Notes under the pieces: generated by a model
Seen by the model: the letters and a program-made list of their open reading frames with translations, nothing else
Databases searched by the model: none
Told to the model about the DNA's origin: nothing
Made by a program: the position numbers and the translations under genes
Part shown: in pieces, positions 1 through 64,000 of the stretch
Numbering within the stretch: position 1 is the stretch's first letter
Layout of the letters: each line of letters starts with the position of its first letter
From: Phocaeicola faecium
Lineage (GTDB): Bacteria > Bacteroidota > Bacteroidia > Bacteroidales > Bacteroidaceae
Reading direction: 5' to 3'
NCBI RefSeq assembly: GCF_014837055.1
Contig: NZ_JACSPQ010000017.1
Coordinates: 1 to 64,000 of the forward strand
Length of the DNA: 64,000 bases

Positions 1-247
1 ATCATAACTTGGCTTTTTGGACGTAAAGTTAATGATGGAAGTTGGAGACGAAAATACGTGGTTTACCGAATGCTTACAATGATACAGGTTTAGATATTCT
101 TCCTATTAAAATCCATAAGAAATTTCTGCAATTCTATGAAATTTCAAAAGGTCACTTTCACAAAGTTTTGCTTCAAAAAGGTCACCTGAGGGTCACCAAT
201 AAAAGAAAAAGCACCTACAAAATCTTTGTAAGTGCTTGATTCTTAAT
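1..247. other. left chromosomal flank of the element
   Basis: No convincing gene. A 65-codon plus-strand frame (TTG start at 42, end 239) has no recognisable domain. It contains the peptide PIKIHK, which also occurs in the same position relative to the att core at the other end of the element (about 12386-12406). The hexamer GGTCAC occurs three times between about 150 and 197. This could be the rim of an older element in the same tRNA gene; that is inference. Confidence 0.4.
209..237. terminator. hairpin next to attL
   Basis: AAGCAC-c-TACAAA pairs with TTTGTA-a-GTGCTT around a 3-nt loop. It lies just outside the left att copy, mirroring the hairpin at 12416-12448 beside the right copy. Confidence 0.5.
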
Positions 248-293
248 GTGGACCAGCCAGGGCTTGAACCTGGGACCTCCAGATTATGAGTCT
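248..293 (-). repeat. attL: 46-bp copy of the tRNA-Met 3' half
   Basis: Identical over 46 bp to 12453-12498, which is the 3' half of the tRNA-Met gene from the anticodon stem to just past the discriminator base. Identity stops abruptly on both sides (t/a before, a/g after). The 5' half of a tRNA is missing here. This is the classic footprint of tyrosine-recombinase integration into a tRNA 3' end. Confidence 0.95.
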
Positions 294-481
294 ATCAAAA
301 CTTTTGCCTGAAACTACTGTATATCAGTTAGTTAATTCTCTCTTGAAAAATCAATAGAACAACTATTGAACAACAATGGCTGAGTTTATACTAAGCCAAA
401 GAATGCACTTATTAAGGTGCTAAGTTTCTATTTCCTGCTTCTTCATAAATCACTTAGTTATTACATTATTGGGTTAATTTC

Positions 482-496
482 AGTCCAGAAGAGGTG
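482..496 (+). repeat. AGTCCAGAAGAGGTG repeat, copy 1
   Basis: A 15-bp noncoding sequence shared exactly with 6663-6677. A close inverted relative lies at 11034-11046. This copy is near the left end, just past the stop of the lipoprotein gene. Confidence 0.5.
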
Positions 497-524
497 TATT
501 ATTAGCTATCGTAATATCATTAGT

Positions 525-1253
525 CTACTTTAAGCTAAATGTAGGCATCTCTTTCTTCTCTGGTATAATCTGAACAAATGAGAGTGTCCAAGCATCTGTG
601 TCAAGTGTACCTATCCACTTCTTATTGCTGTTGCTTAATACCACTTCATTGCCATTCCTTTGATAACTGAAAGTCTCCTCTTTAGGGTTTATACAGGATT
701 CCTCTGTGTCAGAAGAAATGGTTTCTTCCCAAGTTCTGGTATGCTTGAAGTTATCCAGCTCAAGGTAGACATGTTCCATTTGCTGGCCAGTATAAGGGTT
801 GGTCTGATATAGAGTGATTGCATCTTTGGTGACTTCAAGACTGATATATGGATTGACGGTGCTTGTATAGTTCTGTGCCACATAAGTAGTGGTCTGACTG
901 TAATGTCTGATGACCTCTACCGTGGTATATGAAATGCCCTCATCACTATAATAAAGGCATTCTCTATTGGTAAAGGTCAGCTTAGCCCGTGAGCCAACAA
1001 AGGGAAGTTCACCTTGTGTTTTCTCTTCTTCATCAGTTGTGTTGACTTCACCTGCGGTACATATCAGCTCTACATTAGGAAAGTATTTATCAAGCAAATC
1101 TACATTTTCAGGAGTAACCTGTTCTATTGGTGGAACATCAAGGTAATCATCATCATAGAATGTACCATACCTCCATTCAGTACCAGCAAGTAGTTCATCT
1201 GCTGGGAAGTTTTCCTCATCATTAGAACTACAACTCATCATTATCAGAGCCAT
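525..1253 (-). CDS. putative lipoprotein with displaced start
   Basis: A 242-aa protein with no recognised family. The mature part after MMSCSSNDEE is polar and threonine-rich, with an LAGTEWRYG stretch near its N-terminus like many Bacteroidales lipocalin-like lipoproteins (compare LYQTSWRGRG in the lipoprotein at 53769). The cysteine in MMSC looks like an SPII lipobox. The first in-frame ATG gives only MALIMM before it, which is too short and uncharged. Directly upstream the same frame reads KKIYLFAA, which would complete a classic lipoprotein signal, but the codon before KK is TAG instead of ATG. The gene may therefore be poorly exported, start at a non-standard codon, or be inactivated. 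It is last in the cargo run, 30 nt after the protease gene. Confidence 0.7.
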   Translation of the reverse strand: MALIMMSCSSNDEENFPADELLAGTEWRYGTFYDDDYLDVPPIEQVTPENVDLLDKYFPNVELICTAGEVNTTDEEEKTQGELPFVGSRAKLTFTNRECLYYSDEGISYTTVEVIRHYSQTTTYVAQNYTSTVNPYISLEVTKDAITLYQTNPYTGQQMEHVYLELDNFKHTRTWEETISSDTEESCINPKEETFSYQRNGNEVVLSNSNKKWIGTLDTDAWTLSFVQIIPEKKEMPTFSLK

Positions 1254-1283
1254 AGCAGCAAATAAATATATCTTCTTCTAATA

Positions 1284-1703
1284 TTATTGGGTTTTTACTA
1301 CTAATCTGTCTAAGTCTACAATCCACCTGTTGGCTCTCAGGAAAGGCATACCAAGCACCCCATGCACTTGTATTCCAGATTCATTCTCTATATGCTTCAT
1401 TCCCTTGTATTCCTCTATGACTGAGAACACTCCAGAATATTCTTTCCCCTCCAGTTGAAAAGTTATTCCCATATATTGGGTCTTATGCTCCTTGCCCTCA
1501 AAGCCTATCATAGAACCGCTGCCTTCAAGCTCAATGAAAGACTTGGTGAAGTGCTTGCATACAAACCTGTATATGATGTTTATGGTTGCTCCTGTATCAA
1601 TCAGAAAGCATAGGTTACCTTTATTTCCATCATCAGTTGTCAACTCAATAGTAATCAGAGGTAAGCCTGTCTTAGCAATGCTCCAACTTAAATCCTGTTC
1701 CAT
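1284..1703 (-). CDS. retropepsin-like aspartic protease
   Basis: A 139-aa single-domain protein. The active-site signature FLIDTGATINII sits at about residues 32-43. The second conserved element of the fold, a hydrophobic-hydrophobic-Gly motif (VHGVLGMPFL), sits at about 113-122. The size matches one lobe of a pepsin, so it should act as a homodimer, as retroviral and clan AA bacterial proteases do. No signal peptide is visible, so it is probably cytoplasmic. Its ATG lies 1 nt after the stop of the WG-repeat gene, so the two are almost certainly co-transcribed and perhaps translationally coupled. The substrate is unknown. The fold call is firm; the role in the element is open. Confidence 0.82.
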   Translation of the reverse strand: MEQDLSWSIAKTGLPLITIELTTDDGNKGNLCFLIDTGATINIIYRFVCKHFTKSFIELEGSGSMIGFEGKEHKTQYMGITFQLEGKEYSGVFSVIEEYKGMKHIENESGIQVHGVLGMPFLRANRWIVDLDRLVVKTQ

Positions 1704-1704
1704 G

Positions 1705-2496
1705 TTATTTTATATTAGTCCTTTGGGTTAAATTACTTGTGTCAAACTTGATAGTCTTGTTATCTTTTATTGCATAAACCACACTTCCATTGCTTCTAAC
1801 AGGTAATATGTTATCATAGATGGCAGGAAGTATCTCATTACCTCGTGTATCTAAAAGCCCCCACCTCTTTATTACAGTATCATCTGTTTTCTCTTCTATG
1901 ATAACTCTAAGTGACCCATATTCAACCTTTCCAATCCACTTGTATTGAATAGGTGTAATTAACTTGCCGGTAGGAGTGATTAACCCTTTCAGGAGTTTCT
2001 TGCGAGCTGTTAAAATCTTATTGTAATAGTTGAAGCTGTCATACTCTCCAAAGGGTACAGTCATTTGGTTAGTCATGATTTCAATGATGCCTTTCTGATA
2101 TTCGGAGTTCATGACTATGGCATATTGAGCACCTATCAGAGATATGCTTTGATACTCCCCCATAAGCATTTCAATCCCATTGGTATTCAATACTCCACAC
2201 ATATTGTCTCTATATGCAACAATCATGGATTCAACCTTATTGAACTCTCCTATAAAACTGTCATATTTAGGTGGTATAACAACTTCTGCGAAGCTGTTGA
2301 TAAAGCCTATCTTACCATTCTGCACCACAGGACACAAGTAGCCTTTACATGCACCAATTAAGTCTTTGGTGATATAGAGGGAGATGCCTTTGTCTCTAAG
2401 TATTTTGACATCTCCGTCACTACATATATATGGAGTGATACTTATCATCCCATACTTCCCTTGCATTCTCTTAGTTCCATTATTGTAGGGCTTCAT
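1705..2496 (-). CDS. WG-repeat protein
   Basis: A 263-aa protein built from repeated units of the WG (KWG) type: NGKIGFINSFAEVVIPPKYD, then GVLNTNGIEM...GEYQS, GLITPTGKLITPIQYKW and WGLLDTRGNEILPAIYD. Each unit has the Gly-hydrophobic-hydrophobic-(D/N)xxG...I.P..YD pattern. Such repeats form beta-rich solenoid or propeller-like modules used for binding; no catalytic activity is expected. There is no signal peptide, so it is probably cytoplasmic. It lies between the 206-aa protein and the protease in a tight minus-strand run. WG-repeat proteins are common in bacterial accessory regions, so function cannot be read from the family. Confidence 0.82.
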   Translation of the reverse strand: MKPYNNGTKRMQGKYGMISITPYICSDGDVKILRDKGISLYITKDLIGACKGYLCPVVQNGKIGFINSFAEVVIPPKYDSFIGEFNKVESMIVAYRDNMCGVLNTNGIEMLMGEYQSISLIGAQYAIVMNSEYQKGIIEIMTNQMTVPFGEYDSFNYYNKILTARKKLLKGLITPTGKLITPIQYKWIGKVEYGSLRVIIEEKTDDTVIKRWGLLDTRGNEILPAIYDNILPVRSNGSVVYAIKDNKTIKFDTSNLTQRTNIK

Positions 2497-2519
2497 ATGA
2501 TTACCATTTATATTTGATA

Positions 2520-3140
2520 CTATTCTAATAAAACTCCTTTGAATTGTAACCTCCAGTTGGAACCATTCATTCTAATCATCAAGCAGCGAGCCATCCAGTT
2601 CTTATAATAGCAATACCAACTTCTGATAAACAAAGCATTGAAGGTATTTATTTTTATAGAAGGATTAACCAATATAGTATAGTAGGTGTAAATCGCTATT
2701 CCTATTGATACTGTAATAGGATTTAATGATTCCCACTGAGTATGTTCATCTATTATTGAAATATCTGGCTGATTCTTAAATTGAGAGTGCATGGCAAGCA
2801 TACTTATTTGCTGGGATAACATAGTCATATCTGTTAAGCTATAAAGCCATTTCATTGCAGGGTTTATTTGGTTTGCAGGATTAGCTTTATATGAACTAAT
2901 ATGGTCTTTTATTAATAGCACAAAGTTGCTGTCTGGGGTCTCATTTGGCAAGCTGTCTGAACATAGCTTTTCCTTACTCTTTAAGCACCAATAAGCATAT
3001 TGAGATTGAAGCTCTGCTAATTCTGGCATATCAGATACCTCATCAGAAGTTGGCATATATGTGGTATAACAGTCTTTGAAAGATGACTCAAAGTAGTATT
3101 CCTCAAGTAAAACATCATCTAATTCATCTATTGTTCTCAT
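2520..3140 (-). CDS. hypothetical protein of 206 aa
   Basis: No family recognised. The protein is acidic at its N-terminus (MRTIDELDDVLLEEYYFE) and has a hydrophobic segment near residues 140-160 (PITVSIGIAIYTYYTILV), possibly one membrane helix or a buried helix, then an aromatic/basic C-terminus. I chose the ATG at 3140 rather than one at 3161. It overlaps the stop of the upstream small ORF as ATGA and is preceded by AAAGGAGA, a Shine-Dalgarno-like sequence unusual for this phylum. The next gene (WG repeats) follows after 23 nt. It is first or second in the cargo transcript that probably starts near 3398. Confidence 0.65.
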   Translation of the reverse strand: MRTIDELDDVLLEEYYFESSFKDCYTTYMPTSDEVSDMPELAELQSQYAYWCLKSKEKLCSDSLPNETPDSNFVLLIKDHISSYKANPANQINPAMKWLYSLTDMTMLSQQISMLAMHSQFKNQPDISIIDEHTQWESLNPITVSIGIAIYTYYTILVNPSIKINTFNALFIRSWYCYYKNWMARCLMIRMNGSNWRLQFKGVLLE

Positions 3141-3334
3141 AAATTCTCCTTTTGCAGCCATACCACAAAAAGAAAGGTGTGATACTTTCCTGTTTTAGTC
3201 CAAGGTATCACCACAACACCTACAATCACAAACAGAGAAAGCCCACACCTTATGGTATGAGCATTCACTTGCTTACTGCTGTGATTGTTAGTCTTCAAAG
3301 TGGTGATTTTAGGACTGTCACAAGTAAGAAGCAA
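3137..3334 (-). CDS. possible small membrane protein
   Basis: This frame encodes one strong hydrophobic helix (CGLSLFVIVGVVVIPW) followed by a short basic stretch and a second hydrophobic patch (TFLFVVWL). The frame opens with TTG at 3334; a GTG at 3268 (43 aa) is a more natural start. Its stop codon overlaps the ATG of the following gene (ATGA), and a consensus-like minus-strand -7 box lies upstream at 3405-3412. Both favour it being translated. It could still be a chance frame. Confidence 0.35.
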   Translation of the reverse strand: MLLTCDSPKITTLKTNNHSSKQVNAHTIRCGLSLFVIVGVVVIPWTKTGKYHTFLFVVWLQKENL

Positions 3335-3404
3335 ACACTTCTTTTTCCAATATGTCTTTGTTAAACTTCTACTTCATTCGCTATTCATTTAATGTTTCAT
3401 GCCA

Positions 3405-3412
3405 CAAAGATA
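3405..3412 (-). promoter_or_regulatory. putative promoter of the cargo genes
   Basis: On the minus strand this reads TATCTTTG, matching the Bacteroidetes -7 consensus TAnnTTTG. A TTG lies about 18-19 nt upstream (near 3431-3434), where the -33 element is expected. Transcription would begin near 3398 and run into the cargo genes. Confidence 0.5.
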
Positions 3413-3630
3413 CTACTTTTCAGCAAGAACCAATCATGTAAAAGCCACTTTTTCAAAGTTAAACTCCAGCATATCAGATACCATAGGTATGGGCTGTGCC
3501 TTAACTACATACAAAGGTACTCTTATTCCCTGTTCCTGCTATACACAAATGCAAGTAATGTGACTACTGCAAGTGGTATAATCATGAACCTTAGTAATAA
3601 TATCAAATCTTCCATAGGTAGATACATTAA

Positions 3631-3659
3631 AAGCCCCAACCTGTAATAAGCTGGGGCTT
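3631..3659 (-). terminator. terminator of the 27-aa peptide gene
   Basis: AAGCCCCA and TGGGGCTT pair around a 13-nt loop. On the minus strand the stem is followed by a short T run. It lies 30 nt past the stop of the small gene at 3689-3772. Confidence 0.7.
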
Positions 3660-3688
3660 GTACAACAATAAACTACAGACATGGGCTG

Positions 3689-3772
3689 CTACCAGTCCAA
3701 TACCTTAGCCATTATGAAGAGACCAATAAAGAACATGGCTATCTCTCCTAAGATACTTAATACAATATCCAT
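3689..3772 (-). CDS. 27-aa single-pass membrane peptide
   Basis: A short frame reading ATG to TAG on the minus strand: MDIVLSILGEIAMFF then IGLFIMAKVLDW. It is one almost uninterrupted hydrophobic helix with a single internal glutamate and a Lys-Asp end, typical of a small transmembrane peptide. A hairpin terminator follows 30 nt downstream. Length and composition would suit a type I toxin, a holin-like peptide or a regulator of a membrane complex; no homologue is recognised. No antisense RNA promoter was identified. It lies between the replication-like genes and the cargo. Confidence 0.55.
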   Translation of the reverse strand: MDIVLSILGEIAMFFIGLFIMAKVLDW

Positions 3773-4233
3773 TTCTTAAATCTGTTATTTGTTCAACATT
3801 ACTCAATACAAGCGGCATTCTTATGGTCAAGAAAGGGATTAAGTTAAGGATGAGGGAATAGCCACATATCCTAACTTCCTTAAACAAACCTCTTCCTGAC
3901 CATAATAGCCAACCTCTTTAATGACCAAATGCACATCTAACTCTGTCTTTATATAGAGAAATCTCAAATTAGATGTGCAATTTGTGCTTGCCTTCCTTAT
4001 CCTTATAGCAGGTGTACTCACTTTCCTATAAATCAGAAAAGAGAAGTGAGTATAATCCTGTTCTGCTGTAAAGCTAATATGTTATAATATATAACATTTA
4101 TAACTTAGTGCGCAGATGTCGATTTTTACTTTAATTCCTAATAAGACAGTCCAGTATTTTTCGACACAGCAAGAATTTCCTACCATAATGGATAAGGGAG
4201 GTAAGGGGAGGGAAAGTTTACTAATCAAAGTAA
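3773..4233. other. noncoding region with paired inverted repeats, possible control or origin region
   Basis: No convincing gene. It holds two stem-loops: GCACATCTAA (3931-3940) with TTAGATGTGC (3969-3978), and TACTCACTT (4015-4023) with AAGTGAGTA (4044-4052). An AT-rich tract follows (about 4076-4102), then the ACTTAGTGCGCA motif shared with the promoter region of the helicase-like gene. A 60-codon GTG frame (3839-4021, minus) spans one stem and is probably not coding. Two hairpins, an AT-rich tract and a motif repeated elsewhere in the element would fit an origin or operator region; this is inference. Confidence 0.45.
4103..4114 (-). promoter_or_regulatory. shared TGCGCACTAAGT motif, copy 1
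   Basis: On the minus strand TGCGCACTAAGT is followed by an AT-rich palindromic tract, ahead of the noncoding region above the 27-aa peptide. The same 12 bp occurs at 10964-10975, also followed by an AT-rich palindrome. Confidence 0.5.
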
Positions 4234-5295
4234 TTACTGGATAAACCAGGAATATTCATTTTCTCCATAGAGAGCCTTATTAAGCCCCTCAGCAAGTTGG
4301 TTGGCATTGTAGGCTCTATCCAAGAAGTTATCAATATAGCTGCTCTTATTAGCTCCTGTAAGCAGGTTATACACATTCCACATGCTGATTCCGCTATTAA
4401 GGTCTTGAAGAGGTGAAAAGTTATCATCATGATAATATGCCTTGGCTACAAGGTTCACCTGTGTATCAGTCATAAGCATCAAAGGCAGTTTCCTCTTTTG
4501 CTCATTGGGCAGGTATTGATACAGCCTGCTCTTGCCCAAGAACTGTGCAAACTGCTGTTCAGTCATGTAGCTGTCCTTAAAGGCTGACATATAATAAAGG
4601 TGCTTTGATATGTTGTACTCTTGGAACAGTTGCATAGCTGAGGTAAAGAGGTCATTGATGCTCATTACCTTTAGCTCTGACTTGTAACCATCAGTGGACA
4701 CACACATATTGCAGCATACCATGTTCTTGAAGCCTATGAAAACCTTGAACTTCTCTGTTCCTTTCTTACTGTAAAGGTTCTCATGGTTGTATGCCCTTAC
4801 ACCACCTATTGTAAGGTTAAGCCTGTTACCTGCAATGTCCTCATGAATGGTGGGTATCTCGAAGCAGAACATCATCCTCTCATAATAGATGGTCTTGTCT
4901 GTTTCCAGCAAGTCCTTTACTGGCTTGTGGATGGCTTCAGGGGTTCTTCCCTTAATCACATGGCTTACCCTTATAGCTGGGCATTCAATGGTCTCATTGG
5001 GGAATACTCTATTGGCAGCTTCCCACACAGTTTCTATAAAGCTGGGGTGTGAGATTGTTATCTCATTATCCTTGCTGAATACAGGCACTACACAGTCATT
5101 CTTCAAATGTTCAATAGTGACTTCTTTTGTATTGGCTTCTATAAAAGGTAACTTATGCCCACTTCCTGACTGTGGCACTTCTGCTTCTATTATCTCTATT
5201 GGAGTAATGACCTCCGCATCATACTTCAAACTTCTGTTCATCCTGCTTGGATAAACCAAATCAGCCCTGACAGGCTGCAACTGCATTGCTTCCAT
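4234..5295 (-). CDS. DUF3871 family protein
   Basis: A 353-aa protein that I assign to DUF3871, a family found in Bacteroidetes mobile elements. Visible features are a variable acidic N-terminus (to about residue 70), a central region with IECPAIRVSHVIKGRTPEAIH and RMMFCFEIPTIHEDIAGN, and a C-terminal part with SRLYQYLPNEQKRKLPLML and a WNVYNLLTGANK motif. The layout resembles DUF932 phage/plasmid proteins that accompany recombination genes. No signal peptide or membrane helix. Its start overlaps the end of the RecA-like ATPase gene by 35 bp, so the two are co-expressed. Function is unknown; a role in element replication or recombination is inferred only from context. Confidence 0.8.
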   Translation of the reverse strand: MEAMQLQPVRADLVYPSRMNRSLKYDAEVITPIEIIEAEVPQSGSGHKLPFIEANTKEVTIEHLKNDCVVPVFSKDNEITISHPSFIETVWEAANRVFPNETIECPAIRVSHVIKGRTPEAIHKPVKDLLETDKTIYYERMMFCFEIPTIHEDIAGNRLNLTIGGVRAYNHENLYSKKGTEKFKVFIGFKNMVCCNMCVSTDGYKSELKVMSINDLFTSAMQLFQEYNISKHLYYMSAFKDSYMTEQQFAQFLGKSRLYQYLPNEQKRKLPLMLMTDTQVNLVAKAYYHDDNFSPLQDLNSGISMWNVYNLLTGANKSSYIDNFLDRAYNANQLAEGLNKALYGENEYSWFIQ

Positions 5296-6145
5296 ATCTT
5301 GTAAAATTAGGTGTATAGTTGATACTCTTGTTCTTTATCTCCTGCAACTCTGATTTCTTGTTCATGAAGTCAGAGGTAAGCTGCTGGTACCATTCAGGGT
5401 ACTGGTGATAGATTGAAGTAAGTTCCTCAATGGATTTGGCTTGGTTTATCTTACCTCTAATCATTTCTACAGTAACCCCGTCATTGCACCAGTCATTGAT
5501 AATTTGCCCTGTAGTAGGGGTTATCATGAAGTCAGGTTTGTTAATGAAAAGATTTGTCCTGTCCTTAGATACCACACACTGGTGTTTCATATTGATGTCA
5601 AAAACTATGGTAAACTCATAATCTATTCCATCCCTCATGACAGCCTTTAGACCTACCTTTTCAGGTACCATCTTGCCATTCTTCTCATTCAGCACATAAT
5701 CCTGCTTGCACCTCATGGTACAGATAATATGTCTGTCTGACTGCAATATCTTCTGCATGAAGCTGTTCATTCTTGGTGTTATCTTCTGCCAGTTAGTGAA
5801 GCTGTTCCCTTGTAAGTTGGCATGGTACTCCAGCAGGTTATCCCAGCATTGGGATATGCTGTCTATGATGATTACCTCCATGCCTGCATCCTCACATACC
5901 TTTATGGCTTCCGTATAGGTTTCTGGTGTGAAGTTCTCATTCAAGCTCAATACATTGTAACTGCCCAGATGTGCATATAAATCTGCACTTCCATTCTCTG
6001 AATCAATGACTGCTATCTTAGTCCAGTCATTGCAAAGTCCATAAGCCAGCAGCAGTGCTGAATAGGTCTTTCCACTACCTGCACAGCCTTGAAGAGCAAG
6101 CTTTATCTTAGCCTGCTTCTTGGATGATTTCCTTAGATTCATCAT
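5261..6145 (-). CDS. Sak4-like RecA-fold ATPase
   Basis: A 294-aa P-loop ATPase. Walker A is LQGCAGSGKTYS at about residues 17-28; Walker B is MEVIIIDSISQCWD at about 90-103. IDSENGSADLYAHLG follows strand 2, as in RecA/RAD51-like recombination mediators of the phage Sak4 type (AAA_24-like). Conserved downstream parts include TNWQKITPRMNSF and an arginine-rich segment (IICTMRCKQDYV). Sak4 proteins bind single-stranded DNA and promote annealing together with an SSB; no SSB gene is recognised here. A terminator-like hairpin separates this gene from the 89-aa gene upstream, so it may have its own promoter. The DUF3871 gene overlaps its end. Confidence 0.85.
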   Translation of the reverse strand: MMNLRKSSKKQAKIKLALQGCAGSGKTYSALLLAYGLCNDWTKIAVIDSENGSADLYAHLGSYNVLSLNENFTPETYTEAIKVCEDAGMEVIIIDSISQCWDNLLEYHANLQGNSFTNWQKITPRMNSFMQKILQSDRHIICTMRCKQDYVLNEKNGKMVPEKVGLKAVMRDGIDYEFTIVFDINMKHQCVVSKDRTNLFINKPDFMITPTTGQIINDWCNDGVTVEMIRGKINQAKSIEELTSIYHQYPEWYQQLTSDFMNKKSELQEIKNKSINYTPNFTRYGSNAVAACQG

Positions 6146-6181
6146 ATCAAAAAATACATTTAGTTAAACTCCTGTGGTAAA

Positions 6182-6215
6182 TAAAAAAGGTGGCAAGCTA
6201 TTCACTCACCACCTT
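6182..6215 (-). terminator. terminator after the 89-aa gene
   Basis: CCACCTT (6209-6215) and AAGGTGG (6187-6193) form a stem. On the minus strand it is followed by TTTTTT. It lies between the 89-aa gene and the ATPase gene. Confidence 0.75.
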
Positions 6216-6234
6216 CCTGACCTTCCTGACTACA

Positions 6235-6504
6235 TTACAAAGTAGCCAGAGTTGGTGCTCCTCCATCCCCTTTCTGATGGAGCATGTAGAACATGTCACC
6301 TGTATCAGGTGAACATACTTGTGAAATGACAGGATTGGTGATTTCACCGTTGATGAACTTCTCACTCACAGCTCCTGTCTCAATGCCATACACGAAGAAG
6401 CATTTACCTGTATAAGGATTCTGCTTCACTTCAATCTTGTTTACACTCATCTTGGACTTGAACTCTTCAACAGTCATAGTCTCCAAAAACTTTAACTTTT
6501 CCAT
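6235..6504 (-). CDS. hypothetical protein of 89 aa
   Basis: A small cytoplasmic protein of unknown family, starting MEKLKFLETMTVEEFKSKM. The middle (KIEVKQNPYTGKCFFVYG) looks like paired beta strands and the end is glycine-rich (HQKGDGGAPTLATL). It sits directly upstream of the RecA-like ATPase gene, where single-strand-binding or accessory proteins are often found, but no OB-fold signature can be claimed. A T-run hairpin follows its stop, so it forms its own short transcript or ends the upstream one. Start at the only in-frame ATG. Confidence 0.65.
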   Translation of the reverse strand: MEKLKFLETMTVEEFKSKMSVNKIEVKQNPYTGKCFFVYGIETGAVSEKFINGEITNPVISQVCSPDTGDMFYMLHQKGDGGAPTLATL

Positions 6505-6662
6505 TTGTCTGTAATTTTAAGTTGTTAAACATCAGTTGCAGGGGGAGAGTTAGTACCCAATAGAGTTAATGCCATTCATCAGTCTAAACCTCACTACTGG
6601 GGGTATCTCCCACTCCAAAGCAAGGGGAGGGAGGGTAAAGGTGGTTAGAGCTGGCTCATGGA

Positions 6663-6677
6663 AGTCCAGAAGAGGTG
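6663..6677 (+). repeat. AGTCCAGAAGAGGTG repeat, copy 2
   Basis: Exact 15-bp match to 482-496, in the noncoding gap upstream of the 89-aa gene. Confidence 0.5.
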
Positions 6678-6760
6678 AAAAAATAAAATAAAAAATTTTT
6701 GTAGTATAGCAGCTTGGGCAGTAGAAACAGTTATCTACTTCTATGTGTAGATATAATAAA

Positions 6761-6788
6761 CCCCTGCTTTCTGTGGTGAAAACAGGGG
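6761..6788 (-). terminator. hairpin past the polymerase gene
   Basis: CCCCTG (6761-6766) pairs with CAGGGG (6783-6788), 14 nt past the polymerase stop. The T run that follows on the minus strand is weak, so termination is only likely. Confidence 0.45.
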
Positions 6789-6801
6789 CAGTTTCGGTCT
6801 C

Positions 6802-8487
6802 TCACGTATGTGATAACATATTGTGATATTTCACTTCGCTTGGCTTCCAATAGTCTATACTTAATGTTGGAGGTATTCCTATGGCTTTGTTGAGTTCCTC
6901 TCTCATTACAGCTTGTACATACTCCCTATGTTCAACCGTTGTCGCAATAGAGTCATGTATAGTGAACACTGGAACTTGATGGTTGCACTCCTCCCATATC
7001 TTTTTACAGCACCTATGGAGTATAATCTCACTCTCCATTGATTGCAGCAGGCAAGCTAACCTATTGTGCTGTTTCTTGACAGGGACTCCTTTATACCTAT
7101 GCTTAATGATTTTAATGAGTTGGGCTACTTTGGGGAATAATTTAATGCTGAATATATTCTTCATACTGTTAATAGTGGAATTGTCATGCTTCCCCTGATT
7201 GCTTGAGAACAAGAGATAGAACATCAATACCTTTGCCTCATCTCTACTAATAGGACTCTGCAAATGGGATTGGCATACTTCTGCTATGGTTTCATACATC
7301 CTGCCATTAGCTACAACCTCTTTGTATTGAATGAAATCATCATTAGAGCACTTGCCAAAGAACTTTTCCAGTTCCAATGGTAGAGCTACAGAGGTTATAC
7401 TTCTTTGTATATCTTCTGGAAGTGAATAGAGGCTTAATGATAGCTCATTATTAACATGCCAGAACATTGGGTTAAGCAATGCACAGATAAGGTATGGTTG
7501 ACTATTTTTTATATCAATACATACCAATTCTTGACCACCATAAGTAAGGAAATTTCTGTAGTCTTTCTGTATATTGGTTATAGCTGAATGCAGCCTATGT
7601 ACATGGGTATCAATGGAAACCTTATAATCTCCTATATCAATGCTGTTGATATTGTATAGTGCAGCTTGATATTGGGTCAATGGGTGCTTCCTGACTATTA
7701 CACTCTCATTTGTCTTATCTTTATTAATATCCCATGACTGTATGCCTTGACTAAGCTTGTATTGCATAAGGTCTTGGGCATAAGAGATTGCTGCATGCTT
7801 GTCTATATGCAGCTTTTGTGTGAGATACCAATGGGACAGATAGGGGGAGTCTTCACTTAGGGTATTAGTTATAAAAGTGCCATTTTCCTCACTATAGACT
7901 TCTTGTGGAATAGCTTCTACCTTGCCTTGAAAGGCATGGTAATCATATCTTTTTAATGGCACATTGGCATACTGCTTTGTGAACTTGTAGCCTTTTGACT
8001 TCTCACCTTGAATATACTGCCCATCAGTACATAACACTCCTGTTCTTATGAGATAGTCAAGATAAGGTAAATAGTCCTTGAAAGCATTCCTTATGAGCTT
8101 GGAGTTAATAGACACATAACCATCTTCTGTAATGGAATCCTTATTCTTAGCAGGTATGGAACTGATAAGCCCTATTATATAGATAAGTCTGTCAGGGTCA
8201 AAATAAGCCCCAAGAGTTCCATTGATATTGACAGATTTTACATGTCCTGAATTATCCTTTACAAAGAAATAGTCTGTAACTGGATATTGAGCTAAATGGG
8301 CTTCTAAATCCAAATTACTTGGAATCATAGCAAAGTAACCTGAATATTTTAATTGAATACCTAAAGAGCTTACTATAGCATGCTTAGGCTCTAAGGAAGC
8401 AAAGTAGTTGACAAACTTTTCTTTTATATCACTCCACCTCTTACAGAGTATATAACTAACTGTATTATCCCTATTTATTCTATCCAT
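6802..8487 (-). CDS. divergent single-subunit nucleic-acid polymerase (family A-like palm)
   Basis: A 561-aa protein whose C-terminal half carries the three signatures of the DNA polymerase A / T7-like RNA polymerase superfamily in the right order. Motif A: LVCIDIKNSQPY, candidate metal ligand D325. Motif B: SRDEAKVLMFYLLFS, with R415, K419 and F423 spaced as in R-x3-K-x3-F. Motif C: VFTIHDSIATT, H511-D512. The conserved stretch RLHSAITNIQKDYRNFL before motif A fits the thumb/palm entrance. The first 300 residues match no exonuclease or promoter-binding domain I know. It is much shorter than Pol I (about 930 aa) or T7 RNAP (883 aa). Whether it makes DNA or RNA, and with what primer, cannot be told. 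It follows the helicase-like gene by 32 nt, as a replication partner would. Confidence 0.72.
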   Translation of the reverse strand: MDRINRDNTVSYILCKRWSDIKEKFVNYFASLEPKHAIVSSLGIQLKYSGYFAMIPSNLDLEAHLAQYPVTDYFFVKDNSGHVKSVNINGTLGAYFDPDRLIYIIGLISSIPAKNKDSITEDGYVSINSKLIRNAFKDYLPYLDYLIRTGVLCTDGQYIQGEKSKGYKFTKQYANVPLKRYDYHAFQGKVEAIPQEVYSEENGTFITNTLSEDSPYLSHWYLTQKLHIDKHAAISYAQDLMQYKLSQGIQSWDINKDKTNESVIVRKHPLTQYQAALYNINSIDIGDYKVSIDTHVHRLHSAITNIQKDYRNFLTYGGQELVCIDIKNSQPYLICALLNPMFWHVNNELSLSLYSLPEDIQRSITSVALPLELEKFFGKCSNDDFIQYKEVVANGRMYETIAEVCQSHLQSPISRDEAKVLMFYLLFSSNQGKHDNSTINSMKNIFSIKLFPKVAQLIKIIKHRYKGVPVKKQHNRLACLLQSMESEIILHRCCKKIWEECNHQVPVFTIHDSIATTVEHREYVQAVMREELNKAIGIPPTLSIDYWKPSEVKYHNMLSHT

Positions 8488-8519
8488 TATGGTAGGAAAT
8501 TTTTTTATTTCAAAGGTAG

Positions 8520-10934
8520 CTAAGATTTTTCAGACTGAGGCTTCTTTGACTTCTTATTAGCCTGAGTATCTGATATTATAAATAATTTTAACAAATCATC
8601 CTCATTCTTGTCTATCCTGTCCTTGTGACACTTGAAGCTAAGCTCTGACTTAATGATATACTCTCTCTTAGGTCTTTCTGTCTCAAAAAAGCACTTGAAT
8701 AGAGTAATGGGCTTTCTGGTATTCTCTGACCAGTCCCTATGAAAGTGATACTGTATGATGGAGTTCATTTTCTCTCTGATTTCAGCATTGGTGTACTTCT
8801 CTCCGACCTTGAACGCTTCATTTACTGACAGCCTTAAAGGATGGTTCTCAACTAAAGACCAGTATATGACCTTGTTATTAAAGTTATTGAAGCCTATCTT
8901 ATTGCCACTTTCAATGTGTTTCAAGTTGTCTATAAGCTCTTCTGTTCCCATGTAGGAGTATAGCTTGGCTACCTCCTTATAAACCTTTCTATGAATACTG
9001 CTACCTTTCTTACCTTTCTCATCAAGATATTCTTGATTGAGTTTATTATTTATATGAAGTTTCAATATCTCATCCAGTATGGCTATCCTTTCTTTGAGTT
9101 TCTTGGCACTCTGACGCTTTTTCTCCTCCTTTTCTATCTCTTGCTGAGCTTCTGGAATCTCCTCATTATTATTGGGTTCTGAGGAGGTAATGCTATATAG
9201 CTCTTTGAGTGCCTTAGCTAAAGCTGTAGGTTTGCTGTAATAGGTATTGCTGAGGTTTACCCTTAACAGTAGGCTGTCTATGTTCATGTAAGCCGCTGAA
9301 TCCTTGCTCCAGTAATCCCTTCTAATCAACTTGATATTGGGCAGTCTGCCTCTTATTCTGCCTGTAGCCTTGTTTCTCAGGGTGGTGCCTACAATAGAGA
9401 ACAGCCTTTTCAAACTGTTATCCCCCTCACTCAGCTCATCAGCAGTATTCAACAGTTTCACTATCTTTTCAGCCCTTTCTACAAGTACATTAATTTCCAT
9501 TTCCCATTGCCAATGGCAGGCTGCCTCATTATGTATTACAGTGTCACTTAATATATTAGTTGGTTTGCACAGGCTATAGACTTTGATTATATCCTTGATT
9601 GACATCAAAGTGCTGCCCTTATTTGTATCAGACACAATAATCAGATGGCATTTGCCTTTTATTTGCAGGTTATAATCTCTATAACCCAAGAATGTTATTC
9701 TTTTAGGCAGGGATTTAGATTCACCTATTGCTTTGAAGAACTTTCCAGCCTCCTCTTTATTGAACTCCCTACACCATATACAGCACTCTTTCTGCATATC
9801 CTCTTTTAAGTTGAGTATGGCTAATCTTGCCTGTTGTATAGAGGTATAAACCACCAGTACCTTGTCTTTAGCTGGCAGCTTCTCTATAGCCTCCTTTAAC
9901 GCTCCAATAATATTGCTGCATGATATGACCTTGATGTTCCTCTTGGGCAGGTTCTTCCACTTGATGACATGTACTTCCTCATTATTCAGGACAGGATGAG
10001 TAAATGCTCTATAGTCTGTGGTGTAGATACACCTTTTGCCTTTGGGGAACTTCAAGTAGAAATCCAGCACCTTGCCATTGTCAGCCTTATATGTACTTTC
10101 AGCTTGTAACTGTTCCATATCCTTGACCATGAAGAAGTACTTCTTCACTACGTCCTCTTCCTGACCCTCCTTGCTTAGCTGGTACAATAACTTGCCTGCA
10201 CTATTAGGGGTTGCAATAAACTTGTGCCTTGATTGCTTCTGAATATAGTCAGATATATCCTCTTCTCCTATTTCCTTGCTGACATACAGGCTATTTGAAT
10301 ATTTCTTAGAGTTTCTATATGCTTCACTTTCATCAGGGAATACTATAATGGAATCCCTGTCTGAGCACATTTCCAAGTAGGTAGCTCCTATATGTGGCAC
10401 CTGACATTCTATGATGCCACAAGGTGTTTCATTCCATATCTCAGATATGCACCTGACACTTTCATCACATTCAATCACCTTTATTGATGGGGGAACTTTT
10501 TCAATTTTAGAGGACAAAGGCTGCTTCTCCTGTTCTATATCTTTTGAAATAGAAAAAATACTGCTGGCAGTAGAATGCAGGGCTTCTATTCTTGGTATGT
10601 CCTTACTGAAGCTGGCTATTTCATCAAATAGGTTGCTTTTCTTTGACTTTTCTAATGCTGGTGAAGTATCTGACTTGTTGCTATTGGTTGTACTTTCTAC
10701 AGGGAGAACATCTGTTGAACTATCTTTCTTAGAAGTAGAATTTGAAGTGCCCTCTTTGTCTATATCTAATGAAGGGACAGATGGCATATCTGCTGGAGCA
10801 AACATAGCATCAAGACTGCTGAATATATCTTCCATTTGTCTTGCCTTGGCTTCACGCTCCAAGTCCTTGTCTGTGGTATTCCCACCTACAGATAGCTTAA
10901 ATAAACTTTTCTTATTGCTGTTGCCTTTCATCAC
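8520..10934 (-). CDS. helicase-like protein with degenerate ATPase motifs
   Basis: An 804-aa protein, first gene of the replication-like run. Residues 1-150 are low-complexity, rich in Ser/Lys/Asp and probably disordered. From about 150 it resembles a superfamily 1/2 helicase core: IIECQVPHIGATYLEM (174-189) lies where motif I belongs, YFFMVKDME (about 266-274) where the Walker B/DEAD box belongs, CIYTTDYRAFTHPVL like motif III, and KVLVVYTSIQQARLAILNL like the start of the second RecA domain. The P-loop reads xxGAT, so the lysine of GKT is missing, and the DEAD-like box lacks a paired D-E. It may bind DNA or act as a structural partner without hydrolysing ATP. The C-terminal third (charged, helical) matches nothing I know. 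Confidence 0.5.
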   Translation of the reverse strand: MMKGNSNKKSLFKLSVGGNTTDKDLEREAKARQMEDIFSSLDAMFAPADMPSVPSLDIDKEGTSNSTSKKDSSTDVLPVESTTNSNKSDTSPALEKSKKSNLFDEIASFSKDIPRIEALHSTASSIFSISKDIEQEKQPLSSKIEKVPPSIKVIECDESVRCISEIWNETPCGIIECQVPHIGATYLEMCSDRDSIIVFPDESEAYRNSKKYSNSLYVSKEIGEEDISDYIQKQSRHKFIATPNSAGKLLYQLSKEGQEEDVVKKYFFMVKDMEQLQAESTYKADNGKVLDFYLKFPKGKRCIYTTDYRAFTHPVLNNEEVHVIKWKNLPKRNIKVISCSNIIGALKEAIEKLPAKDKVLVVYTSIQQARLAILNLKEDMQKECCIWCREFNKEEAGKFFKAIGESKSLPKRITFLGYRDYNLQIKGKCHLIIVSDTNKGSTLMSIKDIIKVYSLCKPTNILSDTVIHNEAACHWQWEMEINVLVERAEKIVKLLNTADELSEGDNSLKRLFSIVGTTLRNKATGRIRGRLPNIKLIRRDYWSKDSAAYMNIDSLLLRVNLSNTYYSKPTALAKALKELYSITSSEPNNNEEIPEAQQEIEKEEKKRQSAKKLKERIAILDEILKLHINNKLNQEYLDEKGKKGSSIHRKVYKEVAKLYSYMGTEELIDNLKHIESGNKIGFNNFNNKVIYWSLVENHPLRLSVNEAFKVGEKYTNAEIREKMNSIIQYHFHRDWSENTRKPITLFKCFFETERPKREYIIKSELSFKCHKDRIDKNEDDLLKLFIISDTQANKKSKKPQSEKS

Positions 10935-10963
10935 TACTACAATATCATTATATTATATATAAT

Positions 10964-10975
10964 ACTTAGTGCGCA
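10964..10975 (-). promoter_or_regulatory. shared TGCGCACTAAGT motif, copy 2, upstream of the helicase-like gene
   Basis: On the minus strand TGCGCACTAAGT is followed by TATTATATATAATA, and the helicase-like gene starts about 30 nt further on. The 12-bp motif is identical to 4103-4114. Placement suggests a promoter/operator read by an element-encoded or host factor. Confidence 0.55.
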
Positions 10976-11033
10976 AAGATAGAAAAGAATCCCCATAATA
11001 CAAGTGGTGAATACGGAGATTCTTTACTACAAT

Positions 11034-11046
11034 CCACTTCTGGACT
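11034..11046 (-). repeat. AGTCCAGAAGTGG, inverted relative of the 15-bp repeat
   Basis: On the minus strand it starts within the integrase stop codon region and matches the copies at 482 and 6663 except for one base. Confidence 0.4.
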
Positions 11047-12323
11047 TAAATGTAAGCACCATTACCAAACACATATTCCATTACCAACCTGTTAGCCTCA
11101 TTTTCAGGTTCAAAGTCTCTCTCAATATAGATGTCTGTAACTTTCATAGCCTCATCTATATGATTAAGGGCTGAATGAACTGTGTACTTGTCAATGCCTA
11201 CCTTATTCACTGCTAAAGTAGCCCAACTATGCCTCGCAGCATAATATTCCAAGTCATCTACTCCTATCAGTTTGCCTATCTCTTTCAAACCATAGTTGAT
11301 AGCTTTATTAAAGCTGTCTGCTGTACTGTAATGGTGATAGAAGTTGAAAATCCTTTGCCCTTTAATATCCCTATATTTCTTCAATAAAGGCATTATCAAA
11401 GCAGGTACCTTCACTTGCATTTTGGCTTTATCAACTCTTCTGCTGGTGGTCTTAGTTCTATAATAGGTAATTACATTACTATCCAACTCACTACAGTTAT
11501 ACAAATCTGCTGAATTTATCCCTATCAAGCAGAAAGATAAGATAAAGCAATCCTTAGCAAGGTTATATCTGCCTTGAGTTTCTTTTCCTCTACTGTTGTA
11601 AAGGTAAGGCAACTTATATATCTGCCTGATGAGGTCTGCTGATATGGCTCTCTTACGGGTAGCTTCCTGTTTTGGTATTTTAAAGTTCTCAAAGGGAGAA
11701 CTGCCAATAAGTATGATATTCCTGTCATAGTCATTATAATGCTTCTTGGCTTCATTGAACAAGTGCCTGATACTTCCTAAATAGAGTGATAAGGCTCTAT
11801 TAGAGGGTACTCTTTTGCCTTGTCTTATCAGTTCCTTTACCTTAACTTCCCTTCTTGCATTGATGTATGAGGCAAATCTCTCCAGCAAACCTTTAGTCAA
11901 CTGACTTATCTTTAGCTCTTCTTGACCTAAGAAAGCCACTAAAGCATTGATAGCTGTAGTATAGTTCTCAGCTCCTTTAATGGTCGCATGAGTTATCCAC
12001 TCTCTGCTGAATTGAATGAAGTCTATCTCTTGGGATTTTATCTGTTCACCTTTCAGATGAGCTATGATGTCATCTAAGGTGTAGTGATTGATGTCAAGCT
12101 GTAGCCTTGCACACACTTCCTGATAATACCTTACTATGGTATCTGCCTCTTTAATAAACTTGGGGTTCTTTAGTTTGAATGATTTAGTTAAATCTTCTTG
12201 CCTAACAAAGATATTGGTAGACAGTCTTTTGACCTCCCTGTTATAGGTCATTCTAATCTTTACATTGTAAGTACCATCACTTTTCTGCTTGCTCTTTAGT
12301 ACTTCTGCTTTGAATGTCAACAT
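11046..12323 (-). CDS. tyrosine site-specific integrase
   Basis: A 425-aa recombinase. The N-terminal part (1-90) is the beta-rich arm-binding domain; 95-210 is the SAM-like core-binding domain; the catalytic domain is at about 225-420. Visible catalytic residues are R364 (YAARHSW), H388 (ALNHID) and the nucleophile Y399 (TDIYI). The place of the first arginine is LIGINSADLYN, with N270 instead of Arg; loss of Arg I is known in the CTnDOT-type integrases of Bacteroidetes. It reads away from the att core and starts 130 bp from it, the usual position for an integrase using the neighbouring tRNA-Met as attB. It should catalyse integration and, with an excisionase not recognised here, excision. 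Confidence 0.93.
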   Translation of the reverse strand: MLTFKAEVLKSKQKSDGTYNVKIRMTYNREVKRLSTNIFVRQEDLTKSFKLKNPKFIKEADTIVRYYQEVCARLQLDINHYTLDDIIAHLKGEQIKSQEIDFIQFSREWITHATIKGAENYTTAINALVAFLGQEELKISQLTKGLLERFASYINARREVKVKELIRQGKRVPSNRALSLYLGSIRHLFNEAKKHYNDYDRNIILIGSSPFENFKIPKQEATRKRAISADLIRQIYKLPYLYNSRGKETQGRYNLAKDCFILSFCLIGINSADLYNCSELDSNVITYYRTKTTSRRVDKAKMQVKVPALIMPLLKKYRDIKGQRIFNFYHHYSTADSFNKAINYGLKEIGKLIGVDDLEYYAARHSWATLAVNKVGIDKYTVHSALNHIDEAMKVTDIYIERDFEPENEANRLVMEYVFGNGAYI

Positions 12324-12415
12324 GTTATCTCAAATAATTTGGGAACAACAATAGACCAACATCAGCAGATTTCAGGCATATTCCTGTCAAGATTCATAAA
12401 CAGAGGATAAAAATA

Positions 12416-12448
12416 AAACTCCCATAAGCATTTAACTTACAGGAGTTT
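12416..12448. terminator. hairpin between tRNA-Met and the integrase
   Basis: AAACTCC-ca-TAAG pairs with CTTA-ca-GGAGTTT. It lies 5 bp outside the att core and downstream of the tRNA, and would stop tRNA transcription before the element. Confidence 0.6.
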
Positions 12449-12452
12449 ATCA

Positions 12453-12498
12453 GTGGACCAGCCAGGGCTTGAACCTGGGACCTCCAGATTATGAGTCT
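12453..12498 (-). repeat. attR: 46-bp core within tRNA-Met
   Basis: Perfect match to 248-293. It overlaps the tRNA from the anticodon stem through the 3' end, so the element restores an intact tRNA on this side. Confidence 0.95.
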
Positions 12499-12527
12499 GT
12501 TGCTCTAACCAACTGAGCTACAAGTCC
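12454..12527 (-). tRNA. tRNA-Met (anticodon CAT)
   Basis: A full cloverleaf on the minus strand: 5' acceptor GGACTTG, D arm GCTCAGTTGGTTAGAGC, anticodon arm CAGACTCATAATCTG with CAT at 12491-12493, T arm CCAGG-TTCAAGC-CCTGG, 3' acceptor CTGGTCC, discriminator A; CCA is not encoded. The anticodon reads ATG or, if modified, ATA. I call the elongator form from the general sequence. The acceptor stem has a U-G pair and one U-U mismatch at pair 6-67. This is the attachment site of the element; its 3' half is duplicated at 248. Confidence 0.93.
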
Positions 12528-12558
12528 GGTGTTTCATTTGTGTTTCAGAAACCGAGTG

Positions 12559-12566
12559 CAAAAGTA
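12559..12566 (-). promoter_or_regulatory. -7 box of tRNA-Met
   Basis: Reads TACTTTTG on the minus strand, 32 nt before the mature 5' end, matching TAnnTTTG. Confidence 0.55.
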
Positions 12567-12650
12567 ATAGTTTAAAAGAAAACAAACAACATTTCGGCGG
12601 AAAAAATTAATAAAAAAAACTAATAAGTTCATTGCTTCCAATATATATTG

Positions 12651-12658
12651 TATTTTTG
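12651..12658 (+). promoter_or_regulatory. -7 box of the P-type ATPase gene
   Basis: TATTTTTG matches TAnnTTTG, with a TTG 16 nt upstream. Transcription should start near 12664, inside the longer open frame, which favours the ATG at 12687. Confidence 0.6.
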
Positions 12659-12686
12659 CGTCACTGAATATTTTAATTTTAGACTT

Positions 12687-15332
12687 ATGTCACAGAATGT
12701 TAAAGACTCTCATTTGACCGGACTTACTGATAACGAAGTTCTCGAAAGTCGTCAGCGGTATGGTAGTAATCTTTTAACTCCGCCCAAACGACCTTCCATG
12801 TGGAAACTTTATTTGGAAAAATTCAATGACCCTGTGATACGGGTATTACTCGTTGCGGCTGTTTTTTCTCTGATTATTTCTATCATTGAGAATGAGTATG
12901 CTGAAACGATTGGTATCTTTTTTGCAATATTCTTGGCTACAGGGATTGGCTTTTATTTTGAGTATGACGCAAATAAAAAGTTTGATTTGTTAAACGCTGT
13001 AGGTGAAGAAACGCCGGTTACGGTACTTCGAAACGGTAAGGTACATGAAATACCTCGTAAGGATATTGTAGTGGGCGATATCGTTATTCTGAATACCGGA
13101 GAAGAGGTGCCGGCAGACGGTACGTTGGTTGAGGCGGTTTCATTGCAAGTTAATGAATCGAGCCTTACCGGGGAATTGATGGTGAATAAAACCACGGATG
13201 AAGCGCATTTCGATGAGGAGGCTACTTATCCTTCGAATGCGGTGATGCGTGGAACAACGATTACTGACGGACACGGTACGATGCGGGTTGAACGGGTAGG
13301 AGATGCTACAGAAATTGGAAAGGTGGCTCGTCAGGCTACGGAGCAGAGTCAGGAGCAGACGCCGTTGAATATCCAGCTTACCAAACTTGCCAACTTGATC
13401 GGGAAAGCCGGATTTACGATTGCTGCGTTGACTTTCATTATTTTTACCAGTAAAGATTTATACGTATATTTTAATAATAACACGGTTACCGATTGGCATC
13501 AATGGTTGGAAGTTGCCCGTATCGTGCTTAAATACTTTATGATGGCAGTGACATTGATTGTGGTTGCTGTTCCCGAAGGTTTGCCGATGAGCGTGACGTT
13601 GAGTTTGGCTCTGAATATGCGTCGGATGCTGAAGACCAATAACCTCGTGCGTAAGATGCACGCTTGTGAAACGATGGGTGCCATTACGGTGATTTGTACA
13701 GATAAGACGGGTACGCTGACGCAGAATCTGATGCAGGTCTACGAGGCGAAGTTAGATGATACCAAATCTGACTTGATAGCCGAAGGTATATCGGCTAACT
13801 CAACGGCTTTCTTGGAAGAAAAGGCAGAAGGAGAAAAACCGTCAGGGGTGGGTAACCCTACGGAAATAGCATTGCTCTTGTGGCTGAATGAGCAGGGGAA
13901 AGATTATATGGCGTTGCGCGAAGGAGCGAAAATCGTCAATCAGCTGACGTTCTCAACCGAGCGTAAATACATGGCTACGCTGGTTGACTCGCCCTTGCAA
14001 AATAAGCGTGTACTTTATATTAAAGGTGCTCCTGAAATCGTAATGAGCAAGTGTGATTTGAGTGCCGAACAGGTACGTTTGAATAATGAACAGCTATTGG
14101 CTTACCAGAACAAGGCGATGCGTACGTTGGGGTTGGCATATAAATATGTAGATGCAAGCGATCCGACCGACTGTGCCGAACTGGTGAAAAAGGGAGGCAT
14201 GACTTTCTTGGGCATTTTTGCCATCAGCGATCCGATTCGTCCGGATGTGCCCGATGCCGTGAAGAGATGCCAGTCTGCCGGAATCGGAATCAAGATTGTT
14301 ACGGGAGATACGCCGGGTACGGCTACAGAAATAGCACGCCAAATCGGGTTGTGGAAACCGGAAGATACAGAGCGTAACCGGATCACCGGAGTAGAGTTCG
14401 CGGCTCTGAGCGATGAAGAAGCCCTCGACCGTGTACTCGATTTGAAGGTAATGAGCCGTGCGCGTCCGATGGATAAGCAACGACTTGTACAGTTGTTGCA
14501 ACAAAAAGGTGCGGTGGTTGCCGTTACCGGAGACGGTACGAACGATGCTCCGGCGTTGAATCATGCTCAAGTGGGATTGTCGATGGGAACAGGAACATCC
14601 GTAGCAAAAGAAGCCAGTGATATTACCTTGTTGGATGATTCGTTCCGCAGCATTGCCACGGCAGTTATGTGGGGACGTTCGCTTTATAAGAATATCCAGC
14701 GGTTCATCGTATTCCAGCTTACCATCAATGTGGTTGCTTTGCTTAGCGTGTTGTTAGGCGCATTCTTCGGAACTTCCCTTCCGCTTACCGTTACCCAGAT
14801 GCTTTGGGTTAACTTGATTATGGATACTTTCGCTGCTATGGCGTTGGCTTCTATTTCGCCCAGTATGGATGTTATGAACGAAAAGCCACGTAAGCGCACC
14901 GATTTCATCATTACACCTGCCATGCGTAACAACATCTTCGGAGTAGCTTTCGGATTCCTTGTTATTTTAATGGGACTGTTGGTTTATTTCAAAGGATTGC
15001 CCGATGGCTTGTTGCCCGATGGAGAGATGAATGTTCATTACCTCACCATATTCTTCACCATCTTCGTGATGTTGCAGTTCTGGAATCTTTTCAATGCCAG
15101 CGTGTTCGGAACCAATCATTCTATCTTTAAGGATGCCGGTCATGCGTTGGGTATGCTGAGCGTGGCGATTATCATCCTTATCGGACAGATTATCATCGTT
15201 ACATTCGGTGGAAAAGTTTTCCGTACCGAACCGCTTTCGTTGGTCGAATGGGGTTATATCATCGGTGGAACATCCATTGTATTGTGGATAGGAGAAATCT
15301 GGCGTGGTATCAAGAGACTTAACAAGGCGTGA
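12687..15332 (+). CDS. calcium-type P-type ATPase (PMCA-like)
   Basis: An 881-aa inner-membrane cation pump. N-terminal cation-ATPase domain (GLTDNEVLESRQRYGSN), then TM1-2, an actuator domain with SSLTGELMVNK, TM4 with VAVPEGLPMSVTL (the PEGLP ion site of Ca2+ pumps), phosphorylation motif CTDKTGTLTQN with D339, hinge TGDGTNDAPALN, and TM6 with NLIMDTFAAMALAS as in plasma-membrane-type Ca2+ ATPases. It should use ATP to export Ca2+ (or Mn2+). I place the start at 12687 (MSQNVKDSHLTG) because the -7 box lies downstream of the alternative ATG at 12648. The HAD phosphatase gene begins at its stop codon. Confidence 0.92.
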   Translation: MSQNVKDSHLTGLTDNEVLESRQRYGSNLLTPPKRPSMWKLYLEKFNDPVIRVLLVAAVFSLIISIIENEYAETIGIFFAIFLATGIGFYFEYDANKKFDLLNAVGEETPVTVLRNGKVHEIPRKDIVVGDIVILNTGEEVPADGTLVEAVSLQVNESSLTGELMVNKTTDEAHFDEEATYPSNAVMRGTTITDGHGTMRVERVGDATEIGKVARQATEQSQEQTPLNIQLTKLANLIGKAGFTIAALTFIIFTSKDLYVYFNNNTVTDWHQWLEVARIVLKYFMMAVTLIVVAVPEGLPMSVTLSLALNMRRMLKTNNLVRKMHACETMGAITVICTDKTGTLTQNLMQVYEAKLDDTKSDLIAEGISANSTAFLEEKAEGEKPSGVGNPTEIALLLWLNEQGKDYMALREGAKIVNQLTFSTERKYMATLVDSPLQNKRVLYIKGAPEIVMSKCDLSAEQVRLNNEQLLAYQNKAMRTLGLAYKYVDASDPTDCAELVKKGGMTFLGIFAISDPIRPDVPDAVKRCQSAGIGIKIVTGDTPGTATEIARQIGLWKPEDTERNRITGVEFAALSDEEALDRVLDLKVMSRARPMDKQRLVQLLQQKGAVVAVTGDGTNDAPALNHAQVGLSMGTGTSVAKEASDITLLDDSFRSIATAVMWGRSLYKNIQRFIVFQLTINVVALLSVLLGAFFGTSLPLTVTQMLWVNLIMDTFAAMALASISPSMDVMNEKPRKRTDFIITPAMRNNIFGVAFGFLVILMGLLVYFKGLPDGLLPDGEMNVHYLTIFFTIFVMLQFWNLFNASVFGTNHSIFKDAGHALGMLSVAIIILIGQIIIVTFGGKVFRTEPLSLVEWGYIIGGTSIVLWIGEIWRGIKRLNKA

Positions 15333-15334
15333 GT

Positions 15335-15961
15335 ATGAACGGTAATGCTGTGCGGAATGTGGTTTTCGACTGGGGAGGCGTGTTGGTCGATCTCGATGTG
15401 GAAGGCTGCATAAAGGCTTTCGAGAATGCCGGGGTAGCAGACGTGCGAACGTTGATAACCGGAACGAACGAAGCGGGACTTTTCCGCCATTATGAATGTG
15501 GGGATATCAGTACGGCTGAGTTTCGGGAGGGCGTGCGCCGCCTTACCCGCCGGTCGTTGCCGGATGAGGTGATAGACCGTCTTTGGAATATGGAGGTGCT
15601 TGATATTCCGGAGGAAAAGTTGCGTTTATTGCTGGATTTGTCCGGACGGTATAACCTGTACTTGCTGAGTAATACGAACGAATTACATTGGGAAACAGCT
15701 TCCCCGCGTGTGTTCCGTTACGAAGGTACGGACGTGAGAAGCTGTTTCAAGCAAATATTTCTTTCTTATCGTATGCGCATGGCGAAACCCGACCCGGCTA
15801 TTTTCAGGCAGCTGCTGAGCGAAGCCGTGCTGAATCCGGAAGAAACATTGTTTATTGACGATGCCGAGGTTAATTGCCGGTCGGCTGCTTCGGTGGGTAT
15901 GCAGACCGTTCATTATGTTCCCGGTTCCGATCTGTCGGACATATTTCGATACATTTCATGA
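15335..15961 (+). CDS. HAD-IA family hydrolase
   Basis: A 208-aa haloacid-dehalogenase-like phosphatase. Motif I is VVFDWGGVLVDLD, motif II YLLSNTNELH, the motif III lysine lies in RMAKPDPAIF, and motif IV is ETLFIDDAEVN. The cap is the small helical type between motifs I and II. Such enzymes act on sugar phosphates, nucleotides or FMN; neighbouring ribF makes FMN a possible substrate, but that is inference. The start could also be GTG at 15329, overlapping the ATPase stop. The ribF start overlaps its stop (ATGA), so the three genes form one operon. Confidence 0.88.
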   Translation: MNGNAVRNVVFDWGGVLVDLDVEGCIKAFENAGVADVRTLITGTNEAGLFRHYECGDISTAEFREGVRRLTRRSLPDEVIDRLWNMEVLDIPEEKLRLLLDLSGRYNLYLLSNTNELHWETASPRVFRYEGTDVRSCFKQIFLSYRMRMAKPDPAIFRQLLSEAVLNPEETLFIDDAEVNCRSAASVGMQTVHYVPGSDLSDIFRYIS

Positions 15962-16887
15962 AAATAATCACAGACGATATACAAATATCACTACCTCCCT
16001 GTGTCGCTACCATCGGGTGTTTCGACGGGGTACATCGCGGACACCGTTATCTGGTCCGCCAGTTGTGTCAGGTGGGGGAAGAGCGCCGGATGCCGACGGC
16101 TTTAATTACTTTTCCCGTGCATCCGCGTCAGGTGATGCAAGCCGATTACCAGCCTCAATTATTGTCCTGCCTTCCGCAGAAAGAGGCCCTGCTGCAAACG
16201 CTGGATGCGGATTATTGTATCATGTTGCCCTTTACCCGCCAGCTTTCGCAACTTTCGGCACGTGAGTTTATGGCGTTGCTGCGTAACCGTTTCAATGTCC
16301 GTGCGCTGGTTATCGGTTACGATCATCGTTTCGGTCACAATCGCAGCGAGAGCTTTCACGATTATTGTCGTTATGGAGAAGAGTTGGGAATGGAAGTCCG
16401 ACAGGCGCGGGCATTGGTGGAAGAAGGTGTTTCCATCAGCTCGTCGGTCATCCGCGACCTGCTGAAAAGAGGACAGGTGGAAGATGCCAATCATTATTTA
16501 AGTTATCATTATTATTTAGACGGGGTAGTGGTAGACGGATACAAGGTAGGACGCAAATTGGGCTTTCCTACAGCCAACCTGCGCCCGTCGTGTGCCGACA
16601 AGTTGGTTCCTGCCGAAGGCGTCTATGCGGTAGCCGTCTATATCGGCGGGAAACGTTATGCGGGTATGTTGAACATCGGACATCGTCCTACGGTGGATAA
16701 CGGCGCTGAACGGAGTATCGAGGTTAATATCTTTGATTTTTCCGAAGACATCTATTATAAGCAGATGCGCGTTGAATTTTTACATTACATTCGGGGCGAG
16801 AAAAAATTCGACAGTCTTGATGCGCTGATATCTCAGTTGCGGCGCGACAAAGAAACAATTATTCACTTGCTGAATCTGCAATCTTAA
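15958..16887 (+). CDS. ribF: bifunctional riboflavin kinase / FAD synthetase
   Basis: A 309-aa cytoplasmic enzyme that converts riboflavin to FMN and then FAD. The N-terminal nucleotidyltransferase domain has ATIGCFDGVHRGHRYL near the start and the ISSSVIRDLL motif at about 162. The C-terminal riboflavin kinase domain has GRKLGFPTANL and EGVYAV, then MLNIGHRPTV. I chose the ATG at 15958, which overlaps the stop of the HAD gene (ATGA) and begins with a normal MKIITDDIQ; an open frame continues upstream to 15874 but lies inside the HAD gene. Confidence 0.95.
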   Translation: MKIITDDIQISLPPCVATIGCFDGVHRGHRYLVRQLCQVGEERRMPTALITFPVHPRQVMQADYQPQLLSCLPQKEALLQTLDADYCIMLPFTRQLSQLSAREFMALLRNRFNVRALVIGYDHRFGHNRSESFHDYCRYGEELGMEVRQARALVEEGVSISSSVIRDLLKRGQVEDANHYLSYHYYLDGVVVDGYKVGRKLGFPTANLRPSCADKLVPAEGVYAVAVYIGGKRYAGMLNIGHRPTVDNGAERSIEVNIFDFSEDIYYKQMRVEFLHYIRGEKKFDSLDALISQLRRDKETIIHLLNLQS

Positions 16888-16898
16888 AATATTATATT

Positions 16899-17300
16899 AT
16901 GAGAAACAAAAGCATTAATAGTAATAAGCAATTCATGATAGGCAACGGGCTGTTGGCGTTTGGGGTTTTCTTTGTGGTTTGTCTGTTCTTGTATTTGGGC
17001 TTCCGTTCCCGTTCGAAAGGCGAACAGCGGGCGTTTGAAGGTGTTTATACTGTAGAAATCGCATCCGGGTTTGCAGGCGACAGCCTGTCGGTTTTTGTGA
17101 ACGACAGTCTGCTGATGAACCGCACGATGGGCAGTGCCGATGTTACATTACAGATAGAACGGTTTGCAGAAGAAAGCGTGTTGATGGTGGTCGATAACCG
17201 TACGGAAAACATCACGCCGTTTAATCTGAATCCCAAAGGAAGTAAGGTTAGCGTATCCAAGCGGAACGGAAAAGTGTTTATCGAAGAAGAGGGCAACTGA
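16899..17300 (+). CDS. membrane-anchored hypothetical protein
   Basis: 133 aa, family not recognised. Residues 1-11 are polar/basic. One membrane helix follows at about 12-33 (FMIGNGLLAFGVFFVVCLFLYLGF with SRSRSK after it), then a domain of short beta strands (YTVEIASGFAGDSLSVFVND, VTLQIERFAEESVLMVVD). The positive residues after the helix make the orientation ambiguous. It is probably an inner-membrane protein with a small beta-sandwich. It follows ribF by 11 nt and is ended by a strong terminator, so it is the last gene of the ATPase-HAD-ribF transcript. Confidence 0.75.
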   Translation: MRNKSINSNKQFMIGNGLLAFGVFFVVCLFLYLGFRSRSKGEQRAFEGVYTVEIASGFAGDSLSVFVNDSLLMNRTMGSADVTLQIERFAEESVLMVVDNRTENITPFNLNPKGSKVSVSKRNGKVFIEEEGN

Positions 17301-17351
17301 TTGTTATCGCACTAATGAGAAAACTTCCGGTGACGGATAAGTCATAAGGTG

Positions 17352-17386
17352 AACCCTGAAAGTTGGATGGAAAAACTTTCAGGGTT
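17352..17386 (+). terminator. rho-independent terminator
   Basis: AACCCTGAAAGTT and AACTTTCAGGGTT form a 13-bp perfect stem followed by a T-rich tail, closing the ribF transcript. Confidence 0.9.
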
Positions 17387-17462
17387 TATTTTTTATTATT
17401 GGGCTGATTGATTTAATGTGTTGATTTTTAGGAGGTGTTTGCTTTCGCTTGGAGCCGAAAAA

Positions 17463-17560
17463 TTCTACCCGTAGAACCAATGAACTCTATGGGTAGAACC
17501 GGGCAACGCTACCGCATGGGATGACCAACGCTAACGGTAGCGTTTTTCCGGTTCTGTCAT
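17463..17560 (-). repeat. modular palindromic repeat, copy A
   Basis: About 98 bp of consecutive ~23-bp modules, each an imperfect palindrome such as AACGCTA-acgg-TAGCGTT or TTCTA-ccc-GTAGAA. It matches the reverse complement of the copy at 62351-62451. Intergenic, between the ribF operon and rpoN. Confidence 0.85.
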
Positions 17561-17638
17561 CATGGTTTTCTTCCGTTTGTTCGGCTGGGTTTAAAAATTA
17601 TTCAGTATCCAATCGCAGGTTATTACGATACAAATTCG

Positions 17639-17646
17639 TACTTTTG
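17639..17646 (+). promoter_or_regulatory. -7 box of rpoN
   Basis: TACTTTTG matches TAnnTTTG, 16 nt before the ATG. No clear -33 element. Confidence 0.55.
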
Positions 17647-17661
17647 TGACAACTAAAAATT

Positions 17662-19149
17662 ATGAAGGATATGGCACAAAGTTCACGTCAGGTACAAACT
17701 CAAGCACAGCAACAAATACAGACTTTATCACCCCAACAGATTTTGGCGGTGAAATTGCTGGAACTCCCTACCGTGGAGCTGGAAGAGCGTGTCCGTGCGG
17801 AACTCTTGGATAATCCTGCATTGGAAGAAGGTAAAGACTCTGCCGATTCGTCGGATGAGGCGGAAGAAAACTATGCCACCGACGAGGACGGAGAACCGAA
17901 TACCGATTATGGAGAAGACCTCTCGCTGGGCGATTACCGGAGTGAGGATGACATACCGGATTATAAACTTCAGGAAAATAATCATTCAAAAGATAATAAG
18001 CCCGAAGAAATCCCTTTTTCGGACAGCGTGTCTTTCTATGAGACACTGAAAGAACAGCTTGACATGCAGAATCTTACGCCGGAGGAAAAACAGTTGGGCG
18101 AATACCTTATCGGTTCGCTGGACGATGACGGACTCTTGCGTAAGTCTACCGAAACGCTGATTGATGAACTGGCTATTTATCAGGGAGTTTACGTAACATC
18201 AGAACAGTTGGAGCATGTTCTGTCGGTCATCCAAGATTTCGACCCTGCCGGGATAGGCGCACGCAGTTTGCAGGAATGTCTGTTGCTGCAAATCAGGCGC
18301 AAGGAAGATTCCCCGTTGAAGCAGATAGAGTACGACATCATAAGCAAATGTTGCGACGATTTCACGAAAAAGAATAAAGATAAAATCATCCAGAGACTCG
18401 GCATCACCGAAGAACAGTATAATCAGGCAGCGGCAGAGCTCACCAAGCTGAATCCGCGTCCGGGCAGTTCGTTGGGTGAAACGATTGGTAAAAATATGCA
18501 ACAGATAGTGCCCGATTTCATCGTGGAGACGGAAGAAGACGGAACCATCAACCTGAGTCTGAATAACCGCAATGTGCCCGAACTGCGGTTGAGCCGCGAG
18601 TTTACCGAAATGTTGGACGAACATACGCGCAACCGGGCAAACCAAAGCAAGGAGTCGAAAGATGCACTGATGTTTTTGAAACAAAAAGTAGATGCTGCTC
18701 AGGGTTTTATCAATGCGGTGAAACAGCGTCAGCAAACCCTTCTCAGCACCATGCAGGCGATAATCGACCTCCAGCGCCCCTTTTTCCAAGAAGGCGATGA
18801 GTCACTACTCCGCCCGATGATTCTGAAAGACGTGGCTGAACGTGCGAAACTTGACATTTCAACGGTGTCGCGCGTGAGCAACAGCAAATACGTACAGACT
18901 AATTACGGCATTTATTCGCTGAAATTCTTTTTCAGCGACGGCTATACGACGGAAAGCGGTGAAGAACTTTCCGTGCGCGAGATAAAACGCATTTTAAAAG
19001 AATGTATCGACGGTGAAGATAAGGCGAACCCTTATACCGACGACGAACTTGCCGATATGTTGAAATCGAAGGGTTACCCCATAGCCCGACGTACGGTGGC
19101 AAAGTATCGGCAACAGTTGAACATCCCCGTGGCACGTTTAAGAAGATAA
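17662..19149 (+). CDS. rpoN: RNA polymerase sigma-54 factor
   Basis: 495 aa. The N-terminal activator-interaction region is glutamine-rich (QTQAQQQIQTLSPQQILAVKLLELP). An acidic region II follows (about 55-115, many Asp/Glu). The core-binding domain covers about 125-320, and the DNA-binding domain follows with a helix-turn-helix (LKDVAERAKLDISTVSRVSN) and the RpoN box ARRTVAKYR near the C-terminus. It directs RNA polymerase to -24/-12 promoters opened by AAA+ activators; none of these is encoded nearby. ATGs at 17662 and 17671 are both possible. The PAP2-like gene follows 2 nt after the stop, so the genes are co-transcribed. Confidence 0.96.
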   Translation: MKDMAQSSRQVQTQAQQQIQTLSPQQILAVKLLELPTVELEERVRAELLDNPALEEGKDSADSSDEAEENYATDEDGEPNTDYGEDLSLGDYRSEDDIPDYKLQENNHSKDNKPEEIPFSDSVSFYETLKEQLDMQNLTPEEKQLGEYLIGSLDDDGLLRKSTETLIDELAIYQGVYVTSEQLEHVLSVIQDFDPAGIGARSLQECLLLQIRRKEDSPLKQIEYDIISKCCDDFTKKNKDKIIQRLGITEEQYNQAAAELTKLNPRPGSSLGETIGKNMQQIVPDFIVETEEDGTINLSLNNRNVPELRLSREFTEMLDEHTRNRANQSKESKDALMFLKQKVDAAQGFINAVKQRQQTLLSTMQAIIDLQRPFFQEGDESLLRPMILKDVAERAKLDISTVSRVSNSKYVQTNYGIYSLKFFFSDGYTTESGEELSVREIKRILKECIDGEDKANPYTDDELADMLKSKGYPIARRTVAKYRQQLNIPVARLRR

Positions 19150-19151
19150 TC

Positions 19152-19835
19152 ATGGAAGAAACGAATATCCCCGACCAACTGGCTTACCATCGGTTTAATA
19201 GGAACCCGCAAGATGGAGCTGCAAAAGGCAGACTCTTTATGACGGCGCGGATTATTTCGGCTGTTTTTACTCCGTTTATGGTTCCTTTTGTAGCCTTTTT
19301 GCTGCTCTTTTTGTTCACTTATTTGCGCATTATGCCCCTCGGTTATAAGGTGACGGTACTTGTTCTGGTTTATTGTTTCACCATTTTTCTGCCGATGCTG
19401 GGCATTTACTTGTTCCAAAAAATAAACGGGTGGAGCATCCACGAATTAGGGAATCGCAAAAAGCGTTTTATCCCTTACGCAATGACGATTTTGAGCTACA
19501 TAGCCTGCCTGATAACGATGTACCGCATCCATATCCCCCGTTACATGAGCGGTATCGTTGTCGCAACGCTGATTTGCATGATTCTGTGTGCGGTAATCAA
19601 CATCAAATGGAAAATCAGCACCCACATGGCGAGTTGCGGCATCATGGTAGGCGGGCTGCTTTCGTATAGTTTTATTTTCCAGTTCAACCCCGTAAGCTGG
19701 CTTTGTTTCTTTATTTTGCTGGCAGGTTTGCTGGGTTCGGCACGGATAATAGTCCGTCAGCACACGCTTAACGAAGTAGGAGGCGGTTTTTTAGTCGGTT
19801 TGTTTTGCGGAGTCGTCGGAATTTTGTTTATTTGA
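19152..19835 (+). CDS. PAP2-like integral membrane protein
   Basis: 227 aa with about six membrane helices. A polar N-terminus of about 30 residues leads into AVFTPFMVPFVAFLLLFLF. The C-terminal half carries traces of the phosphatidic-acid phosphatase (PAP2) signature: KISTHMASCGIM in the place of the PSGH motif, and SARIIVRQHTLNEVGGG in the place of SRxxxxxHxxxD. The H and R are kept, while the final acidic residue is shifted to Glu. It may dephosphorylate a lipid such as undecaprenyl pyrophosphate, or be a non-catalytic relative. It sits between rpoN and gcvH in one transcript. Confidence 0.8.
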   Translation: MEETNIPDQLAYHRFNRNPQDGAAKGRLFMTARIISAVFTPFMVPFVAFLLLFLFTYLRIMPLGYKVTVLVLVYCFTIFLPMLGIYLFQKINGWSIHELGNRKKRFIPYAMTILSYIACLITMYRIHIPRYMSGIVVATLICMILCAVINIKWKISTHMASCGIMVGGLLSYSFIFQFNPVSWLCFFILLAGLLGSARIIVRQHTLNEVGGGFLVGLFCGVVGILFI

Positions 19836-19869
19836 AGCTAAATTGTTTAATCCCTTAAAAGATAAAATT

Positions 19870-20250
19870 ATGAATTTCCCAACCAATGTAAAGTACACCA
19901 GCGAACACGAATGGATTCGCATGGATGGAGAAGAGGCTTATGTAGGCATTACTGATTATGCGCAACAGCAATTAGGCGACATCGTTTTTGTTGACATCAC
20001 TACCGAAGGCGAAACGCTGGAAAAAGGCGAGACGTTTGGAACCATTGAAGTTGTAAAAACCGTGTCAGACCTGTTTATCCCCGTCGGCGGAGAAGTATTG
20101 GAAGTGAACCCGGCTCTGGAAGAACATCCCGAACTGGTAAACCAAGACCCTTACGGCGAAGGATGGCTGATAAAGATGCGTCCTACCGACCCCAATGAAC
20201 TTTTGGGCTTGCTGGATGCAGAAGCATATCAGAATATAATAAATGAATGA
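19870..20250 (+). CDS. gcvH: glycine cleavage system H protein
   Basis: 126 aa, the usual length. It is the lipoyl carrier that shuttles the aminomethyl group between the P, T and L proteins of the glycine cleavage system. The lipoylation site is in ETFGTIEVVKTVSDLF (lysine of VKTVSD). The N-terminal YTSEHEWIRMDGEEAYVGIT and the VDITTEGETLEKGE hairpin are typical. Start at 19870 (MNFPTNVKYTSEHEW). No gcvP or gcvT gene is in the window. It is followed by purE after 31 nt. Confidence 0.96.
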   Translation: MNFPTNVKYTSEHEWIRMDGEEAYVGITDYAQQQLGDIVFVDITTEGETLEKGETFGTIEVVKTVSDLFIPVGGEVLEVNPALEEHPELVNQDPYGEGWLIKMRPTDPNELLGLLDAEAYQNIINE

Positions 20251-20281
20251 TTTTTTGAATTTTAAAACCAAGTAATTTGAA

Positions 20282-20791
20282 ATGAAACCCATTGTAAGTA
20301 TCATTATGGGCAGTACGTCTGACCTTCCTGTTATGGAAAAAGCGGCAAAACTGCTTGATGAGATGCAAGTTCCGTTCGAAATGAATGCACTTTCAGCTCA
20401 TCGCACTCCTGCCGAAGTGGAGAAATTTGCAAAAGAAGCGGCCGGAAGAGGCATTAAAGTAATTATCGCCGCTGCCGGAATGGCGGCTGCTCTGCCGGGC
20501 GTAATCGCTGCAAATACAACCCTGCCGGTTATCGGAGTTCCGGTAAAAGGTTCGGTACTCGACGGAGTAGATGCACTTTATTCCATTATACAGATGCCTC
20601 CGGGCATTCCCGTGGCTACGGTTGCCATAAACGGAGCGATGAATGCAGCTATTCTTGCCGTGCAGATGCTTGCATTGGCAGACAGTGAATTAGCTCAGAA
20701 GTTTGCTGCCTATAAAGAAGGGCTGAAGAATAAAATCGTGAAGGCTAACGAAGAATTGAAAGAAGTGAAGTTTGCTTTCAAGACGAATTGA
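20282..20791 (+). CDS. purE: N5-carboxyaminoimidazole ribonucleotide mutase
   Basis: 169 aa, class I PurE, which moves the carboxyl group of N5-CAIR to C4 in purine synthesis. The substrate loop GSTSDLPVMEKAAKLLD, the SAHRTP motif (catalytic His), AAAGMAAALPGVIA and GVPVKG are all present. The Bacteroidetes protein acts as an octamer without ATP, with PurK supplying N5-CAIR; no purK is in the window. Its stop codon overlaps a possible TTG start of ispG, so translation is closely linked. Confidence 0.96.
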   Translation: MKPIVSIIMGSTSDLPVMEKAAKLLDEMQVPFEMNALSAHRTPAEVEKFAKEAAGRGIKVIIAAAGMAAALPGVIAANTTLPVIGVPVKGSVLDGVDALYSIIQMPPGIPVATVAINGAMNAAILAVQMLALADSELAQKFAAYKEGLKNKIVKANEELKEVKFAFKTN

Positions 20792-20793
20792 TT

Positions 20794-22644
20794 ATGGATC
20801 TTTTCAACTATTCACGAAGACAGGCGGATGAGGTGAACGTCGGGGCAACTCCGATGGGTGGAGACAACCCTATCCGCCTGCAAAGCATGACTAACAAACC
20901 TACCACGGACACGGAGGCTTGTGTGGAACAGGCTATACGTATCATCGAAGCAGGAGGAGAGTATGTGCGCCTCACCACACAGGGGACGCGCGAGGCTGAG
21001 AATTTGAAAAATGTAAACATCGGCCTGCGTGAAAAAGGATATGATACCCCTTTGGTGGCCGATGTGCATTTTAATCCTAACGTAGCCGATGTTGCTGCTC
21101 TTTATGCTGAAAAGGTGCGGATTAATCCCGGAAACTACGTGGATGCCGCGCGTACCTTCAAGTCGCTGGAGTATTCCGACGAGGAATATGCCGCCGAAGT
21201 GCAGAAAATACGCGACCGCTTCGTTCCCTTCCTCAATATCTGTAAAGAGAATCATACGGCAATCCGTATCGGAGTAAACCACGGTTCGCTGTCCGACCGC
21301 ATCATGTCGCGCTATGGCGATACGCCGCAAGGCATGGTAGAATCGTGTATGGAGTTTTTGCGCATCTGTGTGAGCGAACATTTCACTGATGTCGTTATAT
21401 CCATCAAAGCCTCGAATACCACCGTCATGGTGAAAACCGTGCGTCTGTTGGTACAGCAGATGGAAGCTGAAGGCATGGCTTTCCCGCTTCATCTGGGAGT
21501 AACCGAAGCCGGCGACGGCGAAGACGGGCGCATCAAATCGGCATTGGGTATCGGTGCGCTGCTTGCCGACGGTTTGGGTGATACCATCCGCGTTTCGCTG
21601 AGCGAAGAACCCGAAAACGAAATCCCCGTAGCTCGGAAAATTGTGGATTACGTTATCCGTCGGGAAAATCATCCTTATATTCCCGGAAAAGCCGCCCCCG
21701 AATTTAACTACGTGGATTCGGCACGCCGCAAAACGGTTGCAGTAAAAAATATCGGCGGAAATAATCTGCCCATAGTGATTTCTGCACGCTTGGATAGCGA
21801 CGACATGGCGGTAAATGAATCCTTTAAGCCGGATTACATCTATTGCGGGCAAAAACTGCCCGAAGTGATGCGTGCGGATATCGGCTACATGGTAGACGCA
21901 ACGGCATGGAACGGAACAGAAAATACCTATCCGGCGTTTACCGGTCAGCAGTTAATCGAGCTGCATTATTCTCCGGCACCGCTGAAGTTTCTGTTTACTT
22001 CTTATATGGGGATGAACGATGAGGTGATAGCCTGCTTGAAACGCCATCCCGAAGTTGTGATTATTGCACAAAGCAATCACCCCAACCGGTTGGGCGAGCT
22101 GAGAGGAATCGCACACCAACTGATGGCGGAAGGACTGATGAATCCGTTGGTATTTTTCCAACATTATCAGGAAACCGCGCTCGAAGACTTCCAGATAAAG
22201 GCAGCTGTAGATATGGGTGCGTTGGTGTTTGACGGGCTGTGTGACGGTATTTTGCTCTATAACCTTTGTGAGAGCGAATTTACATCTGCTCAATCCGATG
22301 AAACAGCCTTTGCCATCTTGCAAGCCGGACGCTTGCGGACTTCGAAAACGGAATACATTTCATGCCCCGGATGCGGCCGTACGCTGTATGACTTGCAGGC
22401 TACCATAGCCCGCGTGAAAGCGGCAACGTCTCATCTGAAAGGCTTGAAAATAGCCGTTATGGGATGTATTGTCAACGGTCCCGGTGAAATGGCAGATGCC
22501 GATTACGGTTATGTAGGTGCCGGACGAGGAAAAATCAGCCTCTATAAAAAGAAAGAGTGCATCGAAAAAAACATTCCCGAAGAAAAAGCAGTAGAAAAAC
22601 TCGTAGAGCTGATCAAGGCAAACGGAGATTATCACGAGAAGTAA
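20794..22644 (+). CDS. ispG: 4-hydroxy-3-methylbut-2-enyl-diphosphate synthase
   Basis: 616 aa, the large three-domain form typical of Bacteroidetes, Chlamydiae and plants. It converts MEcPP to HMBPP in the non-mevalonate isoprenoid pathway. The N-terminal TIM barrel has NPIRLQSMTNKPTTDTE and VADVHFNPNVA, the middle insertion is about residues 290-490, and the C-terminal [4Fe-4S] domain holds SCPGCGRTLYDLQ and VMGCIVNGPGEMADADYGYV. Start at 20794 (MDLFNYSRRQA), 2 nt after the purE stop. A strong terminator follows. Confidence 0.96.
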   Translation: MDLFNYSRRQADEVNVGATPMGGDNPIRLQSMTNKPTTDTEACVEQAIRIIEAGGEYVRLTTQGTREAENLKNVNIGLREKGYDTPLVADVHFNPNVADVAALYAEKVRINPGNYVDAARTFKSLEYSDEEYAAEVQKIRDRFVPFLNICKENHTAIRIGVNHGSLSDRIMSRYGDTPQGMVESCMEFLRICVSEHFTDVVISIKASNTTVMVKTVRLLVQQMEAEGMAFPLHLGVTEAGDGEDGRIKSALGIGALLADGLGDTIRVSLSEEPENEIPVARKIVDYVIRRENHPYIPGKAAPEFNYVDSARRKTVAVKNIGGNNLPIVISARLDSDDMAVNESFKPDYIYCGQKLPEVMRADIGYMVDATAWNGTENTYPAFTGQQLIELHYSPAPLKFLFTSYMGMNDEVIACLKRHPEVVIIAQSNHPNRLGELRGIAHQLMAEGLMNPLVFFQHYQETALEDFQIKAAVDMGALVFDGLCDGILLYNLCESEFTSAQSDETAFAILQAGRLRTSKTEYISCPGCGRTLYDLQATIARVKAATSHLKGLKIAVMGCIVNGPGEMADADYGYVGAGRGKISLYKKKECIEKNIPEEKAVEKLVELIKANGDYHEK

Positions 22645-22664
22645 GCACTTCGATATAATGAAAA

Positions 22665-22715
22665 GGCGTGTACATTACGAAACTTAAAAAAAGAAAGTCG
22701 GTACACGCCGTTTTT
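22665..22715 (+). terminator. terminator of the rpoN-ispG operon
   Basis: GGCGTGTAC and GTACACGCC pair (9 bp); GTTTTT follows. Confidence 0.88.
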
Positions 22716-22808
22716 CTGTAATCAAATCTGAAATAGCGTTTTCGGAGAAGCGAATATCCTAAGAAGCTATAAAAATCAATTCTTTACCAGCAAAAAAAGT
22801 AGAAAATT

Positions 22809-22839
22809 TTTGCCTGTTCACGGAAAAGCCGTACCTTTG
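22809..22839 (+). promoter_or_regulatory. consensus promoter of rplM-rpsI
   Basis: TTTG (22809-22812), 19 bp, TACCTTTG (22832-22839): an exact Bacteroidetes -33/-7 pair. Transcription should start near 22846, giving a leader of about 119 nt before the rplM GTG. The leader contains a possible hairpin (ACAAAA with TTTTGT, about 22863-22890) and could be where ribosomal-protein feedback acts. Nothing else is coded between the ispG terminator and rplM. Confidence 0.8.
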
Positions 22840-22964
22840 CACGCCGATTATTATCAAAAGTGACAAAATTTAATCCGAAACGTTTTGTTTGTCTTTGTCC
22901 GAAGATGAATGAGACGCGAGGAAAGTTGTTTTTTAGTAGTAACATTTTAAAAAAAGATTTAAGA

Positions 22965-23426
22965 GTGGATACTTTAAGTTACAAGACCATTTCAGCAAAC
23001 AAAGAAACTGCAACGAAAGAATGGGTTGTAGTTGATGCTACCGATCAGGTCGTAGGCCGTCTCGGTGCGAAAGTTGCAAAATTGTTGAGAGGAAAGTACA
23101 AACCGAACTTTACTCCTCATGTAGATTGCGGCGACAATGTAATCATTATCAATGCAAGCAAAGTAAAATTTACGGGTAAAAAATGGACCGACAAGATTTA
23201 CCTGCGTTATACAGGCTATCCGGGCGGACAGCGTGAAATGACTCCGGCTGCTTTGATGGCGAAACCCAACGGCGCTGAGAAGCTGATGAAGAAAGTCGTA
23301 AAAGGAATGCTTCCTAAAAATCGTTTGGGCGATAAATTGCTGGGCAACTTGTATGTTTATGAAGGAAGCGAACATACACACGAAGCTCAATCTCCGAAAG
23401 TAATTGATATTAACTCACTTAAATAA
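22965..23426 (+). CDS. rplM: 50S ribosomal protein L13
   Basis: 153 aa, a part of the large ribosomal subunit. Recognised by TKEWVVVDATDQVVGRLGAKVAKLLRGK, FTPHVDCGDNVIIINA, YTGYPGGQRE and the C-terminal KGMLPKNRLGDKLL. The first ATG-like start of the open frame is at 22860, but the extra 35 residues match no L13. GTG at 22965 gives the family N-terminus MDTLSYKTISANK, so I use it. rpsI follows after 5 nt, the universal L13-S9 pair. Confidence 0.95.
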   Translation: MDTLSYKTISANKETATKEWVVVDATDQVVGRLGAKVAKLLRGKYKPNFTPHVDCGDNVIIINASKVKFTGKKWTDKIYLRYTGYPGGQREMTPAALMAKPNGAEKLMKKVVKGMLPKNRLGDKLLGNLYVYEGSEHTHEAQSPKVIDINSLK

Positions 23427-23431
23427 TAGAA

Positions 23432-23818
23432 ATGGAAGTAGTAAATGCATTAGGCAGACGTAAAAGCGCGATAGCTCGCGTTTTCGTAAGCGAAGGTACG
23501 GGAAAGATTACTATTAACAAGAGAGACCTTGCACAGTACTTTCCATCATCCATCCTACAATATGTAGTAAAACAGCCGCTGAACAAATTGGAAGTTGCTG
23601 AAAAATATGATATCAAAGTAAATCTGCGTGGTGGCGGTTTCACCGGTCAGTCACAAGCTCTGCGCTTGGCTATCGCTCGTGCGTTGGTGAAAATCAATCC
23701 GGAAGACAAGAAGGCACTTCGTGCTGAAGGCTTCATGACTCGTGACTCACGTGCCGTTGAACGTAAGAAACCGGGACGTCCGAAAGCACGCCGCAGATTC
23801 CAGTTCAGTAAACGTTAA
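23432..23818 (+). CDS. rpsI: 30S ribosomal protein S9
   Basis: 128 aa, normal length. Small-subunit protein whose C-terminal tail reaches the P-site tRNA. Visible are MEVVNALGRRKSAIARVFV, the NLRGGGFTGQSQALRLAIARAL core, and the basic C-terminus KKPGRPKARRRFQFSKR ending in the conserved K-R. Directly after rplM. Confidence 0.97.
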   Translation: MEVVNALGRRKSAIARVFVSEGTGKITINKRDLAQYFPSSILQYVVKQPLNKLEVAEKYDIKVNLRGGGFTGQSQALRLAIARALVKINPEDKKALRAEGFMTRDSRAVERKKPGRPKARRRFQFSKR

Positions 23819-23819
23819 G

Positions 23820-23925
23820 CTTTTGAGTTTGTTAGTTTTTAAGTTTGTAAGTTTGTTTAAGTAATCGGTTTCCCCAGACTTACGCCGACTCAAGAGCTTA
23901 AAAACTCAAAAACTTAAAATAAAAG
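23820..23925. repeat. AT-rich inverted repeat between rpsI and rpsB
   Basis: The left arm (23820-23842, CTTTTGAGTTTG and so on) is loosely complementary to the right arm (23894-23925, CTTAAAAACTCAAAAACTT). Built from AAGTTT/AAACTT units. It could form a long imperfect hairpin in the transcript. Confidence 0.6.
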
Positions 23926-24034
23926 CGTTTAGTATCTAAACCGTCGGGATTTTCCCTACATGGTTTGCGGAGAAACTACCCGGCAGTTGGTTCAATTAAC
24001 AAAAAAGAAAGTAAACGATTTAAAGATTAAAACA

Positions 24035-24871
24035 ATGTCAAGAGTAAATTTTGATACATTATTGGAGGCTGGTTGCCACTTCGGACACCTTAAAAGAAAG
24101 TGGAACCCGGCAATGGCTCCCTATATTTTCATGGAACGCAACGGAATCCATATTATCGACCTTAACAAAACCGTTGCTAAAGTAGATGAGGCTGCTGAAG
24201 CCCTGAAGCAAATTGCAAAATCAGGAAAGAAAATCCTGTTCGTTGCTACTAAGAAACAAGCAAAACAAATCGTAGCTGAGAAAGCTACATCTATCAATAT
24301 GCCTTATGTTATCGAACGTTGGCCGGGCGGTATGTTGACTAACTTCCCCACCATCCGTAAGGCTGTGAAGAAAATGGCTACTATCGATAAGTTGACTAAC
24401 GATGGTACATTCTCTAACTTGTCAAAAAGAGAAATTCTTCAGATCTCTCGTCAGCGTGCTAAATTGGAAAAGAACCTCGGTTCTATTGCTGATTTGACTC
24501 GTCTGCCGTCTGCATTGTTTGTTGTTGACGTATTGAAAGAAAATATCGCAGTACGCGAAGCTAACCGTTTGGGTATTCCTGTATTTGCTATTGTAGATAC
24601 AAACTCAGATCCTTCTAATGTAGATTTCGTAATCCCTGCAAACGATGACGCTACCAAGTCTATCGAAATCATTCTCGATGCTTGTTGCGCAGCAGTAGCA
24701 GAAGGATTGGAAGAAAGAAAAGCTGAGAAGGTAGACATGGAAGCTGCAGGAGAAAATACTCCGAAAGCTCCGAAGAAAAAAACGGCTAAAGCGCGTATGG
24801 ATAAGGCTGAAGAAGATGCAATCAACGCATCTAAGGCTGCCGCTTTCATCGACAAAGAAGAAGAGGCTTAA
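24035..24871 (+). CDS. rpsB: 30S ribosomal protein S2
   Basis: 278 aa. Small-subunit protein needed for S1-region assembly. Typical parts: LLEAGCHFGHLKRKWNPAMAP, IHIIDLNKTV, ERWPGGMLTNFPTIRK, PSALFVVDV and IPVFAIVDTNSDPSNVDFVIP. The C-terminal tail (about 235-278) is charged and alanine/lysine-rich, longer than in E. coli S2 but usual in Bacteroidetes. Start at 24035 (MSRVNFDTLLEAG); upstream codons to 23960 are not S2-like. tsf follows after an AT-rich repeat. Confidence 0.96.
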   Translation: MSRVNFDTLLEAGCHFGHLKRKWNPAMAPYIFMERNGIHIIDLNKTVAKVDEAAEALKQIAKSGKKILFVATKKQAKQIVAEKATSINMPYVIERWPGGMLTNFPTIRKAVKKMATIDKLTNDGTFSNLSKREILQISRQRAKLEKNLGSIADLTRLPSALFVVDVLKENIAVREANRLGIPVFAIVDTNSDPSNVDFVIPANDDATKSIEIILDACCAAVAEGLEERKAEKVDMEAAGENTPKAPKKKTAKARMDKAEEDAINASKAAAFIDKEEEA

Positions 24872-24879
24872 TATTTATT

Positions 24880-25008
24880 CAAGAATAGAAGATTGAGAAT
24901 TGAAAATTAAAGGAATTGATTTTATTATCCTTTTTCTTTAATTCTCAATTCTCAATTTTCGTATATGACGTTCTTGAACATTCATTTTTAATTTTCAATT
25001 TCTAATTT
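24880..25008. repeat. AT-rich inverted repeat between rpsB and tsf
   Basis: TTGAGAATTGAAAATTAA units (24893 onward) face TTAATTCTCAATTCTCAATT (24938-24957), and a further AATTTTCAATTTCTAATTT lies at 24991-25009. A long imperfect hairpin of low-complexity ATTGAGAATTGAAAATT type. Confidence 0.65.
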
Positions 25009-25021
25009 AAATAAGATTACT

Positions 25022-25846
25022 ATGGCTGTAAGTATGGCTGATATCCAGCACTTGCGTAAAATGACAGGAGCTGGTATGATGGATTGCAAAAACGCTTTGA
25101 CCGAAGCTGAAGGAAACTTCGATAAAGCAATGGAAATTATCCGTAAAAAAGGACAGGCAGTAGCTGCTAAACGTTCTGACCGTGAAACTTCAGAAGGTTG
25201 CGTTTTGGCTAAGTCTACCGGAGATTATGCCGCTATGATTGCGCTGAAATGTGAAACTGACTTCGTGGCTAAGAACTCAGACTTCGTGGCTTTGACTCAG
25301 GCTATCCTCGATGCTGCTATCGCTAACAAATGTCAGACTATCGACGAAATCAAAGCTCTTCCGATGGGTAACGGTACGGTAGCTGATGCTATTGTTGAAC
25401 GTAGCGGTATTACGGGTGAAAAAACAGAATTGGATGGTTATAACTTCGTTTCTGGAGCTTGCACTGCTATTTACAACCACCAAAATAAGAACCAATTGTG
25501 TACGTTGGTTGCTTTCAACAAGGCTTGCGACGAAAAGGTTGCACACGAAATCTGTATGCAGATTGCAGCTATGAGTCCGATTGCTATCGATGAAGCAGGT
25601 GTTCCGGCTGACGTATTGGCTCGCGAAAAAGAAATCGCTGCCGATAAAGCACGTCAAGAAGGTAAACCTGAAAACATGATTGAAAAAATCGCAATGGGAC
25701 GTTTGGGCAAATTCTACAAAGAAGTATGTCTGCTGAAACAAGAAAGCATCATGGATCCGAAGAAAACGGTTGCTGATGTTTTGAAAGCTGCTGACCCTGA
25801 ATTGGCAGTAGTTGACTTCAAGCGTTTCACTTTGCGTGCTGAATAA
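25022..25846 (+). CDS. tsf: elongation factor Ts
   Basis: 274 aa. Guanine nucleotide exchange factor for EF-Tu. The N-terminal UBA-like domain carries LRKMTGAGMMDCKNALTEAEGNFDKAMEIIRKKG; the TDFVAKNSDF motif contacts EF-Tu; two core subdomains follow. Start MAVSMADIQHLRKMTG is normal. It lies downstream of rpsB as in most bacteria and is closed by a terminator. Confidence 0.97.
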   Translation: MAVSMADIQHLRKMTGAGMMDCKNALTEAEGNFDKAMEIIRKKGQAVAAKRSDRETSEGCVLAKSTGDYAAMIALKCETDFVAKNSDFVALTQAILDAAIANKCQTIDEIKALPMGNGTVADAIVERSGITGEKTELDGYNFVSGACTAIYNHQNKNQLCTLVAFNKACDEKVAHEICMQIAAMSPIAIDEAGVPADVLAREKEIAADKARQEGKPENMIEKIAMGRLGKFYKEVCLLKQESIMDPKKTVADVLKAADPELAVVDFKRFTLRAE

Positions 25847-25875
25847 AATCAGTCCTTGCGAGGGACTTTAAGATA

Positions 25876-25932
25876 AGGCATGGATTTTATAAATGGGAGC
25901 CTCTCACTTGTAAATTCCATGCCTAATTTTTT
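25876..25932 (+). terminator. terminator after tsf
   Basis: AGGCATGGA (25876-25884) pairs with TCCATGCCT (25916-25924), followed by a T-rich tail. A smaller hairpin (AGTCC/GGGACT) precedes it. Confidence 0.8.
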
Positions 25933-25968
25933 ATCCGGATAATTTGTTTTATTTTTTAATCTAAATAC

Positions 25969-27918
25969 ATGAAATACATTTGGCTATTTGTTTTGATTTG
26001 CTGTGTTGGCGGTAATTTGGCAGCAAAAGAGATTGTTTCCTTACTCTCTCCGAACGGAAAGATAGAAGTAAAAGTGCGTGCTTCGGATAAAATTTATTAC
26101 GACATCTTTCTGGAAGGAAATCCTGTATTAGAAAATAATGTACTGAGCCTGACTTTGCGTGGCGAAACTTTGGGATTGAATCCTGTGGTAAGAAAGGTTC
26201 AGAAGACACAAATTAATGAAGAGTTACATCCTGTTGTTCCCTTAAAATATGCTACGGTTGCGAATCGGTGTGCCGAAGCCTTTATACAGATGAAAGGCAA
26301 CTGGGGAATACGGTTTAGAGCGTATGACGATGGGGTAGCCTACCGTTTTGTGTTGCAGCGGAAGGGGGAGGTTGAGGTTCTGACGGAGGAGATGAATTTA
26401 AACGTTCCTGACGACTGTTTGCTTCACTTGCAGCAGCCGGGAGGTTTTAAGACTTCGTACGAAGAAGCCTATACGCATGTGGCTTGTCGGGACTGGAAAA
26501 CAGAGAAACGTTTGGCTACTCTCCCTGCGTTGTTTGAAACGGCAGATTCTGTTCATATCTTGATTTCCGAAGCCGATTTGCATGATTATCCTTGCCTCTT
26601 TCTTACAGGAGACAAGGAACGGGGAATAACTTCTGCTTTCCCGAAAGTTCCGTTAGAATTTGGCGAAGACGGAGACCGGAGTTTGAAGATTCTTCAAGAG
26701 GCGGATTATATAGCCCGTACATCCGGAAAGCGAGATTTCCCGTGGCGGTACTTTGTTGTGACGGCAGACGATAAGGTGATTGTTGAGAATACGATGAATT
26801 GCAGGCTGTCGGGACAGAGCAAGCTGGAAGATGTTTCGTGGATACATCCCGGACAGGTGAGCTGGGAGTGGTGGAACGGAGCTTCGCCCTACGGCGATGA
26901 CGTGAATTTTGTTTCCGGATTTAATCTGAATACATATAAATATTATATTGATTTTGCTGCCAAGCACGGAATCCCTTATATCCTTTTAGACGAAGGGTGG
27001 GCAGCAAGCACGTACGATCCTTATACCCCGAATCCGGAGGTAGACGTACACGAACTGATCCGATACGGAAAAGAAAAGAATGTAGGAATTGTGTTGTGGC
27101 TTACTTGGCTGTGTGTCGACCGTCATCCCGAATTGTTTGCTAAATTCCATGAGTGGGGAGTGAAAGGCGTGAAGATTGATTTCATGGACCGTAGCGACCA
27201 ATGGATGGTTAATTTTTATGAGCGTGTAGCCCGTGCAGCAGCCGAAAATCATATTTTGGTCGATTTCCACGGTTCGTTCAAGCCTGCCGGGTTGGAGTAT
27301 AAATATCCCAATGTGCTGTCTTACGAGGGAGTGCGCGGTATGGAACAGATGCAGGGATGCACACCCGACAACAGCCTTTATTTCCCTTTCATAAGAAATG
27401 CCGTGGGCGCGATGGATTATACACCGGGAGCCATGATAAGTATGCAGCCGGAGGTATATAGCGGTTGCCGCCCTAATTCGTCGAGCATCGGGACACGTGC
27501 TTATCAGTTGGCACTGTATGTTGTGTTCGAAAGCGGTTTGCAGATGCTTGCCGATAATCCTACTTTATATTATCGCAACGAAGACTGTACCCGTTTCATT
27601 ACCGATGTCCCTGTTACGTGGGATGAAACGAAAGTTTTGGCTGCCGAAGTGGGGAAATATGTGATAGTGGCAAAGCGGAAAGCCGGAAAATGGTATATAG
27701 GCGGCATTACGAATAACGAAGAGAAGGAGCGTAGTTTTAGCTTGAACTTCGACTTTCTGCCGGAAGGGAAACAATATAAAATGACTTTGTTTGAAGATGG
27801 CATCAATGCCGGTCATCAAGCCATGGATTATCGGAAAAAGGAGATTACGGTAAAGCGTGGCGATAAGTTATCGGTAAAGATGGTTCGTAACGGCGGTATG
27901 GCTGCCGTGTTGGAGTGA
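25969..27918 (+). CDS. GH97 glycoside hydrolase (retaining type), copy 1
   Basis: 649 aa with signal peptide (MKYIWLFVLICCVGGNLAA), so periplasmic. N-terminal beta-sandwich (about 20-270), a TIM barrel (about 280-560) beginning WEWWNGASPYGDDVNF, and a C-terminal beta domain. Barrel motifs: YILLDEGWAAS, VKIDFMDRSDQW with D404, and VLSYEGVRGME with E453. An Asp in KIDFMD is the nucleophile of the retaining branch of GH97 (alpha-galactosidase and beta-L-arabinopyranosidase members); inverting SusB-type alpha-glucosidases have Gly there. It stands alone between tsf and dnaG, 2.6 kb before the main PUL; no promoter box was recognised. Confidence 0.9.
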   Translation: MKYIWLFVLICCVGGNLAAKEIVSLLSPNGKIEVKVRASDKIYYDIFLEGNPVLENNVLSLTLRGETLGLNPVVRKVQKTQINEELHPVVPLKYATVANRCAEAFIQMKGNWGIRFRAYDDGVAYRFVLQRKGEVEVLTEEMNLNVPDDCLLHLQQPGGFKTSYEEAYTHVACRDWKTEKRLATLPALFETADSVHILISEADLHDYPCLFLTGDKERGITSAFPKVPLEFGEDGDRSLKILQEADYIARTSGKRDFPWRYFVVTADDKVIVENTMNCRLSGQSKLEDVSWIHPGQVSWEWWNGASPYGDDVNFVSGFNLNTYKYYIDFAAKHGIPYILLDEGWAASTYDPYTPNPEVDVHELIRYGKEKNVGIVLWLTWLCVDRHPELFAKFHEWGVKGVKIDFMDRSDQWMVNFYERVARAAAENHILVDFHGSFKPAGLEYKYPNVLSYEGVRGMEQMQGCTPDNSLYFPFIRNAVGAMDYTPGAMISMQPEVYSGCRPNSSSIGTRAYQLALYVVFESGLQMLADNPTLYYRNEDCTRFITDVPVTWDETKVLAAEVGKYVIVAKRKAGKWYIGGITNNEEKERSFSLNFDFLPEGKQYKMTLFEDGINAGHQAMDYRKKEITVKRGDKLSVKMVRNGGMAAVLE

Positions 27919-27924
27919 TTATAA

Positions 27925-27968
27925 AAACAGCAGCAGATGTGTATTCGTATGCACATCTGCTGCTGTTT
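27925..27968. terminator. bidirectional terminator between GH97 and dnaG
   Basis: AAACAGCAGCAGATGTG and CACATCTGCTGCTGTTT form a perfect 17-bp stem with a 10-nt loop between two convergent genes. Confidence 0.92.
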
Positions 27969-27973
27969 CCCGC

Positions 27974-30088
27974 TTACGGTTTTAACACCACGCGGTCGCC
28001 GGCATTTTGTGCCATCAGGCTCTGTGTTTCGTGCAGTTCCTTGTAGTGTTTCATGATTTCCGCACAGCGCACCGGGTCGTTGGCGATGGCAGGGTCGGTC
28101 AGCGCCTGAAGCGTGTGCTTCATTTCCTCGTCTACGATAGACAGTTTGAAGTCGACCAACAGGCGGGGAATCAGTTCGTACAAACGTTCTTCGTCGGTCA
28201 CTATTTTCTGCCCTTTCGAGTGGTATTTGCTAAGTTGGTAACGCTCGCTTATCATGTCTACGGCAAGTTTGCTTACCTGCGGGTCGGGGTGGGCGATGAA
28301 ATACCGCTCGGCGGTAAAATGTTCATCGTGCAAGTGGGCTTCCGCTTCTTTCAGAACCCGGCGGTGGAGTGCGTCGTGAAACTGAAGTTCGTCTTCTTTC
28401 AGGCTTGAAGCGATACATTCGATGACAGTCAGCGGGTGCTGCTCGCCGTTCTCGTCTTCTACGTAACACATGATTTTCTCTCCGTGGCGTATCAGCATCC
28501 GGATTAATTCTTCTTCTTTGGCATAGAAAACGCTTTGTTCGTTTCCCGTGGTGGGGATAAACGAAGTGTAATTGTCCGGTTCTTCACTTTGAGGCGCGGG
28601 CGAGATAACAGACGCGGGTATGTCTTCCGGAGCGGGAGGAGGCGGAACGGGTGTCGATGCATCCGATGGGGGAAGCGTGCCGGCAGGTTGCGACTGCCGT
28701 GTTTCGTCAGCAGGCGAAAGGGCGTTGCGCTGCTCCCGTTCCCGTTTGCGCTGTTCTTCCTTGAATTTTGTTTCGCGCGCCTGTTCGATAAGTTTCGCCG
28801 TGGCTTCCACCAATATTTTTTCTTCCATCTGGAGCAACTGGCTGCATTCGCGGATGTATACCGAACGCACAATGGCGTCGGGTATCACCGAGATACTCTT
28901 CACGATGCTCGAAATCAGTCCGGCACGCTTGATGGGGTCTTTCCCGGCTTCTTCCAACAGCAGGTTGGTCTTGAAGCGGATAAAATCCACCTCGTGGGCG
29001 TTGATATAGGCTTGGTAATCCGTAGCGTTGTGCTTGCGGGCGAAGCTGTCGGGGTCGTCGCCGTCGGGCAGGAGGCAGACTTTGACGTTCATGCCTTCCT
29101 CTAACAACATGTCAATGCCTCGGATGCTTGCCTTGATACCCGCTCCATCGCCATCGTAAAGCACGGTGATGTTATTCGTAAAGCGGTGAATCAACCGGAT
29201 TTGGTCGGACGTAAGCGCCGTACCCGATGAGGCTACCACGTTCTCAATTCCGCTTTGGTGCATCGAAATCACGTCGGTGTAACCTTCTACAAGGAAACAG
29301 CGGTCTTGACGGACGATTGCTTGCTTGGCAAAATAAATGCCATACAGCTCTTTGCTTTTGTGGTAGATTTCCGATTCGGGCGAGTTGACGTATTTCATCT
29401 GCACGTTTTTCGTTGCCGCACTCAACACACGCCCTCCGAACGCCACCACCTTTCCCGAAATGGTATGTACCGGGAAGATGACACGTCCCCAAAAGCGGTC
29501 GCGCAGGGTCCCGTCGTCTTTTTTGTAACACAGTCCGGTTTTAATCAGGAAATCTTCTTTGTAACCTTTCTGCAAGGCAGCCTTTGCCAGTGCGTCGCGG
29601 CTCTCCGTGCTGTATCCTAATTGGAATTTCTTGATGATGTCATCCCGGAATCCACGTCCGCGCAGGTACGTCATTCCGATGCGTTGCCCGTCGATGTGAT
29701 TATATAAAATGTCTTGAAAATATTCGGAAGCAAACTGGTTGACCACGAACAGACTTTCGCGCAGGCTGTTTGCCTGCTTCTCCTCGTTGGTCAGTTCGCG
29801 TTCCTTGATTTCGATGTTGTACTTCCGCGCCAGCCATTTCAGTGCTTCGTAATACGAGAGCTGTTCATGCTCCATAATGAAGTGAATCACGTTTCCTCCC
29901 TTTCCGCAGCTGAAACATTTACATACTCCCTTGCTGGGCGATACGCTGAACGAAGGGGTTTTTTCGTTGTGGAACGGGCATAGCCCGATGTAGTTGACGC
30001 CCCGTTTGCGTAGCGTTACAAATTCGGAAACCACATCAACTATTTGTGCGGCGTCCAATATACGGTCTATGGTGGCTTGGTCTATCAT
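27974..30088 (-). CDS. dnaG: DNA primase
   Basis: 704 aa. Makes RNA primers for chromosomal replication. The N-terminal zinc-binding domain has CPFHNEKTPSFSV and CFSCGKGGN. The TOPRIM RNA polymerase domain has FGGRVL, the acidic VEGYTDVISMH and VLYDGDGAGIKA. A proline/glutamine-rich linker (about 445-545) joins a C-terminal helicase-binding domain. I chose the start MIDQATIDRIL at 30088; the open frame continues upstream, but a minus-strand -7 box (30099-30106) lies just before this ATG. It interrupts two GH97 loci and is surely chromosomal core. Confidence 0.96.
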   Translation of the reverse strand: MIDQATIDRILDAAQIVDVVSEFVTLRKRGVNYIGLCPFHNEKTPSFSVSPSKGVCKCFSCGKGGNVIHFIMEHEQLSYYEALKWLARKYNIEIKERELTNEEKQANSLRESLFVVNQFASEYFQDILYNHIDGQRIGMTYLRGRGFRDDIIKKFQLGYSTESRDALAKAALQKGYKEDFLIKTGLCYKKDDGTLRDRFWGRVIFPVHTISGKVVAFGGRVLSAATKNVQMKYVNSPESEIYHKSKELYGIYFAKQAIVRQDRCFLVEGYTDVISMHQSGIENVVASSGTALTSDQIRLIHRFTNNITVLYDGDGAGIKASIRGIDMLLEEGMNVKVCLLPDGDDPDSFARKHNATDYQAYINAHEVDFIRFKTNLLLEEAGKDPIKRAGLISSIVKSISVIPDAIVRSVYIRECSQLLQMEEKILVEATAKLIEQARETKFKEEQRKREREQRNALSPADETRQSQPAGTLPPSDASTPVPPPPAPEDIPASVISPAPQSEEPDNYTSFIPTTGNEQSVFYAKEEELIRMLIRHGEKIMCYVEDENGEQHPLTVIECIASSLKEDELQFHDALHRRVLKEAEAHLHDEHFTAERYFIAHPDPQVSKLAVDMISERYQLSKYHSKGQKIVTDEERLYELIPRLLVDFKLSIVDEEMKHTLQALTDPAIANDPVRCAEIMKHYKELHETQSLMAQNAGDRVVLKP

Positions 30089-30098
30089 AATCAAACGA

Positions 30099-30106
30099 CA
30101 AATGTA
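30099..30106 (-). promoter_or_regulatory. -7 box of dnaG
   Basis: TACATTTG on the minus strand, 10 nt before the ATG, implying a very short 5' leader. Confidence 0.6.
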
Positions 30107-30169
30107 CGGAAAAAACTGGAACAGACGTTTTATTTTTTGTGCGAAGATGAGCATTTGTTTTTATTTTCA

Positions 30170-30278
30170 TCCGGCTTTGTCAGAGGCTTAAAACACTATG
30201 GGAAGAACCGGGCAACGCTATGGGAAGCGTTGGTCAACGCTACCGCATAAGATGACTGACACTAACGGTTGCGTTTTG
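30170..30278 (-). repeat. modular palindromic repeat, copy B
   Basis: Modules CACTATGGGAAGAACCGGGC, AACGCTATGGGAAGCGTT and CGCTACCGCATAAGATGA, in the same orientation as copy A. The left edge CGGCTTTGTCAGAGGCTT also occurs, inverted, at the edge of copy C. Confidence 0.85.
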
Positions 30279-30409
30279 GGGCGGAACTGCACCGGTAAAT
30301 TTGAACCGGTGCTGATATTTCAGGTGCTGAAAGCTGTAAAAAAGAACGGAAATATATCAGAAATCGGTTGTGTTTGTATTTATATGATTATCAGTATGTT
30401 ACTGATTTA

Positions 30410-30479
30410 TTTGGACAATAGAGGCAGGATTTTGGACAATAGAGATAGTGGTTTGTACTTTTCTGACCGTAGTTTGTAC
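30410..30479 (+). promoter_or_regulatory. four phased TTTG[G/T]AC direct repeats, likely HTCS operator
   Basis: TTTGGAC at 30410 and 30431, TTTGTAC at 30452 and 30473: starts exactly 21 bp apart, i.e. two helical turns, on one face of the DNA. The last unit ends 31 bp before the -7 box at 30511, in the region of the PUL's first gene. Direct repeats at this spacing suit tandem binding of AraC-type domains, such as that of the HTCS at 43477-47427. The link to that regulator is inference. Confidence 0.65.
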
Positions 30480-30510
30480 TCTTCGTTTCATGGGTTTTAC
30501 TTCTATCTTA

Positions 30511-30518
30511 TACCTTTG
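30511..30518 (+). promoter_or_regulatory. -7 box of the PUL operon
   Basis: TACCTTTG, 32 nt before the GH97 ATG. No good -33 TTTG is present, as expected for an activator-dependent promoter. Confidence 0.7.
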
Positions 30519-30550
30519 CCATCAAAGTTAACTAATCAAAAAACCTATTT

Positions 30551-32482
30551 ATGAAAAAGACTTTATTGATACTTTCGTTAATCTTGTGCGGAGGCAAGAT
30601 GATGGCGGAAAATTACACCGTAAAATCTCCCGATGAAAACATTGTCGTAAATGTGGAAACGGGAGCGATTACCACCTATTCTGTGAGCTTTAAAGGGCAG
30701 GTCGTATTAAGTCCTTCTCCTATCTCAATGACATTCGATAACGGTACGGTTATCGGCCGGAATATGAAAGTTACCGATGTGGATTACCTTTCAGAAGATA
30801 AAACGCTGACTCCGGTCATTCGTCAGAAGAGCAAAACGATACGCGACCATTATAATGAAATGGTGTTGAGCGCAGATAAATACCAGCTTCGTTTCCGGGT
30901 GTACGATGACGGTCTGGCTTACCGGTTTCATACCGATTTTGCCGATTCTTTAAAAGTGCTGAGCGAAGAAGCTACTTATTGTTTCCCGAAAGACTATAAC
31001 ACATTGTTCCCCGAAGAACGTACCATGCTGTCGGCACAGCAACCTTTGTTTAAGCCGATGAAACTTTCTGAAATTCGTCCGGAGCAGTTTTGCAGCACTC
31101 CCATCCTGATAAAGATAGACGATAAGGCGCGTATCTTCATCAGCGAATCCGACTTGGAAAGTTATCCGGGAATGTTCTTGAAGAAACAGGGCAAATACGA
31201 ACTGGCAGGCAAGTTTGCCGCTTACTCGTTAGAGGATGAAAAAACCGACGACCGTCAGATATTCCCCACCAAGCGTGCCGATTATCTTGCCCGCGTGAGC
31301 GGAACGCGCAACTATCCGTGGCGTGCGATGATTGTGGCCGAAGATGATGCCAACCTGATAACCAATCAGCTTATCTATAAGTTGGCTCCCGAATCGGAAG
31401 GAGACTACTCATGGGTACGTCCGGGAAAAATCGCATGGGACTGGTATAACGCTTTGGCGCTGTATGATGTAGATTTCAAAGCGGGTGTGAATAATGAGAC
31501 GTATAAATATTATATCGATTTTGCTTCGCGTTACGGAATCGAGTACGTGGTGCTCGACGACGGATGGTCGGAAGCATGGGATGTAACCAAGACCGTTCCC
31601 GAAATCAACATGGAGGAACTGGTGGCTTACGGAAAGAAAAAGAACGTCGATCTTATTTTGTGGGTATCTTGGGCTCCGTTCCGCGAAAAGTTGGATGAAG
31701 CATTCGACCTGTTTAGCAAATGGGGTATCAAAGGTATCAAGATGGACTTCATGAACCGCGATGACCAAGAGATGGTTGACTTCTATTACACCGTAGCTCG
31801 CAAAGCAGCCGAACACAAACTGTTGGTAGACTTCCACGGAGCTTACAAACCTACCGGATGGTTACGTACTTTCCCCAACGTGCTGACTTCGGAAGGAGTA
31901 GCCGGTCTTGAGAATCATAAATGGGGAAGTTTCGTTACTCCGGAACATAACGTAACGTTGCCTTTTACACGCATGGTGGCAGGTCCGATGGACTATACGC
32001 CGGGAGCGATGCTCAACTTCCACGAAAAAGACCACAAGATATGGTTTAACCTTCCTGCCTCTGTGGGTACGCGCTGCCATCAGTTGGGCATGTACGTGGT
32101 ATACGAAAGCCCGTTGCAGATGTTGGCCGACTCTCCTTCAAACTACTACCGCGAAGAAAAGTGCATGGAGTTCTTGAGCCAAGTGCCCGTGGTATGGGAC
32201 GAGACCCGCGTGCTGAAAGCATCGGTAGGAGAATACGTGGTAGTGGCCCGCCGTTCGGGAGACACATGGTTTATTGGCGGCATGGTAGGTAAAAAAGGAC
32301 AAACCTTCGACATCAACCTCGACTTCATCAAAGGAACAAAAACGATGACCAGCTGGGAAGACGGAGTAAATGTCGACATACAGGCAAGAGACTTCGCCTG
32401 CCGCACCAAGAAAGTAAAACAAGGCGATACCGTAACCATCAAGATGTATGATGGCGGAGGTTATGCGGCTATCATCAAATAA
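30551..32482 (+). CDS. GH97 glycoside hydrolase (retaining type), copy 2
   Basis: 643 aa, secreted to the periplasm (MKKTLLILSLILCGGKMMA). Same three-part layout as copy 1; barrel starts IAWDWYNALALYDVDF. Motifs: YVVLDDGWSEAW, IKMDFMNRDDQEMVDF with D399 as likely nucleophile, and LTSEGVAGLEN with E448. The KMDFMN Asp places it in the alpha-galactosidase-like branch. First gene of the PUL transcript, directly behind the phased operator and -7 box; susC starts 94 nt after its stop. It probably removes terminal alpha-linked galactose or beta-L-arabinopyranose from imported oligosaccharides. Confidence 0.92.
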   Translation: MKKTLLILSLILCGGKMMAENYTVKSPDENIVVNVETGAITTYSVSFKGQVVLSPSPISMTFDNGTVIGRNMKVTDVDYLSEDKTLTPVIRQKSKTIRDHYNEMVLSADKYQLRFRVYDDGLAYRFHTDFADSLKVLSEEATYCFPKDYNTLFPEERTMLSAQQPLFKPMKLSEIRPEQFCSTPILIKIDDKARIFISESDLESYPGMFLKKQGKYELAGKFAAYSLEDEKTDDRQIFPTKRADYLARVSGTRNYPWRAMIVAEDDANLITNQLIYKLAPESEGDYSWVRPGKIAWDWYNALALYDVDFKAGVNNETYKYYIDFASRYGIEYVVLDDGWSEAWDVTKTVPEINMEELVAYGKKKNVDLILWVSWAPFREKLDEAFDLFSKWGIKGIKMDFMNRDDQEMVDFYYTVARKAAEHKLLVDFHGAYKPTGWLRTFPNVLTSEGVAGLENHKWGSFVTPEHNVTLPFTRMVAGPMDYTPGAMLNFHEKDHKIWFNLPASVGTRCHQLGMYVVYESPLQMLADSPSNYYREEKCMEFLSQVPVVWDETRVLKASVGEYVVVARRSGDTWFIGGMVGKKGQTFDINLDFIKGTKTMTSWEDGVNVDIQARDFACRTKKVKQGDTVTIKMYDGGGYAAIIK

Positions 32483-32575
32483 GTATTTGCGGGAGTTATC
32501 CAAACTCCCGTAAAGCCCATTGATTAATTATCTAATCGTGTGAACACATACTTACTAAATCTAATTACTTATCTA

Positions 32576-35500
32576 ATGAAAACATTTCAATCAAGTTCAA
32601 GTAGCAAGCATCTCTTGATAGCGGGTATGCTTGCATGGGGAATTTTGCCGACGTTTGCAAGTCCCGCTACCGCCCATGAAGCAACGGATGCTGCTCCTAT
32701 CGTTCAGCAGGATGTTACGCTGAAAGGAACAGTTGTAGATCAGAAGACGGGCGAACCTATCATCGGTGCTAATGTGGTTGTAAAAGGTACTACCAACGGA
32801 GTGATTACCGACATCGACGGTAACTATATGTTACAAGCTCCCGTAGGTTCTATTTTGGAAATATCTTATATCGGATATCAGAGTTTGGAAATCAAGGCTA
32901 CGGCTCAGCCCCAACACATAGAGCTTGGTGAAGATACGCAAGCGTTGGAGGAAGTAGTGGTGGTAGGTTATGGCGTACAGAAGAAAGCAACCGTAACCGG
33001 GTCTGTGGCTACGGTAAAAGGAAGCGAACTGAAAGCCACCGGTACACCGAACGTTACCAATATGTTTGCCGGTAAGATTCCGGGTGTAATTACTACCTCG
33101 AATTCCGGTGAACCGGGCAATGACTGGTCTGATATTTATATCCGTGGTAAAGGTTCATTGAATAGCAATAGTCCGCTGGTTGTAATCGATGGTGTGGCAG
33201 ACCGTAACGGCATCAGTAACTTGGAGCGTTTGAATCCGAACGATATTGAGTCTATCAACGTATTGAAAGATGCTTCTGCCGCTATCTATGGTGCGCAGGC
33301 TGCCAACGGTGTTATCTTGGTTACTACCAAGCGCGGTTCGTCTGCCAACGGCAAACCGGTCGTAAACTATAACGGTTCGGTAACGCTGGCTCAAAACACC
33401 CGTACACCCGACTTGATGAATGCCTATGAGTACATGGTTTACGATGATGAAATCAAGCGGTATAACAATCAGACTCCTCTTTGGGAAAGCGTGAAAAACG
33501 GTTATTTGGACGGAACGATTGACCGCAACCAGTATGGCGATACCGACTGGATGGACGTATTGTTCCGTGGCGTAGCTCCCCAAACCCGTCACTCTCTGTC
33601 TATCAACGGAGGCACGGATAAGGTAAAATATTACGTTTCAGGCGACTATTCTTATCAGGAACCGATGTATGAGAATACGGTATTCAACTATAATACCTAT
33701 CAGGTACGTTCGAATATTGATGCTCAGGTAACAAAAGATTTGAAAATCAGTGTAAACCTCGACGGACGTAAAGAGCGTCGTAACCAGTCTATCTATCCTA
33801 CGTCTACCATCTTCTGGGAAGCGATGCAAGTTCCCCCTCACATGTACGATTATTATCCGAACGGATTGCCGGGACCGGGTATCAATAACGGAAATAACAT
33901 TGCTATCCTTGCTTCCGGAAAAGATACGGGATACGATAGAGTAGACGATTACTTTATAAACTCGAAGTTTGCTTTCGAACTGAACATGCCGTGGATTACC
34001 GAAGGACTTTCTTTGTCGGGTTACGGAGCGTTCAACTTCCATTTCCGCAATGAAAAGCAGATGTGGGATGTATGGGATACCTATACTTATAATACACTGA
34101 CGGGTAATTATGATAAGCAAACCACTAACCCCGAAGGAGGTACGATTAAGTTGGACCAGTCGCATGAGAACAACTTGTCTCGTACGCTGCACCTGAAGTT
34201 GGCTTACGACCGCGTATTTGGCGATCACCATGTAAGCGCATTCGTGGCTTACGAACAAAACAAGTACGATGGTGAAGTATTTGCGGCAGAACGTAACTAT
34301 TTCTTAAACAGTAAGCTGGATTACCTAAACTTTGGTGGAGACCGTGAAAAGACCAACTCCGGTAGCGGCTATATTTCAGTGCGCCAGAACTTCTTCGGAC
34401 GTTTGAACTATACGTTTAAAGACCGCTATATGTTTGAGTTCTCTATCCGTCGAGACGGTTCAATGAACTTTGCTCCCGGTCATCGTTGGGGTACATTCCC
34501 CGGTTTGTCTGCCGGTTGGCGTATCAGCGAAGAAAAGTTCATCCGCGAGAAAGCTCCTTTCATCAACGACCTGAAGTTGAGACTTTCTTGGGGTAAGTTA
34601 GGTAACGATAACGTAGACGCTTTCCAATACGTAAGTCCGTATGTGATGGAGAACGGTGCCATTTTAGGCAGAACTCCGGCATTGGGCAAAGCCATTTACC
34701 CGGGCGTGCTTGCCAATCCGTATATTACATGGGAGAAAGTAGACTCGAAGAACATCGGTGTCGACGGAACTTTCTGGGATGGCATGTTAGGATTTACTGT
34801 TGAATATTTCTTCCAGAAGCGTACCGATATCCTTGCTCCGCGTCAGGCTTCTATCCCTTACTACACCGGATTGGGAAATACGCTTCCCGATGAAAACTTG
34901 GGTGAGGTCAATAATCAAGGTATCGAATTTATGTTGAGTCACCGTAATAAGATAGGAAACGTAAATTATTATGTAAGCGGTAACTTTACCTTCGCAAGAA
35001 ACAAGATTGTATATTTCGATGAAGCTGCCAACATTCCCGACTGGCAACGTGAAACGGGAGGCCCGATGGATACGTGGTTGATGTATAAAACCGACGGTAT
35101 TTACCAGACTTGGGATGAGATTAACAGCACTCCGCATTTGTCAGGAACTCAGCCGGGTGACATCAAATACGTAGATGTAGACGGTAACGGAGAAATAACG
35201 GATAACGACCGAATCCGCAGCAATACCAGCAACGTTCCTGAAATCGTGTACGGCATCAACTACGGTATCGAATGGAAAGGATTGGAAGTAAGCATGTTGT
35301 GGACAGGACAAGGGAGAGCCAGCCAGATGATTGTGCCTTACTCTTATAACTTGGATAAGGATTTCTATGAAAACCGTTGGATTTCTGCCGAAGAAACTCC
35401 GAACTCCAAATATCCGAGAGCTTTCAATAAAGACGACCAAATCAATACGAAATGGAGCGATTTCTGGCTGTATGATGCTTCGTTCATCCGTTTGAAGAAT

Positions 35501-35698
35501 GTGGAAATAGCCTATAATTTGCCGCAACGAATCGTAGAACGCTTGAAGATGCAGAACATCCGCCTGTCATTGACGGGTACAAACTTGCTGACGTTTGATA
35601 AGATTAAGATACAAGACCCGGACTCAAAAGCTACCGGCTTTAATCAGGCATATCCGATGGCAAAAACTTATTCGTTTGGCGTTAATGTCACTTTCTAA
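32576..35698 (+). CDS. susC: SusC/RagA-family TonB-dependent outer-membrane transporter
   Basis: 1040 aa. Signal peptide, then a carboxypeptidase-D-like N-terminal domain (LKGTVVDQKTGEPIIGANVV), a TonB-box-like region EEVVVVGYGVQKK, the plug (KGSELKATGTPNVTNMFAGK to GANGVILVTTKRG) and a 22-strand barrel ending in a final strand YSFGVNVTF. Imports oligosaccharides across the outer membrane with TonB energy, together with the SusD lipoprotein encoded next. I start at ATG 32576; the GTG frame from 32540 lacks a signal-like start. The gene symbol is family-level, not a claim of starch specificity. Confidence 0.95.
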   Translation: MKTFQSSSSSKHLLIAGMLAWGILPTFASPATAHEATDAAPIVQQDVTLKGTVVDQKTGEPIIGANVVVKGTTNGVITDIDGNYMLQAPVGSILEISYIGYQSLEIKATAQPQHIELGEDTQALEEVVVVGYGVQKKATVTGSVATVKGSELKATGTPNVTNMFAGKIPGVITTSNSGEPGNDWSDIYIRGKGSLNSNSPLVVIDGVADRNGISNLERLNPNDIESINVLKDASAAIYGAQAANGVILVTTKRGSSANGKPVVNYNGSVTLAQNTRTPDLMNAYEYMVYDDEIKRYNNQTPLWESVKNGYLDGTIDRNQYGDTDWMDVLFRGVAPQTRHSLSINGGTDKVKYYVSGDYSYQEPMYENTVFNYNTYQVRSNIDAQVTKDLKISVNLDGRKERRNQSIYPTSTIFWEAMQVPPHMYDYYPNGLPGPGINNGNNIAILASGKDTGYDRVDDYFINSKFAFELNMPWITEGLSLSGYGAFNFHFRNEKQMWDVWDTYTYNTLTGNYDKQTTNPEGGTIKLDQSHENNLSRTLHLKLAYDRVFGDHHVSAFVAYEQNKYDGEVFAAERNYFLNSKLDYLNFGGDREKTNSGSGYISVRQNFFGRLNYTFKDRYMFEFSIRRDGSMNFAPGHRWGTFPGLSAGWRISEEKFIREKAPFINDLKLRLSWGKLGNDNVDAFQYVSPYVMENGAILGRTPALGKAIYPGVLANPYITWEKVDSKNIGVDGTFWDGMLGFTVEYFFQKRTDILAPRQASIPYYTGLGNTLPDENLGEVNNQGIEFMLSHRNKIGNVNYYVSGNFTFARNKIVYFDEAANIPDWQRETGGPMDTWLMYKTDGIYQTWDEINSTPHLSGTQPGDIKYVDVDGNGEITDNDRIRSNTSNVPEIVYGINYGIEWKGLEVSMLWTGQGRASQMIVPYSYNLDKDFYENRWISAEETPNSKYPRAFNKDDQINTKWSDFWLYDASFIRLKNVEIAYNLPQRIVERLKMQNIRLSLTGTNLLTFDKIKIQDPDSKATGFNQAYPMAKTYSFGVNVTF

Positions 35699-35717
35699 CC
35701 TTTAAAAGAATACGTAT

Positions 35718-37436
35718 ATGAAAACAAAAATATTTAAAACGATTGGTCTTGGGGCATTGATAGCTTCTGTAGGAGCGTGCGACATCTTGGATGTTGAGCC
35801 TTTAGACACTTATACAAAAGAAGATGTGTTTACTGATGTAAGCCTGTTACAGTCATACGTACACCGTAATTATAACCTGCCTCAAACCGGTTGGGATCAG
35901 AGCGCTTTGCGCTTCTCATGTGATGAAACGTATAATAACTTTAACTGGCAATCTTCGTACACGGTACTTGAAGGAAGCGTAACTCCCGACCAGTTGGGTA
36001 ACTTGGATATCTGGAGTGCGTATTATGAGAACATCAAGAACTGTAACATCTTCTTCGAAAACATGGACTATGTAAATCAGGTAGACGAACCGGAAAGAAG
36101 CTACCTGATAGGCGAAGAAACCTTTTTCCGCGCTTTCTATTACATGTCATTGGTAAACCGTTACGGCGGTGTGCCTATTATAACGAAGTCTTATAATCTT
36201 GAAGATACCGACGAGATGATGGATGTGAAACGTGCAAGCTATAAGGAATGCGTAGACTCCATTATTACATGGTTTGACCGCGCTGCAAACTATTTGCCTG
36301 AACAATATAGTGATGACGCTGACTTTGGACGAGCAACAAGTATTGCGGCAAAGGCGATGAAGAGCCGTATGTTGCTGTATGCAGCCAGTCCGTTATGGGC
36401 TTCGGAAAGCGGTAGAACCTATCAAGAGGCAGCTGATGCAGCCAAAGAGGTTATCGACTTGTGTTTAGCCAATGGTATGGATTTGGATCCCGATTATGGA
36501 GGTATGTTCTTGAATCCTGAAAGTCAGGAAATCATTTTCGAACGCTTGTATGACCAAGAGCACGGACATTATTTTGATTGGGATAACTCACCTAACGGGT
36601 ACGGTGGCTATTCCGGTACTTGCATTACTCAAGAAATGGTTGACAGCTATGAATTGCCGGGAAGAACATTCCCTGACAGGACATGGTATACCACAGGCGA
36701 TTCAACGGATGTTAATCCGTGGCAAAACCGTGACCCGCGTTTCTATGCATCTGTCTTATGCGACGGACAAGAGTTCAGAGGACGTGAAGTTGCTTTCTAT
36801 GTGCAGGAAACCGAAAATGAGAAAACTCATAAGATTGAAGTTGTATCAGGTGGTATAGATAGTGAATTCGGAAATCAAAACTGGAACTATTCTAAGTCTC
36901 ACTATACCATTCGTAAGTTTATGGATGAAACCTTGCGTGTGGCTTGGACAGATAAAGGAAGTCAGCCGTGGATCTATTGCCGTTTGGGTGAAATTTACTT
37001 GAATTATGCCGAAGCATCTTATTTTGCCGGAGATGAAGAAACGGCTCGTAAATACCTGAACTTGATACGTCAAAGAGCACGTAACTACGGTGTACAGTAT
37101 TTGGAACAAGATATCCCCGATATGCTTCCGGATATTACAGCGAGCGGTGACGAACTGTTCGAGGCTATTCAGCAAGAACGTAAGGTTGAATTAGCCTTTG
37201 AGGAACATCGTTTCTTCGATGTACGTCGCTGGAAAAATGCTGAAGAAAATCAAGTCGGGCAATTCCACGGCATCCGAATCTTGAAGAAATTGAATGGTGT
37301 AAAGAACTATAAGATAATAGAGTTAGGAAAAGTACGTAGCTTTATAGCTCCGAACCACTATCTTGTCCCGATACCGAACTATGAGCGTCGCAAGAACAGT
37401 GCGTTGGAACAAAATCCGGGTTACTCTGACTTGTAA
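35718..37436 (+). CDS. susD: SusD/RagB-family surface glycan-binding lipoprotein
   Basis: 572 aa. SPII signal MKTKIFKTIGLGALIASVGAC with lipobox VGAC, placing it on the cell surface as lid of the SusC barrel. TPR-like helices (EETFFRAFYYMSLVNRYGGVPI, the hallmark LVNRYGGVP) and the C-terminal RKVELAFEEHRFFDVRRW motif are typical. It captures oligosaccharides for SusC. Spacing to susC is 19 nt. A terminator hairpin follows, so the downstream glycosidase genes may depend on read-through or their own promoter. Confidence 0.95.
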   Translation: MKTKIFKTIGLGALIASVGACDILDVEPLDTYTKEDVFTDVSLLQSYVHRNYNLPQTGWDQSALRFSCDETYNNFNWQSSYTVLEGSVTPDQLGNLDIWSAYYENIKNCNIFFENMDYVNQVDEPERSYLIGEETFFRAFYYMSLVNRYGGVPIITKSYNLEDTDEMMDVKRASYKECVDSIITWFDRAANYLPEQYSDDADFGRATSIAAKAMKSRMLLYAASPLWASESGRTYQEAADAAKEVIDLCLANGMDLDPDYGGMFLNPESQEIIFERLYDQEHGHYFDWDNSPNGYGGYSGTCITQEMVDSYELPGRTFPDRTWYTTGDSTDVNPWQNRDPRFYASVLCDGQEFRGREVAFYVQETENEKTHKIEVVSGGIDSEFGNQNWNYSKSHYTIRKFMDETLRVAWTDKGSQPWIYCRLGEIYLNYAEASYFAGDEETARKYLNLIRQRARNYGVQYLEQDIPDMLPDITASGDELFEAIQQERKVELAFEEHRFFDVRRWKNAEENQVGQFHGIRILKKLNGVKNYKIIELGKVRSFIAPNHYLVPIPNYERRKNSALEQNPGYSDL

Positions 37437-37521
37437 TCGTACAGAATCAGAACAACATGAACCGATAGATGTGTAGGGTTAGGTTATAGTAGCAATAAAC
37501 GCTGCCGCGTTTATAAATAAA

Positions 37522-37566
37522 TGTGCCCGCGTTTTGAAAAAAATACGGGCATATTTTTTATTTTTA
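37522..37566 (+). terminator. terminator after susD
   Basis: TGCCCG and CGGGCA form a stem followed by TATTTTTTATTTTT. It probably lowers expression of the following genes relative to susCD. Confidence 0.75.
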
Positions 37567-37571
37567 CCCAT

Positions 37572-37688
37572 CGGAAAACACTACCGTTAGTGTTACTCAT
37601 CTTATGCGGTAGCGTTGACCGGTTCTACCCATAGTGTTGATCGGTTCTTCCCATAGCGTTTTTCAAGCCGCTGACAAAGCCTGATAAC
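37572..37688 (+). repeat. modular palindromic repeat, copy C
   Basis: Modules ACACTACCGTTAGTGTT, TTATGCGGTAGCGTTGACC, GGTTCTACCCATAGTGTTG and GGTTCTTCCCATAGCGTTTT. Longest copy, with a flanking stretch (AAGCCGCTGACAAAGCC) that pairs with the edge of copy B. It fills most of the gap between susD and the next gene; a single TTTGGAC lies at 37690. Confidence 0.85.
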
Positions 37689-37752
37689 GTTTGGACAAAC
37701 CTGTTGTTCGAGATAAATCATAGAATAGTAACTGAATAAAAATTAGAATGTT

Positions 37753-39759
37753 ATGAATGTGTTTAAAACACTGGCTGTAGCCGGATGTTCATTGCTTGCC
37801 TTAAACGGGGCGGCTGATGAATCTCCACGTTGGCATATTGCACCGGATAATAAAATCGTGTGGACAGTTGACGGGCAGATTCCTCACGAAGACCATATTG
37901 AAATGAGCGGCAAACAAGTATCGGTGGTATTGCGATACGGAGTGGATTGCAACGGAGGATTCACACTGAATAAAAGCATGGTATGGCCTCTGCTGCGAAC
38001 TATCCCCAACAATACCCATGCCAGCCTGATGCGTCGTTACGATTGGAATCCGCTGAGCGGCATCACGGTAAACGGACGCAGCTTTACCAACGAGAAAGTA
38101 AAAGATATTACGCTGAAAGGAATGCTTACGGTAAAGAGTACGTTCGATCAGGGTTATTACGGACAGTGGGAGCTGACCCGCGAATATCTGCCTTCGGCAG
38201 AACTTCCTGCTTTGGTGGAACTGTATCAGGTGGTGAATACGGGTAAGGACAACCTTTCCATTGAAATACCGGAAGACGGTTTTGTGGCTCATACAGACCC
38301 TGCCAAAGGGGTGACAGGCTCGTATACCATCGAAGGAAAACTTGACCGCAACGGATTTTTCACCTTGCAGCCCGGCGATACCCTGCGCTTTACTGCTTCT
38401 GTTTCTGCACATCGGCAGAATGAAAGTCCGGTAAAGATTGATGCTGAGGCTGAGAAGGCGAAACGCATGGATTTGGTAAACGGATGGATGGATAAACTGG
38501 TGTTAGAAACTCCCGATTCTGTTATCAACCGCATGTTTGCTTTTTCTAAAATCCGTGCTTGCGAAAGTATCTACGAAACACAGGGCGGGCCCATGCACGG
38601 CCCCGGCGGAGAATCGTATTACGCGGCTATTTGGGCAAACGACCAAGCAGAGTATATCAATGCTTATTTCCCTTTCACCGGGTATGAATACGGCAATGCT
38701 TCCGCACTGAACTCGTTCCGTCATTTCGCACGCTTTATGAACGACGAATGGAAACCCATTCCCAGTTCGATAGTGGCCGAAGGGCTGGACATCTGGAACG
38801 GAGTAGGCGACCGCGGGGATGCGGCAATGATAGCGTACGGAGCATCGCGTTATGCGTTGGCTTACGGAAACCGTGAGGTGGCGGAAGAATTGTGGCAACT
38901 CATTACGTGGTGTCTGGAATACTGCAAGCGCAAACTGAATGCCGAGGGCGTGGTGACATCGGATACCGACGAGCTGGAGAACCGTTTCCCGTCGGGCGAT
39001 GCGAACCTCTGTACGTCGTCACTCTATTACGATGCGTTGATTTCGGCTTCTTACCTTGCAAAAGAATTGAACAAGGGTAGTAAGATTGCCAATACATACC
39101 GCAGCCAAGCAGCCGAACTGCGTAAAAACATCGAAAAATACTTCGGAGCCAAAGTTGAAGGATTTGATACCTACGCTTATTATAAGGGTAATGACATTCT
39201 CCGTTCATGGATTTGCATCCCGCTCACGGTGGGTATCAACGAACGTGCGCAAGGAACCATCGATGCTCTGTTCTCACCCCGCTTGTGGACGGAAAACGGG
39301 CTGCTGACCCAAGCAGGCGACCAAACTTTCTGGGACCGTTCTACACTTTATGCTCTGCGTGGCGTCTATGCGGCAGGCGAAACCGAAAAGGCTACCGATT
39401 ACCTGCACCGTTATTCGGCAACCCGTCTGTTGGGTGAACACGTGCCTTATGCCATCGAAGCATGGCCGGAAGGCGGACAGCGTCACTTGTCGGCAGAAAG
39501 CGGCTTATACGGGCGCATCATCACCGAAGGCATGTTTGGCATTCGTCCGGTCGGATTTAAGGAATTTATCGCCACTCCCCGGCTTCCGCAGGCATGGAAT
39601 GAGATGAGGCTTCGCAACATTTGTGCTTTCGGAACTACATTCGACATGGAAGTCAATCGCTTGGCTAATGGAAAGTTGCAAGTGTCTGTTTGGCAGAAAG
39701 GGAAAAAGAAAACTTATACAGTGAAAGACGGAAATTCTATTAACATCAAATTAATGTGA
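37753..39759 (+). CDS. secreted (alpha/alpha)6 glycosidase-like protein
   Basis: 668 aa with an N-terminal signal (MNVFKTLAVAGCSLLALNGAADE; the Cys may make it a lipoprotein). Residues to about 260 look like a beta-sandwich. From about 265 the helical pattern is that of six-hairpin glycosidases, with GPMHGPGGESYYAAIWANDQ near 280-300, WNGVGDRGDAAMIAYGASRY, TSDTDELENRFPSGDANLCT near 404-420, and YAIEAWPEGGQRHLSAESG. The conserved acidic clusters WANDQAE and SDTDELE could hold the catalytic pair. I do not recognise the GH family; related (alpha/alpha)6 families include GH78, GH95 and GH127. Second transcriptional segment of the PUL, 4 nt before the next gene. Confidence 0.7.
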   Translation: MNVFKTLAVAGCSLLALNGAADESPRWHIAPDNKIVWTVDGQIPHEDHIEMSGKQVSVVLRYGVDCNGGFTLNKSMVWPLLRTIPNNTHASLMRRYDWNPLSGITVNGRSFTNEKVKDITLKGMLTVKSTFDQGYYGQWELTREYLPSAELPALVELYQVVNTGKDNLSIEIPEDGFVAHTDPAKGVTGSYTIEGKLDRNGFFTLQPGDTLRFTASVSAHRQNESPVKIDAEAEKAKRMDLVNGWMDKLVLETPDSVINRMFAFSKIRACESIYETQGGPMHGPGGESYYAAIWANDQAEYINAYFPFTGYEYGNASALNSFRHFARFMNDEWKPIPSSIVAEGLDIWNGVGDRGDAAMIAYGASRYALAYGNREVAEELWQLITWCLEYCKRKLNAEGVVTSDTDELENRFPSGDANLCTSSLYYDALISASYLAKELNKGSKIANTYRSQAAELRKNIEKYFGAKVEGFDTYAYYKGNDILRSWICIPLTVGINERAQGTIDALFSPRLWTENGLLTQAGDQTFWDRSTLYALRGVYAAGETEKATDYLHRYSATRLLGEHVPYAIEAWPEGGQRHLSAESGLYGRIITEGMFGIRPVGFKEFIATPRLPQAWNEMRLRNICAFGTTFDMEVNRLANGKLQVSVWQKGKKKTYTVKDGNSINIKLM

Positions 39760-39763
39760 TTTT

Positions 39764-41236
39764 ATGAAACACACTTTACTTATTGGTTTGTCGGTTTTAT
39801 GCCTGATGGGGTGTGGCACTTCTCAAAAGGAGAATGACGGACAACTTACTCCGGAGCAGATTTCTGTATTTACATCGTCCGACAAGGATTTGGAAAATGT
39901 GTATATGTGGGCGAAAAAGACGGCATTGTCGTATGCTCACGACGGAACGGATTCGGTAGGCTATTGGTATGAAGCGGCTTTGCCGCAGCGTGAGGCGTTT
40001 TGCATGAGAGACGTGTCTCATCAGTCGGTCGGAGCCCAGATATTGGGACTTGGGCAGCATAACAAAAATATGTTTACCCGCTTTGCGGAAAACATCAGCG
40101 AGAGCAAAGATTGGTGTACGTACTGGGAGATAAACCGTTATAACAAACCCGCTCCCGCCGATTACCTGAACGACAGCGAATTTTGGTATAACCTGAATGC
40201 CAACTTCGACGTAATGCAGGCTTGCCTGAAAATGTACGAATGGACGGGCGATAAGGATTATCTTACCGATTCTTGTTTCACCAATTTTTACGACAAGTCA
40301 TTGAATGAATACATCACTCGCTGGAAGCTGGAGCCTGAGAATGTAATGGCTCGCCCGCGCTATATGAACCAGCCGGACAACTTTGATGTGAATAACAATT
40401 TCCATACTTGCAGGGGACTGGCTTCGTATGTCGAGAATTTCAGAGGATTGACGATGGGGGTCGATTTGCTGGCATCTCTGTATGCCGGATATAATGCCCA
40501 TGCCCGGATTGCTGCATTGTGCGGCAATGAAGAACAGGCACAGCAGGATATGTTGCGTGCGCTTCAGTATCGCGACATCATGGAAAACCAGTGGTGGAGC
40601 GAAGACAGTTCGTATTATCAGACTTTCTGGACGGAAGACCGCAAATTTTATCGGGGTGAGGGAGTTCCTTTCATCTTATGGTTTGGGGCTACAGAGAATC
40701 CCGACCGCATCCGTGCTTCCGTAAAAGATATTCTGAGCAGGGAGTGGAACGTAGAAAACTTGTCGGCTTTCCCGGTTCTGTTGTATCGGTTAGGATATTA
40801 TAAAGAGGCTTACGATTACATGGTTACTTTGCCTCAGATGGACCGTTCCGAATATCCGGAAGTATCGTATGGTATTGTCGAAGGGATGGTTAGCGGCATG
40901 ATGGGTGTGGTTCCTTCTGCCAGCCGGAATACGATTGCTACTTGTTCGCGCTTACCGGAGGGAGTAAATGAAGCACAGATAGCAAATGTTCCTGTAATGG
41001 ATGGCTATGTTACGGTGAAACATACGGGACGTTCGGCTACTGAAATAGTAAACAATACCGGCAAGGATTTGACTTGGGAGGTTTCGTTTGTAGGCAACTG
41101 TCCGCAGGTTGAGGTAGACGGGAAAACTTATTCTACCGTACAGACGCAAGACAACAATGGCAATACGATTGCCACGGCTTCTGTAGAACTGCCTGAAGGA
41201 AGCACGCTTACGGCTAAGGTTATTTCTCTTAATTGA
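39764..41236 (+). CDS. lipoprotein, (alpha/alpha)6 glycosidase-like
   Basis: 490 aa. SPII signal MKHTLLIGLSVLCLMGC, so membrane-anchored. A helical-barrel core (about 50-390) carries GYWYEAALPQREAFCMRDVS (acidic Glu and Asp in a conserved setting), WCTYWEINRYNKPAP, LWYRLGYY-like repeats and YPEVSYGIVEGMVSGMMG. A C-terminal beta domain follows. The pattern fits an inverting six-hairpin glycosidase, but no family can be assigned by eye. It lies between two other glycosidase genes (4 nt and 8 nt), so it should act on the same glycan. Confidence 0.65.
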   Translation: MKHTLLIGLSVLCLMGCGTSQKENDGQLTPEQISVFTSSDKDLENVYMWAKKTALSYAHDGTDSVGYWYEAALPQREAFCMRDVSHQSVGAQILGLGQHNKNMFTRFAENISESKDWCTYWEINRYNKPAPADYLNDSEFWYNLNANFDVMQACLKMYEWTGDKDYLTDSCFTNFYDKSLNEYITRWKLEPENVMARPRYMNQPDNFDVNNNFHTCRGLASYVENFRGLTMGVDLLASLYAGYNAHARIAALCGNEEQAQQDMLRALQYRDIMENQWWSEDSSYYQTFWTEDRKFYRGEGVPFILWFGATENPDRIRASVKDILSREWNVENLSAFPVLLYRLGYYKEAYDYMVTLPQMDRSEYPEVSYGIVEGMVSGMMGVVPSASRNTIATCSRLPEGVNEAQIANVPVMDGYVTVKHTGRSATEIVNNTGKDLTWEVSFVGNCPQVEVDGKTYSTVQTQDNNGNTIATASVELPEGSTLTAKVISLN

Positions 41237-41244
41237 TTACAGAC

Positions 41245-43233
41245 ATGAAGAAAATAGTTCTATTTTTATTTTGTTTGGTAACGTTTGGCGCGTATGCGCA
41301 GAAAACGTTTGAACTGAAGTCGCCCGACGGACGACTGGTCACTACTGTTAAGATAGGCGAACGGCTTACTTACGATATCCGCTGCAACGGGAAGCAGGTG
41401 TTGGCTGATTCTCCGTTGGGTATGACATTAGACGACGGCACGACGTGGGGCGAAAGTCCCCGCTTGTCGGGTACTTCGCGCAAGAGTGTGGATGAAGTGA
41501 TAGCTTCGCCTCTTTACCGCCGCGCGCAGGTACGCGACCATTACAACGGATTGACCTTGAAATTCAAGAAGGGATGGAACGTAGAGTTCCGTGCCTACAA
41601 CGATGGCATTGCCTACCGTTTCGTAAGCCGTGTAACGAAGCCGTTCAACATATTGGATGAAGAAGTAAGTTATTGTTTCCCTTCCGATGTAAAAGCCACG
41701 GTTCCTTACGTAGTTCCGCGGGCAAAAGACGGTACGCTCGAAGCACAGTTTTACAGTGCATTTGAAAATACGTATGTTACCGACAAACTCTCGAAACTGG
41801 ATAAAAAACGCCTGATGTTCCTGCCGCTGGTGGTAGAGACGGAAGACGGGATAAAGGTATGTATCACCGAGTCTGATTTGGAAAGTTTTCCGGGACTGTA
41901 TCTGTCGGCTTCCGAGGGTGGAAACAAGCTGACGGGGGTTCATGCTCCGTATCCGAAGAAGAGCATACAGGGCGGACACAACATGTTGCAGATGCTGGTA
42001 AAAGAGCGTGAGGCTTTCATCGCAAAGGTAGATGGCAGCCGTTCTTTCCCGTGGCGCATGGCGATTGTGGCTGCCGAGGACAAAGCGTTGGCTGAATGTG
42101 ATATGACTTATTTGCTGGCTTCTCCGTCGCGCATTGACGATATTTCATGGGTGAAACCCGGAAAGGTGGCATGGGAATGGTGGAGCGACTGGAACTTAGA
42201 CGGAGTGGACTTTGTGACAGGCGTAAATAACGATACCTATAAGGCATATATTGATTTTGCTGCACAAAACGGTTTGGAGTATGTAATTCTTGATGAAGGA
42301 TGGGCAGTAAACCTGAAGGCAGACTTGATGCAGGTGGTAAAGGATATCGACCTGAAGGAGTTGGTTGATTATGCTTCCGCTAAGGGAGTGGGTATCATCT
42401 TGTGGGCCGGTTATTATGCTTTCGAACGCGATATGGAGAACATTTGCCGCCATTATGCCGAGATGGGGGTGAAAGGCTTCAAGGTAGACTTTATGGACCG
42501 CGATGACCAAGAGATGGTAGACTTTAACTACCGTGCGGCTGCGATGTGTGCGAAGTACAAACTGCTGCTCGACCTGCACGGCATGTACAAACCTTCGGGA
42601 CTGAACCGTACTTATCCGAATATCTTGAATTTCGAGGGCGTCCACGGACTTGAAAACATGAAGTGGAGTACGGCGGAAGTCGACCAAGTAGAATACGATG
42701 TAACCCTGCCTTATATTCGTCAGGTGGCAGGCCCGATGGACTATACGCAAGGAGCAATGCGCAATGCAGTGAAAGAAAGTTTCTATCCGTGTAACTCCGA
42801 ACCGATGAGTCAGGGAACACGCTGCCGTCAGTTGGCATTGTACGTGGTGCTGGAATCGCCGCTGAACATGCTGTGTGATACGCCGCAAAACTACGCACGC
42901 GAAGCTGAATGTGCGCAGTTTATCATGGATATTCCTACCGTGTGGGACGAAACCCGTGTACTCGACGGACGGATGGGCGATTACATCGTGACTGCACGCC
43001 GTAAAGGAGATGTTTGGTATATCGGCGGACTTACCGACTGGCAGGCACGCGACATTGAGATAGACTGCTCTTTCTTAGGCAACAAGAATTATGAAGGAGT
43101 TTTATATAAAGACGGAGTTAACGCACATCGCACAGGTAAAGATTATCGGTGTGTACCCGTTGAACTTAATGGAAATACTCGCCTGAAAATACATTTGGCT
43201 CCGGGAGGTGGTTTTGCTATCCGTGTGAAATAA
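41245..43233 (+). CDS. GH97 glycoside hydrolase (retaining type), copy 3
   Basis: 662 aa, signal peptide MKKIVLFLFCLVTFGAYAQ, periplasmic. Beta-sandwich, TIM barrel (from VAWEWWSDWNLDGVDF) and C-terminal beta domain. Motifs: YVILDEGWAVN, FKVDFMDRDDQEMVDF with D415, and LNFEGVHGLEN with E464. It is again of the Asp-nucleophile branch and closer in motif to copy 2 than to copy 1. Start ATG 41245 just past the stop of the lipoprotein gene; a terminator follows. Having two in one PUL suggests different linkages, such as alpha-galactose and beta-L-arabinopyranose. Confidence 0.92.
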   Translation: MKKIVLFLFCLVTFGAYAQKTFELKSPDGRLVTTVKIGERLTYDIRCNGKQVLADSPLGMTLDDGTTWGESPRLSGTSRKSVDEVIASPLYRRAQVRDHYNGLTLKFKKGWNVEFRAYNDGIAYRFVSRVTKPFNILDEEVSYCFPSDVKATVPYVVPRAKDGTLEAQFYSAFENTYVTDKLSKLDKKRLMFLPLVVETEDGIKVCITESDLESFPGLYLSASEGGNKLTGVHAPYPKKSIQGGHNMLQMLVKEREAFIAKVDGSRSFPWRMAIVAAEDKALAECDMTYLLASPSRIDDISWVKPGKVAWEWWSDWNLDGVDFVTGVNNDTYKAYIDFAAQNGLEYVILDEGWAVNLKADLMQVVKDIDLKELVDYASAKGVGIILWAGYYAFERDMENICRHYAEMGVKGFKVDFMDRDDQEMVDFNYRAAAMCAKYKLLLDLHGMYKPSGLNRTYPNILNFEGVHGLENMKWSTAEVDQVEYDVTLPYIRQVAGPMDYTQGAMRNAVKESFYPCNSEPMSQGTRCRQLALYVVLESPLNMLCDTPQNYAREAECAQFIMDIPTVWDETRVLDGRMGDYIVTARRKGDVWYIGGLTDWQARDIEIDCSFLGNKNYEGVLYKDGVNAHRTGKDYRCVPVELNGNTRLKIHLAPGGGFAIRVK

Positions 43234-43252
43234 AATTACTTTATCTGTTGTA

Positions 43253-43302
43253 TTCCCCGTTTCTTACAGCGGAAGAGTTTCTCCTTCTGTAAGAGCGGGG
43301 AT
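43253..43302 (+). terminator. terminator at the end of the PUL enzymes
   Basis: CCCCG-t-TTCTTACAG pairs with CTGTAAGA-g-CGGGG, followed by ATTATTT. Confidence 0.75.
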
Positions 43303-43438
43303 TATTTGTACATGCAAGCTGGATTTCTATATCGTACGACGTGATTCTTCTGCCAAATAACTGACTGATAAATATTCAACCGCGAAGACTTGAATTTAAA
43401 ATCTTGTCAATAAAGATGCAAGATTGCGCTATTTTTCG

Positions 43439-43446
43439 TATTTTTG
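43439..43446 (+). promoter_or_regulatory. -7 box of the HTCS gene
   Basis: TATTTTTG, 31 nt before the ATG. No clear -33. Confidence 0.55.
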
Positions 43447-43476
43447 TAAAGAGAGAGTTGTTAATCATACGTCACG

Positions 43477-46400
43477 ATGCTAAGAATTACTCATATATTA
43501 TATTTCGTCCTGTTTAATCTTTGTCTGCTGTCATTGCACGGTCATGCCAATAATTTCAGATATTATACGATAAGTGAAGGTCTGTCGGTCAATGCGGTTT
43601 ATTGCATTATGCAAGATTCGAAAGGCAGAATGTGGTTCGGAACGATTGACGGACTGCACAGTTTCGATGGCAATCAGATACAGGTATGGAGAGATTCGCA
43701 GGTAAAAACGTTAGGGCCTTGTATCTATACCGTGTTTGAGCACGAACAACAGCTTTATGTAGGCAGCGATGAAGGTTTGTCTGTATTTAATCTTTGTATG
43801 GAAAGTTTCTCGGAATTCGATGTCCGTACCGAAGCAGGCGAAGGCATTCGCACCCCCGTGAGGCAAGTAACGAAAGACAGCAAGGGAAACCTGTGGATAT
43901 CGACATTCGGACAAGGCGTTTTCCGTTTCGACGTGCGGCAGGGGAAATTGTATCAGTACGTGTCGCCCGGCAAGTCAATCTCCGATTTCGTTTATTCGGT
44001 TACGGAAGACAGCTCCGGTACGATATGGCTCGCCACACAAGATGCAGGCATCGGGAGGTACATCCCTTCTAAAGATGTGTTTCAGCCTATTGCTTCCAAT
44101 ACGGTGAAAAGCATACGGGTGATATTCGAAGATTCGCGGAATAATCTGTGGGCGGGCAGCAATACAGAGGGGCTTTTCCGTTTGGATAAATCGAAGAAGC
44201 AATTAGTGTCTGCCGTAAAGCCCTTTGGGGTCAACCGTCCGCTTCAGGTCCGTAAAATCGTTGAGAAAGGTATAGGAGTCCTGCTGTTTGCTTCCGATGA
44301 AGGATTAACCGAATATGATACGAATACTGGGACAGTAACCTCGCTCAAGGTTGATAGCAGGCATCCCGACGGATTGAATGACAATTATTTGCATGAACTG
44401 TTCTTCGACCGTGAAGGTTCGTTGTGGATAGGAACCTATTTTGGAGGCGTGAATTACGTTTCTGCCACCGGAGACAATTACAAACATTATAACCGGAAAA
44501 ACTCGCAGTTGAACGCACGCATCGTGAGCGTGTTTGCGAAGGCAGATAATGACAATTTATGGATAGGAACAGACGATGCCGGATTTTTCTACTGGAACAG
44601 GCAGGATAATACGTTTAAATCGTATTATTCGGCATCGGGTAAGTCTGTACCTTCTTATCATAACATTCATGCGCTGATGCAAGACGGGGATAAACTGTAT
44701 GTGGGGATGTATATGGGCGGGTTAGACATTCTCGATTTGAAAACCGGAACATTTAAGAATTACAAGGCTACCTCTTCGCCGTATTCTCTTTATTCTTCGG
44801 AAGTATATGCGCTTTATAAAGATAAACGGAATCAAATTTGGGTAGGTACTACATTGGGCTTGAATAGATACGACGTGCAGAACGATAAGTTTGAACGTAT
44901 CTATGAAGTTAAGTCGGCAGATGTTTCGTGTATCTTAGAGGACGCGGATGATTATTTATGGGTATGCTCGCTGAATAACGGCATCTTCCGCTTCAATTAT
45001 AAAGCAGAGAAATGGGAACATTTTCATCGTTTTTCAGACAAAGAATCCCGGATTGCCACTGACCAGATTGTTACGGTATGTAAAGATGACAGAGGTGGCC
45101 TGTGGTTTGGCACTTACGGAAACGGATTGATGAAATACGATTATAAGAACGGAAACTTTGTAAAAATAGATTTACCTTCTTACATTCGGGTTATTCATAA
45201 AATCATTGCCGATAAGGGGCACTTATGGCTTACCACTAACAACGGACTGTATTGTTATGATGCTGCAACGGGAGAAACGAAATCGTATAACAAATACGAT
45301 GGCTTGCAGGAGAACCTGTTTCTGCCCAATTCAGGAATCCAACTGTCCGACGGTACGATTATGGTAGGAGGCATTAATGGTTTCAATGAGTTTCATCCCG
45401 ATAAAATCCGGAATAATATTCAGGTTCCAACCGTTATTCTTACCGATTTCCAGTTGTTTAACCAGCCGGTTAAGATTGGCAGCGAACATTCTCCGCTGGC
45501 TGCGTCGATTACCTATTCCGACCGTCTGACCCTGCGCCATGAACACTCCATGTTCAGTTTTACTGCCGTAACGTTAAGTTATACCAATCCGTCTAAAAAC
45601 CTGTATCGGTATAAATTGGAGGGATTTGAAAAAGAATGGACAGAAACCGACCTGCCTCCTCGCGTAACTTATACCAATCTGCCTGCGGGGAATTATGTAT
45701 TTCGGGTTAGTGCGTCGAATTCCGATGGAGTGTGGAATCAGGATGCGATAGCATTGCCTATTCAGGTGCTTCCTCCGTGGTGGCGGTCTATGCCTATGAT
45801 TTTCTCTTATATTCTGATTTTCATCGGTAGTCTGGTGTATGTGTTTTATCGGATAAACCGGAAGCATCGTAACCGGATTGCGATACTGACCGTAGAGAAA
45901 GATAAGGAAATTTACCAAAGCAAGATAGAATTCTTCACCCATATCATGCACGAAATCCGTACACCGCTGACGCTTATATTGGCTCCGCTTGAAAATGTGA
46001 TGCAGATGGATGGCTCGATAAAAGACGCACTGCCGAAACTGCAAGTCATAGAGCGGAACGGAAAGCGGCTGCTTACGCTGGTCAATCAGCTGATGGATTT
46101 CCGGAAGATAGAGTCCGGGCGCATGGATTTGGCGTTTACGGTAGTCGATATCAGGACATTGCTTGCCAATGTTTATCAGCGGTTCCAGCTTTCGGCAGAA
46201 GTAAAACAGATCGAACTGCTTACTACCATGCCCGACGAGGCTTGTTACGTGAAGGTAGATCAGGAGGCTTTTACCAAAATAGTAAGCAATTTGTTATCGA
46301 ATGCCTTGAAGTTTACCGGCTCTCACATCTGGATTGACTTGGCGATTACCCCGGAAAGGCGTGTAGAGCTTTGCGTGAAAGACGACGGACAAGGTATTCC

Positions 46401-47427
46401 GGCAAAAGACCGTGAGAAAATATTCATGCCGTTTTATCAAGTAGCCGAAAACCGCAAAAGTGATTACGTGGGTACGGGCATCGGTCTTTCTTTGGTAAAG
46501 AAGCTGGTAGATATGATGAAAGGTGAACTGACCTTAGAGAGTGAGCCGGGCAAGGGAACCACGTTTGTTATTCGCTTTGACATGGCGGAATCGCCGGAAG
46601 TGAAACCCGATGAGGCATTGCCCCAAGTGAGTGGCCCGTCTGCTTCCAGCGGTGCGGCAGATACCGGGCGGTATCACATTCTGGTGGTAGATGATAATCA
46701 GGATATGAGGAATTATTTGCAGGCGTTGTTGTCTGATTATCGGGTGACGTGTGCGTCTGACGGCAAAGAGGCATGGGAACTGTTGCCGAAAATCATGCCC
46801 GACTTAATCATCAGCGATGTGATGATGCCCGTAATGAGCGGTATCCAGCTTTGCCGCAAAGTAAAAGAAAACCTTTTGGTTAGCCACATCCCGGTAATTA
46901 TGCTGACGGCAAAGGCTACAGCCGACGATTACGTGGAAGGTTTTGAAAGCGGCGCCGACATTTATATCGAGAAGCCATTCTCTGCCGATGTGCTGAAAGC
47001 CCAAATAGCCAGCCTGTTCAAGAACAGGGAGCGGAGCAGGAAGGAGTTTAAGTCGGAACCGATGGCTTCGCCGGCAGGCATGTCGTGCTCGAAGTTAGAC
47101 TCCGCCTTTATGGAAAAGGTAGCCAAGATAGTGGAAGAACGGATGACCGATCCTGATTTTACTGTAGACATCTTGGCGCAAGAGGCAGGCATATCCCGTT
47201 CCGGCCTGTTCAACAAGCTGAAAGCCATAGCCGGCATGACCCCGAACGATTACGTCCGCCTGATCCGCTTGAAAAAAGCTGCCGTGCTTTTGGCGGAAGA
47301 AGGTTTGTCGAGCAGTGAAGCCTGTTTCCAAGTGGGCTTTTCTTCACCTTCTTATTTTGCCAAATGCTTCCAGACCCAGTTTGGTGTCTCGCCCACCGAG
47401 TTCAGAAAGAAATATACGGCACAATAG
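43477..47427 (+). CDS. hybrid two-component system regulator (HTCS)
   Basis: 1316 aa, one protein joining sensor and response regulator. Signal peptide (LYFVLFNLCLLSLHGHA), a periplasmic sensor of about 14 propeller repeats (for example GRMWFGTIDGLHSFDG, GNLWISTFGQGVFRFD), a Y_Y_Y domain (about 690-765), one membrane helix (MIFSYILIFIGSLVYVFYRI), HisKA with H825 in HEIRTPLTLILAP, HATPase with VGTGIGLSLVKKLVDMM, a receiver with D1114 in DLIISDVMMP, and a C-terminal AraC-type DNA-binding domain (VGFSSPSYFAKCFQ). It binds a liberated oligosaccharide and activates the PUL; the phased array at 30410 is the likely target. Confidence 0.96.
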   Translation: MLRITHILYFVLFNLCLLSLHGHANNFRYYTISEGLSVNAVYCIMQDSKGRMWFGTIDGLHSFDGNQIQVWRDSQVKTLGPCIYTVFEHEQQLYVGSDEGLSVFNLCMESFSEFDVRTEAGEGIRTPVRQVTKDSKGNLWISTFGQGVFRFDVRQGKLYQYVSPGKSISDFVYSVTEDSSGTIWLATQDAGIGRYIPSKDVFQPIASNTVKSIRVIFEDSRNNLWAGSNTEGLFRLDKSKKQLVSAVKPFGVNRPLQVRKIVEKGIGVLLFASDEGLTEYDTNTGTVTSLKVDSRHPDGLNDNYLHELFFDREGSLWIGTYFGGVNYVSATGDNYKHYNRKNSQLNARIVSVFAKADNDNLWIGTDDAGFFYWNRQDNTFKSYYSASGKSVPSYHNIHALMQDGDKLYVGMYMGGLDILDLKTGTFKNYKATSSPYSLYSSEVYALYKDKRNQIWVGTTLGLNRYDVQNDKFERIYEVKSADVSCILEDADDYLWVCSLNNGIFRFNYKAEKWEHFHRFSDKESRIATDQIVTVCKDDRGGLWFGTYGNGLMKYDYKNGNFVKIDLPSYIRVIHKIIADKGHLWLTTNNGLYCYDAATGETKSYNKYDGLQENLFLPNSGIQLSDGTIMVGGINGFNEFHPDKIRNNIQVPTVILTDFQLFNQPVKIGSEHSPLAASITYSDRLTLRHEHSMFSFTAVTLSYTNPSKNLYRYKLEGFEKEWTETDLPPRVTYTNLPAGNYVFRVSASNSDGVWNQDAIALPIQVLPPWWRSMPMIFSYILIFIGSLVYVFYRINRKHRNRIAILTVEKDKEIYQSKIEFFTHIMHEIRTPLTLILAPLENVMQMDGSIKDALPKLQVIERNGKRLLTLVNQLMDFRKIESGRMDLAFTVVDIRTLLANVYQRFQLSAEVKQIELLTTMPDEACYVKVDQEAFTKIVSNLLSNALKFTGSHIWIDLAITPERRVELCVKDDGQGIPAKDREKIFMPFYQVAENRKSDYVGTGIGLSLVKKLVDMMKGELTLESEPGKGTTFVIRFDMAESPEVKPDEALPQVSGPSASSGAADTGRYHILVVDDNQDMRNYLQALLSDYRVTCASDGKEAWELLPKIMPDLIISDVMMPVMSGIQLCRKVKENLLVSHIPVIMLTAKATADDYVEGFESGADIYIEKPFSADVLKAQIASLFKNRERSRKEFKSEPMASPAGMSCSKLDSAFMEKVAKIVEERMTDPDFTVDILAQEAGISRSGLFNKLKAIAGMTPNDYVRLIRLKKAAVLLAEEGLSSSEACFQVGFSSPSYFAKCFQTQFGVSPTEFRKKYTAQ

Positions 47428-47518
47428 CGGCAAGCTGAACCGTATTTGTTGTTTTTTGCACCGTTATTCTTATTTCCCTTTGTTCTTCTTTGTTAGTTTT
47501 GCGGCATGAAAAACATTC

Positions 47519-47542
47519 AGGGCCTGTATTTAAACAGGCTCT
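47519..47542. terminator. hairpin downstream of the HTCS gene
   Basis: AGGGCCTGT and ACAGGCTCT pair (one G-U); no good T run. Terminator function uncertain. Confidence 0.35.
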
Positions 47543-47596
47543 GAGTTTCTGCAAAAAGTTTTTCTTGACTTGATGTATGCGTCCTGAGTGTGCAGG

Positions 47597-47632
47597 GCGG
47601 ATGTTTTCGGGCGTATGCGATACGCCCCTACA
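47597..47632 (+). repeat. 36-bp GGGCGTATGCGATACGCCC repeat, copy 1
   Basis: GCGGATG, two variable bases, TTCGGGCGTATGCGATACGCCC, then CTACA. The core is a palindrome. The inverted second copy is at 49839-49874. It lies just before the acyltransferase gene and makes the open frame appear longer at its N-terminus. Confidence 0.8.
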
Positions 47633-47688
47633 TCGGTAAACGGATATTCATCAAACAACATTTTATAATCGAAAAACAGAAAAGAAGA

Positions 47689-48777
47689 ATGAAGCGTATT
47701 GTTTTCTTAGATTACTTGCGAGTGTTTGCTTGTTTCCTTGTAATGGTAGTTCATGCCAGTGAGAATTTTTACGGAGCCGCCGGTTCGACGGATATGGCGG
47801 GGCCTCAGTCTTATCTTGCCAGCGAAGCCGACCGCCTGTGGGTTTCTGTTTACGACGGACTGTCGCGCATGTCTGTGCCGCTGTTCATCATCGTTTCCGC
47901 CTATCTGCTTGTGCCGATGAAAGAAGATGTTACCCCGTGGCAGTATTACCACCGGCGTTTTAAGCGCATCCTGCCGCCTTTTATCGTGTTTATGATACTG
48001 TACAGTACGCTGCCTTTGCTGTGGGGGCAGATAAGTGCGGAAACCTCTGCCAGATACTTGTCGCGTATTCTGCTGAACTTCCCCACACTTGCCGGACACC
48101 TGTGGTTCATGTATCCCCTTATCAGCATTTACCTGTTTACGCCGGTCATCTCGCCGTGGCTGCGTAAGGCTACGCCGAAAGAAGAACTGTTCTTTATCGC
48201 GCTGTTTGCCCTGTCTACCTGTATGCCTTACCTCCACCGCTGGTTTGGGGAACTGTGGGGAGAATGTTTCTGGAACGAATACCATGCGCTGTGGTATTTC
48301 TCAGGCTATTTGGGTTACGTGGTGCTGGCGCATTACATACGGGTACACCTGAAGTGGGGCCGCTCTAAACGCTTGGCGGTAGGAACGGCGCTTACCGTTG
48401 TGGGAGCGTTGTGGACCATCGGCTCGTTCTACGTGCAAGCCGTGCCCGGTGTCGTACATTCTACGCCGGTTATCGAGATAGGCTGGGCGATGTGTACCAT
48501 CAACTGCGTGATTGTAACCGCCGGAACCTTCCTGCTGTTTACGTGCATCCGCTCAGAGGAAGCTCCCAGAATGGTTACGGAAATGTCGAAGCTGAGTTAC
48601 GGTGTGTACCTGATGCACATCTTCTGGTTAGGGCTGTGGGTAACCGTGTTTAAGGTCGATTTGGCTCTGCCCACCGTAAGCGCGATACCGTGTATAGCGT
48701 TTGCCACGTTCGTATCTTGTTTCATTACTGCCAAAATCATTTCGTACGTACCGGGTAGTAAGTGGATTATCGGGTAA
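47689..48777 (+). CDS. acyltransferase family 3 membrane protein
   Basis: 362 aa, about ten membrane helices. The start MKRIVFLDYLRVFACFLVMVVHASENFY carries the family signature (LDYLR near the N-terminus and the invariant His in VVHASE). Related proteins O-acetylate or O-acylate cell-surface polysaccharides (WecH/OafA type). I chose ATG 47689; the open frame runs back to 47590, but that extra part is encoded by the repeat at 47597. It stands alone between the HTCS gene and a toxin-antitoxin pair, so the acceptor cannot be inferred. Confidence 0.88.
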   Translation: MKRIVFLDYLRVFACFLVMVVHASENFYGAAGSTDMAGPQSYLASEADRLWVSVYDGLSRMSVPLFIIVSAYLLVPMKEDVTPWQYYHRRFKRILPPFIVFMILYSTLPLLWGQISAETSARYLSRILLNFPTLAGHLWFMYPLISIYLFTPVISPWLRKATPKEELFFIALFALSTCMPYLHRWFGELWGECFWNEYHALWYFSGYLGYVVLAHYIRVHLKWGRSKRLAVGTALTVVGALWTIGSFYVQAVPGVVHSTPVIEIGWAMCTINCVIVTAGTFLLFTCIRSEEAPRMVTEMSKLSYGVYLMHIFWLGLWVTVFKVDLALPTVSAIPCIAFATFVSCFITAKIISYVPGSKWIIG

Positions 48778-48851
48778 CAAATCAGAATTGCCGCCAAAAG
48801 TTTGCTTGTAAGGAAACAAAGCGGTAACTTTGTACTCGCAATCAAGGAGCG

Positions 48852-49190
48852 ATGGAAAAATACATAAAGTTGATAATGAGCGATGAGGCTAAGGATTTTG
48901 TAAGGCAACAGCCTCTGAAAGCACAGCAGAAGATAGCGTATAATATCCGTAAGTTGGAATGCGGAATTATGGATAAAGAACTTTTTAAAAAACTGGAAAA
49001 TTCTGATATATGGGAATTACGGACTCTGTTCAATGGCGTGTGTTACCGACTTTTTGCTTTCTGGGATACGGAAATAGAAGCATTGGTAGTGATAACCCAC
49101 GGGATAGTGAAGAAAGCGCAAAAAACGCCTAAAAAAGAGATAGAAAGGGCAGAGGCGATAAGAAAGGAATATTTCAATAATAAAAACTGA
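48852..49190 (+). CDS. RelE/HigB-like toxin
   Basis: 112 aa, of the phage-derived Gp49-like / HigB group of the RelE-ParE superfamily. Visible are LIMSDEAKDFVRQQPLKAQQKI, the IWELRTLFNGVCYRLFAFWD strand block and VVITHGIVKKAQKTPKKEI near the C-terminus (basic residues expected to contact mRNA or ribosome). These toxins cleave mRNA at the ribosome. The antitoxin gene follows after 5 nt; toxin-first order is typical of higBA. No membrane segment. Confidence 0.87.
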   Translation: MEKYIKLIMSDEAKDFVRQQPLKAQQKIAYNIRKLECGIMDKELFKKLENSDIWELRTLFNGVCYRLFAFWDTEIEALVVITHGIVKKAQKTPKKEIERAEAIRKEYFNNKN

Positions 49191-49195
49191 AGGTT

Positions 49196-49528
49196 ATGGC
49201 AAAGATGACATTTACTCCTGCCGATGATTGGGTAGATGAGGTTTGGGGGAAAGTAGGTACTCCTGAAAGGGATGAAATGGAAGCCCGCATAAAAGAGGAA
49301 GCTCAGGCTTATTATATTGGAAAGGCTATCAAAGACGAACGGCTTAAGCAGCACCTTACCCAAGAGGAGTTAGGAGCTAAGATCGGTGTGAAAAAATCTC
49401 AGATTTCCAAACTTGAAAGTGGTAAATGTGTTATTACCCTCCCCACCATGAGCAAGGTTTTCAAGGCTCTGGGATTCGGTTCTGCTTCTCTTGATTTGGG
49501 CGTTGGCGGTAAAGTGGCTTTGTGGTAA
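49196..49528 (+). CDS. XRE-family antitoxin (HigA-like)
   Basis: 110 aa. A helix-turn-helix of the Cro/C1 type at about 45-100: IKDERLKQHLTQEELGAKIGVKKSQISKLESGK, then TLPTMSKVFKALGFG. The N-terminal 40 residues probably bind and neutralise the toxin encoded 5 nt upstream. As usual for such pairs it should repress its own operon. A strong terminator follows 22 nt after the stop. Confidence 0.9.
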   Translation: MAKMTFTPADDWVDEVWGKVGTPERDEMEARIKEEAQAYYIGKAIKDERLKQHLTQEELGAKIGVKKSQISKLESGKCVITLPTMSKVFKALGFGSASLDLGVGGKVALW

Positions 49529-49549
49529 AAGGGCTTTGAATTTTCAAAA

Positions 49550-49580
49550 AGGGGCTGTCTCAAAGACAGCCTCTTTTTTT
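49550..49580 (+). terminator. terminator of the toxin-antitoxin operon
   Basis: AGGGGCTGTCT-caa-AGACAGCCTCT then a run of T. Confidence 0.92.
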
Positions 49581-49650
49581 GTCTTCCGAAAAATTGTTTA
49601 ACTTCGCGTTTAGAGCTTGTTTGAGCATTGTTCCGGCTCCGTTTCGGGGC

Positions 49651-49750
49651 ATGAAAAACGCTTCCCATAGCGTTGGTCTGTTCTACCCATAGAACCGGAT
49701 AACTTATCCGCATGGGTTAGGCAACGCTTCCCATAGCGTTTTTTGAAGGA
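49651..49750. repeat. modular palindromic repeat, copy D
   Basis: Modules AACGCTTCCCATAGCGTT, TTCTACCCATAGAACCGG, TTATCCGCATGGGTTAGG and CAACGCTTCCCATAGCGTTT. It is the most rearranged copy, with the outer module nearly the same at both ends. Confidence 0.8.
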
Positions 49751-49838
49751 AAATGGAGGTCGGTTTCGCCCCTGCCAAGCCGGAAAATCGGAACAGCTCT
49801 GAAACCACAAGGTGATGTCCGCATCCCGCCAAATGGCT

Positions 49839-49874
49839 TGTAGGGGCGTATCGCATACGCCCGAATCCATCCGC
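49839..49874 (-). repeat. 36-bp GGGCGTATGCGATACGCCC repeat, copy 2
   Basis: Inverted relative to 47597-47632, identical except for the variable bases between GCGGATG and TTCGGG. The two inverted copies bracket the acyltransferase and toxin-antitoxin genes. Confidence 0.8.
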
Positions 49875-49936
49875 GTTTACATGGGCAGGTGGCGGATATC
49901 CATAACCAAAATATGAACAAGACAAAGTAGGAAGCC

Positions 49937-51751
49937 ATGAAACGATTGATATGGGGGATTATTAGCGTGCTGGTATGCTCTTGTGCAGGTTGCGGCACGA
50001 AGCAAGAGGGCGAAGTTGCCTTACGGGAACTGACGCGGGCAGAAAATGTGATGTTCGATTATCCGGACAGCGCGTTACACATCCTGCAAGCCATGCCTGT
50101 ACCCGCAGGCGAGGAGCAACATGCCCTTTGGTGTCTGCTCACCACGCAGGCTGCCTACAAGCAGTTCCTCCCCATCCCTTCCGACTCGCTTATTCGTATC
50201 GCCTACGATTATTACCGGAATACGGACGATGCACGCCGCAAGGCGATGGCGGCACTTTATATGGGCGGGGTAAATTATGATTTGGGGCGTGCCGAGCAAG
50301 CGATACGTTACTATGCGGAAGCCGATAAATACGCCGCATTGACAGATGATTATACGCTTCGGTATTTGATCATGTCGTCGCTCGGTACTGTTTATTTGTA
50401 TCGTGATTTGGCGGATTATGCGTTAGAAAGCGGCAGGAAGGCTTATGAATATTCGCGTAAATCTCCTTATAGGAGGTATGAAGTCGATGCTTTAATAGGT
50501 TTGGGAAGGGCTTATTGTTTGAAAAACAGTTTAGACACGGCTATCGTTTATTATCATCGGGCGATTGATCTTGCATCGATTTCAGATTCTGCAAGTGTGA
50601 CAGCTATTGAAAGAGAATTAGCCGGTATCTATATCAATAGAGGTGATCATCGGCAAGCCCTGTCTTTGCTGCAAAACATTATTACCAAAGACAAAAGTCC
50701 TCAGTTTTTCTATTGTTTGGGAGAAACCTATCTGAATTTAGAGCGATACGATTCTGCTCATTATTACCTGACGCAAGCCTTACATGGGGCTAATCTATAT
50801 ACCCGCACCGCCACGTATGAATGTTTGTTCCGTTTGAGCCATCAGCCGGCATACCGGAAATATATGGGCGCTTATGGCGACTCGCTGTTTGTTTATCAAG
50901 ATTCTGTGCTTGAGTTAGATAAAGGCAAAGAGATTATTGCCTATAAAGAGAAATACAAGCATCAGAAGTTGGTTAATGAAAACCAGCGGTTGGAATTGGA
51001 AAAGGCGAAAGTCGTTTATTGGTTGATGCTGTTTGTTATCCTTGTCCTGTTTTTAGTGGCTTTGTTTATTTATATTCATTTGCGCCGCCAAAAGGCTTTG
51101 CGCCGGAAAGAAGAAGAACTGAATAAGCTGGTTCTGTCGCTTCATGAAAACGAAGCCCTGATTAAGCGCAATACCAATTACATTGCTGCGTTAGAGGCTG
51201 AAATAGCTCAAAGCAGCGATACGGCGGAACAGTTGGAAGAACAACAGAAATTGGTATCTACCCTTCAGGATGAAAACCGCCGGTTGCAGACGGAAAACGG
51301 TAAACTGAAAAACCGGATAGAGCATCAGGACGTATCGTCGTACGACTCTACGGAGATAAAGCGGATTGCGGAGGAACTTTATGCGGTGAAACAGCAAAAA
51401 GAACATCTGTCTGCTTGGCTTGTGGAAAAACATCCCTATTTGTCTGCTTTACACAGCCGCCCCGTTTACCTGAAAGATGAAGATTTGAAGCAACTCCGGC
51501 AGCTTACCGATGTGATATATGCCGAGTTTTGCCGGCGGCTGCACACGGATGTACCGGCATTGAGCGACAATGAAATCACGCTTTGCTGCCTGATAAAACT
51601 GCGTTTCACGGTTTCAGAAATAGCAGTCTTATTAGGCATATCCGCATCGTCTGTCTCTACGGGAAAGTTCCGCATCAAAAACAAAATCTATACGGCATTG
51701 GGTATTCCTCCAAAGAAGATTAGCCTTGATTTATGGATTTGGGGGTATTGA
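49937..51751 (+). CDS. TPR lipoprotein with membrane helix and C-terminal HTH
   Basis: 604 aa. N-terminal SPII-like signal (MKRLIWGIISVLVCSCAGC), about 8 tetratricopeptide-like helical hairpins (about 30-330, e.g. AEQAIRYYAEADKYAAL, LDTAIVYYHRAIDLA), one membrane helix (about 355-377, VYWLMLFVILVLFLVALFIYI), a coiled coil (about 385-470) and a C-terminal domain with LSDNEITLCCLIKLRFTVSE then a LuxR-like helix-turn-helix (IAVLLGISASSVSTGKFRIK). The architecture suggests a membrane-bound one-component regulator with periplasmic TPR sensor and cytoplasmic DNA-binding end. Its targets may be the small genes that follow. Confidence 0.8.
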   Translation: MKRLIWGIISVLVCSCAGCGTKQEGEVALRELTRAENVMFDYPDSALHILQAMPVPAGEEQHALWCLLTTQAAYKQFLPIPSDSLIRIAYDYYRNTDDARRKAMAALYMGGVNYDLGRAEQAIRYYAEADKYAALTDDYTLRYLIMSSLGTVYLYRDLADYALESGRKAYEYSRKSPYRRYEVDALIGLGRAYCLKNSLDTAIVYYHRAIDLASISDSASVTAIERELAGIYINRGDHRQALSLLQNIITKDKSPQFFYCLGETYLNLERYDSAHYYLTQALHGANLYTRTATYECLFRLSHQPAYRKYMGAYGDSLFVYQDSVLELDKGKEIIAYKEKYKHQKLVNENQRLELEKAKVVYWLMLFVILVLFLVALFIYIHLRRQKALRRKEEELNKLVLSLHENEALIKRNTNYIAALEAEIAQSSDTAEQLEEQQKLVSTLQDENRRLQTENGKLKNRIEHQDVSSYDSTEIKRIAEELYAVKQQKEHLSAWLVEKHPYLSALHSRPVYLKDEDLKQLRQLTDVIYAEFCRRLHTDVPALSDNEITLCCLIKLRFTVSEIAVLLGISASSVSTGKFRIKNKIYTALGIPPKKISLDLWIWGY

Positions 51752-51915
51752 AAGATGATGTATAGATTGCTTTAAACGGGTTTTATTGTAAGTGGCTTAT
51801 TATCATTATAATACGCTTTTTACTCTTTCTTCATTTGTCTATATGAAGTCTATATGAGTTTCTTGTAATTTTAGGGCTTCATACTTAATTTTGTCTTATT
51901 CAAAAACCAATTATT

Positions 51916-52290
51916 ATGAGACCAAAGTTAAGTATTTTATTCTTTTCCATTTTCCTTTTTAGCATGGAGAGCGTGATAGGGAAAATGGGAGCTTCTTGTT
52001 TGGAATGGGAAGGAAAATGGAAAAATTATGAGCGTAGTTTGGATGGTATTCCTATAAGCGGTCAAGTAGCGGATAATCTTTTAATTTTATCCAATGACCG
52101 TCCGGATAGGGATATTGTTATCACTTTTATGGATAGTTCGGGAATAGTTATTTTAGAAAAGTATGTTCCTCAATCCCAATCAGCCTATGTAATACTTCCC
52201 TTAGAGGAATTGCCCGATGGCAATACCTATATGATAGTAGTGACCAGTTCGAATCCTTCGGATAGGATTTATGCGACTTTTGAAAAGTGA
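51916..52290 (+). CDS. DUF3244 family secreted protein
   Basis: 124 aa. Signal peptide (RPKLSILFFSIFLFSMESVIG), then a small Ig-like beta-sandwich: LLILSNDRPDRDIVITFMDSSGIVILEKYV and YVILPLEELPDGNTYMIVV, as in DUF3244 proteins of Bacteroides. These are often encoded beside TPR/HTH regulators such as the gene 165 nt upstream. Role unknown; probably periplasmic. Start at the only plausible ATG. Confidence 0.8.
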   Translation: MRPKLSILFFSIFLFSMESVIGKMGASCLEWEGKWKNYERSLDGIPISGQVADNLLILSNDRPDRDIVITFMDSSGIVILEKYVPQSQSAYVILPLEELPDGNTYMIVVTSSNPSDRIYATFEK

Positions 52291-52328
52291 TATGCCTTTA
52301 TTAAAATAAGATTGTTAACATTTAAAAA

Positions 52329-52333
52329 GGAGG
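52329..52333 (+). promoter_or_regulatory. strong Shine-Dalgarno site
   Basis: AAAAAGGAGG lies 5 nt before the ATG at 52339. Such a full SD is rare in Bacteroidetes and decides the start. Confidence 0.75.
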
Positions 52334-52338
52334 TTTTT

Positions 52339-53193
52339 ATGAAAAAAATTGTTTATTTATTCGTTTGTTTAGGTGTCATCTTATTTAGTGCTTGTGCAAA
52401 TGATGTACCTACCAGTGTAGAGGACAACTCAGAAACAAGAATAGAGTTGAGCGAATATGAAGATGCTTCTGCATTGCATAGTATAGTATTGGATTGTGCT
52501 GCCGAAATAGTCAAAGAGCAAAATGTTACTTTAGATCAATTAACACAATATCAGGCATATACGGTAACCCAAGATGCAGTGCTAAGAGGAGTCCAAAAGT
52601 ATATCTCACAAAGGGAAGGTAGAAGTCTTACTTCAACAGAACAAAACACACTAAAGGCAGAAGTAAGTAATTATTGGAACGATTCAAGTAGTAGAGCTTT
52701 AATGAAGAAAATTGCACAAAGTTCTACTCCTATAAATCCAAATACCGGGAATGCTGATTTAAACACTTTATACACGAGATGTAAAATTAAGCCGGAAGCT
52801 CAAAAATATCTAAATAAGATGTTTGGTAATATGGATCTTCCAAATTATGAAAGTTATCTTGATGGTTTGGTTATGGATGTATGGTCTACCGCATCCGGGC
52901 TATCTAGTGATGAAAAGTTAAGTTTGATAAATGTTATAACGGTAACTAAAGATAGTTATCAATATTGGAATCGGAATGTACCGATGACACGTTTAAGCAG
53001 AACTGCAAAAAGTATTATTATATCTGATGCTGTAGGTGGAGTTTGGGGATTTTTCAAAGGGCTTGGTAGATCAGCTGGAAGTCTTATATTTGGACCCGGT
53101 GGAGCAGTGCTGACCATAACAGGATCAGTAATAGTAGGTGCTGCAGAAAGTTCTGTAGGAGCAGCTATTACGGAAGGCTTATTAAGGATATGA
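52339..53193 (+). CDS. lipoprotein with glycine-rich hydrophobic C-terminus
   Basis: 284 aa, family not recognised. SPII signal MKKIVYLFVCLGVILFSAC. A polar helical middle (about 40-215; SALHSIVLDCAAEIVKEQ, PINPNTGNADLNTLY) is followed by a hydrophobic, glycine-rich end (about 235-284: VGGVWGFFKGLGRSAGSLIF, GGAVLTITGSVIVGAAESSV) that could insert into or line a membrane. Codon use is AT-rich compared with the PUL and core genes. The next gene, a small membrane protein, overlaps its stop by 4 nt (ATGA), so the two are translated together. A toxin/immunity or membrane-complex pair is possible; no homologue is claimed. Confidence 0.7.
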   Translation: MKKIVYLFVCLGVILFSACANDVPTSVEDNSETRIELSEYEDASALHSIVLDCAAEIVKEQNVTLDQLTQYQAYTVTQDAVLRGVQKYISQREGRSLTSTEQNTLKAEVSNYWNDSSSRALMKKIAQSSTPINPNTGNADLNTLYTRCKIKPEAQKYLNKMFGNMDLPNYESYLDGLVMDVWSTASGLSSDEKLSLINVITVTKDSYQYWNRNVPMTRLSRTAKSIIISDAVGGVWGFFKGLGRSAGSLIFGPGGAVLTITGSVIVGAAESSVGAAITEGLLRI

Positions 53194-53438
53194 TGATTTC
53201 GGCTCCTTTAGATATTTATGCAGTTTTGTTTCTGACATTGATTCCTATAACGTTAATTTTGTTGTGCTTTAACAAGAAAGTAAAGGCATATTTGAAAAAG
53301 CACGAAATCATAGATGGCTTTGTAGATACTACATTGTTATTGTCTATTTGGTTTATAGGTAATCATTTTGTAGACTGGAAACTGTCTGCAATAATAGCAA
53401 TAGCTTTGACATGGATAGTATGGAAAAAAAGGTCTTAG
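53190..53438 (+). CDS. small membrane protein
   Basis: 82 aa with about three membrane helices (IYAVLFLTLIPITLILLCFN, VDTTLLLSIWFIGNHFV, LSAIIAIALTWIVW) separated by basic loops (KKVKAYLKKHE). It overlaps the upstream lipoprotein stop as ATGA, so it is translationally coupled. Size and position would suit an immunity protein or a membrane partner of that lipoprotein. No family recognised. Confidence 0.65.
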   Translation: MMISAPLDIYAVLFLTLIPITLILLCFNKKVKAYLKKHEIIDGFVDTTLLLSIWFIGNHFVDWKLSAIIAIALTWIVWKKRS

Positions 53439-53768
53439 AGATATTTCAATAAAAAATGCATCCCTGATTTCGTTGCTTAAAAGCCTATCTGTATTTATAA
53501 ATATTTATAGAAGATGTGTTTTTAGTGATGAAGTCAGGGGTAAACAATAAGGTAGTCAAGCGGAAATTCGGACTCACCATTTAAGGTAAAGTATGTGCGG
53601 AATTATTTTTGTACTTCTTGCTTTTATTTGAGTTGTTGATATAGAGAAAAGGTATTTTAAAAATGTTTTGCAAGTTTGATATCTATGCAAATACAGCAAG
53701 TGAAAACTGTAACGCTTACTTTTGATTGAAATAATGATACTTGAAATTAGTCATTAACACAGTATATT
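53439..53768. other. noncoding gap with a degraded gene remnant
   Basis: No open gene. It holds the methyltransferase 3' remnant at 53558-53644. Otherwise AT-rich sequence with no clear promoter box. Confidence 0.6.
53558..53644 (+). pseudogene. remnant of a methyltransferase 3' end
   Basis: Closely resembles 54946-55052: AAGCGGAAATT, then CTCACC, AAAGTATGTGCGGAA, GTACTTCTTGCTTTTATTTG and AGTTGTTGATATAG. About 25 nt in the middle are missing, and scattered substitutions occur elsewhere. It is thus a second, decayed copy of the end of the gene at 54272-55049. Confidence 0.8.
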
Positions 53769-54188
53769 ATGTATAAACAGAAAACACGCTTTTATTCGGT
53801 ATTACTACTTATTCTTTGTAACATTATTCTTATAAGTTGTAGTAATGATGATGAGTTACAAACAGATAGTTTGACTCCGCAAGACTTGTATCAAACATCT
53901 TGGAGAGGAAGAGGACACTGTGATGCTTGGGCATATCCTGATATGGCTGTCGGTATGCAATTTATTAGTACGGAGAAAGGTAAAGTTATTTGGGAAAATT
54001 ATAATCCGATAGATGTTACTTACACGATAGAAGGGAAATATATTACCTTCAATAGCACTGCGCAATATTTGGCAGGTTCTCCGTGGCTGATTAAAAGTTA
54101 TACCAAAAACCATATAACGCTTATACAGAATGAAGCAAGTCCGGATAAAGAAAAAATAGCGGTGATAGAACTTGACAAGATTGAGTAA
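53769..54188 (+). CDS. small lipoprotein, lipocalin-like
   Basis: 139 aa. SPII signal with lipobox ISC (SVLLLILCNIILISC). The mature part has LYQTSWRGRG, TYTIEGKYITFNS and an ending of short beta strands, like the small lipocalin-like lipoproteins of Bacteroidetes and the lipoprotein at 525-1253. Function unknown; probably outer-membrane or surface. AT-rich, in the accessory stretch between the two copies of the methyltransferase 3' end. Confidence 0.7.
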   Translation: MYKQKTRFYSVLLLILCNIILISCSNDDELQTDSLTPQDLYQTSWRGRGHCDAWAYPDMAVGMQFISTEKGKVIWENYNPIDVTYTIEGKYITFNSTAQYLAGSPWLIKSYTKNHITLIQNEASPDKEKIAVIELDKIE

Positions 54189-54271
54189 AATGATGGATAA
54201 GATTAAGCTAATGTAAATAAAAACTGTGTATCTTTGACCTATAAAATAGATTCAGGAAAAAAAGTTATAGT

Positions 54272-55049
54272 ATGCAACAAAGGCATTTAGACAGGTACGC
54301 CTATTTTAATGACCTTGCCGTAACTTCCCGCGATTTCTACATCGGTTATCTCGGGAAGTTCATCCGTTTATACCCGGGAATGAAGGTCTTGGAATTAGGC
54401 TGTGGAGAAGGAGGAAACTTGCTTCCGTTTGCTGAGGCGGGATGCGAAGTAACCGGCATTGATATTGTGAAAACCAGAATAGAGCAGGCGGTGGAGTTTT
54501 TTGCACGGAAGAAAGCAAAAGGGACTTTTATCTGTTCGGACATTGCTGATGTTTCAGAAGACATTGGAAAGTTCGAACTAATTATAATACATGATGTTAT
54601 AGAACATATTCCGGGGGGAGAAACTTGCCGTTATAACTAAAGCCAAAAGTCTGTTGAAAGACGGCGGCATTATCTTTTGGGGCTTCCCTGCTTGGCAAAT
54701 GCCCTTCGGCGGTCATCAGCAAATCTGCCGGAACCGTATCCTTTCGCATCTGCCCTATATTCACTTACTGCCCGCGCCGCTATATAAACTGTTGTTAAGG
54801 ATGGGGAAAGAAGACGACTCTTGTGTACGTGAACTGTTAAGCATAAAGTCTTGCGGTGTTTCCATCGAACAGTTTGAGCGGATGATGAGGCAGACAGGCA
54901 GTGAAGTTATCGACAAGATTTATTGGTTCATCAACCCGCATTATAAGCGGAAATTTGGGTTCACCCCTAAGAAACTATACGGTTGGGTAGGGAAGCTAAA
55001 GTATCTGCGGAACTATTTCTGTACTTCTTGCTTTTATTTGAGTCGTTGA
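54272..55049 (+). pseudogene. SAM-dependent methyltransferase, frameshifted
   Basis: Class I Rossmann methyltransferase split in two frames. The first part (54272-54640) has the SAM motif VLELGCGEGGNLLPFAEAGC, acidic GIDIVKTRIEQA and IIIHDVIEHI. The rest continues in the +1 frame (EKLAVITKAKSLLKDGGIIF and so on to 55049). The frames meet at six consecutive G (54613-54618). With five G the protein would read IPGEKLAVIT and be about 258 aa. It could be a disrupted gene, a phase-variable one or a sequencing error. The substrate is unknown. A strong terminator follows. Confidence 0.82.
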
Positions 55050-55065
55050 AATAGAAGAAAGATGT

Positions 55066-55114
55066 AAAAATTGCCACCATCAAGTTAGAAGTGCCACTTG
55101 ATGGTGGTAATTTT
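55066..55114. terminator. bidirectional terminator
   Basis: A near-perfect 20-bp stem (55066-55085 with 55095-55114; core CCACCATCAAGT/ACTTGATGGTGG), flanked by A and T runs, between convergent genes. Confidence 0.9.
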
Positions 55115-55163
55115 TCGACCGCTTAAAATGACAATATATTGTTGGTCGTTTTTTTCAGATACT

Positions 55164-56231
55164 TTATTCTTTCAAATGATAAATGCAGAGAGTTGATTCA
55201 TTACTGTTTTCATTCTTGTCAGGAGTCCAAGTGACGAGACAATTATACAGATTTGAAGATATGGGTATGCCTATTGAGGAAGTTGAATTAGTATTGATGG
55301 ACAGTTCCTTGAATATCTTCAGATTGTTGTCTGTTTGTGAGTAAAGCAAATAGAATGCTTCTGGTTTGTCGTAATATCCCCATACAGACAGCAGATAACG
55401 TTTCCCGTAGATGAACCATATCGGGAAAAAATACCCTTCTTGTACATTTACGCAAGTGGCAATCCCCGGAAAAGAACGGGCTGTCTTCTGTTTGATATCC
55501 AGTAAGATATCAGCATACAGTGAATCATTTCGGTAAGTATAAAAACAGTTCTCTTGCGGTGAGAATAAGCCAATAGAATGGTCTCCATGCAGATAGAAGT
55601 TGCGCCACGGCATAGATAGAATGGGATATTTGGTCTCATTATTGAGTATGTTCGAGGTAAGCTTTCCCTCTGTGTTCATTTTCCATAATCCGTTGGGATT
55701 GTTATGCACATAATAGGATGTAAAGCAAAGCAGGGTACTGTCAGTATCCATAACAATATCCGAACTGATTTTCCCGTGTTTGATGGTTTGTACGTATTGC
55801 CCATCGAAAGTATAGATGTTTATTTTTAGGCTTTTGTTGTCTGCTATGTAAATATAGTCTTGTCGTATCCAAAAGTGATTTATATCTATATATTCCTCCG
55901 GTCCTTCTCCTCGTTTATCCAAAAGATATAGTAGCGTCCCTTTGTCGTTAAAGCAGAATATTTTCTTTTGTTTTCGGTCTAATATGAAAATATTAGAATT
56001 ATCGATAAATGCTTGTCTGGCTTCTCCTATGAACTGTTCTTTGGGGAGCTTTAAGGAGATGTTTTGTACAGAAGATGTGATATCGGAAATATATAACGTA
56101 TTTGAAGTTTGGTTGAAATCTACTTGTACTGTTTGTTCTGCGGAAATGGATTGTTGCTTATATGAGGTTGAGGTACATCCACATATTATTAAAAGTAATA
56201 AACCTGTGTAATAAAATGCTTTTGTTTTCAT
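55164..56231 (-). CDS. 6-bladed beta-propeller lipoprotein
   Basis: 355 aa. SPII signal (KTKAFYYTGLLLLIICGC). The rest shows NHL-like six-bladed propeller repeats: IFILDRKQKKIFCFNDKGTL, RGEGPEEYIDINHFWIRQDY, IYIADNKSLKINIYTFDGQY. The KRGEGPEEY stretch is a hallmark of this Bacteroides family. Probably a surface or periplasmic binding protein of unknown ligand. I start at MKTKAF (56231); the open frame reaches 56255. It is on the opposite strand to the methyltransferase and reads the same way as mdh, from which it is separated by an inverted repeat. Confidence 0.83.
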   Translation of the reverse strand: MKTKAFYYTGLLLLIICGCTSTSYKQQSISAEQTVQVDFNQTSNTLYISDITSSVQNISLKLPKEQFIGEARQAFIDNSNIFILDRKQKKIFCFNDKGTLLYLLDKRGEGPEEYIDINHFWIRQDYIYIADNKSLKINIYTFDGQYVQTIKHGKISSDIVMDTDSTLLCFTSYYVHNNPNGLWKMNTEGKLTSNILNNETKYPILSMPWRNFYLHGDHSIGLFSPQENCFYTYRNDSLYADILLDIKQKTARSFPGIATCVNVQEGYFFPIWFIYGKRYLLSVWGYYDKPEAFYLLYSQTDNNLKIFKELSINTNSTSSIGIPISSNLYNCLVTWTPDKNENSNESTLCIYHLKE

Positions 56232-56321
56232 AGATGGCTGTGTGATGATACACATGGCTGAAGATATTGGAATTGTTTTTTCATCATAATATGATTTGAG
56301 GCTTGAGTAAAGGTTATAGTA

Positions 56322-56388
56322 TAAGTGTAATATAAGTATGATAGTTTATGATATTTAGATACACTAACTATCCCTTATATTACACTTA
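56322..56388. repeat. 15-bp inverted repeat between mdh and the propeller gene
   Basis: TAAGTGTAATATAAG (56322-56336) and CTTATATTACACTTA (56374-56388) are perfect complements with a 37-nt loop. No T run, so either a weak terminator of mdh or a protein-binding site. Confidence 0.65.
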
Positions 56389-56408
56389 AATGGTAATCTT
56401 ATGTAAGA

Positions 56409-57410
56409 TTATTTAATGTTCGGGTTCAAAGCATTCCATTCTGCTACCGGAGGAAGAACGCCCATAGCGATAACTTCGTCACGCAATTCGCAGAGGTGAG
56501 CGTAGCTCTTATCCAAAGCAGCTTGTTCTTCCGGAGTTCCGTTCAATTCTGCGCAGTGGCAACCATCGGCAGTGATTGAAGTTTCCCATGCCATCATGAT
56601 GTGGTCGTACTTGTCGTTTGATACGTAAGTACCTGCCGGCCAACGGAAAGCCTTGCCGCCCATAGCAGCACCAATCATTTCGATTGATACGTAAGCCGGG
56701 CTTTGGAATGAAGAACGTCCGCGCAATGCGATGATGTTTGCACCGCCTTTAGTTACTTTCTGTTGGATTTCTGCCCATTGTTCTTTAGTCAAAGCGTCAG
56801 TACCGATGATGTCGGTCAACGGTTTGCCGTTTACTTTAGCCGTAGAAGCGAATACTGCCATCTGTTCGCCGTGGCCACCGTAAGTACGGCAGTTTTCAAC
56901 AGCGTCCATAGAAACACCGAAATGTTTAGCCAATTCGCTGCGCAGACGAGTAGAGTCAAGAGCAGCCAAAGTAGTAACCTGACCCGGTTTCAAACCAGAG
57001 TACAGCAAAGTAATCAAACCGGTAATATCAGCCGGGTTGAAGATAACCACGATGTGTTTTACATCCGGGCAGTACTGTTTAACGTTCTTACCGAATTCTT
57101 CAGCGATGGCAGCGTTACCTTTCAGCAAGTCTTCACGAGTCATACCTGCTTTACGGGCAGCACCTCCTGAGTTTACGATATATTTAGCACCTGTCAGCGC
57201 TTCTTTGATATCTGAAGTGAAAGTTACGTTAACGCCTTCGAAACCGCAGTGGTATAATTCTTCAGCTACGCCTTCCAAACCCGGAGCATACGGGTCATAC
57301 AAACAGATGTTCGGAGTCAAACCCATCATAATGGCTGTTTGAGCCATGTTAGAACCGATCATGCCGGCAGCACCAACAATGGTAAGCTTTTCATTTGTTA
57401 CAAATTCCAT
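56409..57410 (-). CDS. mdh: malate dehydrogenase
   Basis: 333 aa, cytoplasmic. NAD-dependent interconversion of malate and oxaloacetate. Rossmann motif VGAAGMIGSNMAQ, Asp of IDYDP-like region (ICLYDPYAPG), NSGGAARKAGMTREDLL, IFNPADIT, and the catalytic histidine in CRTYGGHGEQM. In Bacteroidales it serves the reductive branch to fumarate and succinate. A minus-strand -7 box (57462-57469) lies 52 nt upstream. Single-gene transcript. Confidence 0.95.
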   Translation of the reverse strand: MEFVTNEKLTIVGAAGMIGSNMAQTAIMMGLTPNICLYDPYAPGLEGVAEELYHCGFEGVNVTFTSDIKEALTGAKYIVNSGGAARKAGMTREDLLKGNAAIAEEFGKNVKQYCPDVKHIVVIFNPADITGLITLLYSGLKPGQVTTLAALDSTRLRSELAKHFGVSMDAVENCRTYGGHGEQMAVFASTAKVNGKPLTDIIGTDALTKEQWAEIQQKVTKGGANIIALRGRSSFQSPAYVSIEMIGAAMGGKAFRWPAGTYVSNDKYDHIMMAWETSITADGCHCAELNGTPEEQAALDKSYAHLCELRDEVIAMGVLPPVAEWNALNPNIK

Positions 57411-57461
57411 AATTCTTATTATTTAAGTTTGTTATAATATGTGATTTCTCTTTCACGGCTA

Positions 57462-57469
57462 CAAAGATA
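57462..57469 (-). promoter_or_regulatory. -7 box of mdh
   Basis: TATCTTTG on the minus strand, matching TAnnTTTG. Confidence 0.6.
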
Positions 57470-57681
57470 AAAGTTTCTGGGATAAAAATGAATTTTTGCC
57501 TTGCCAAAAATAAATTCGAACGGGTGGCTTTCACGTTAATTACGGAATAATTTCACTATTTTTAATCGGTACCTTCCCCGATTTGCAAACAGCAGGTTGC
57601 ATTTTGTGTGTTTAAGAGGCGGTGATTCGAAGTGGCGGAGGCTTTTTGGATGCTTTGCTTTTCCACCCGCCCGTTTTTTTG

Positions 57682-57689
57682 TAATTTTG
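57682..57689 (+). promoter_or_regulatory. -7 box of the nucleotidyltransferase gene
   Basis: TAATTTTG, with TTTG 24 nt upstream (57654-57657). It lies inside the longer open frame, supporting the ATG at 57720. Confidence 0.6.
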
Positions 57690-57719
57690 TCGCCTCATAT
57701 AATAAAGTTGAATATATAC

Positions 57720-59165
57720 ATGGAATTAAAGGAACACTTCAGCAGCAAGATATTCAGTTTAATCTCTCAGACGGCAGACGAACTCGGATTGGAATGTTAC
57801 GCCGTAGGCGGATACGTTCGTGATATATTTCTGAATCGTCCTTCGAAAGACATTGATATCGTTGTTGTGGGGAGCGGAATCGAAATAGCGGAGGCATTCG
57901 GCAAAAAGTTAGGTAAAGGTGCGCGGGTGTCGGTTTTTAAAAATTTTGGAACGGCTCAGGTTAAGTATCATGATACGGAGGTGGAGTTCGTGGGAGCGCG
58001 CAGGGAATCGTACAGTCACGACAGCCGGAAGCCGGTGGTGGAAGATGGTACTTTGGAGGATGACCAGAACCGGCGAGACTTTACGGTAAACGCCATGGCG
58101 GTGTGTCTGAACAGTGAGCGCTTCGGAGAGCTGGTAGACCCGTTTGGCGGACTGGAGGACTTGAAAGAACGCACGTTGCGTACGCCGCTCGACCCCGATA
58201 TAACCTTTAGCGACGACCCGCTGCGTATGATGCGTTGCGTACGTTTCTCGGCGCAGCTTAACTTTTACATCGACGATGAAACCTTTGCCGCGCTGGAGCG
58301 TAACCGCGAGCGCATTAAAATTATCTCGCGTGAACGTATTGCAGATGAGTTGAACAAGATTCTTTTGTCTCGTACGCCCTCAAAAGGCTTTGTGGAACTC
58401 GACCGCTGCGGATTGCTGGAATTGATATTCCCCGAACTGGTGGCGCTGCAAGGTGTGGAAGTGCGTAACGGACGCGGGCATAAGGACAATTTCTATCATA
58501 CGCTGGAGGTAGTAGATAATATCTCGAAAGTAACCGATAATCTTTGGTTGCGCTGGGCGGCATTGCTTCATGATATCGGAAAGCCACGCACCAAACGTTG
58601 GGAGCAACGCGCCGGGTGGACGTTCCATAACCATAACTTCGTGGGCGAAAAGATGATTCCCGACCTGTTTCGCCGCATGAAGTTGCCGATGAATGAAAAG
58701 ATGAAATACGTACAGAAGTTGGTAGGGCTTCACATGCGTCCCATTGTGATAGCAGACGATGTGGTAACCGATTCGGCGGTGCGCCGTTTGCTTTTTGAAG
58801 CCGGCGATGACATCGACGACCTCATGACCCTGTGTGAAGCAGACATTACTTCGAAGAACGAAACCCGCAAACAGCGTTTTTTGGATAACTTCCGTCTCGT
58901 ACGTCAGAAACTGAAAGACTTGGAGGAAAAAGACCGTATCCGGAATTTCCAGCCGCCCGTAGACGGAGGAGAAATCATGCACGTATTTCAGCTTCAGCCT
59001 TGTCGGGAAATCGGAAAACTGAAAAGCAGTATTAAGGATGCAATTCTGGACGGGGTAATCCCTAACGAACACGATGCCGCTTTTGCCTATATGCTTGAGC
59101 AGGCTCGCGGTATGGGGTTGCAACCCGTGAATCTGCCCGAAAATTTCAGTAGTGGACAAGGATGA
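57720..59165 (+). CDS. CCA-adding-type tRNA nucleotidyltransferase with HD domain
   Basis: 481 aa. Head domain with YAVGGYVRDIFLNRPSKDIDIVVVG (nucleotidyltransferase loop and DxD), RRDFTVNAMAV and the ATP-recognition region DPLRMMRCVRFSAQL; RNA-binding helices follow. An HD domain comes next (HTLEVVDNISK, WAALLHDIGKPRTKRW, GLHMRPI). It adds or repairs the CCA end of tRNA, fitting the tRNA-Met here that lacks an encoded CCA; poly(A) polymerase is the less likely alternative. I use ATG 57720 because of the upstream -7 box. Confidence 0.92.
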   Translation: MELKEHFSSKIFSLISQTADELGLECYAVGGYVRDIFLNRPSKDIDIVVVGSGIEIAEAFGKKLGKGARVSVFKNFGTAQVKYHDTEVEFVGARRESYSHDSRKPVVEDGTLEDDQNRRDFTVNAMAVCLNSERFGELVDPFGGLEDLKERTLRTPLDPDITFSDDPLRMMRCVRFSAQLNFYIDDETFAALERNRERIKIISRERIADELNKILLSRTPSKGFVELDRCGLLELIFPELVALQGVEVRNGRGHKDNFYHTLEVVDNISKVTDNLWLRWAALLHDIGKPRTKRWEQRAGWTFHNHNFVGEKMIPDLFRRMKLPMNEKMKYVQKLVGLHMRPIVIADDVVTDSAVRRLLFEAGDDIDDLMTLCEADITSKNETRKQRFLDNFRLVRQKLKDLEEKDRIRNFQPPVDGGEIMHVFQLQPCREIGKLKSSIKDAILDGVIPNEHDAAFAYMLEQARGMGLQPVNLPENFSSGQG

Positions 59166-59478
59166 CTGTTGATGCCCGGCCATGTATGGTGAAAATAGTT
59201 TGGGATAATTAGGCTCGGATTTGTTATATAAAACTTTTCTGTTTTTGCAAGATTAAAATGTAATATAAATAACAAGTTGTCCGTTTATCGCTCTCAGTGT
59301 ACCTTAAAAGGTGTTTTTACTATTTGAAGTTGTCTAATTTAGATAATCCGATAAAAACTCTGTTTTATTTTCAGGAAAACTTGATTTATCTTTGTCTTGC
59401 CTTCCAGACGATGAATGTCCGTCATTAGGCAGGCAGAGATAAACCAATGTTTTACCCTTTCAGAGTAAGAAACGGATT
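59166..59478. other. intergenic region with the nrdDG promoter
   Basis: No gene. It contains TATCTTTG at 59387-59394 (a -7 box), then a possible stem of TGCCT/AGGCA and GACG/CGTC (59398-59431) in the nrdD leader, about 80 nt before the ATG. Upstream sequence is AT-rich without clear terminators. Confidence 0.55.
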
Positions 59479-61866
59479 ATGAACCTATCAGAGATTTGCA
59501 TCATCAAGCGCGACGGAAAACAGGAACGTTTTTCGGCAAGTAAAATAACAGGAGCCATCGGTAAAGCGTTCGAAGCGACCGGGTTGGACAAACACGATGA
59601 GTCCATCGAAGAAATCACCCGCCGGGTTATTGCTCACTTTACGGGGAATACCGTAGGAGTGGAGGAGATACAAGACCTTGTGGAAACCGAACTGATGAAG
59701 GTACAGCCCGAGGTGGCGAAGAAGTACATCATCTATCGCCAATGGCGAAATACCGAGCGCGAACGCAAAACTCACATCAAGCATGTGATGGATGGCATCG
59801 TGGCGATTGACCGTAACGATATCAACCTGAGCAATGCCAACATGTCGAGCCATACGCCTGCCGGACAGATGATGACTTTTGCTTCGGAAATAACCAAAGA
59901 TTATACGTATAAATACCTTCTGCCCAAACCTTACGCCGAAGCACATCAGTTGGGCGACATCCATATCCACGATTTGGATTATTACCCCACGAAAACCACT
60001 ACCTGCATCCAGTATGATTTGGACGATCTGTTCGAGCGCGGGTTTCATACCAAGAACGGAAGCATCCGTACCCCGCAGTCCATCCAAAGTTATGCTACGC
60101 TGGCTACCATTATTTTTCAGACCAATCAGAATGAGCAACACGGCGGGCAGGCAATCCCTGCTTTCGACTTCTTCATGGCGAAAGGTGTGCTGAAAAGTTT
60201 CCAAAAGATAGTTGCCTCCATGCTTTCGTTCTGCATCGAGATGAAAGGGCAGGCGGTAGACGAACGCACGTTGCTTGAGGTGGTAAGGCTTCACGTTGCT
60301 ACCATCCTGCTTGGTGAGTCGGAAAAGTCGGCGTTAGTCTCCGTTCTGAACGGGCAGGGTTTCGACGTAACCACCGATGAACTGACACATATATTATATA
60401 AGGCGTATGCCCAAACGCGCAAAGATACTCATCAGGCAATGGAAGGGTTTATCCATAACCTGAATACGATGCACTCGCGCGGTGGCAATCAGGTGGTGTT
60501 CAGCTCCATCAATTACGGTACGGATACTTCGGCGGAGGGACGCATGGTTATCCAAGAATTGCTGCGTGCCACGGTAGAAGGACTTGGCACGCGCGGCGAA
60601 GTTCCCGTGTTCCCCATCCAGATATTCAAGGTAAAAGACGGTGTATCGTATTCGGATGCCGATTATGAACGTGCGATGAAAGACTTCGATGCGGCACTCG
60701 CAGGAGAAATGACGTTCGAAGCCCCGAACTTCGACCTTTTCTTGCAAGCCTGCCAAACAACGGCTAAAGCTCTTTTCCCGAACTTCATGTTTCTCGACAC
60801 TCCCTTTAACCGGCATGAGAAATGGCGTGCCGACGACCCGAAACGTTACCGCTACGAGTTGGCTACGATGGGATGCCGTACGCGCGTATTCGAGAACCTG
60901 AATGGCGAGAAAACCTCTTTAGGCCGGGGAAATCTCTCGTTTACCACCATGAATCTGCCGCGCCTTGCCATCGAAGCACGTATCAAGGCAGAAAGTATGG
61001 CAGACAACCATACCCCCGACGCCGTGGAGCGTGAGGCGAAAGCAATCTTCCTTGACGCAGTGCGAGAAATGTCGGGCTTCATTGCCGAACAACTCTATAC
61101 CCGCTACCGGTATCAGCGCACGGCGTTGGCACGACAGTTTCCGTTCATGATGGGTAACAACGTATGGAAAGGCGGCGGACAGCTCAACCCGAACGATGAA
61201 GTGGGCGACGTGTTGGATCAGGGTACGCTGGGCATCGGCTTTATAGGCGGGCATAACGCAATGGTGGCACTTTACGGGAAAGGACACGGACACAGCCGCA
61301 AGGCGTGGAATACGTTATACGAGGCCGTAGAGGTGATGAACGAAGTGGCGGATGCCTATAAGCAGAAGTACCGTTTGAACTATTCGGTTCTTGCTACGCC
61401 GGCAGAAGGACTGTCGGGACGCTTTACGCGGATGGACAAACGGAAGTATGGTATCATCGAAGGTGTGAACGACCGCGATTATTATGTCAACTCCTTCCAC
61501 GTAGATGTGAAAGAGCCTATCAGTATTATCGAAAAGATAAAATGCGAGGCACCGTTTCATGCTTTGACGCGCGGCGGACATATCACCTATGTTGAACTGG
61601 ATGGCGAAGCGCAGAAGAACGTGCGTTCCATCGCTAAAATCGTGAAAGTGATGCACGACGAAAACATCGGCTACGGCTCGATTAACCATCCGGTGGATAC
61701 TTGTCATCATTGTGGCTATAAGGGTGTTATCTACGATAAGTGCCCGATTTGCCGTAGTGAAAACATCCTTCGTATGCGCCGCATCACCGGTTATCTGACG
61801 GGCGACCTGAATAGCTGGAACTCGGCGAAGCGTGCCGAAGAGCATGACCGCGTAAAACATGCCTGA
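59479..61866 (+). CDS. nrdD: anaerobic ribonucleoside-triphosphate reductase
   Basis: 795 aa, class III reductase that makes dNTPs without oxygen. N-terminal ATP-cone (about 1-95, ICIIKRDGKQERFSASKITGAIG) for allosteric control. The glycyl-radical barrel has THIHDLDYYPTKTTTCIQYDL-like sequence, ATMGCRTRVFENLNGE and RGNLSFTTMNLPR. A C-terminal zinc site CHHC...CPIC and the radical loop RRITGYLTGDL with the glycine to be activated complete it. The activase gene nrdG follows 17 nt on, the usual pair for a strict anaerobe. Confidence 0.97.
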   Translation: MNLSEICIIKRDGKQERFSASKITGAIGKAFEATGLDKHDESIEEITRRVIAHFTGNTVGVEEIQDLVETELMKVQPEVAKKYIIYRQWRNTERERKTHIKHVMDGIVAIDRNDINLSNANMSSHTPAGQMMTFASEITKDYTYKYLLPKPYAEAHQLGDIHIHDLDYYPTKTTTCIQYDLDDLFERGFHTKNGSIRTPQSIQSYATLATIIFQTNQNEQHGGQAIPAFDFFMAKGVLKSFQKIVASMLSFCIEMKGQAVDERTLLEVVRLHVATILLGESEKSALVSVLNGQGFDVTTDELTHILYKAYAQTRKDTHQAMEGFIHNLNTMHSRGGNQVVFSSINYGTDTSAEGRMVIQELLRATVEGLGTRGEVPVFPIQIFKVKDGVSYSDADYERAMKDFDAALAGEMTFEAPNFDLFLQACQTTAKALFPNFMFLDTPFNRHEKWRADDPKRYRYELATMGCRTRVFENLNGEKTSLGRGNLSFTTMNLPRLAIEARIKAESMADNHTPDAVEREAKAIFLDAVREMSGFIAEQLYTRYRYQRTALARQFPFMMGNNVWKGGGQLNPNDEVGDVLDQGTLGIGFIGGHNAMVALYGKGHGHSRKAWNTLYEAVEVMNEVADAYKQKYRLNYSVLATPAEGLSGRFTRMDKRKYGIIEGVNDRDYYVNSFHVDVKEPISIIEKIKCEAPFHALTRGGHITYVELDGEAQKNVRSIAKIVKVMHDENIGYGSINHPVDTCHHCGYKGVIYDKCPICRSENILRMRRITGYLTGDLNSWNSAKRAEEHDRVKHA

Positions 61867-61883
61867 CTTTGTAGATAGCCGTT

Positions 61884-62393
61884 ATGCTTCATTATTTATA
61901 TACCTATCCTGAAACCATTGTCGATGGCGACGGCATCCGTTATTCCATTTATCTTGCCGGATGCAGTCACCGTTGCAGGGGATGCCACAATCCGGAATCG
62001 TGGAATCCGCAGGCAGGAAAACCGTTGACCACCGACGTGTTAGATGGAATGATAGCTGAAATCAAGGCTAATCCGCTGCTCGACGGCGTAACTTTTTCGG
62101 GCGGAGACCCTTTCTTTAATCCCGAAGAATTTCTCGTCGTGCTGCGCCGGGTGAAAGAACATACGGGGATGAACATCTGGTGTTATACGGGCTACGTGTA
62201 CGAAGACCTGCTGGCAGACGCCTCGCGGCGTCCGCTGTTGGATTATATCGACGTGTTGGTAGACGGGAAATTCATCGCCGAGCTGTATTCTCCTTATTTG
62301 GAATTCCGGGGAAGCAGTAATCAGCGCATTTTGAAACTTGCCGGTTTGCTCCGGAAAAACGCTACCGTTAGCGTTACTCATCCCATGCGGTAG
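61884..62393 (+). CDS. nrdG: anaerobic ribonucleotide reductase activating protein
   Basis: 169 aa radical-SAM enzyme that creates the glycyl radical in NrdD. The [4Fe-4S] ligands are C-x3-C-x2-C in [26 protein letters not shown] and a [14 protein letters not shown] region are typical. It follows nrdD directly. The last about 14 residues ([18 protein letters not shown] tail after the [12 protein letters not shown] core) and the stop codon are encoded by repeat copy E at 62351, so the natural C-terminus was probably replaced by the insertion. The core is complete, so activity is likely kept. Confidence 0.95.
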
Positions 62394-62451
62394 CGTTGCC
62401 CGGTTCTTCCCATAGCGTCAGACTGTTCTATGGGTAGCGTTTTTAGAGCCA
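62351..62451 (+). repeat. modular palindromic repeat, copy E
   Basis: Modules AACGCTACCGTTAGCGTT, CCCATGCGGTAGCGTTG, GGTTCTTCCCATAGCGTC and TTCTATGGGTAGCGTTTTT. It overlaps the 3' end of nrdG, the only copy that enters a gene. Confidence 0.87.
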
Positions 62452-62508
62452 TCCCAAGAGCTTGTTCAAGCCTTCTTAAAATTAGGATAATTAACATTAC
62501 CGCCCGAT

Positions 62509-62556
62509 TGCGGCAAACGAGGTTGTTTTTTCGTTAACTTCGTTTGCCGCATTTTT
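62509..62556 (+). terminator. terminator of nrdDG
   Basis: TGCGGCAAACGA and TCGTTTGCCGCA form a perfect 12-bp stem followed by TTTTT. Confidence 0.93.
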
Positions 62557-62679
62557 ATGTTGTAGCGCATCTTTTTTGTTTTTGCCCCTTCAGCAGGCAG
62601 ATAGAAGGCATAGATAGGCGTCTCTTCTTGATATAAATCATGAAAACGCTATATTATCTAAAAAACAAGTACCTGCTTA

Positions 62680-62709
62680 TTGCTATATACAAATAAATCC
62701 CTACCTTTG
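62680..62709 (+). promoter_or_regulatory. promoter of the putative ncRNA
   Basis: TTG (62680-62682), 19 bp, TACCTTTG (62702-62709): a good Bacteroidetes promoter that precedes no protein-coding start for over 400 bp. Confidence 0.75.
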
Positions 62710-62715
62710 TATCGT

Positions 62716-62993
62716 GGTTGTGAAACCAGAAGATATAAAAGATACAAAAAGGTATTAGACTTTGATATTAAGGTAAATTAAGGTATTAGGTTTAAGGTAA
62801 AAAAGAAGATTTGTTTAGTATTAGCTTAAGGTTAGTAAAAGGTATTAGTTAAAAGAAAAAGGTAAAAGTTTTCAGGTATTAAGTTGAAAATAGGTTTTTA
62901 AGATTGTTTTTTAAGGTAGAAGAGAAAAGGATAACAAAACCTTTAATGATCAAATCTAAGATGAAAAAAGAACCCATTAATGGGGGTTCTTTT
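62716..62993 (+). ncRNA. putative purine-rich small RNA with AAGGTATTAG repeats
   Basis: About 278 nt between a consensus promoter and a hairpin terminator, with no open frame. AAGGTATTAG occurs exactly at 62749, 62780 and 62839. Variants AAGGTAAA (62769, 62794, 62859), AAGGTTAG (62828), CAGGTATTAA (62873), TAGGTTTT (62891) and AAGGTAGA (62913) lie between: about ten (A/C/T)AGGT units in 165 nt with irregular spacing. The transcript is poor in C and little structured until the terminator. It could be a sponge for an RNA-binding protein, a regulatory sRNA or a 6S-like RNA; none can be proven by eye. Confidence 0.5.
62966..62993 (+). terminator. terminator of the putative ncRNA
   Basis: AAAAGAACCC pairs with GGGTTCTTTT around ATTAATGG-like loop. 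Confidence 0.8.
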
Positions 62994-63001
62994 AAGAAGT
63001 C

Positions 63002-63037
63002 GGCGGGTCTCGATACGGTAGACACGCCTTTTTATTT
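63002..63037 (+). terminator. second terminator before manA
   Basis: GGCG-g-GTCT pairs with AGAC-a-CGCC, followed by TTTTTATTTT. Confidence 0.7.
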
Positions 63038-63114
63038 TCCCTTATTTCCAAGAAGATGCTGTGCCGGTCGCTAAAAATTGTGACTGAAAACATCCGTTTT
63101 TACGGCGAAATGCT

Positions 63115-63122
63115 TACTTTTG
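63115..63122 (+). promoter_or_regulatory. -7 box of manA
   Basis: TACTTTTG, 32 nt before the ATG; no clear -33. Confidence 0.6.
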
Positions 63123-63154
63123 TAACAGTTCTAACCCTAAAAACTATAAATAGT

Positions 63155-64000
63155 ATGTATCCATTAAAATTTAATCCGATTTTAAAATCTACCATTTGGG
63201 GCGGAGATAAGATTATTCCTTTCAAACACCTTGATTGCCAGCAGGCACAAGTGGGAGAAAGCTGGGAAATATCGGATGTTCCGGGCGACGAATCAGTAGT
63301 AGCCAATGGAGCAGATGCCGGTAAAAACCTCACTCAGATGGTCGATGAATATAAGGGAGCATTGGTAGGAGAAGCAAATTACAAACGTTTCAACGGAAAA
63401 TTCCCTTTGTTGATTAAGTTTATTGATGCGCAAGACGATCTTTCTATTCAGGTTCATCCTAATGATGAATTGGCTATGAAACGCCATAACTCAATGGGTA
63501 AAACCGAAATGTGGTACGTTATCGACAATGCCAACGGCAAGGCTCACTTGCGTTCGGGACTGAGCAAGCAAATCACGCCCGACGAATATGCAGCCATGAT
63601 TGCCGACAATACCATCTGCGACGCATTGGCAGATTATGCTGTGAAGCCGGGTGATGTGTTCTTCCTTCCCGCCGGACGTATTCATAGCATCGGTGCCGGA
63701 TGTTTCATTGCTGAAATCCAGCAAACCTCAAACATCACTTACCGTATCTACGACTTTAACCGTAAGGATAAAAACGGCAACACCCGCGAACTGCATACGG
63801 AACTGTCGAAAGATGCTATTGATTACAGCGTGGAAGCCGATTACCGTACACACTACGAGCCGAAGCAGAACGAGCCGGTAGAATTGGTAACCTGTCCGTA
63901 TTTCACCACATCGGTATACGACCTGAGCGAAAACATGACGATGGATTACAGCGAGTTAGATTCGTTTGTTATCTATATCTGCATGGAAGGAGCTTGTTCG
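63155..64000 (+). CDS. manA: mannose-6-phosphate isomerase, class I (partial)
   Basis: The first 282 codons are present; the gene runs off the window end, with no stop. It interconverts mannose-6-P and fructose-6-P. N-terminal MYPLKFNPILKSTIWGGDKI, the cupin metal site LSIQVHPNDELA (Q and H), the glutamate in KTEMWYVID, and FFLPAGRIHSIGAGCFIAEIQ with the second histidine are visible. It matches the short Bacteroidetes form of the type I enzyme. A -7 box precedes it; upstream is the putative ncRNA with its own terminators. Confidence 0.93.
   Translation, partial: MYPLKFNPILKSTIWGGDKIIPFKHLDCQQAQVGESWEISDVPGDESVVANGADAGKNLTQMVDEYKGALVGEANYKRFNGKFPLLIKFIDAQDDLSIQVHPNDELAMKRHNSMGKTEMWYVIDNANGKAHLRSGLSKQITPDEYAAMIADNTICDALADYAVKPGDVFFLPAGRIHSIGAGCFIAEIQQTSNITYRIYDFNRKDKNGNTRELHTELSKDAIDYSVEADYRTHYEPKQNEPVELVTCPYFTTSVYDLSENMTMDYSELDSFVIYICMEGACS

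Follow-up and report, generated by a model that had tools for sequence, protein, structure and literature searches.

Pipolins are integrative elements that encode piPolB, a family-B polymerase (PMC7385651). A ~12-kb insertion in the gut-type bacterium Phocaeicola faecium raises the question of whether such a lifestyle can also be built around a family-A enzyme. The insertion lies at the start of the window, by which we mean the whole 64,000-nt stretch of contig NZ_JACSPQ010000017.1 that was analysed. Our best reading is that it resembles a pipolin but is based on a family-A enzyme in place of a family-B one. We somewhat favor a scheme in which a tyrosine integrase moves the element at a tRNA gene while its own family-A polymerase copies the circle, and this polymerase, here called POL, is probably the replication protein of the element.

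The boundaries of the element are formed by two exact copies of a 46-bp att repeat: a distal copy at 248..293, and a second at 12453..12498 which constitutes the 3′ part of the integration target, a minus-strand tRNA-Met(CAT) gene (12453..12527; ARAGORN). For an empty-site comparison, the left flank (84-293) was fused to positions 12499-13000 and aligned to ten loci, nine of them congeneric and one from the same genome. In four congeneric genomes (L066, L067, L068, and L072), this query aligned unbroken through the junction over ~600-700 nt, and tRNA-Met was intact in all four. The element is therefore a clean insertion, and a chance repeat is excluded. Thus, with its exact repeats, a tyrosine integrase, and four empty sites, the intact att-bounded tRNA-Met element proposed in a preliminary description of this DNA is borne out. 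Because the window begins at a contig end and its bases 1-77 are repeated elsewhere in the genome, three other contigs beginning with them, the unique left flank amounts to only ~164 bp. POL is absent from the other regions found at att-sequence copies in congeners (L087-L092). As for free forms, the exact attP junction pattern had no match in IMG/VR, and the DNA of the entire element, compared with plasmid and phage records, gave no near match; both negatives count against our reading.

The element carries ten genes, all on the minus strand, as had been described. INT (11046..12323) is a 425-aa tyrosine integrase matching Phage_int_SAM_5 and Arm-DNA-bind_5 above cut-off, as well as the integrase family phrog_216 at 312-411. 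It is followed by HEL (8520..10934), an 804-aa SF2-helicase-like protein with a TAnnTTTG-type box upstream (10974..10981, minus strand), and by the 561-aa POL (6802..8487), whose start is preceded at 31 nt by the promoter-like box TACCTTTG (8511..8518, minus strand); for both boxes we take TAnnTTTG to be the promoter consensus. Next come O89 (6235..6504), a conserved 89-aa protein that also occurs near POL in relatives; an ATPase (5261..6145) matching AAA_24 and phrog_1366 and, more weakly, Sak4; and a 353-aa DUF3871 protein (4234..5295; PF12987, E 3e-143). The cargo comprises a 213-aa protein without a family (2520..3161), a WG-repeat protein (1705..2496; PF14903, E 9e-15), a retropepsin-like aspartyl protease (1284..1703; PF13650, E 6e-4, below its cut-off), and a lipoprotein-like protein without a family (525..1253), a homologue of which lies near DUF3871 in the related locus L052. 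O89 matched no convincing family in profile searches including Pfam, PHROG, and NCBIfam.

For the ten proteins, no match to relaxase, conjugation, capsid, or terminase families was obtained; the ATPase gave one chance-level tail-fibre match (E 0.085). The earlier account was accurate in listing an ATPase and DUF3871 and in reporting no transfer, capsid, or packaging gene, and its assignment of the polymerase as family A-like rather than PolB agrees with both predicted fold and catalytic motifs. Its helicase-like protein needs qualification. HEL does have the SF2 fold, with its N-terminal ~147 aa modelled at low confidence, but it lacks the Walker A lysine (missing in 11/11 rows listed of 33 aligned) and the DE box. 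An active helicase was rejected on these motifs, which predict a broken ATPase site, and HEL is probably not one.

Structure prediction and structural search assign POL to the family-A polymerases, with palm, fingers, and thumb. The motif A Asp is present in 45/45 alignment rows; of the rows that extend over motifs B and C, 44/44 carry the Lys of the former and the His-Asp of the latter (one truncated row was left out, and two rows duplicate another row's genome); in motif B (Arg-x3-Lys), the Arg is replaced by Lys in a few rows. D325, K419, and D512 are invariant in 57/57 family members. Neither Pfam nor NCBIfam gave a polymerase-family match for POL itself, and Pfam gave none for the 57 members, the protein being too divergent for these curated models. 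The best matches in a viral structure library are short phage polymerases of about 400 aa (A0A516L5C2, E 7e-18; A0A8D9FR19, E 5e-15), the latter listed in BFVD as 'Putative DNA polymerase I' of an uncultured marine phage; these differ from POL in being virus-encoded according to the library, and share 15-20% identity with it.

Compared with bacterial PolA1, PolA2, and PolA3, POL has a Gln where we presume the steric-gate Glu to lie in the alignment, and its ~190 N-terminal residues fall outside the structural matches. Motif C reads HDS, which is also typical of T7-type RNA polymerases, and one homologue bears a UniRef name starting 'DNA-directed RNA polymer'. A single-subunit RNA polymerase was nevertheless not adopted, because each of the 50 rows listed by the structural search is a DNA polymerase of family A; the lack of RNA polymerases among these rows is no proof against RNA synthesis. 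With the bacterial PolA enzymes (PMC12926913), POL shares the palm-fingers fold and motifs A, B, and C, while differing in that neither a FEN nor a 3′-5′ exonuclease domain was recognised and no Pfam model matched. Predicted secondary structure had suggested a winged helix at residues 98-169, a region in the part up to residue ~190 that the structure search barely covered. This candidate was not supported: profile comparison with initiator-like proteins gave probabilities of 0.8% and 0.2%, revealing no detectable homology between the N-terminal part and 208-aa initiators, and a PDB sequence search did not bear it out either.

We then asked in what company POL occurs elsewhere. Its relatives lie in compact elements, most of them from Bacteroidota, and they extend beyond Bacteroidales, the order to which the preliminary description had restricted them too narrowly. 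The sequence cluster to which POL itself belongs has 92 members. INT lies within 7 kb of POL in 17/24 named loci, and a tRNA within 350 bp of this integrase in 16 of those 17 (16/24 of all named loci), so the INT-POL arrangement at tRNA genes recurs in many relatives, in support of the earlier account. In the close family, INT is 48-4273 bp from POL in 12/12 loci on contigs >10 kb; for comparison, the genome studied here has 7 integrase matches in 3.48 Mb. Distances among the integrases correlate with those among the POL proteins (r 0.48, n=25, 0/5000 permutations as high; close family, r 0.51, n=12, 7/5000 permutations), which may partly reflect host phylogeny. Att repeats were detected in seven relatives, and eight elements could be delimited, with sizes of 6-18 kb; the L009 element, at 6.0 kb, consists of integrase, POL, and two other genes. 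The proposed block of HEL, POL, ATPase, and DUF3871 is not a fixed set: the presence of HEL, O89, ATPase, and DUF3871 varies from element to element, and these genes are also seen where POL is missing.

Some observations counted against our reading. POL is rare, being found at E 1e-20 in 6/393 genomes of the order (its own genome included), and INT is absent near POL in 7/24 named loci, three of which are contigs under 6 kb. A scan of viral contigs, in which an alignment query gave 12 loci and a single-sequence query none, yielded eight loci without an integrase near POL, one of them adjoining a tail-sheath gene. The notion that most homologues sit in complete conjugative elements or prophages thus fails for the close family, with its 12/12 integrases near POL, but is partly true of distant relatives. 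As to gene content, relaxase and type IV secretion functions were absent among the 25 families listed of 33 for 56 proteins of seven relatives, as well as among all 12 families found for 37 of those proteins; this search covers genes, an oriT used in trans being a separate possibility. Likewise, no capsid, terminase, portal, or tail function was seen among the 25 families listed of 41 for relatives.

This gene content bears on a phage satellite, that is, a self-replicating element that is packaged by a helper phage and carries cargo protecting the host against competing phages. The size range, an integrase with a replication-type gene, and the lack of detected virion genes would fit, as would the defence-type cargo in the variable slots of relatives (SIR2_2 with AAA_21 in L014, NOV_C/Sacsin in L020, also FRG and Abi_C, with PADLOC matches). 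In addition, a 4.25-kb scaffold from human faeces, deposited as phage, carries a HEL-like fragment, O89, the ATPase (83%), and DUF3871 (75%). This scaffold, however, is without POL and marked UNVERIFIED, and viromes contain bacterial DNA; moreover, known packaging-hijack genes, like terminase and capsid, were not found among the families listed, and no helper is known. We consider a satellite somewhat unlikely.

The same cargo raises another alternative, namely that POL is itself a repair or anti-phage polymerase, carried by an element that the host replicates or that is not replicated. Defence-type genes do accompany it, and the UvrD of L006, the one of 57 scanned proteins matching GajB models, may be a GajB-type gene. 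Furthermore, the only plasmid with a POL homologue (Hymenobacter, 28% identity) encodes ParA and a protein annotated for replication initiation as well, which counted against POL as a replication protein. Yet POL is the integrase's usual partner whereas defence-type genes vary, and phage proteins named DNA polymerase rank among the viral-library entries structurally closest to it. In L052, the slot between HEL and O89 that POL occupies elsewhere is taken by a protein of 208 aa with similarity to replication initiators (phrog_4221, E 2e-7), and this replacement counted for POL as a replication protein. A role as cargo strikes us as unlikely.

Beyond what had been described, the element contains a pair of inverted sites. 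The direct copy (8481..8504, minus strand; core 8484-8499) overlaps the POL start codon, and the inverted copy (4171..4194, plus strand; core 4176-4191), identical over 21 nt, lies 3′ of DUF3871. The site, TTTCCTAHCATAATGG, is found at the POL start in 13/14 close loci, L007 being the exception with its direct copy away from POL, and an inverted partner exists in 7/7 complete close elements. The partner's location varies: inside POL (L004, L009, L014), just 3′ of it (L010, L011), after DUF3871 (the window element, L006, L007), or still more distant (L012, L013). In 8/10 elements tested, no exact inverted repeat exceeds the pair in length. Partners covary within each element, differing at 5/144 positions compared to 17.5 when re-dealt, with 1/20000 trials as low. 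In the order, the motif occurs in 3/393 genomes, with an exact match in the P. faecium genome only. On the other side, the pair was not found in the distant complete element L020, in L009 (16 bp) it falls within shuffle range (largest shuffled, 17), and in L007 it only equals its shuffles, all of which counted against our reading. The lack of detectable homology between the N-terminal part of POL and 208-aa initiators likewise counts against recognition of the site by POL. Among 17 distant loci, a clear equivalent was seen only in L055, with another sequence.

What might these sites do? An integrase arm site was judged unlikely since both window copies lie ~4 kb from the att repeats. A DNA hairpin was rejected, three folds being no better than shuffles, and so was a primer-transcript start: by eye, TAnnTTTG boxes precede several direct copies and none of the inverted ones. 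An inversion switch, with a recombinase flipping the intervening segment to turn POL off and on, would suit the inverted orientation, the near-identity of partners within an element, the promoter-like box that in the window lies immediately beyond this segment, and the presence of a tyrosine recombinase; against this, POL and integrase lie on the same strand in 13/13 close loci (window plus 12), and we regard a switch as improbable. Loci flipped inside POL (the L004, L009, and L014 type) may have evaded the search. Equally doubtful is control at the RNA level, where base pairing of the POL leader and its start codon with the inverted copy, carried by the same RNA, would limit POL synthesis. 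The overlap with the start codon in the window and the downstream, covarying partners are as expected, but pairing alone would not demand that the site sequence itself be conserved between elements, and the L012 partner is 9.9 kb off, near the element end. The pair may instead mark where copying starts; we regard a role as start or recognition site of POL as possible, though less likely than not.

Our preferred reading, a family-A integrative element, is directly supported by the boundaries, the empty site, the predicted POL fold with its active-site residues, the recurrence of INT with POL at tRNA genes, and the covarying sites; what we infer is that the element replicates, that it forms free circles, and what the paired sites do. 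The element's own tyrosine integrase would excise it from the tRNA gene and reinsert it, and the excised circle would be copied by POL, each strand beginning at one of the two inverted sites, in a scheme that would resemble two-origin strand displacement. HEL, O89, the Sak4-like ATPase, and DUF3871 would be optional helpers for origin opening, strand annealing, and loading, while cell-to-cell spread would depend on another element or phage. More speculatively, there could be a phylum-wide self-replicating family in which one divergent family-A polymerase and the inverted site pair it recognises make up a one-protein, two-site replicon on the 6-kb scale, an independently evolved counterpart of pipolins.

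With pipolins (PMC7385651), the present elements share a self-encoded polymerase as hallmark, att repeats, tRNA integration, a recombinase, and variable cargo, but their polymerase is family A instead of the family-B piPolB. A conserved inverted site pair is a further feature of the present elements. PrimPol-PV1 elements similarly trace chromosomal replication enzymes to integrated elements, yet differ in their archaeo-eukaryotic primase fold, which is not that of a family-A polymerase (PMC5862659). While integrated elements with self-encoded family-B polymerases are already known, a family-A version in a main gut phylum would mean that this lifestyle has more than one origin. A large unnamed family of polymerases missed by Pfam models (326 proteins at E 1e-3) would thereby gain a function, and the site pair would offer a concrete entry point for how such a polymerase selects its template. 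Lastly, a circular 15.5-kb record of Bacteroides finegoldii (NZ_OY725960.1) resembles the present elements in its integrases and DUF3871 (56%); POL, O89, ATPase, and HEL are unmatched there, and it encodes a 208-aa protein with 28% identity to the initiator-like protein of L052.

The window contains two exact copies of a 46-bp sequence, at 248-293 and 12453-12498, the latter lying within the tRNA-Met gene (12453-12527). Among ten loci compared, drawn from 60 genomes of the genus (its own included) that were searched with window positions 1-293, four (L066, L067, L068, and L072) align over the junction with the joined flanks 84-293 and 12499-13000, and in all four of these empty sites the tRNA-Met gene is intact. 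We therefore conclude that 12.2 kb was inserted at the 3′ part of the tRNA, in keeping with the preliminary description of an intact element bounded by exact 46-bp att repeats. The window opens at one end of contig C5 in its genome (GCF_014837055.1); since bases 1-77 also begin contigs C7, C9, and C16 (in C16 over 73 bases) and occur elsewhere in that genome, the contig probably stops because of this repeat, itself probably an insertion-sequence end or an assembly overlap. In congeners (L087 to L092), tRNA-Met att copies recur some kilobases apart, flanking other gene sets without POL, the divergent family-A polymerase of the window element (6802..8487, minus strand). Some of these sets carry DUF3871 or proteins resembling HEL, the SF2-helicase-like protein, and the region looks like an integration hotspot.

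POL is rare: at E 1e-3 it was detected in 7 of 100 relatives, and at E 1e-20 in 6 of the 393 genomes searched from the order, its own genome counted both times. A scan with one genome per species gave 24 POL loci, 22 of them under organism names that we take to belong to Bacteroidota and two from a single MAG labelled Rickettsiales. Of the 24, 17 have an integrase no more than 7 kb from POL, including all 12 of the close family (L002 to L007 and L009 to L014); among the seven loci without one (L008, L018, and L021 to L025), L008, L024, and L025 are contigs shorter than 6 kb. The preliminary description had suggested looking at tRNA genes across Bacteroidales; a tRNA gene (Met, Arg, Lys, Gly, His, Ser, Asp, Val, or one unassigned) lies within 350 bp of the POL-associated integrase in 16 of 17 loci, the exception being L004. 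In contrast to these integrases close to POL, the genome of the window has seven integrase matches in 3.48 Mb. A correlation between integrase and POL distances was seen. Att repeats were detected in L006, L009, L011 to L014, and L020, and the elements that they delimit in relatives span 6.0 to 18 kb. In Dysgonomonas hofstadii (L014/L041), two integrase genes diverge from tRNA-Ser, which suggests another element next to the one with POL. Ten further loci with more distant POLs include seven with an integrase; on viral contigs it is 4 of 12, and one of the remaining eight (L047) adjoins a tail-sheath gene.

INT, the tyrosine integrase (11046..12323, minus strand), and POL are the only genes that every one of the seven complete close elements has. 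The interval between them holds HEL in the window, L010, and L011, HEL plus one further gene in L014, UvrD in L006, and another, 655-aa gene in L007, and is empty in L002 to L005, L009, L012, and L013. GajB models were matched by one of 57 scanned proteins, and the UvrD gene may be of the GajB kind and serve defence rather than replication. Downstream of POL, an 89-aa protein (O89), an AAA_24/Sak4-like ATPase, and DUF3871 occur in changing subsets. Other genes encode SIR2_2 and AAA_21 (L014), NOV_C/Sacsin (L020), PsbP (L009), and LRR (L011), with FRG, Abi_C, HicB, RadC, and ADP-ribosylglycohydrolase as further cargo families in relatives. Among the families listed for 56 proteins of seven relatives, none belongs to relaxases, conjugation, capsids, or terminases; two of these lists give 25 families each, and the one for 37 of the proteins is complete. 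A 4.25-kb scaffold from Mexican faecal samples, deposited as phage (MT839478.1), carries a HEL-like fragment, O89, the ATPase (83%), and DUF3871 (75%), without POL.

The likeness to pipolins drawn in the preliminary description holds in part: judging from the portion of the pipolin paper available (PMC7385651), they are the nearest known kind, but they are defined by a family-B polymerase, which the window element lacks. The accessible part of a survey of DNA polymerases in bacteria, published in 2026 (PMC12926913), lists PolA1 to PolA3 and a PolA1-like group, with no description of the POL type found there; nor did a search of non-subscription literature, by title and abstract start, return such elements, which does not in itself prove them new.

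The viral contig L052 has the gene order HEL, a 208-aa protein, O89, DUF3871. The 208-aa protein has an identical counterpart named from Dysgonomonas sp. Marseille-P4361. Among its matches are phage families of the replication-initiation and DnaD-like types (phrog_4221, E 2e-7; phrog_270; phrog_186), as well as HTH_36; given these matches and its place between HEL and O89, a replication-type protein occupies the POL position. A circular 15.5-kb record from Bacteroides finegoldii (NZ_OY725960.1) encodes DUF3871 along with two integrases and a restriction-modification gene, and POL was not found in it; it possibly encodes a distant relative of the 208-aa protein and could be an excised relative. 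The replacement and the POL-less circle indirectly support the POL slot being a replication slot. INT would excise a circle, as att and empty sites suggest, and POL would copy it, to judge from its fold, active-site residues, constancy, and replacement in L052.

At 21 nt, the longest exact inverted repeat within the window element has its copies inside 8481-8504, at the start of POL, and 4171-4194, past DUF3871. Allowing up to two mismatches, 13 of the 14 close loci (the window and L002 to L014; not L007) carry its core TTTCCTAHCATAATGG at the start of POL, and 10 carry it inverted; the contigs of the other four (L002, L003, L005, and L008) end 0.2-1.7 kb past POL. All seven complete close elements have both copies. 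The inverted copy lies within POL (L004, L009, and L014), directly past it (L010 and L011), past DUF3871 (the window, L006, and L007), or still further along (L012 and L013). The window has two core matches versus a shuffle mean of 0.18, and 1 of 100 shuffles reached two. A 19-nt form, allowing one mismatch, occurs in 3 of 393 genomes, without mismatch only in the window's own genome, and the reversed pattern in eight. Eight of 10 tested elements (all but L006 and L004) have the pair as their longest exact inverted repeat, and in six of the eight it is longer than in any of 40 shuffles; the pairs of L009 (16 versus a largest shuffle of 17) and L007 (15, a tie) are not. Across nine element pairs (L010, nearly the same as L011, was left out, and L007 was represented by its copy away from POL), site partners differ at 5 of 144 positions versus a mean of 17.5 when re-dealt, with 1 in 20,000 as low. 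From these counts, shuffle controls, and partner covariation, we conclude that the close family truly has an inverted pair linked to POL. It perhaps extends to one distant element, L055, where a different, perfect 23-bp pair has its arms 20-42 nt before POL and beside a tRNA-Met; in the remaining 16 distant loci the arms near POL measure 10-13 nt, except in L021 (16 nt).

In our reading, copying would start from both inverted sites, one for each strand; this step is speculative and less likely than not. Rival readings of the pair are an inversion switch, against which POL and INT share a strand in 13 of 13 close loci, and pairing within the POL transcript. A 27-nt direct repeat (81%) at 4088-4114, near the inverted site, and 10949-10975, upstream of HEL, ends in ACTTAGTGCGCA, and a similar TAAGTGCGCA motif forms a 17-nt inverted pair in L006; this is possibly a second regulatory motif. 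Elsewhere in the window, 25969-47427 holds what we take to be a SusC/SusD-like pair, three GH97-like proteins, and a hybrid two-component regulator, and looks like a polysaccharide-utilisation region.
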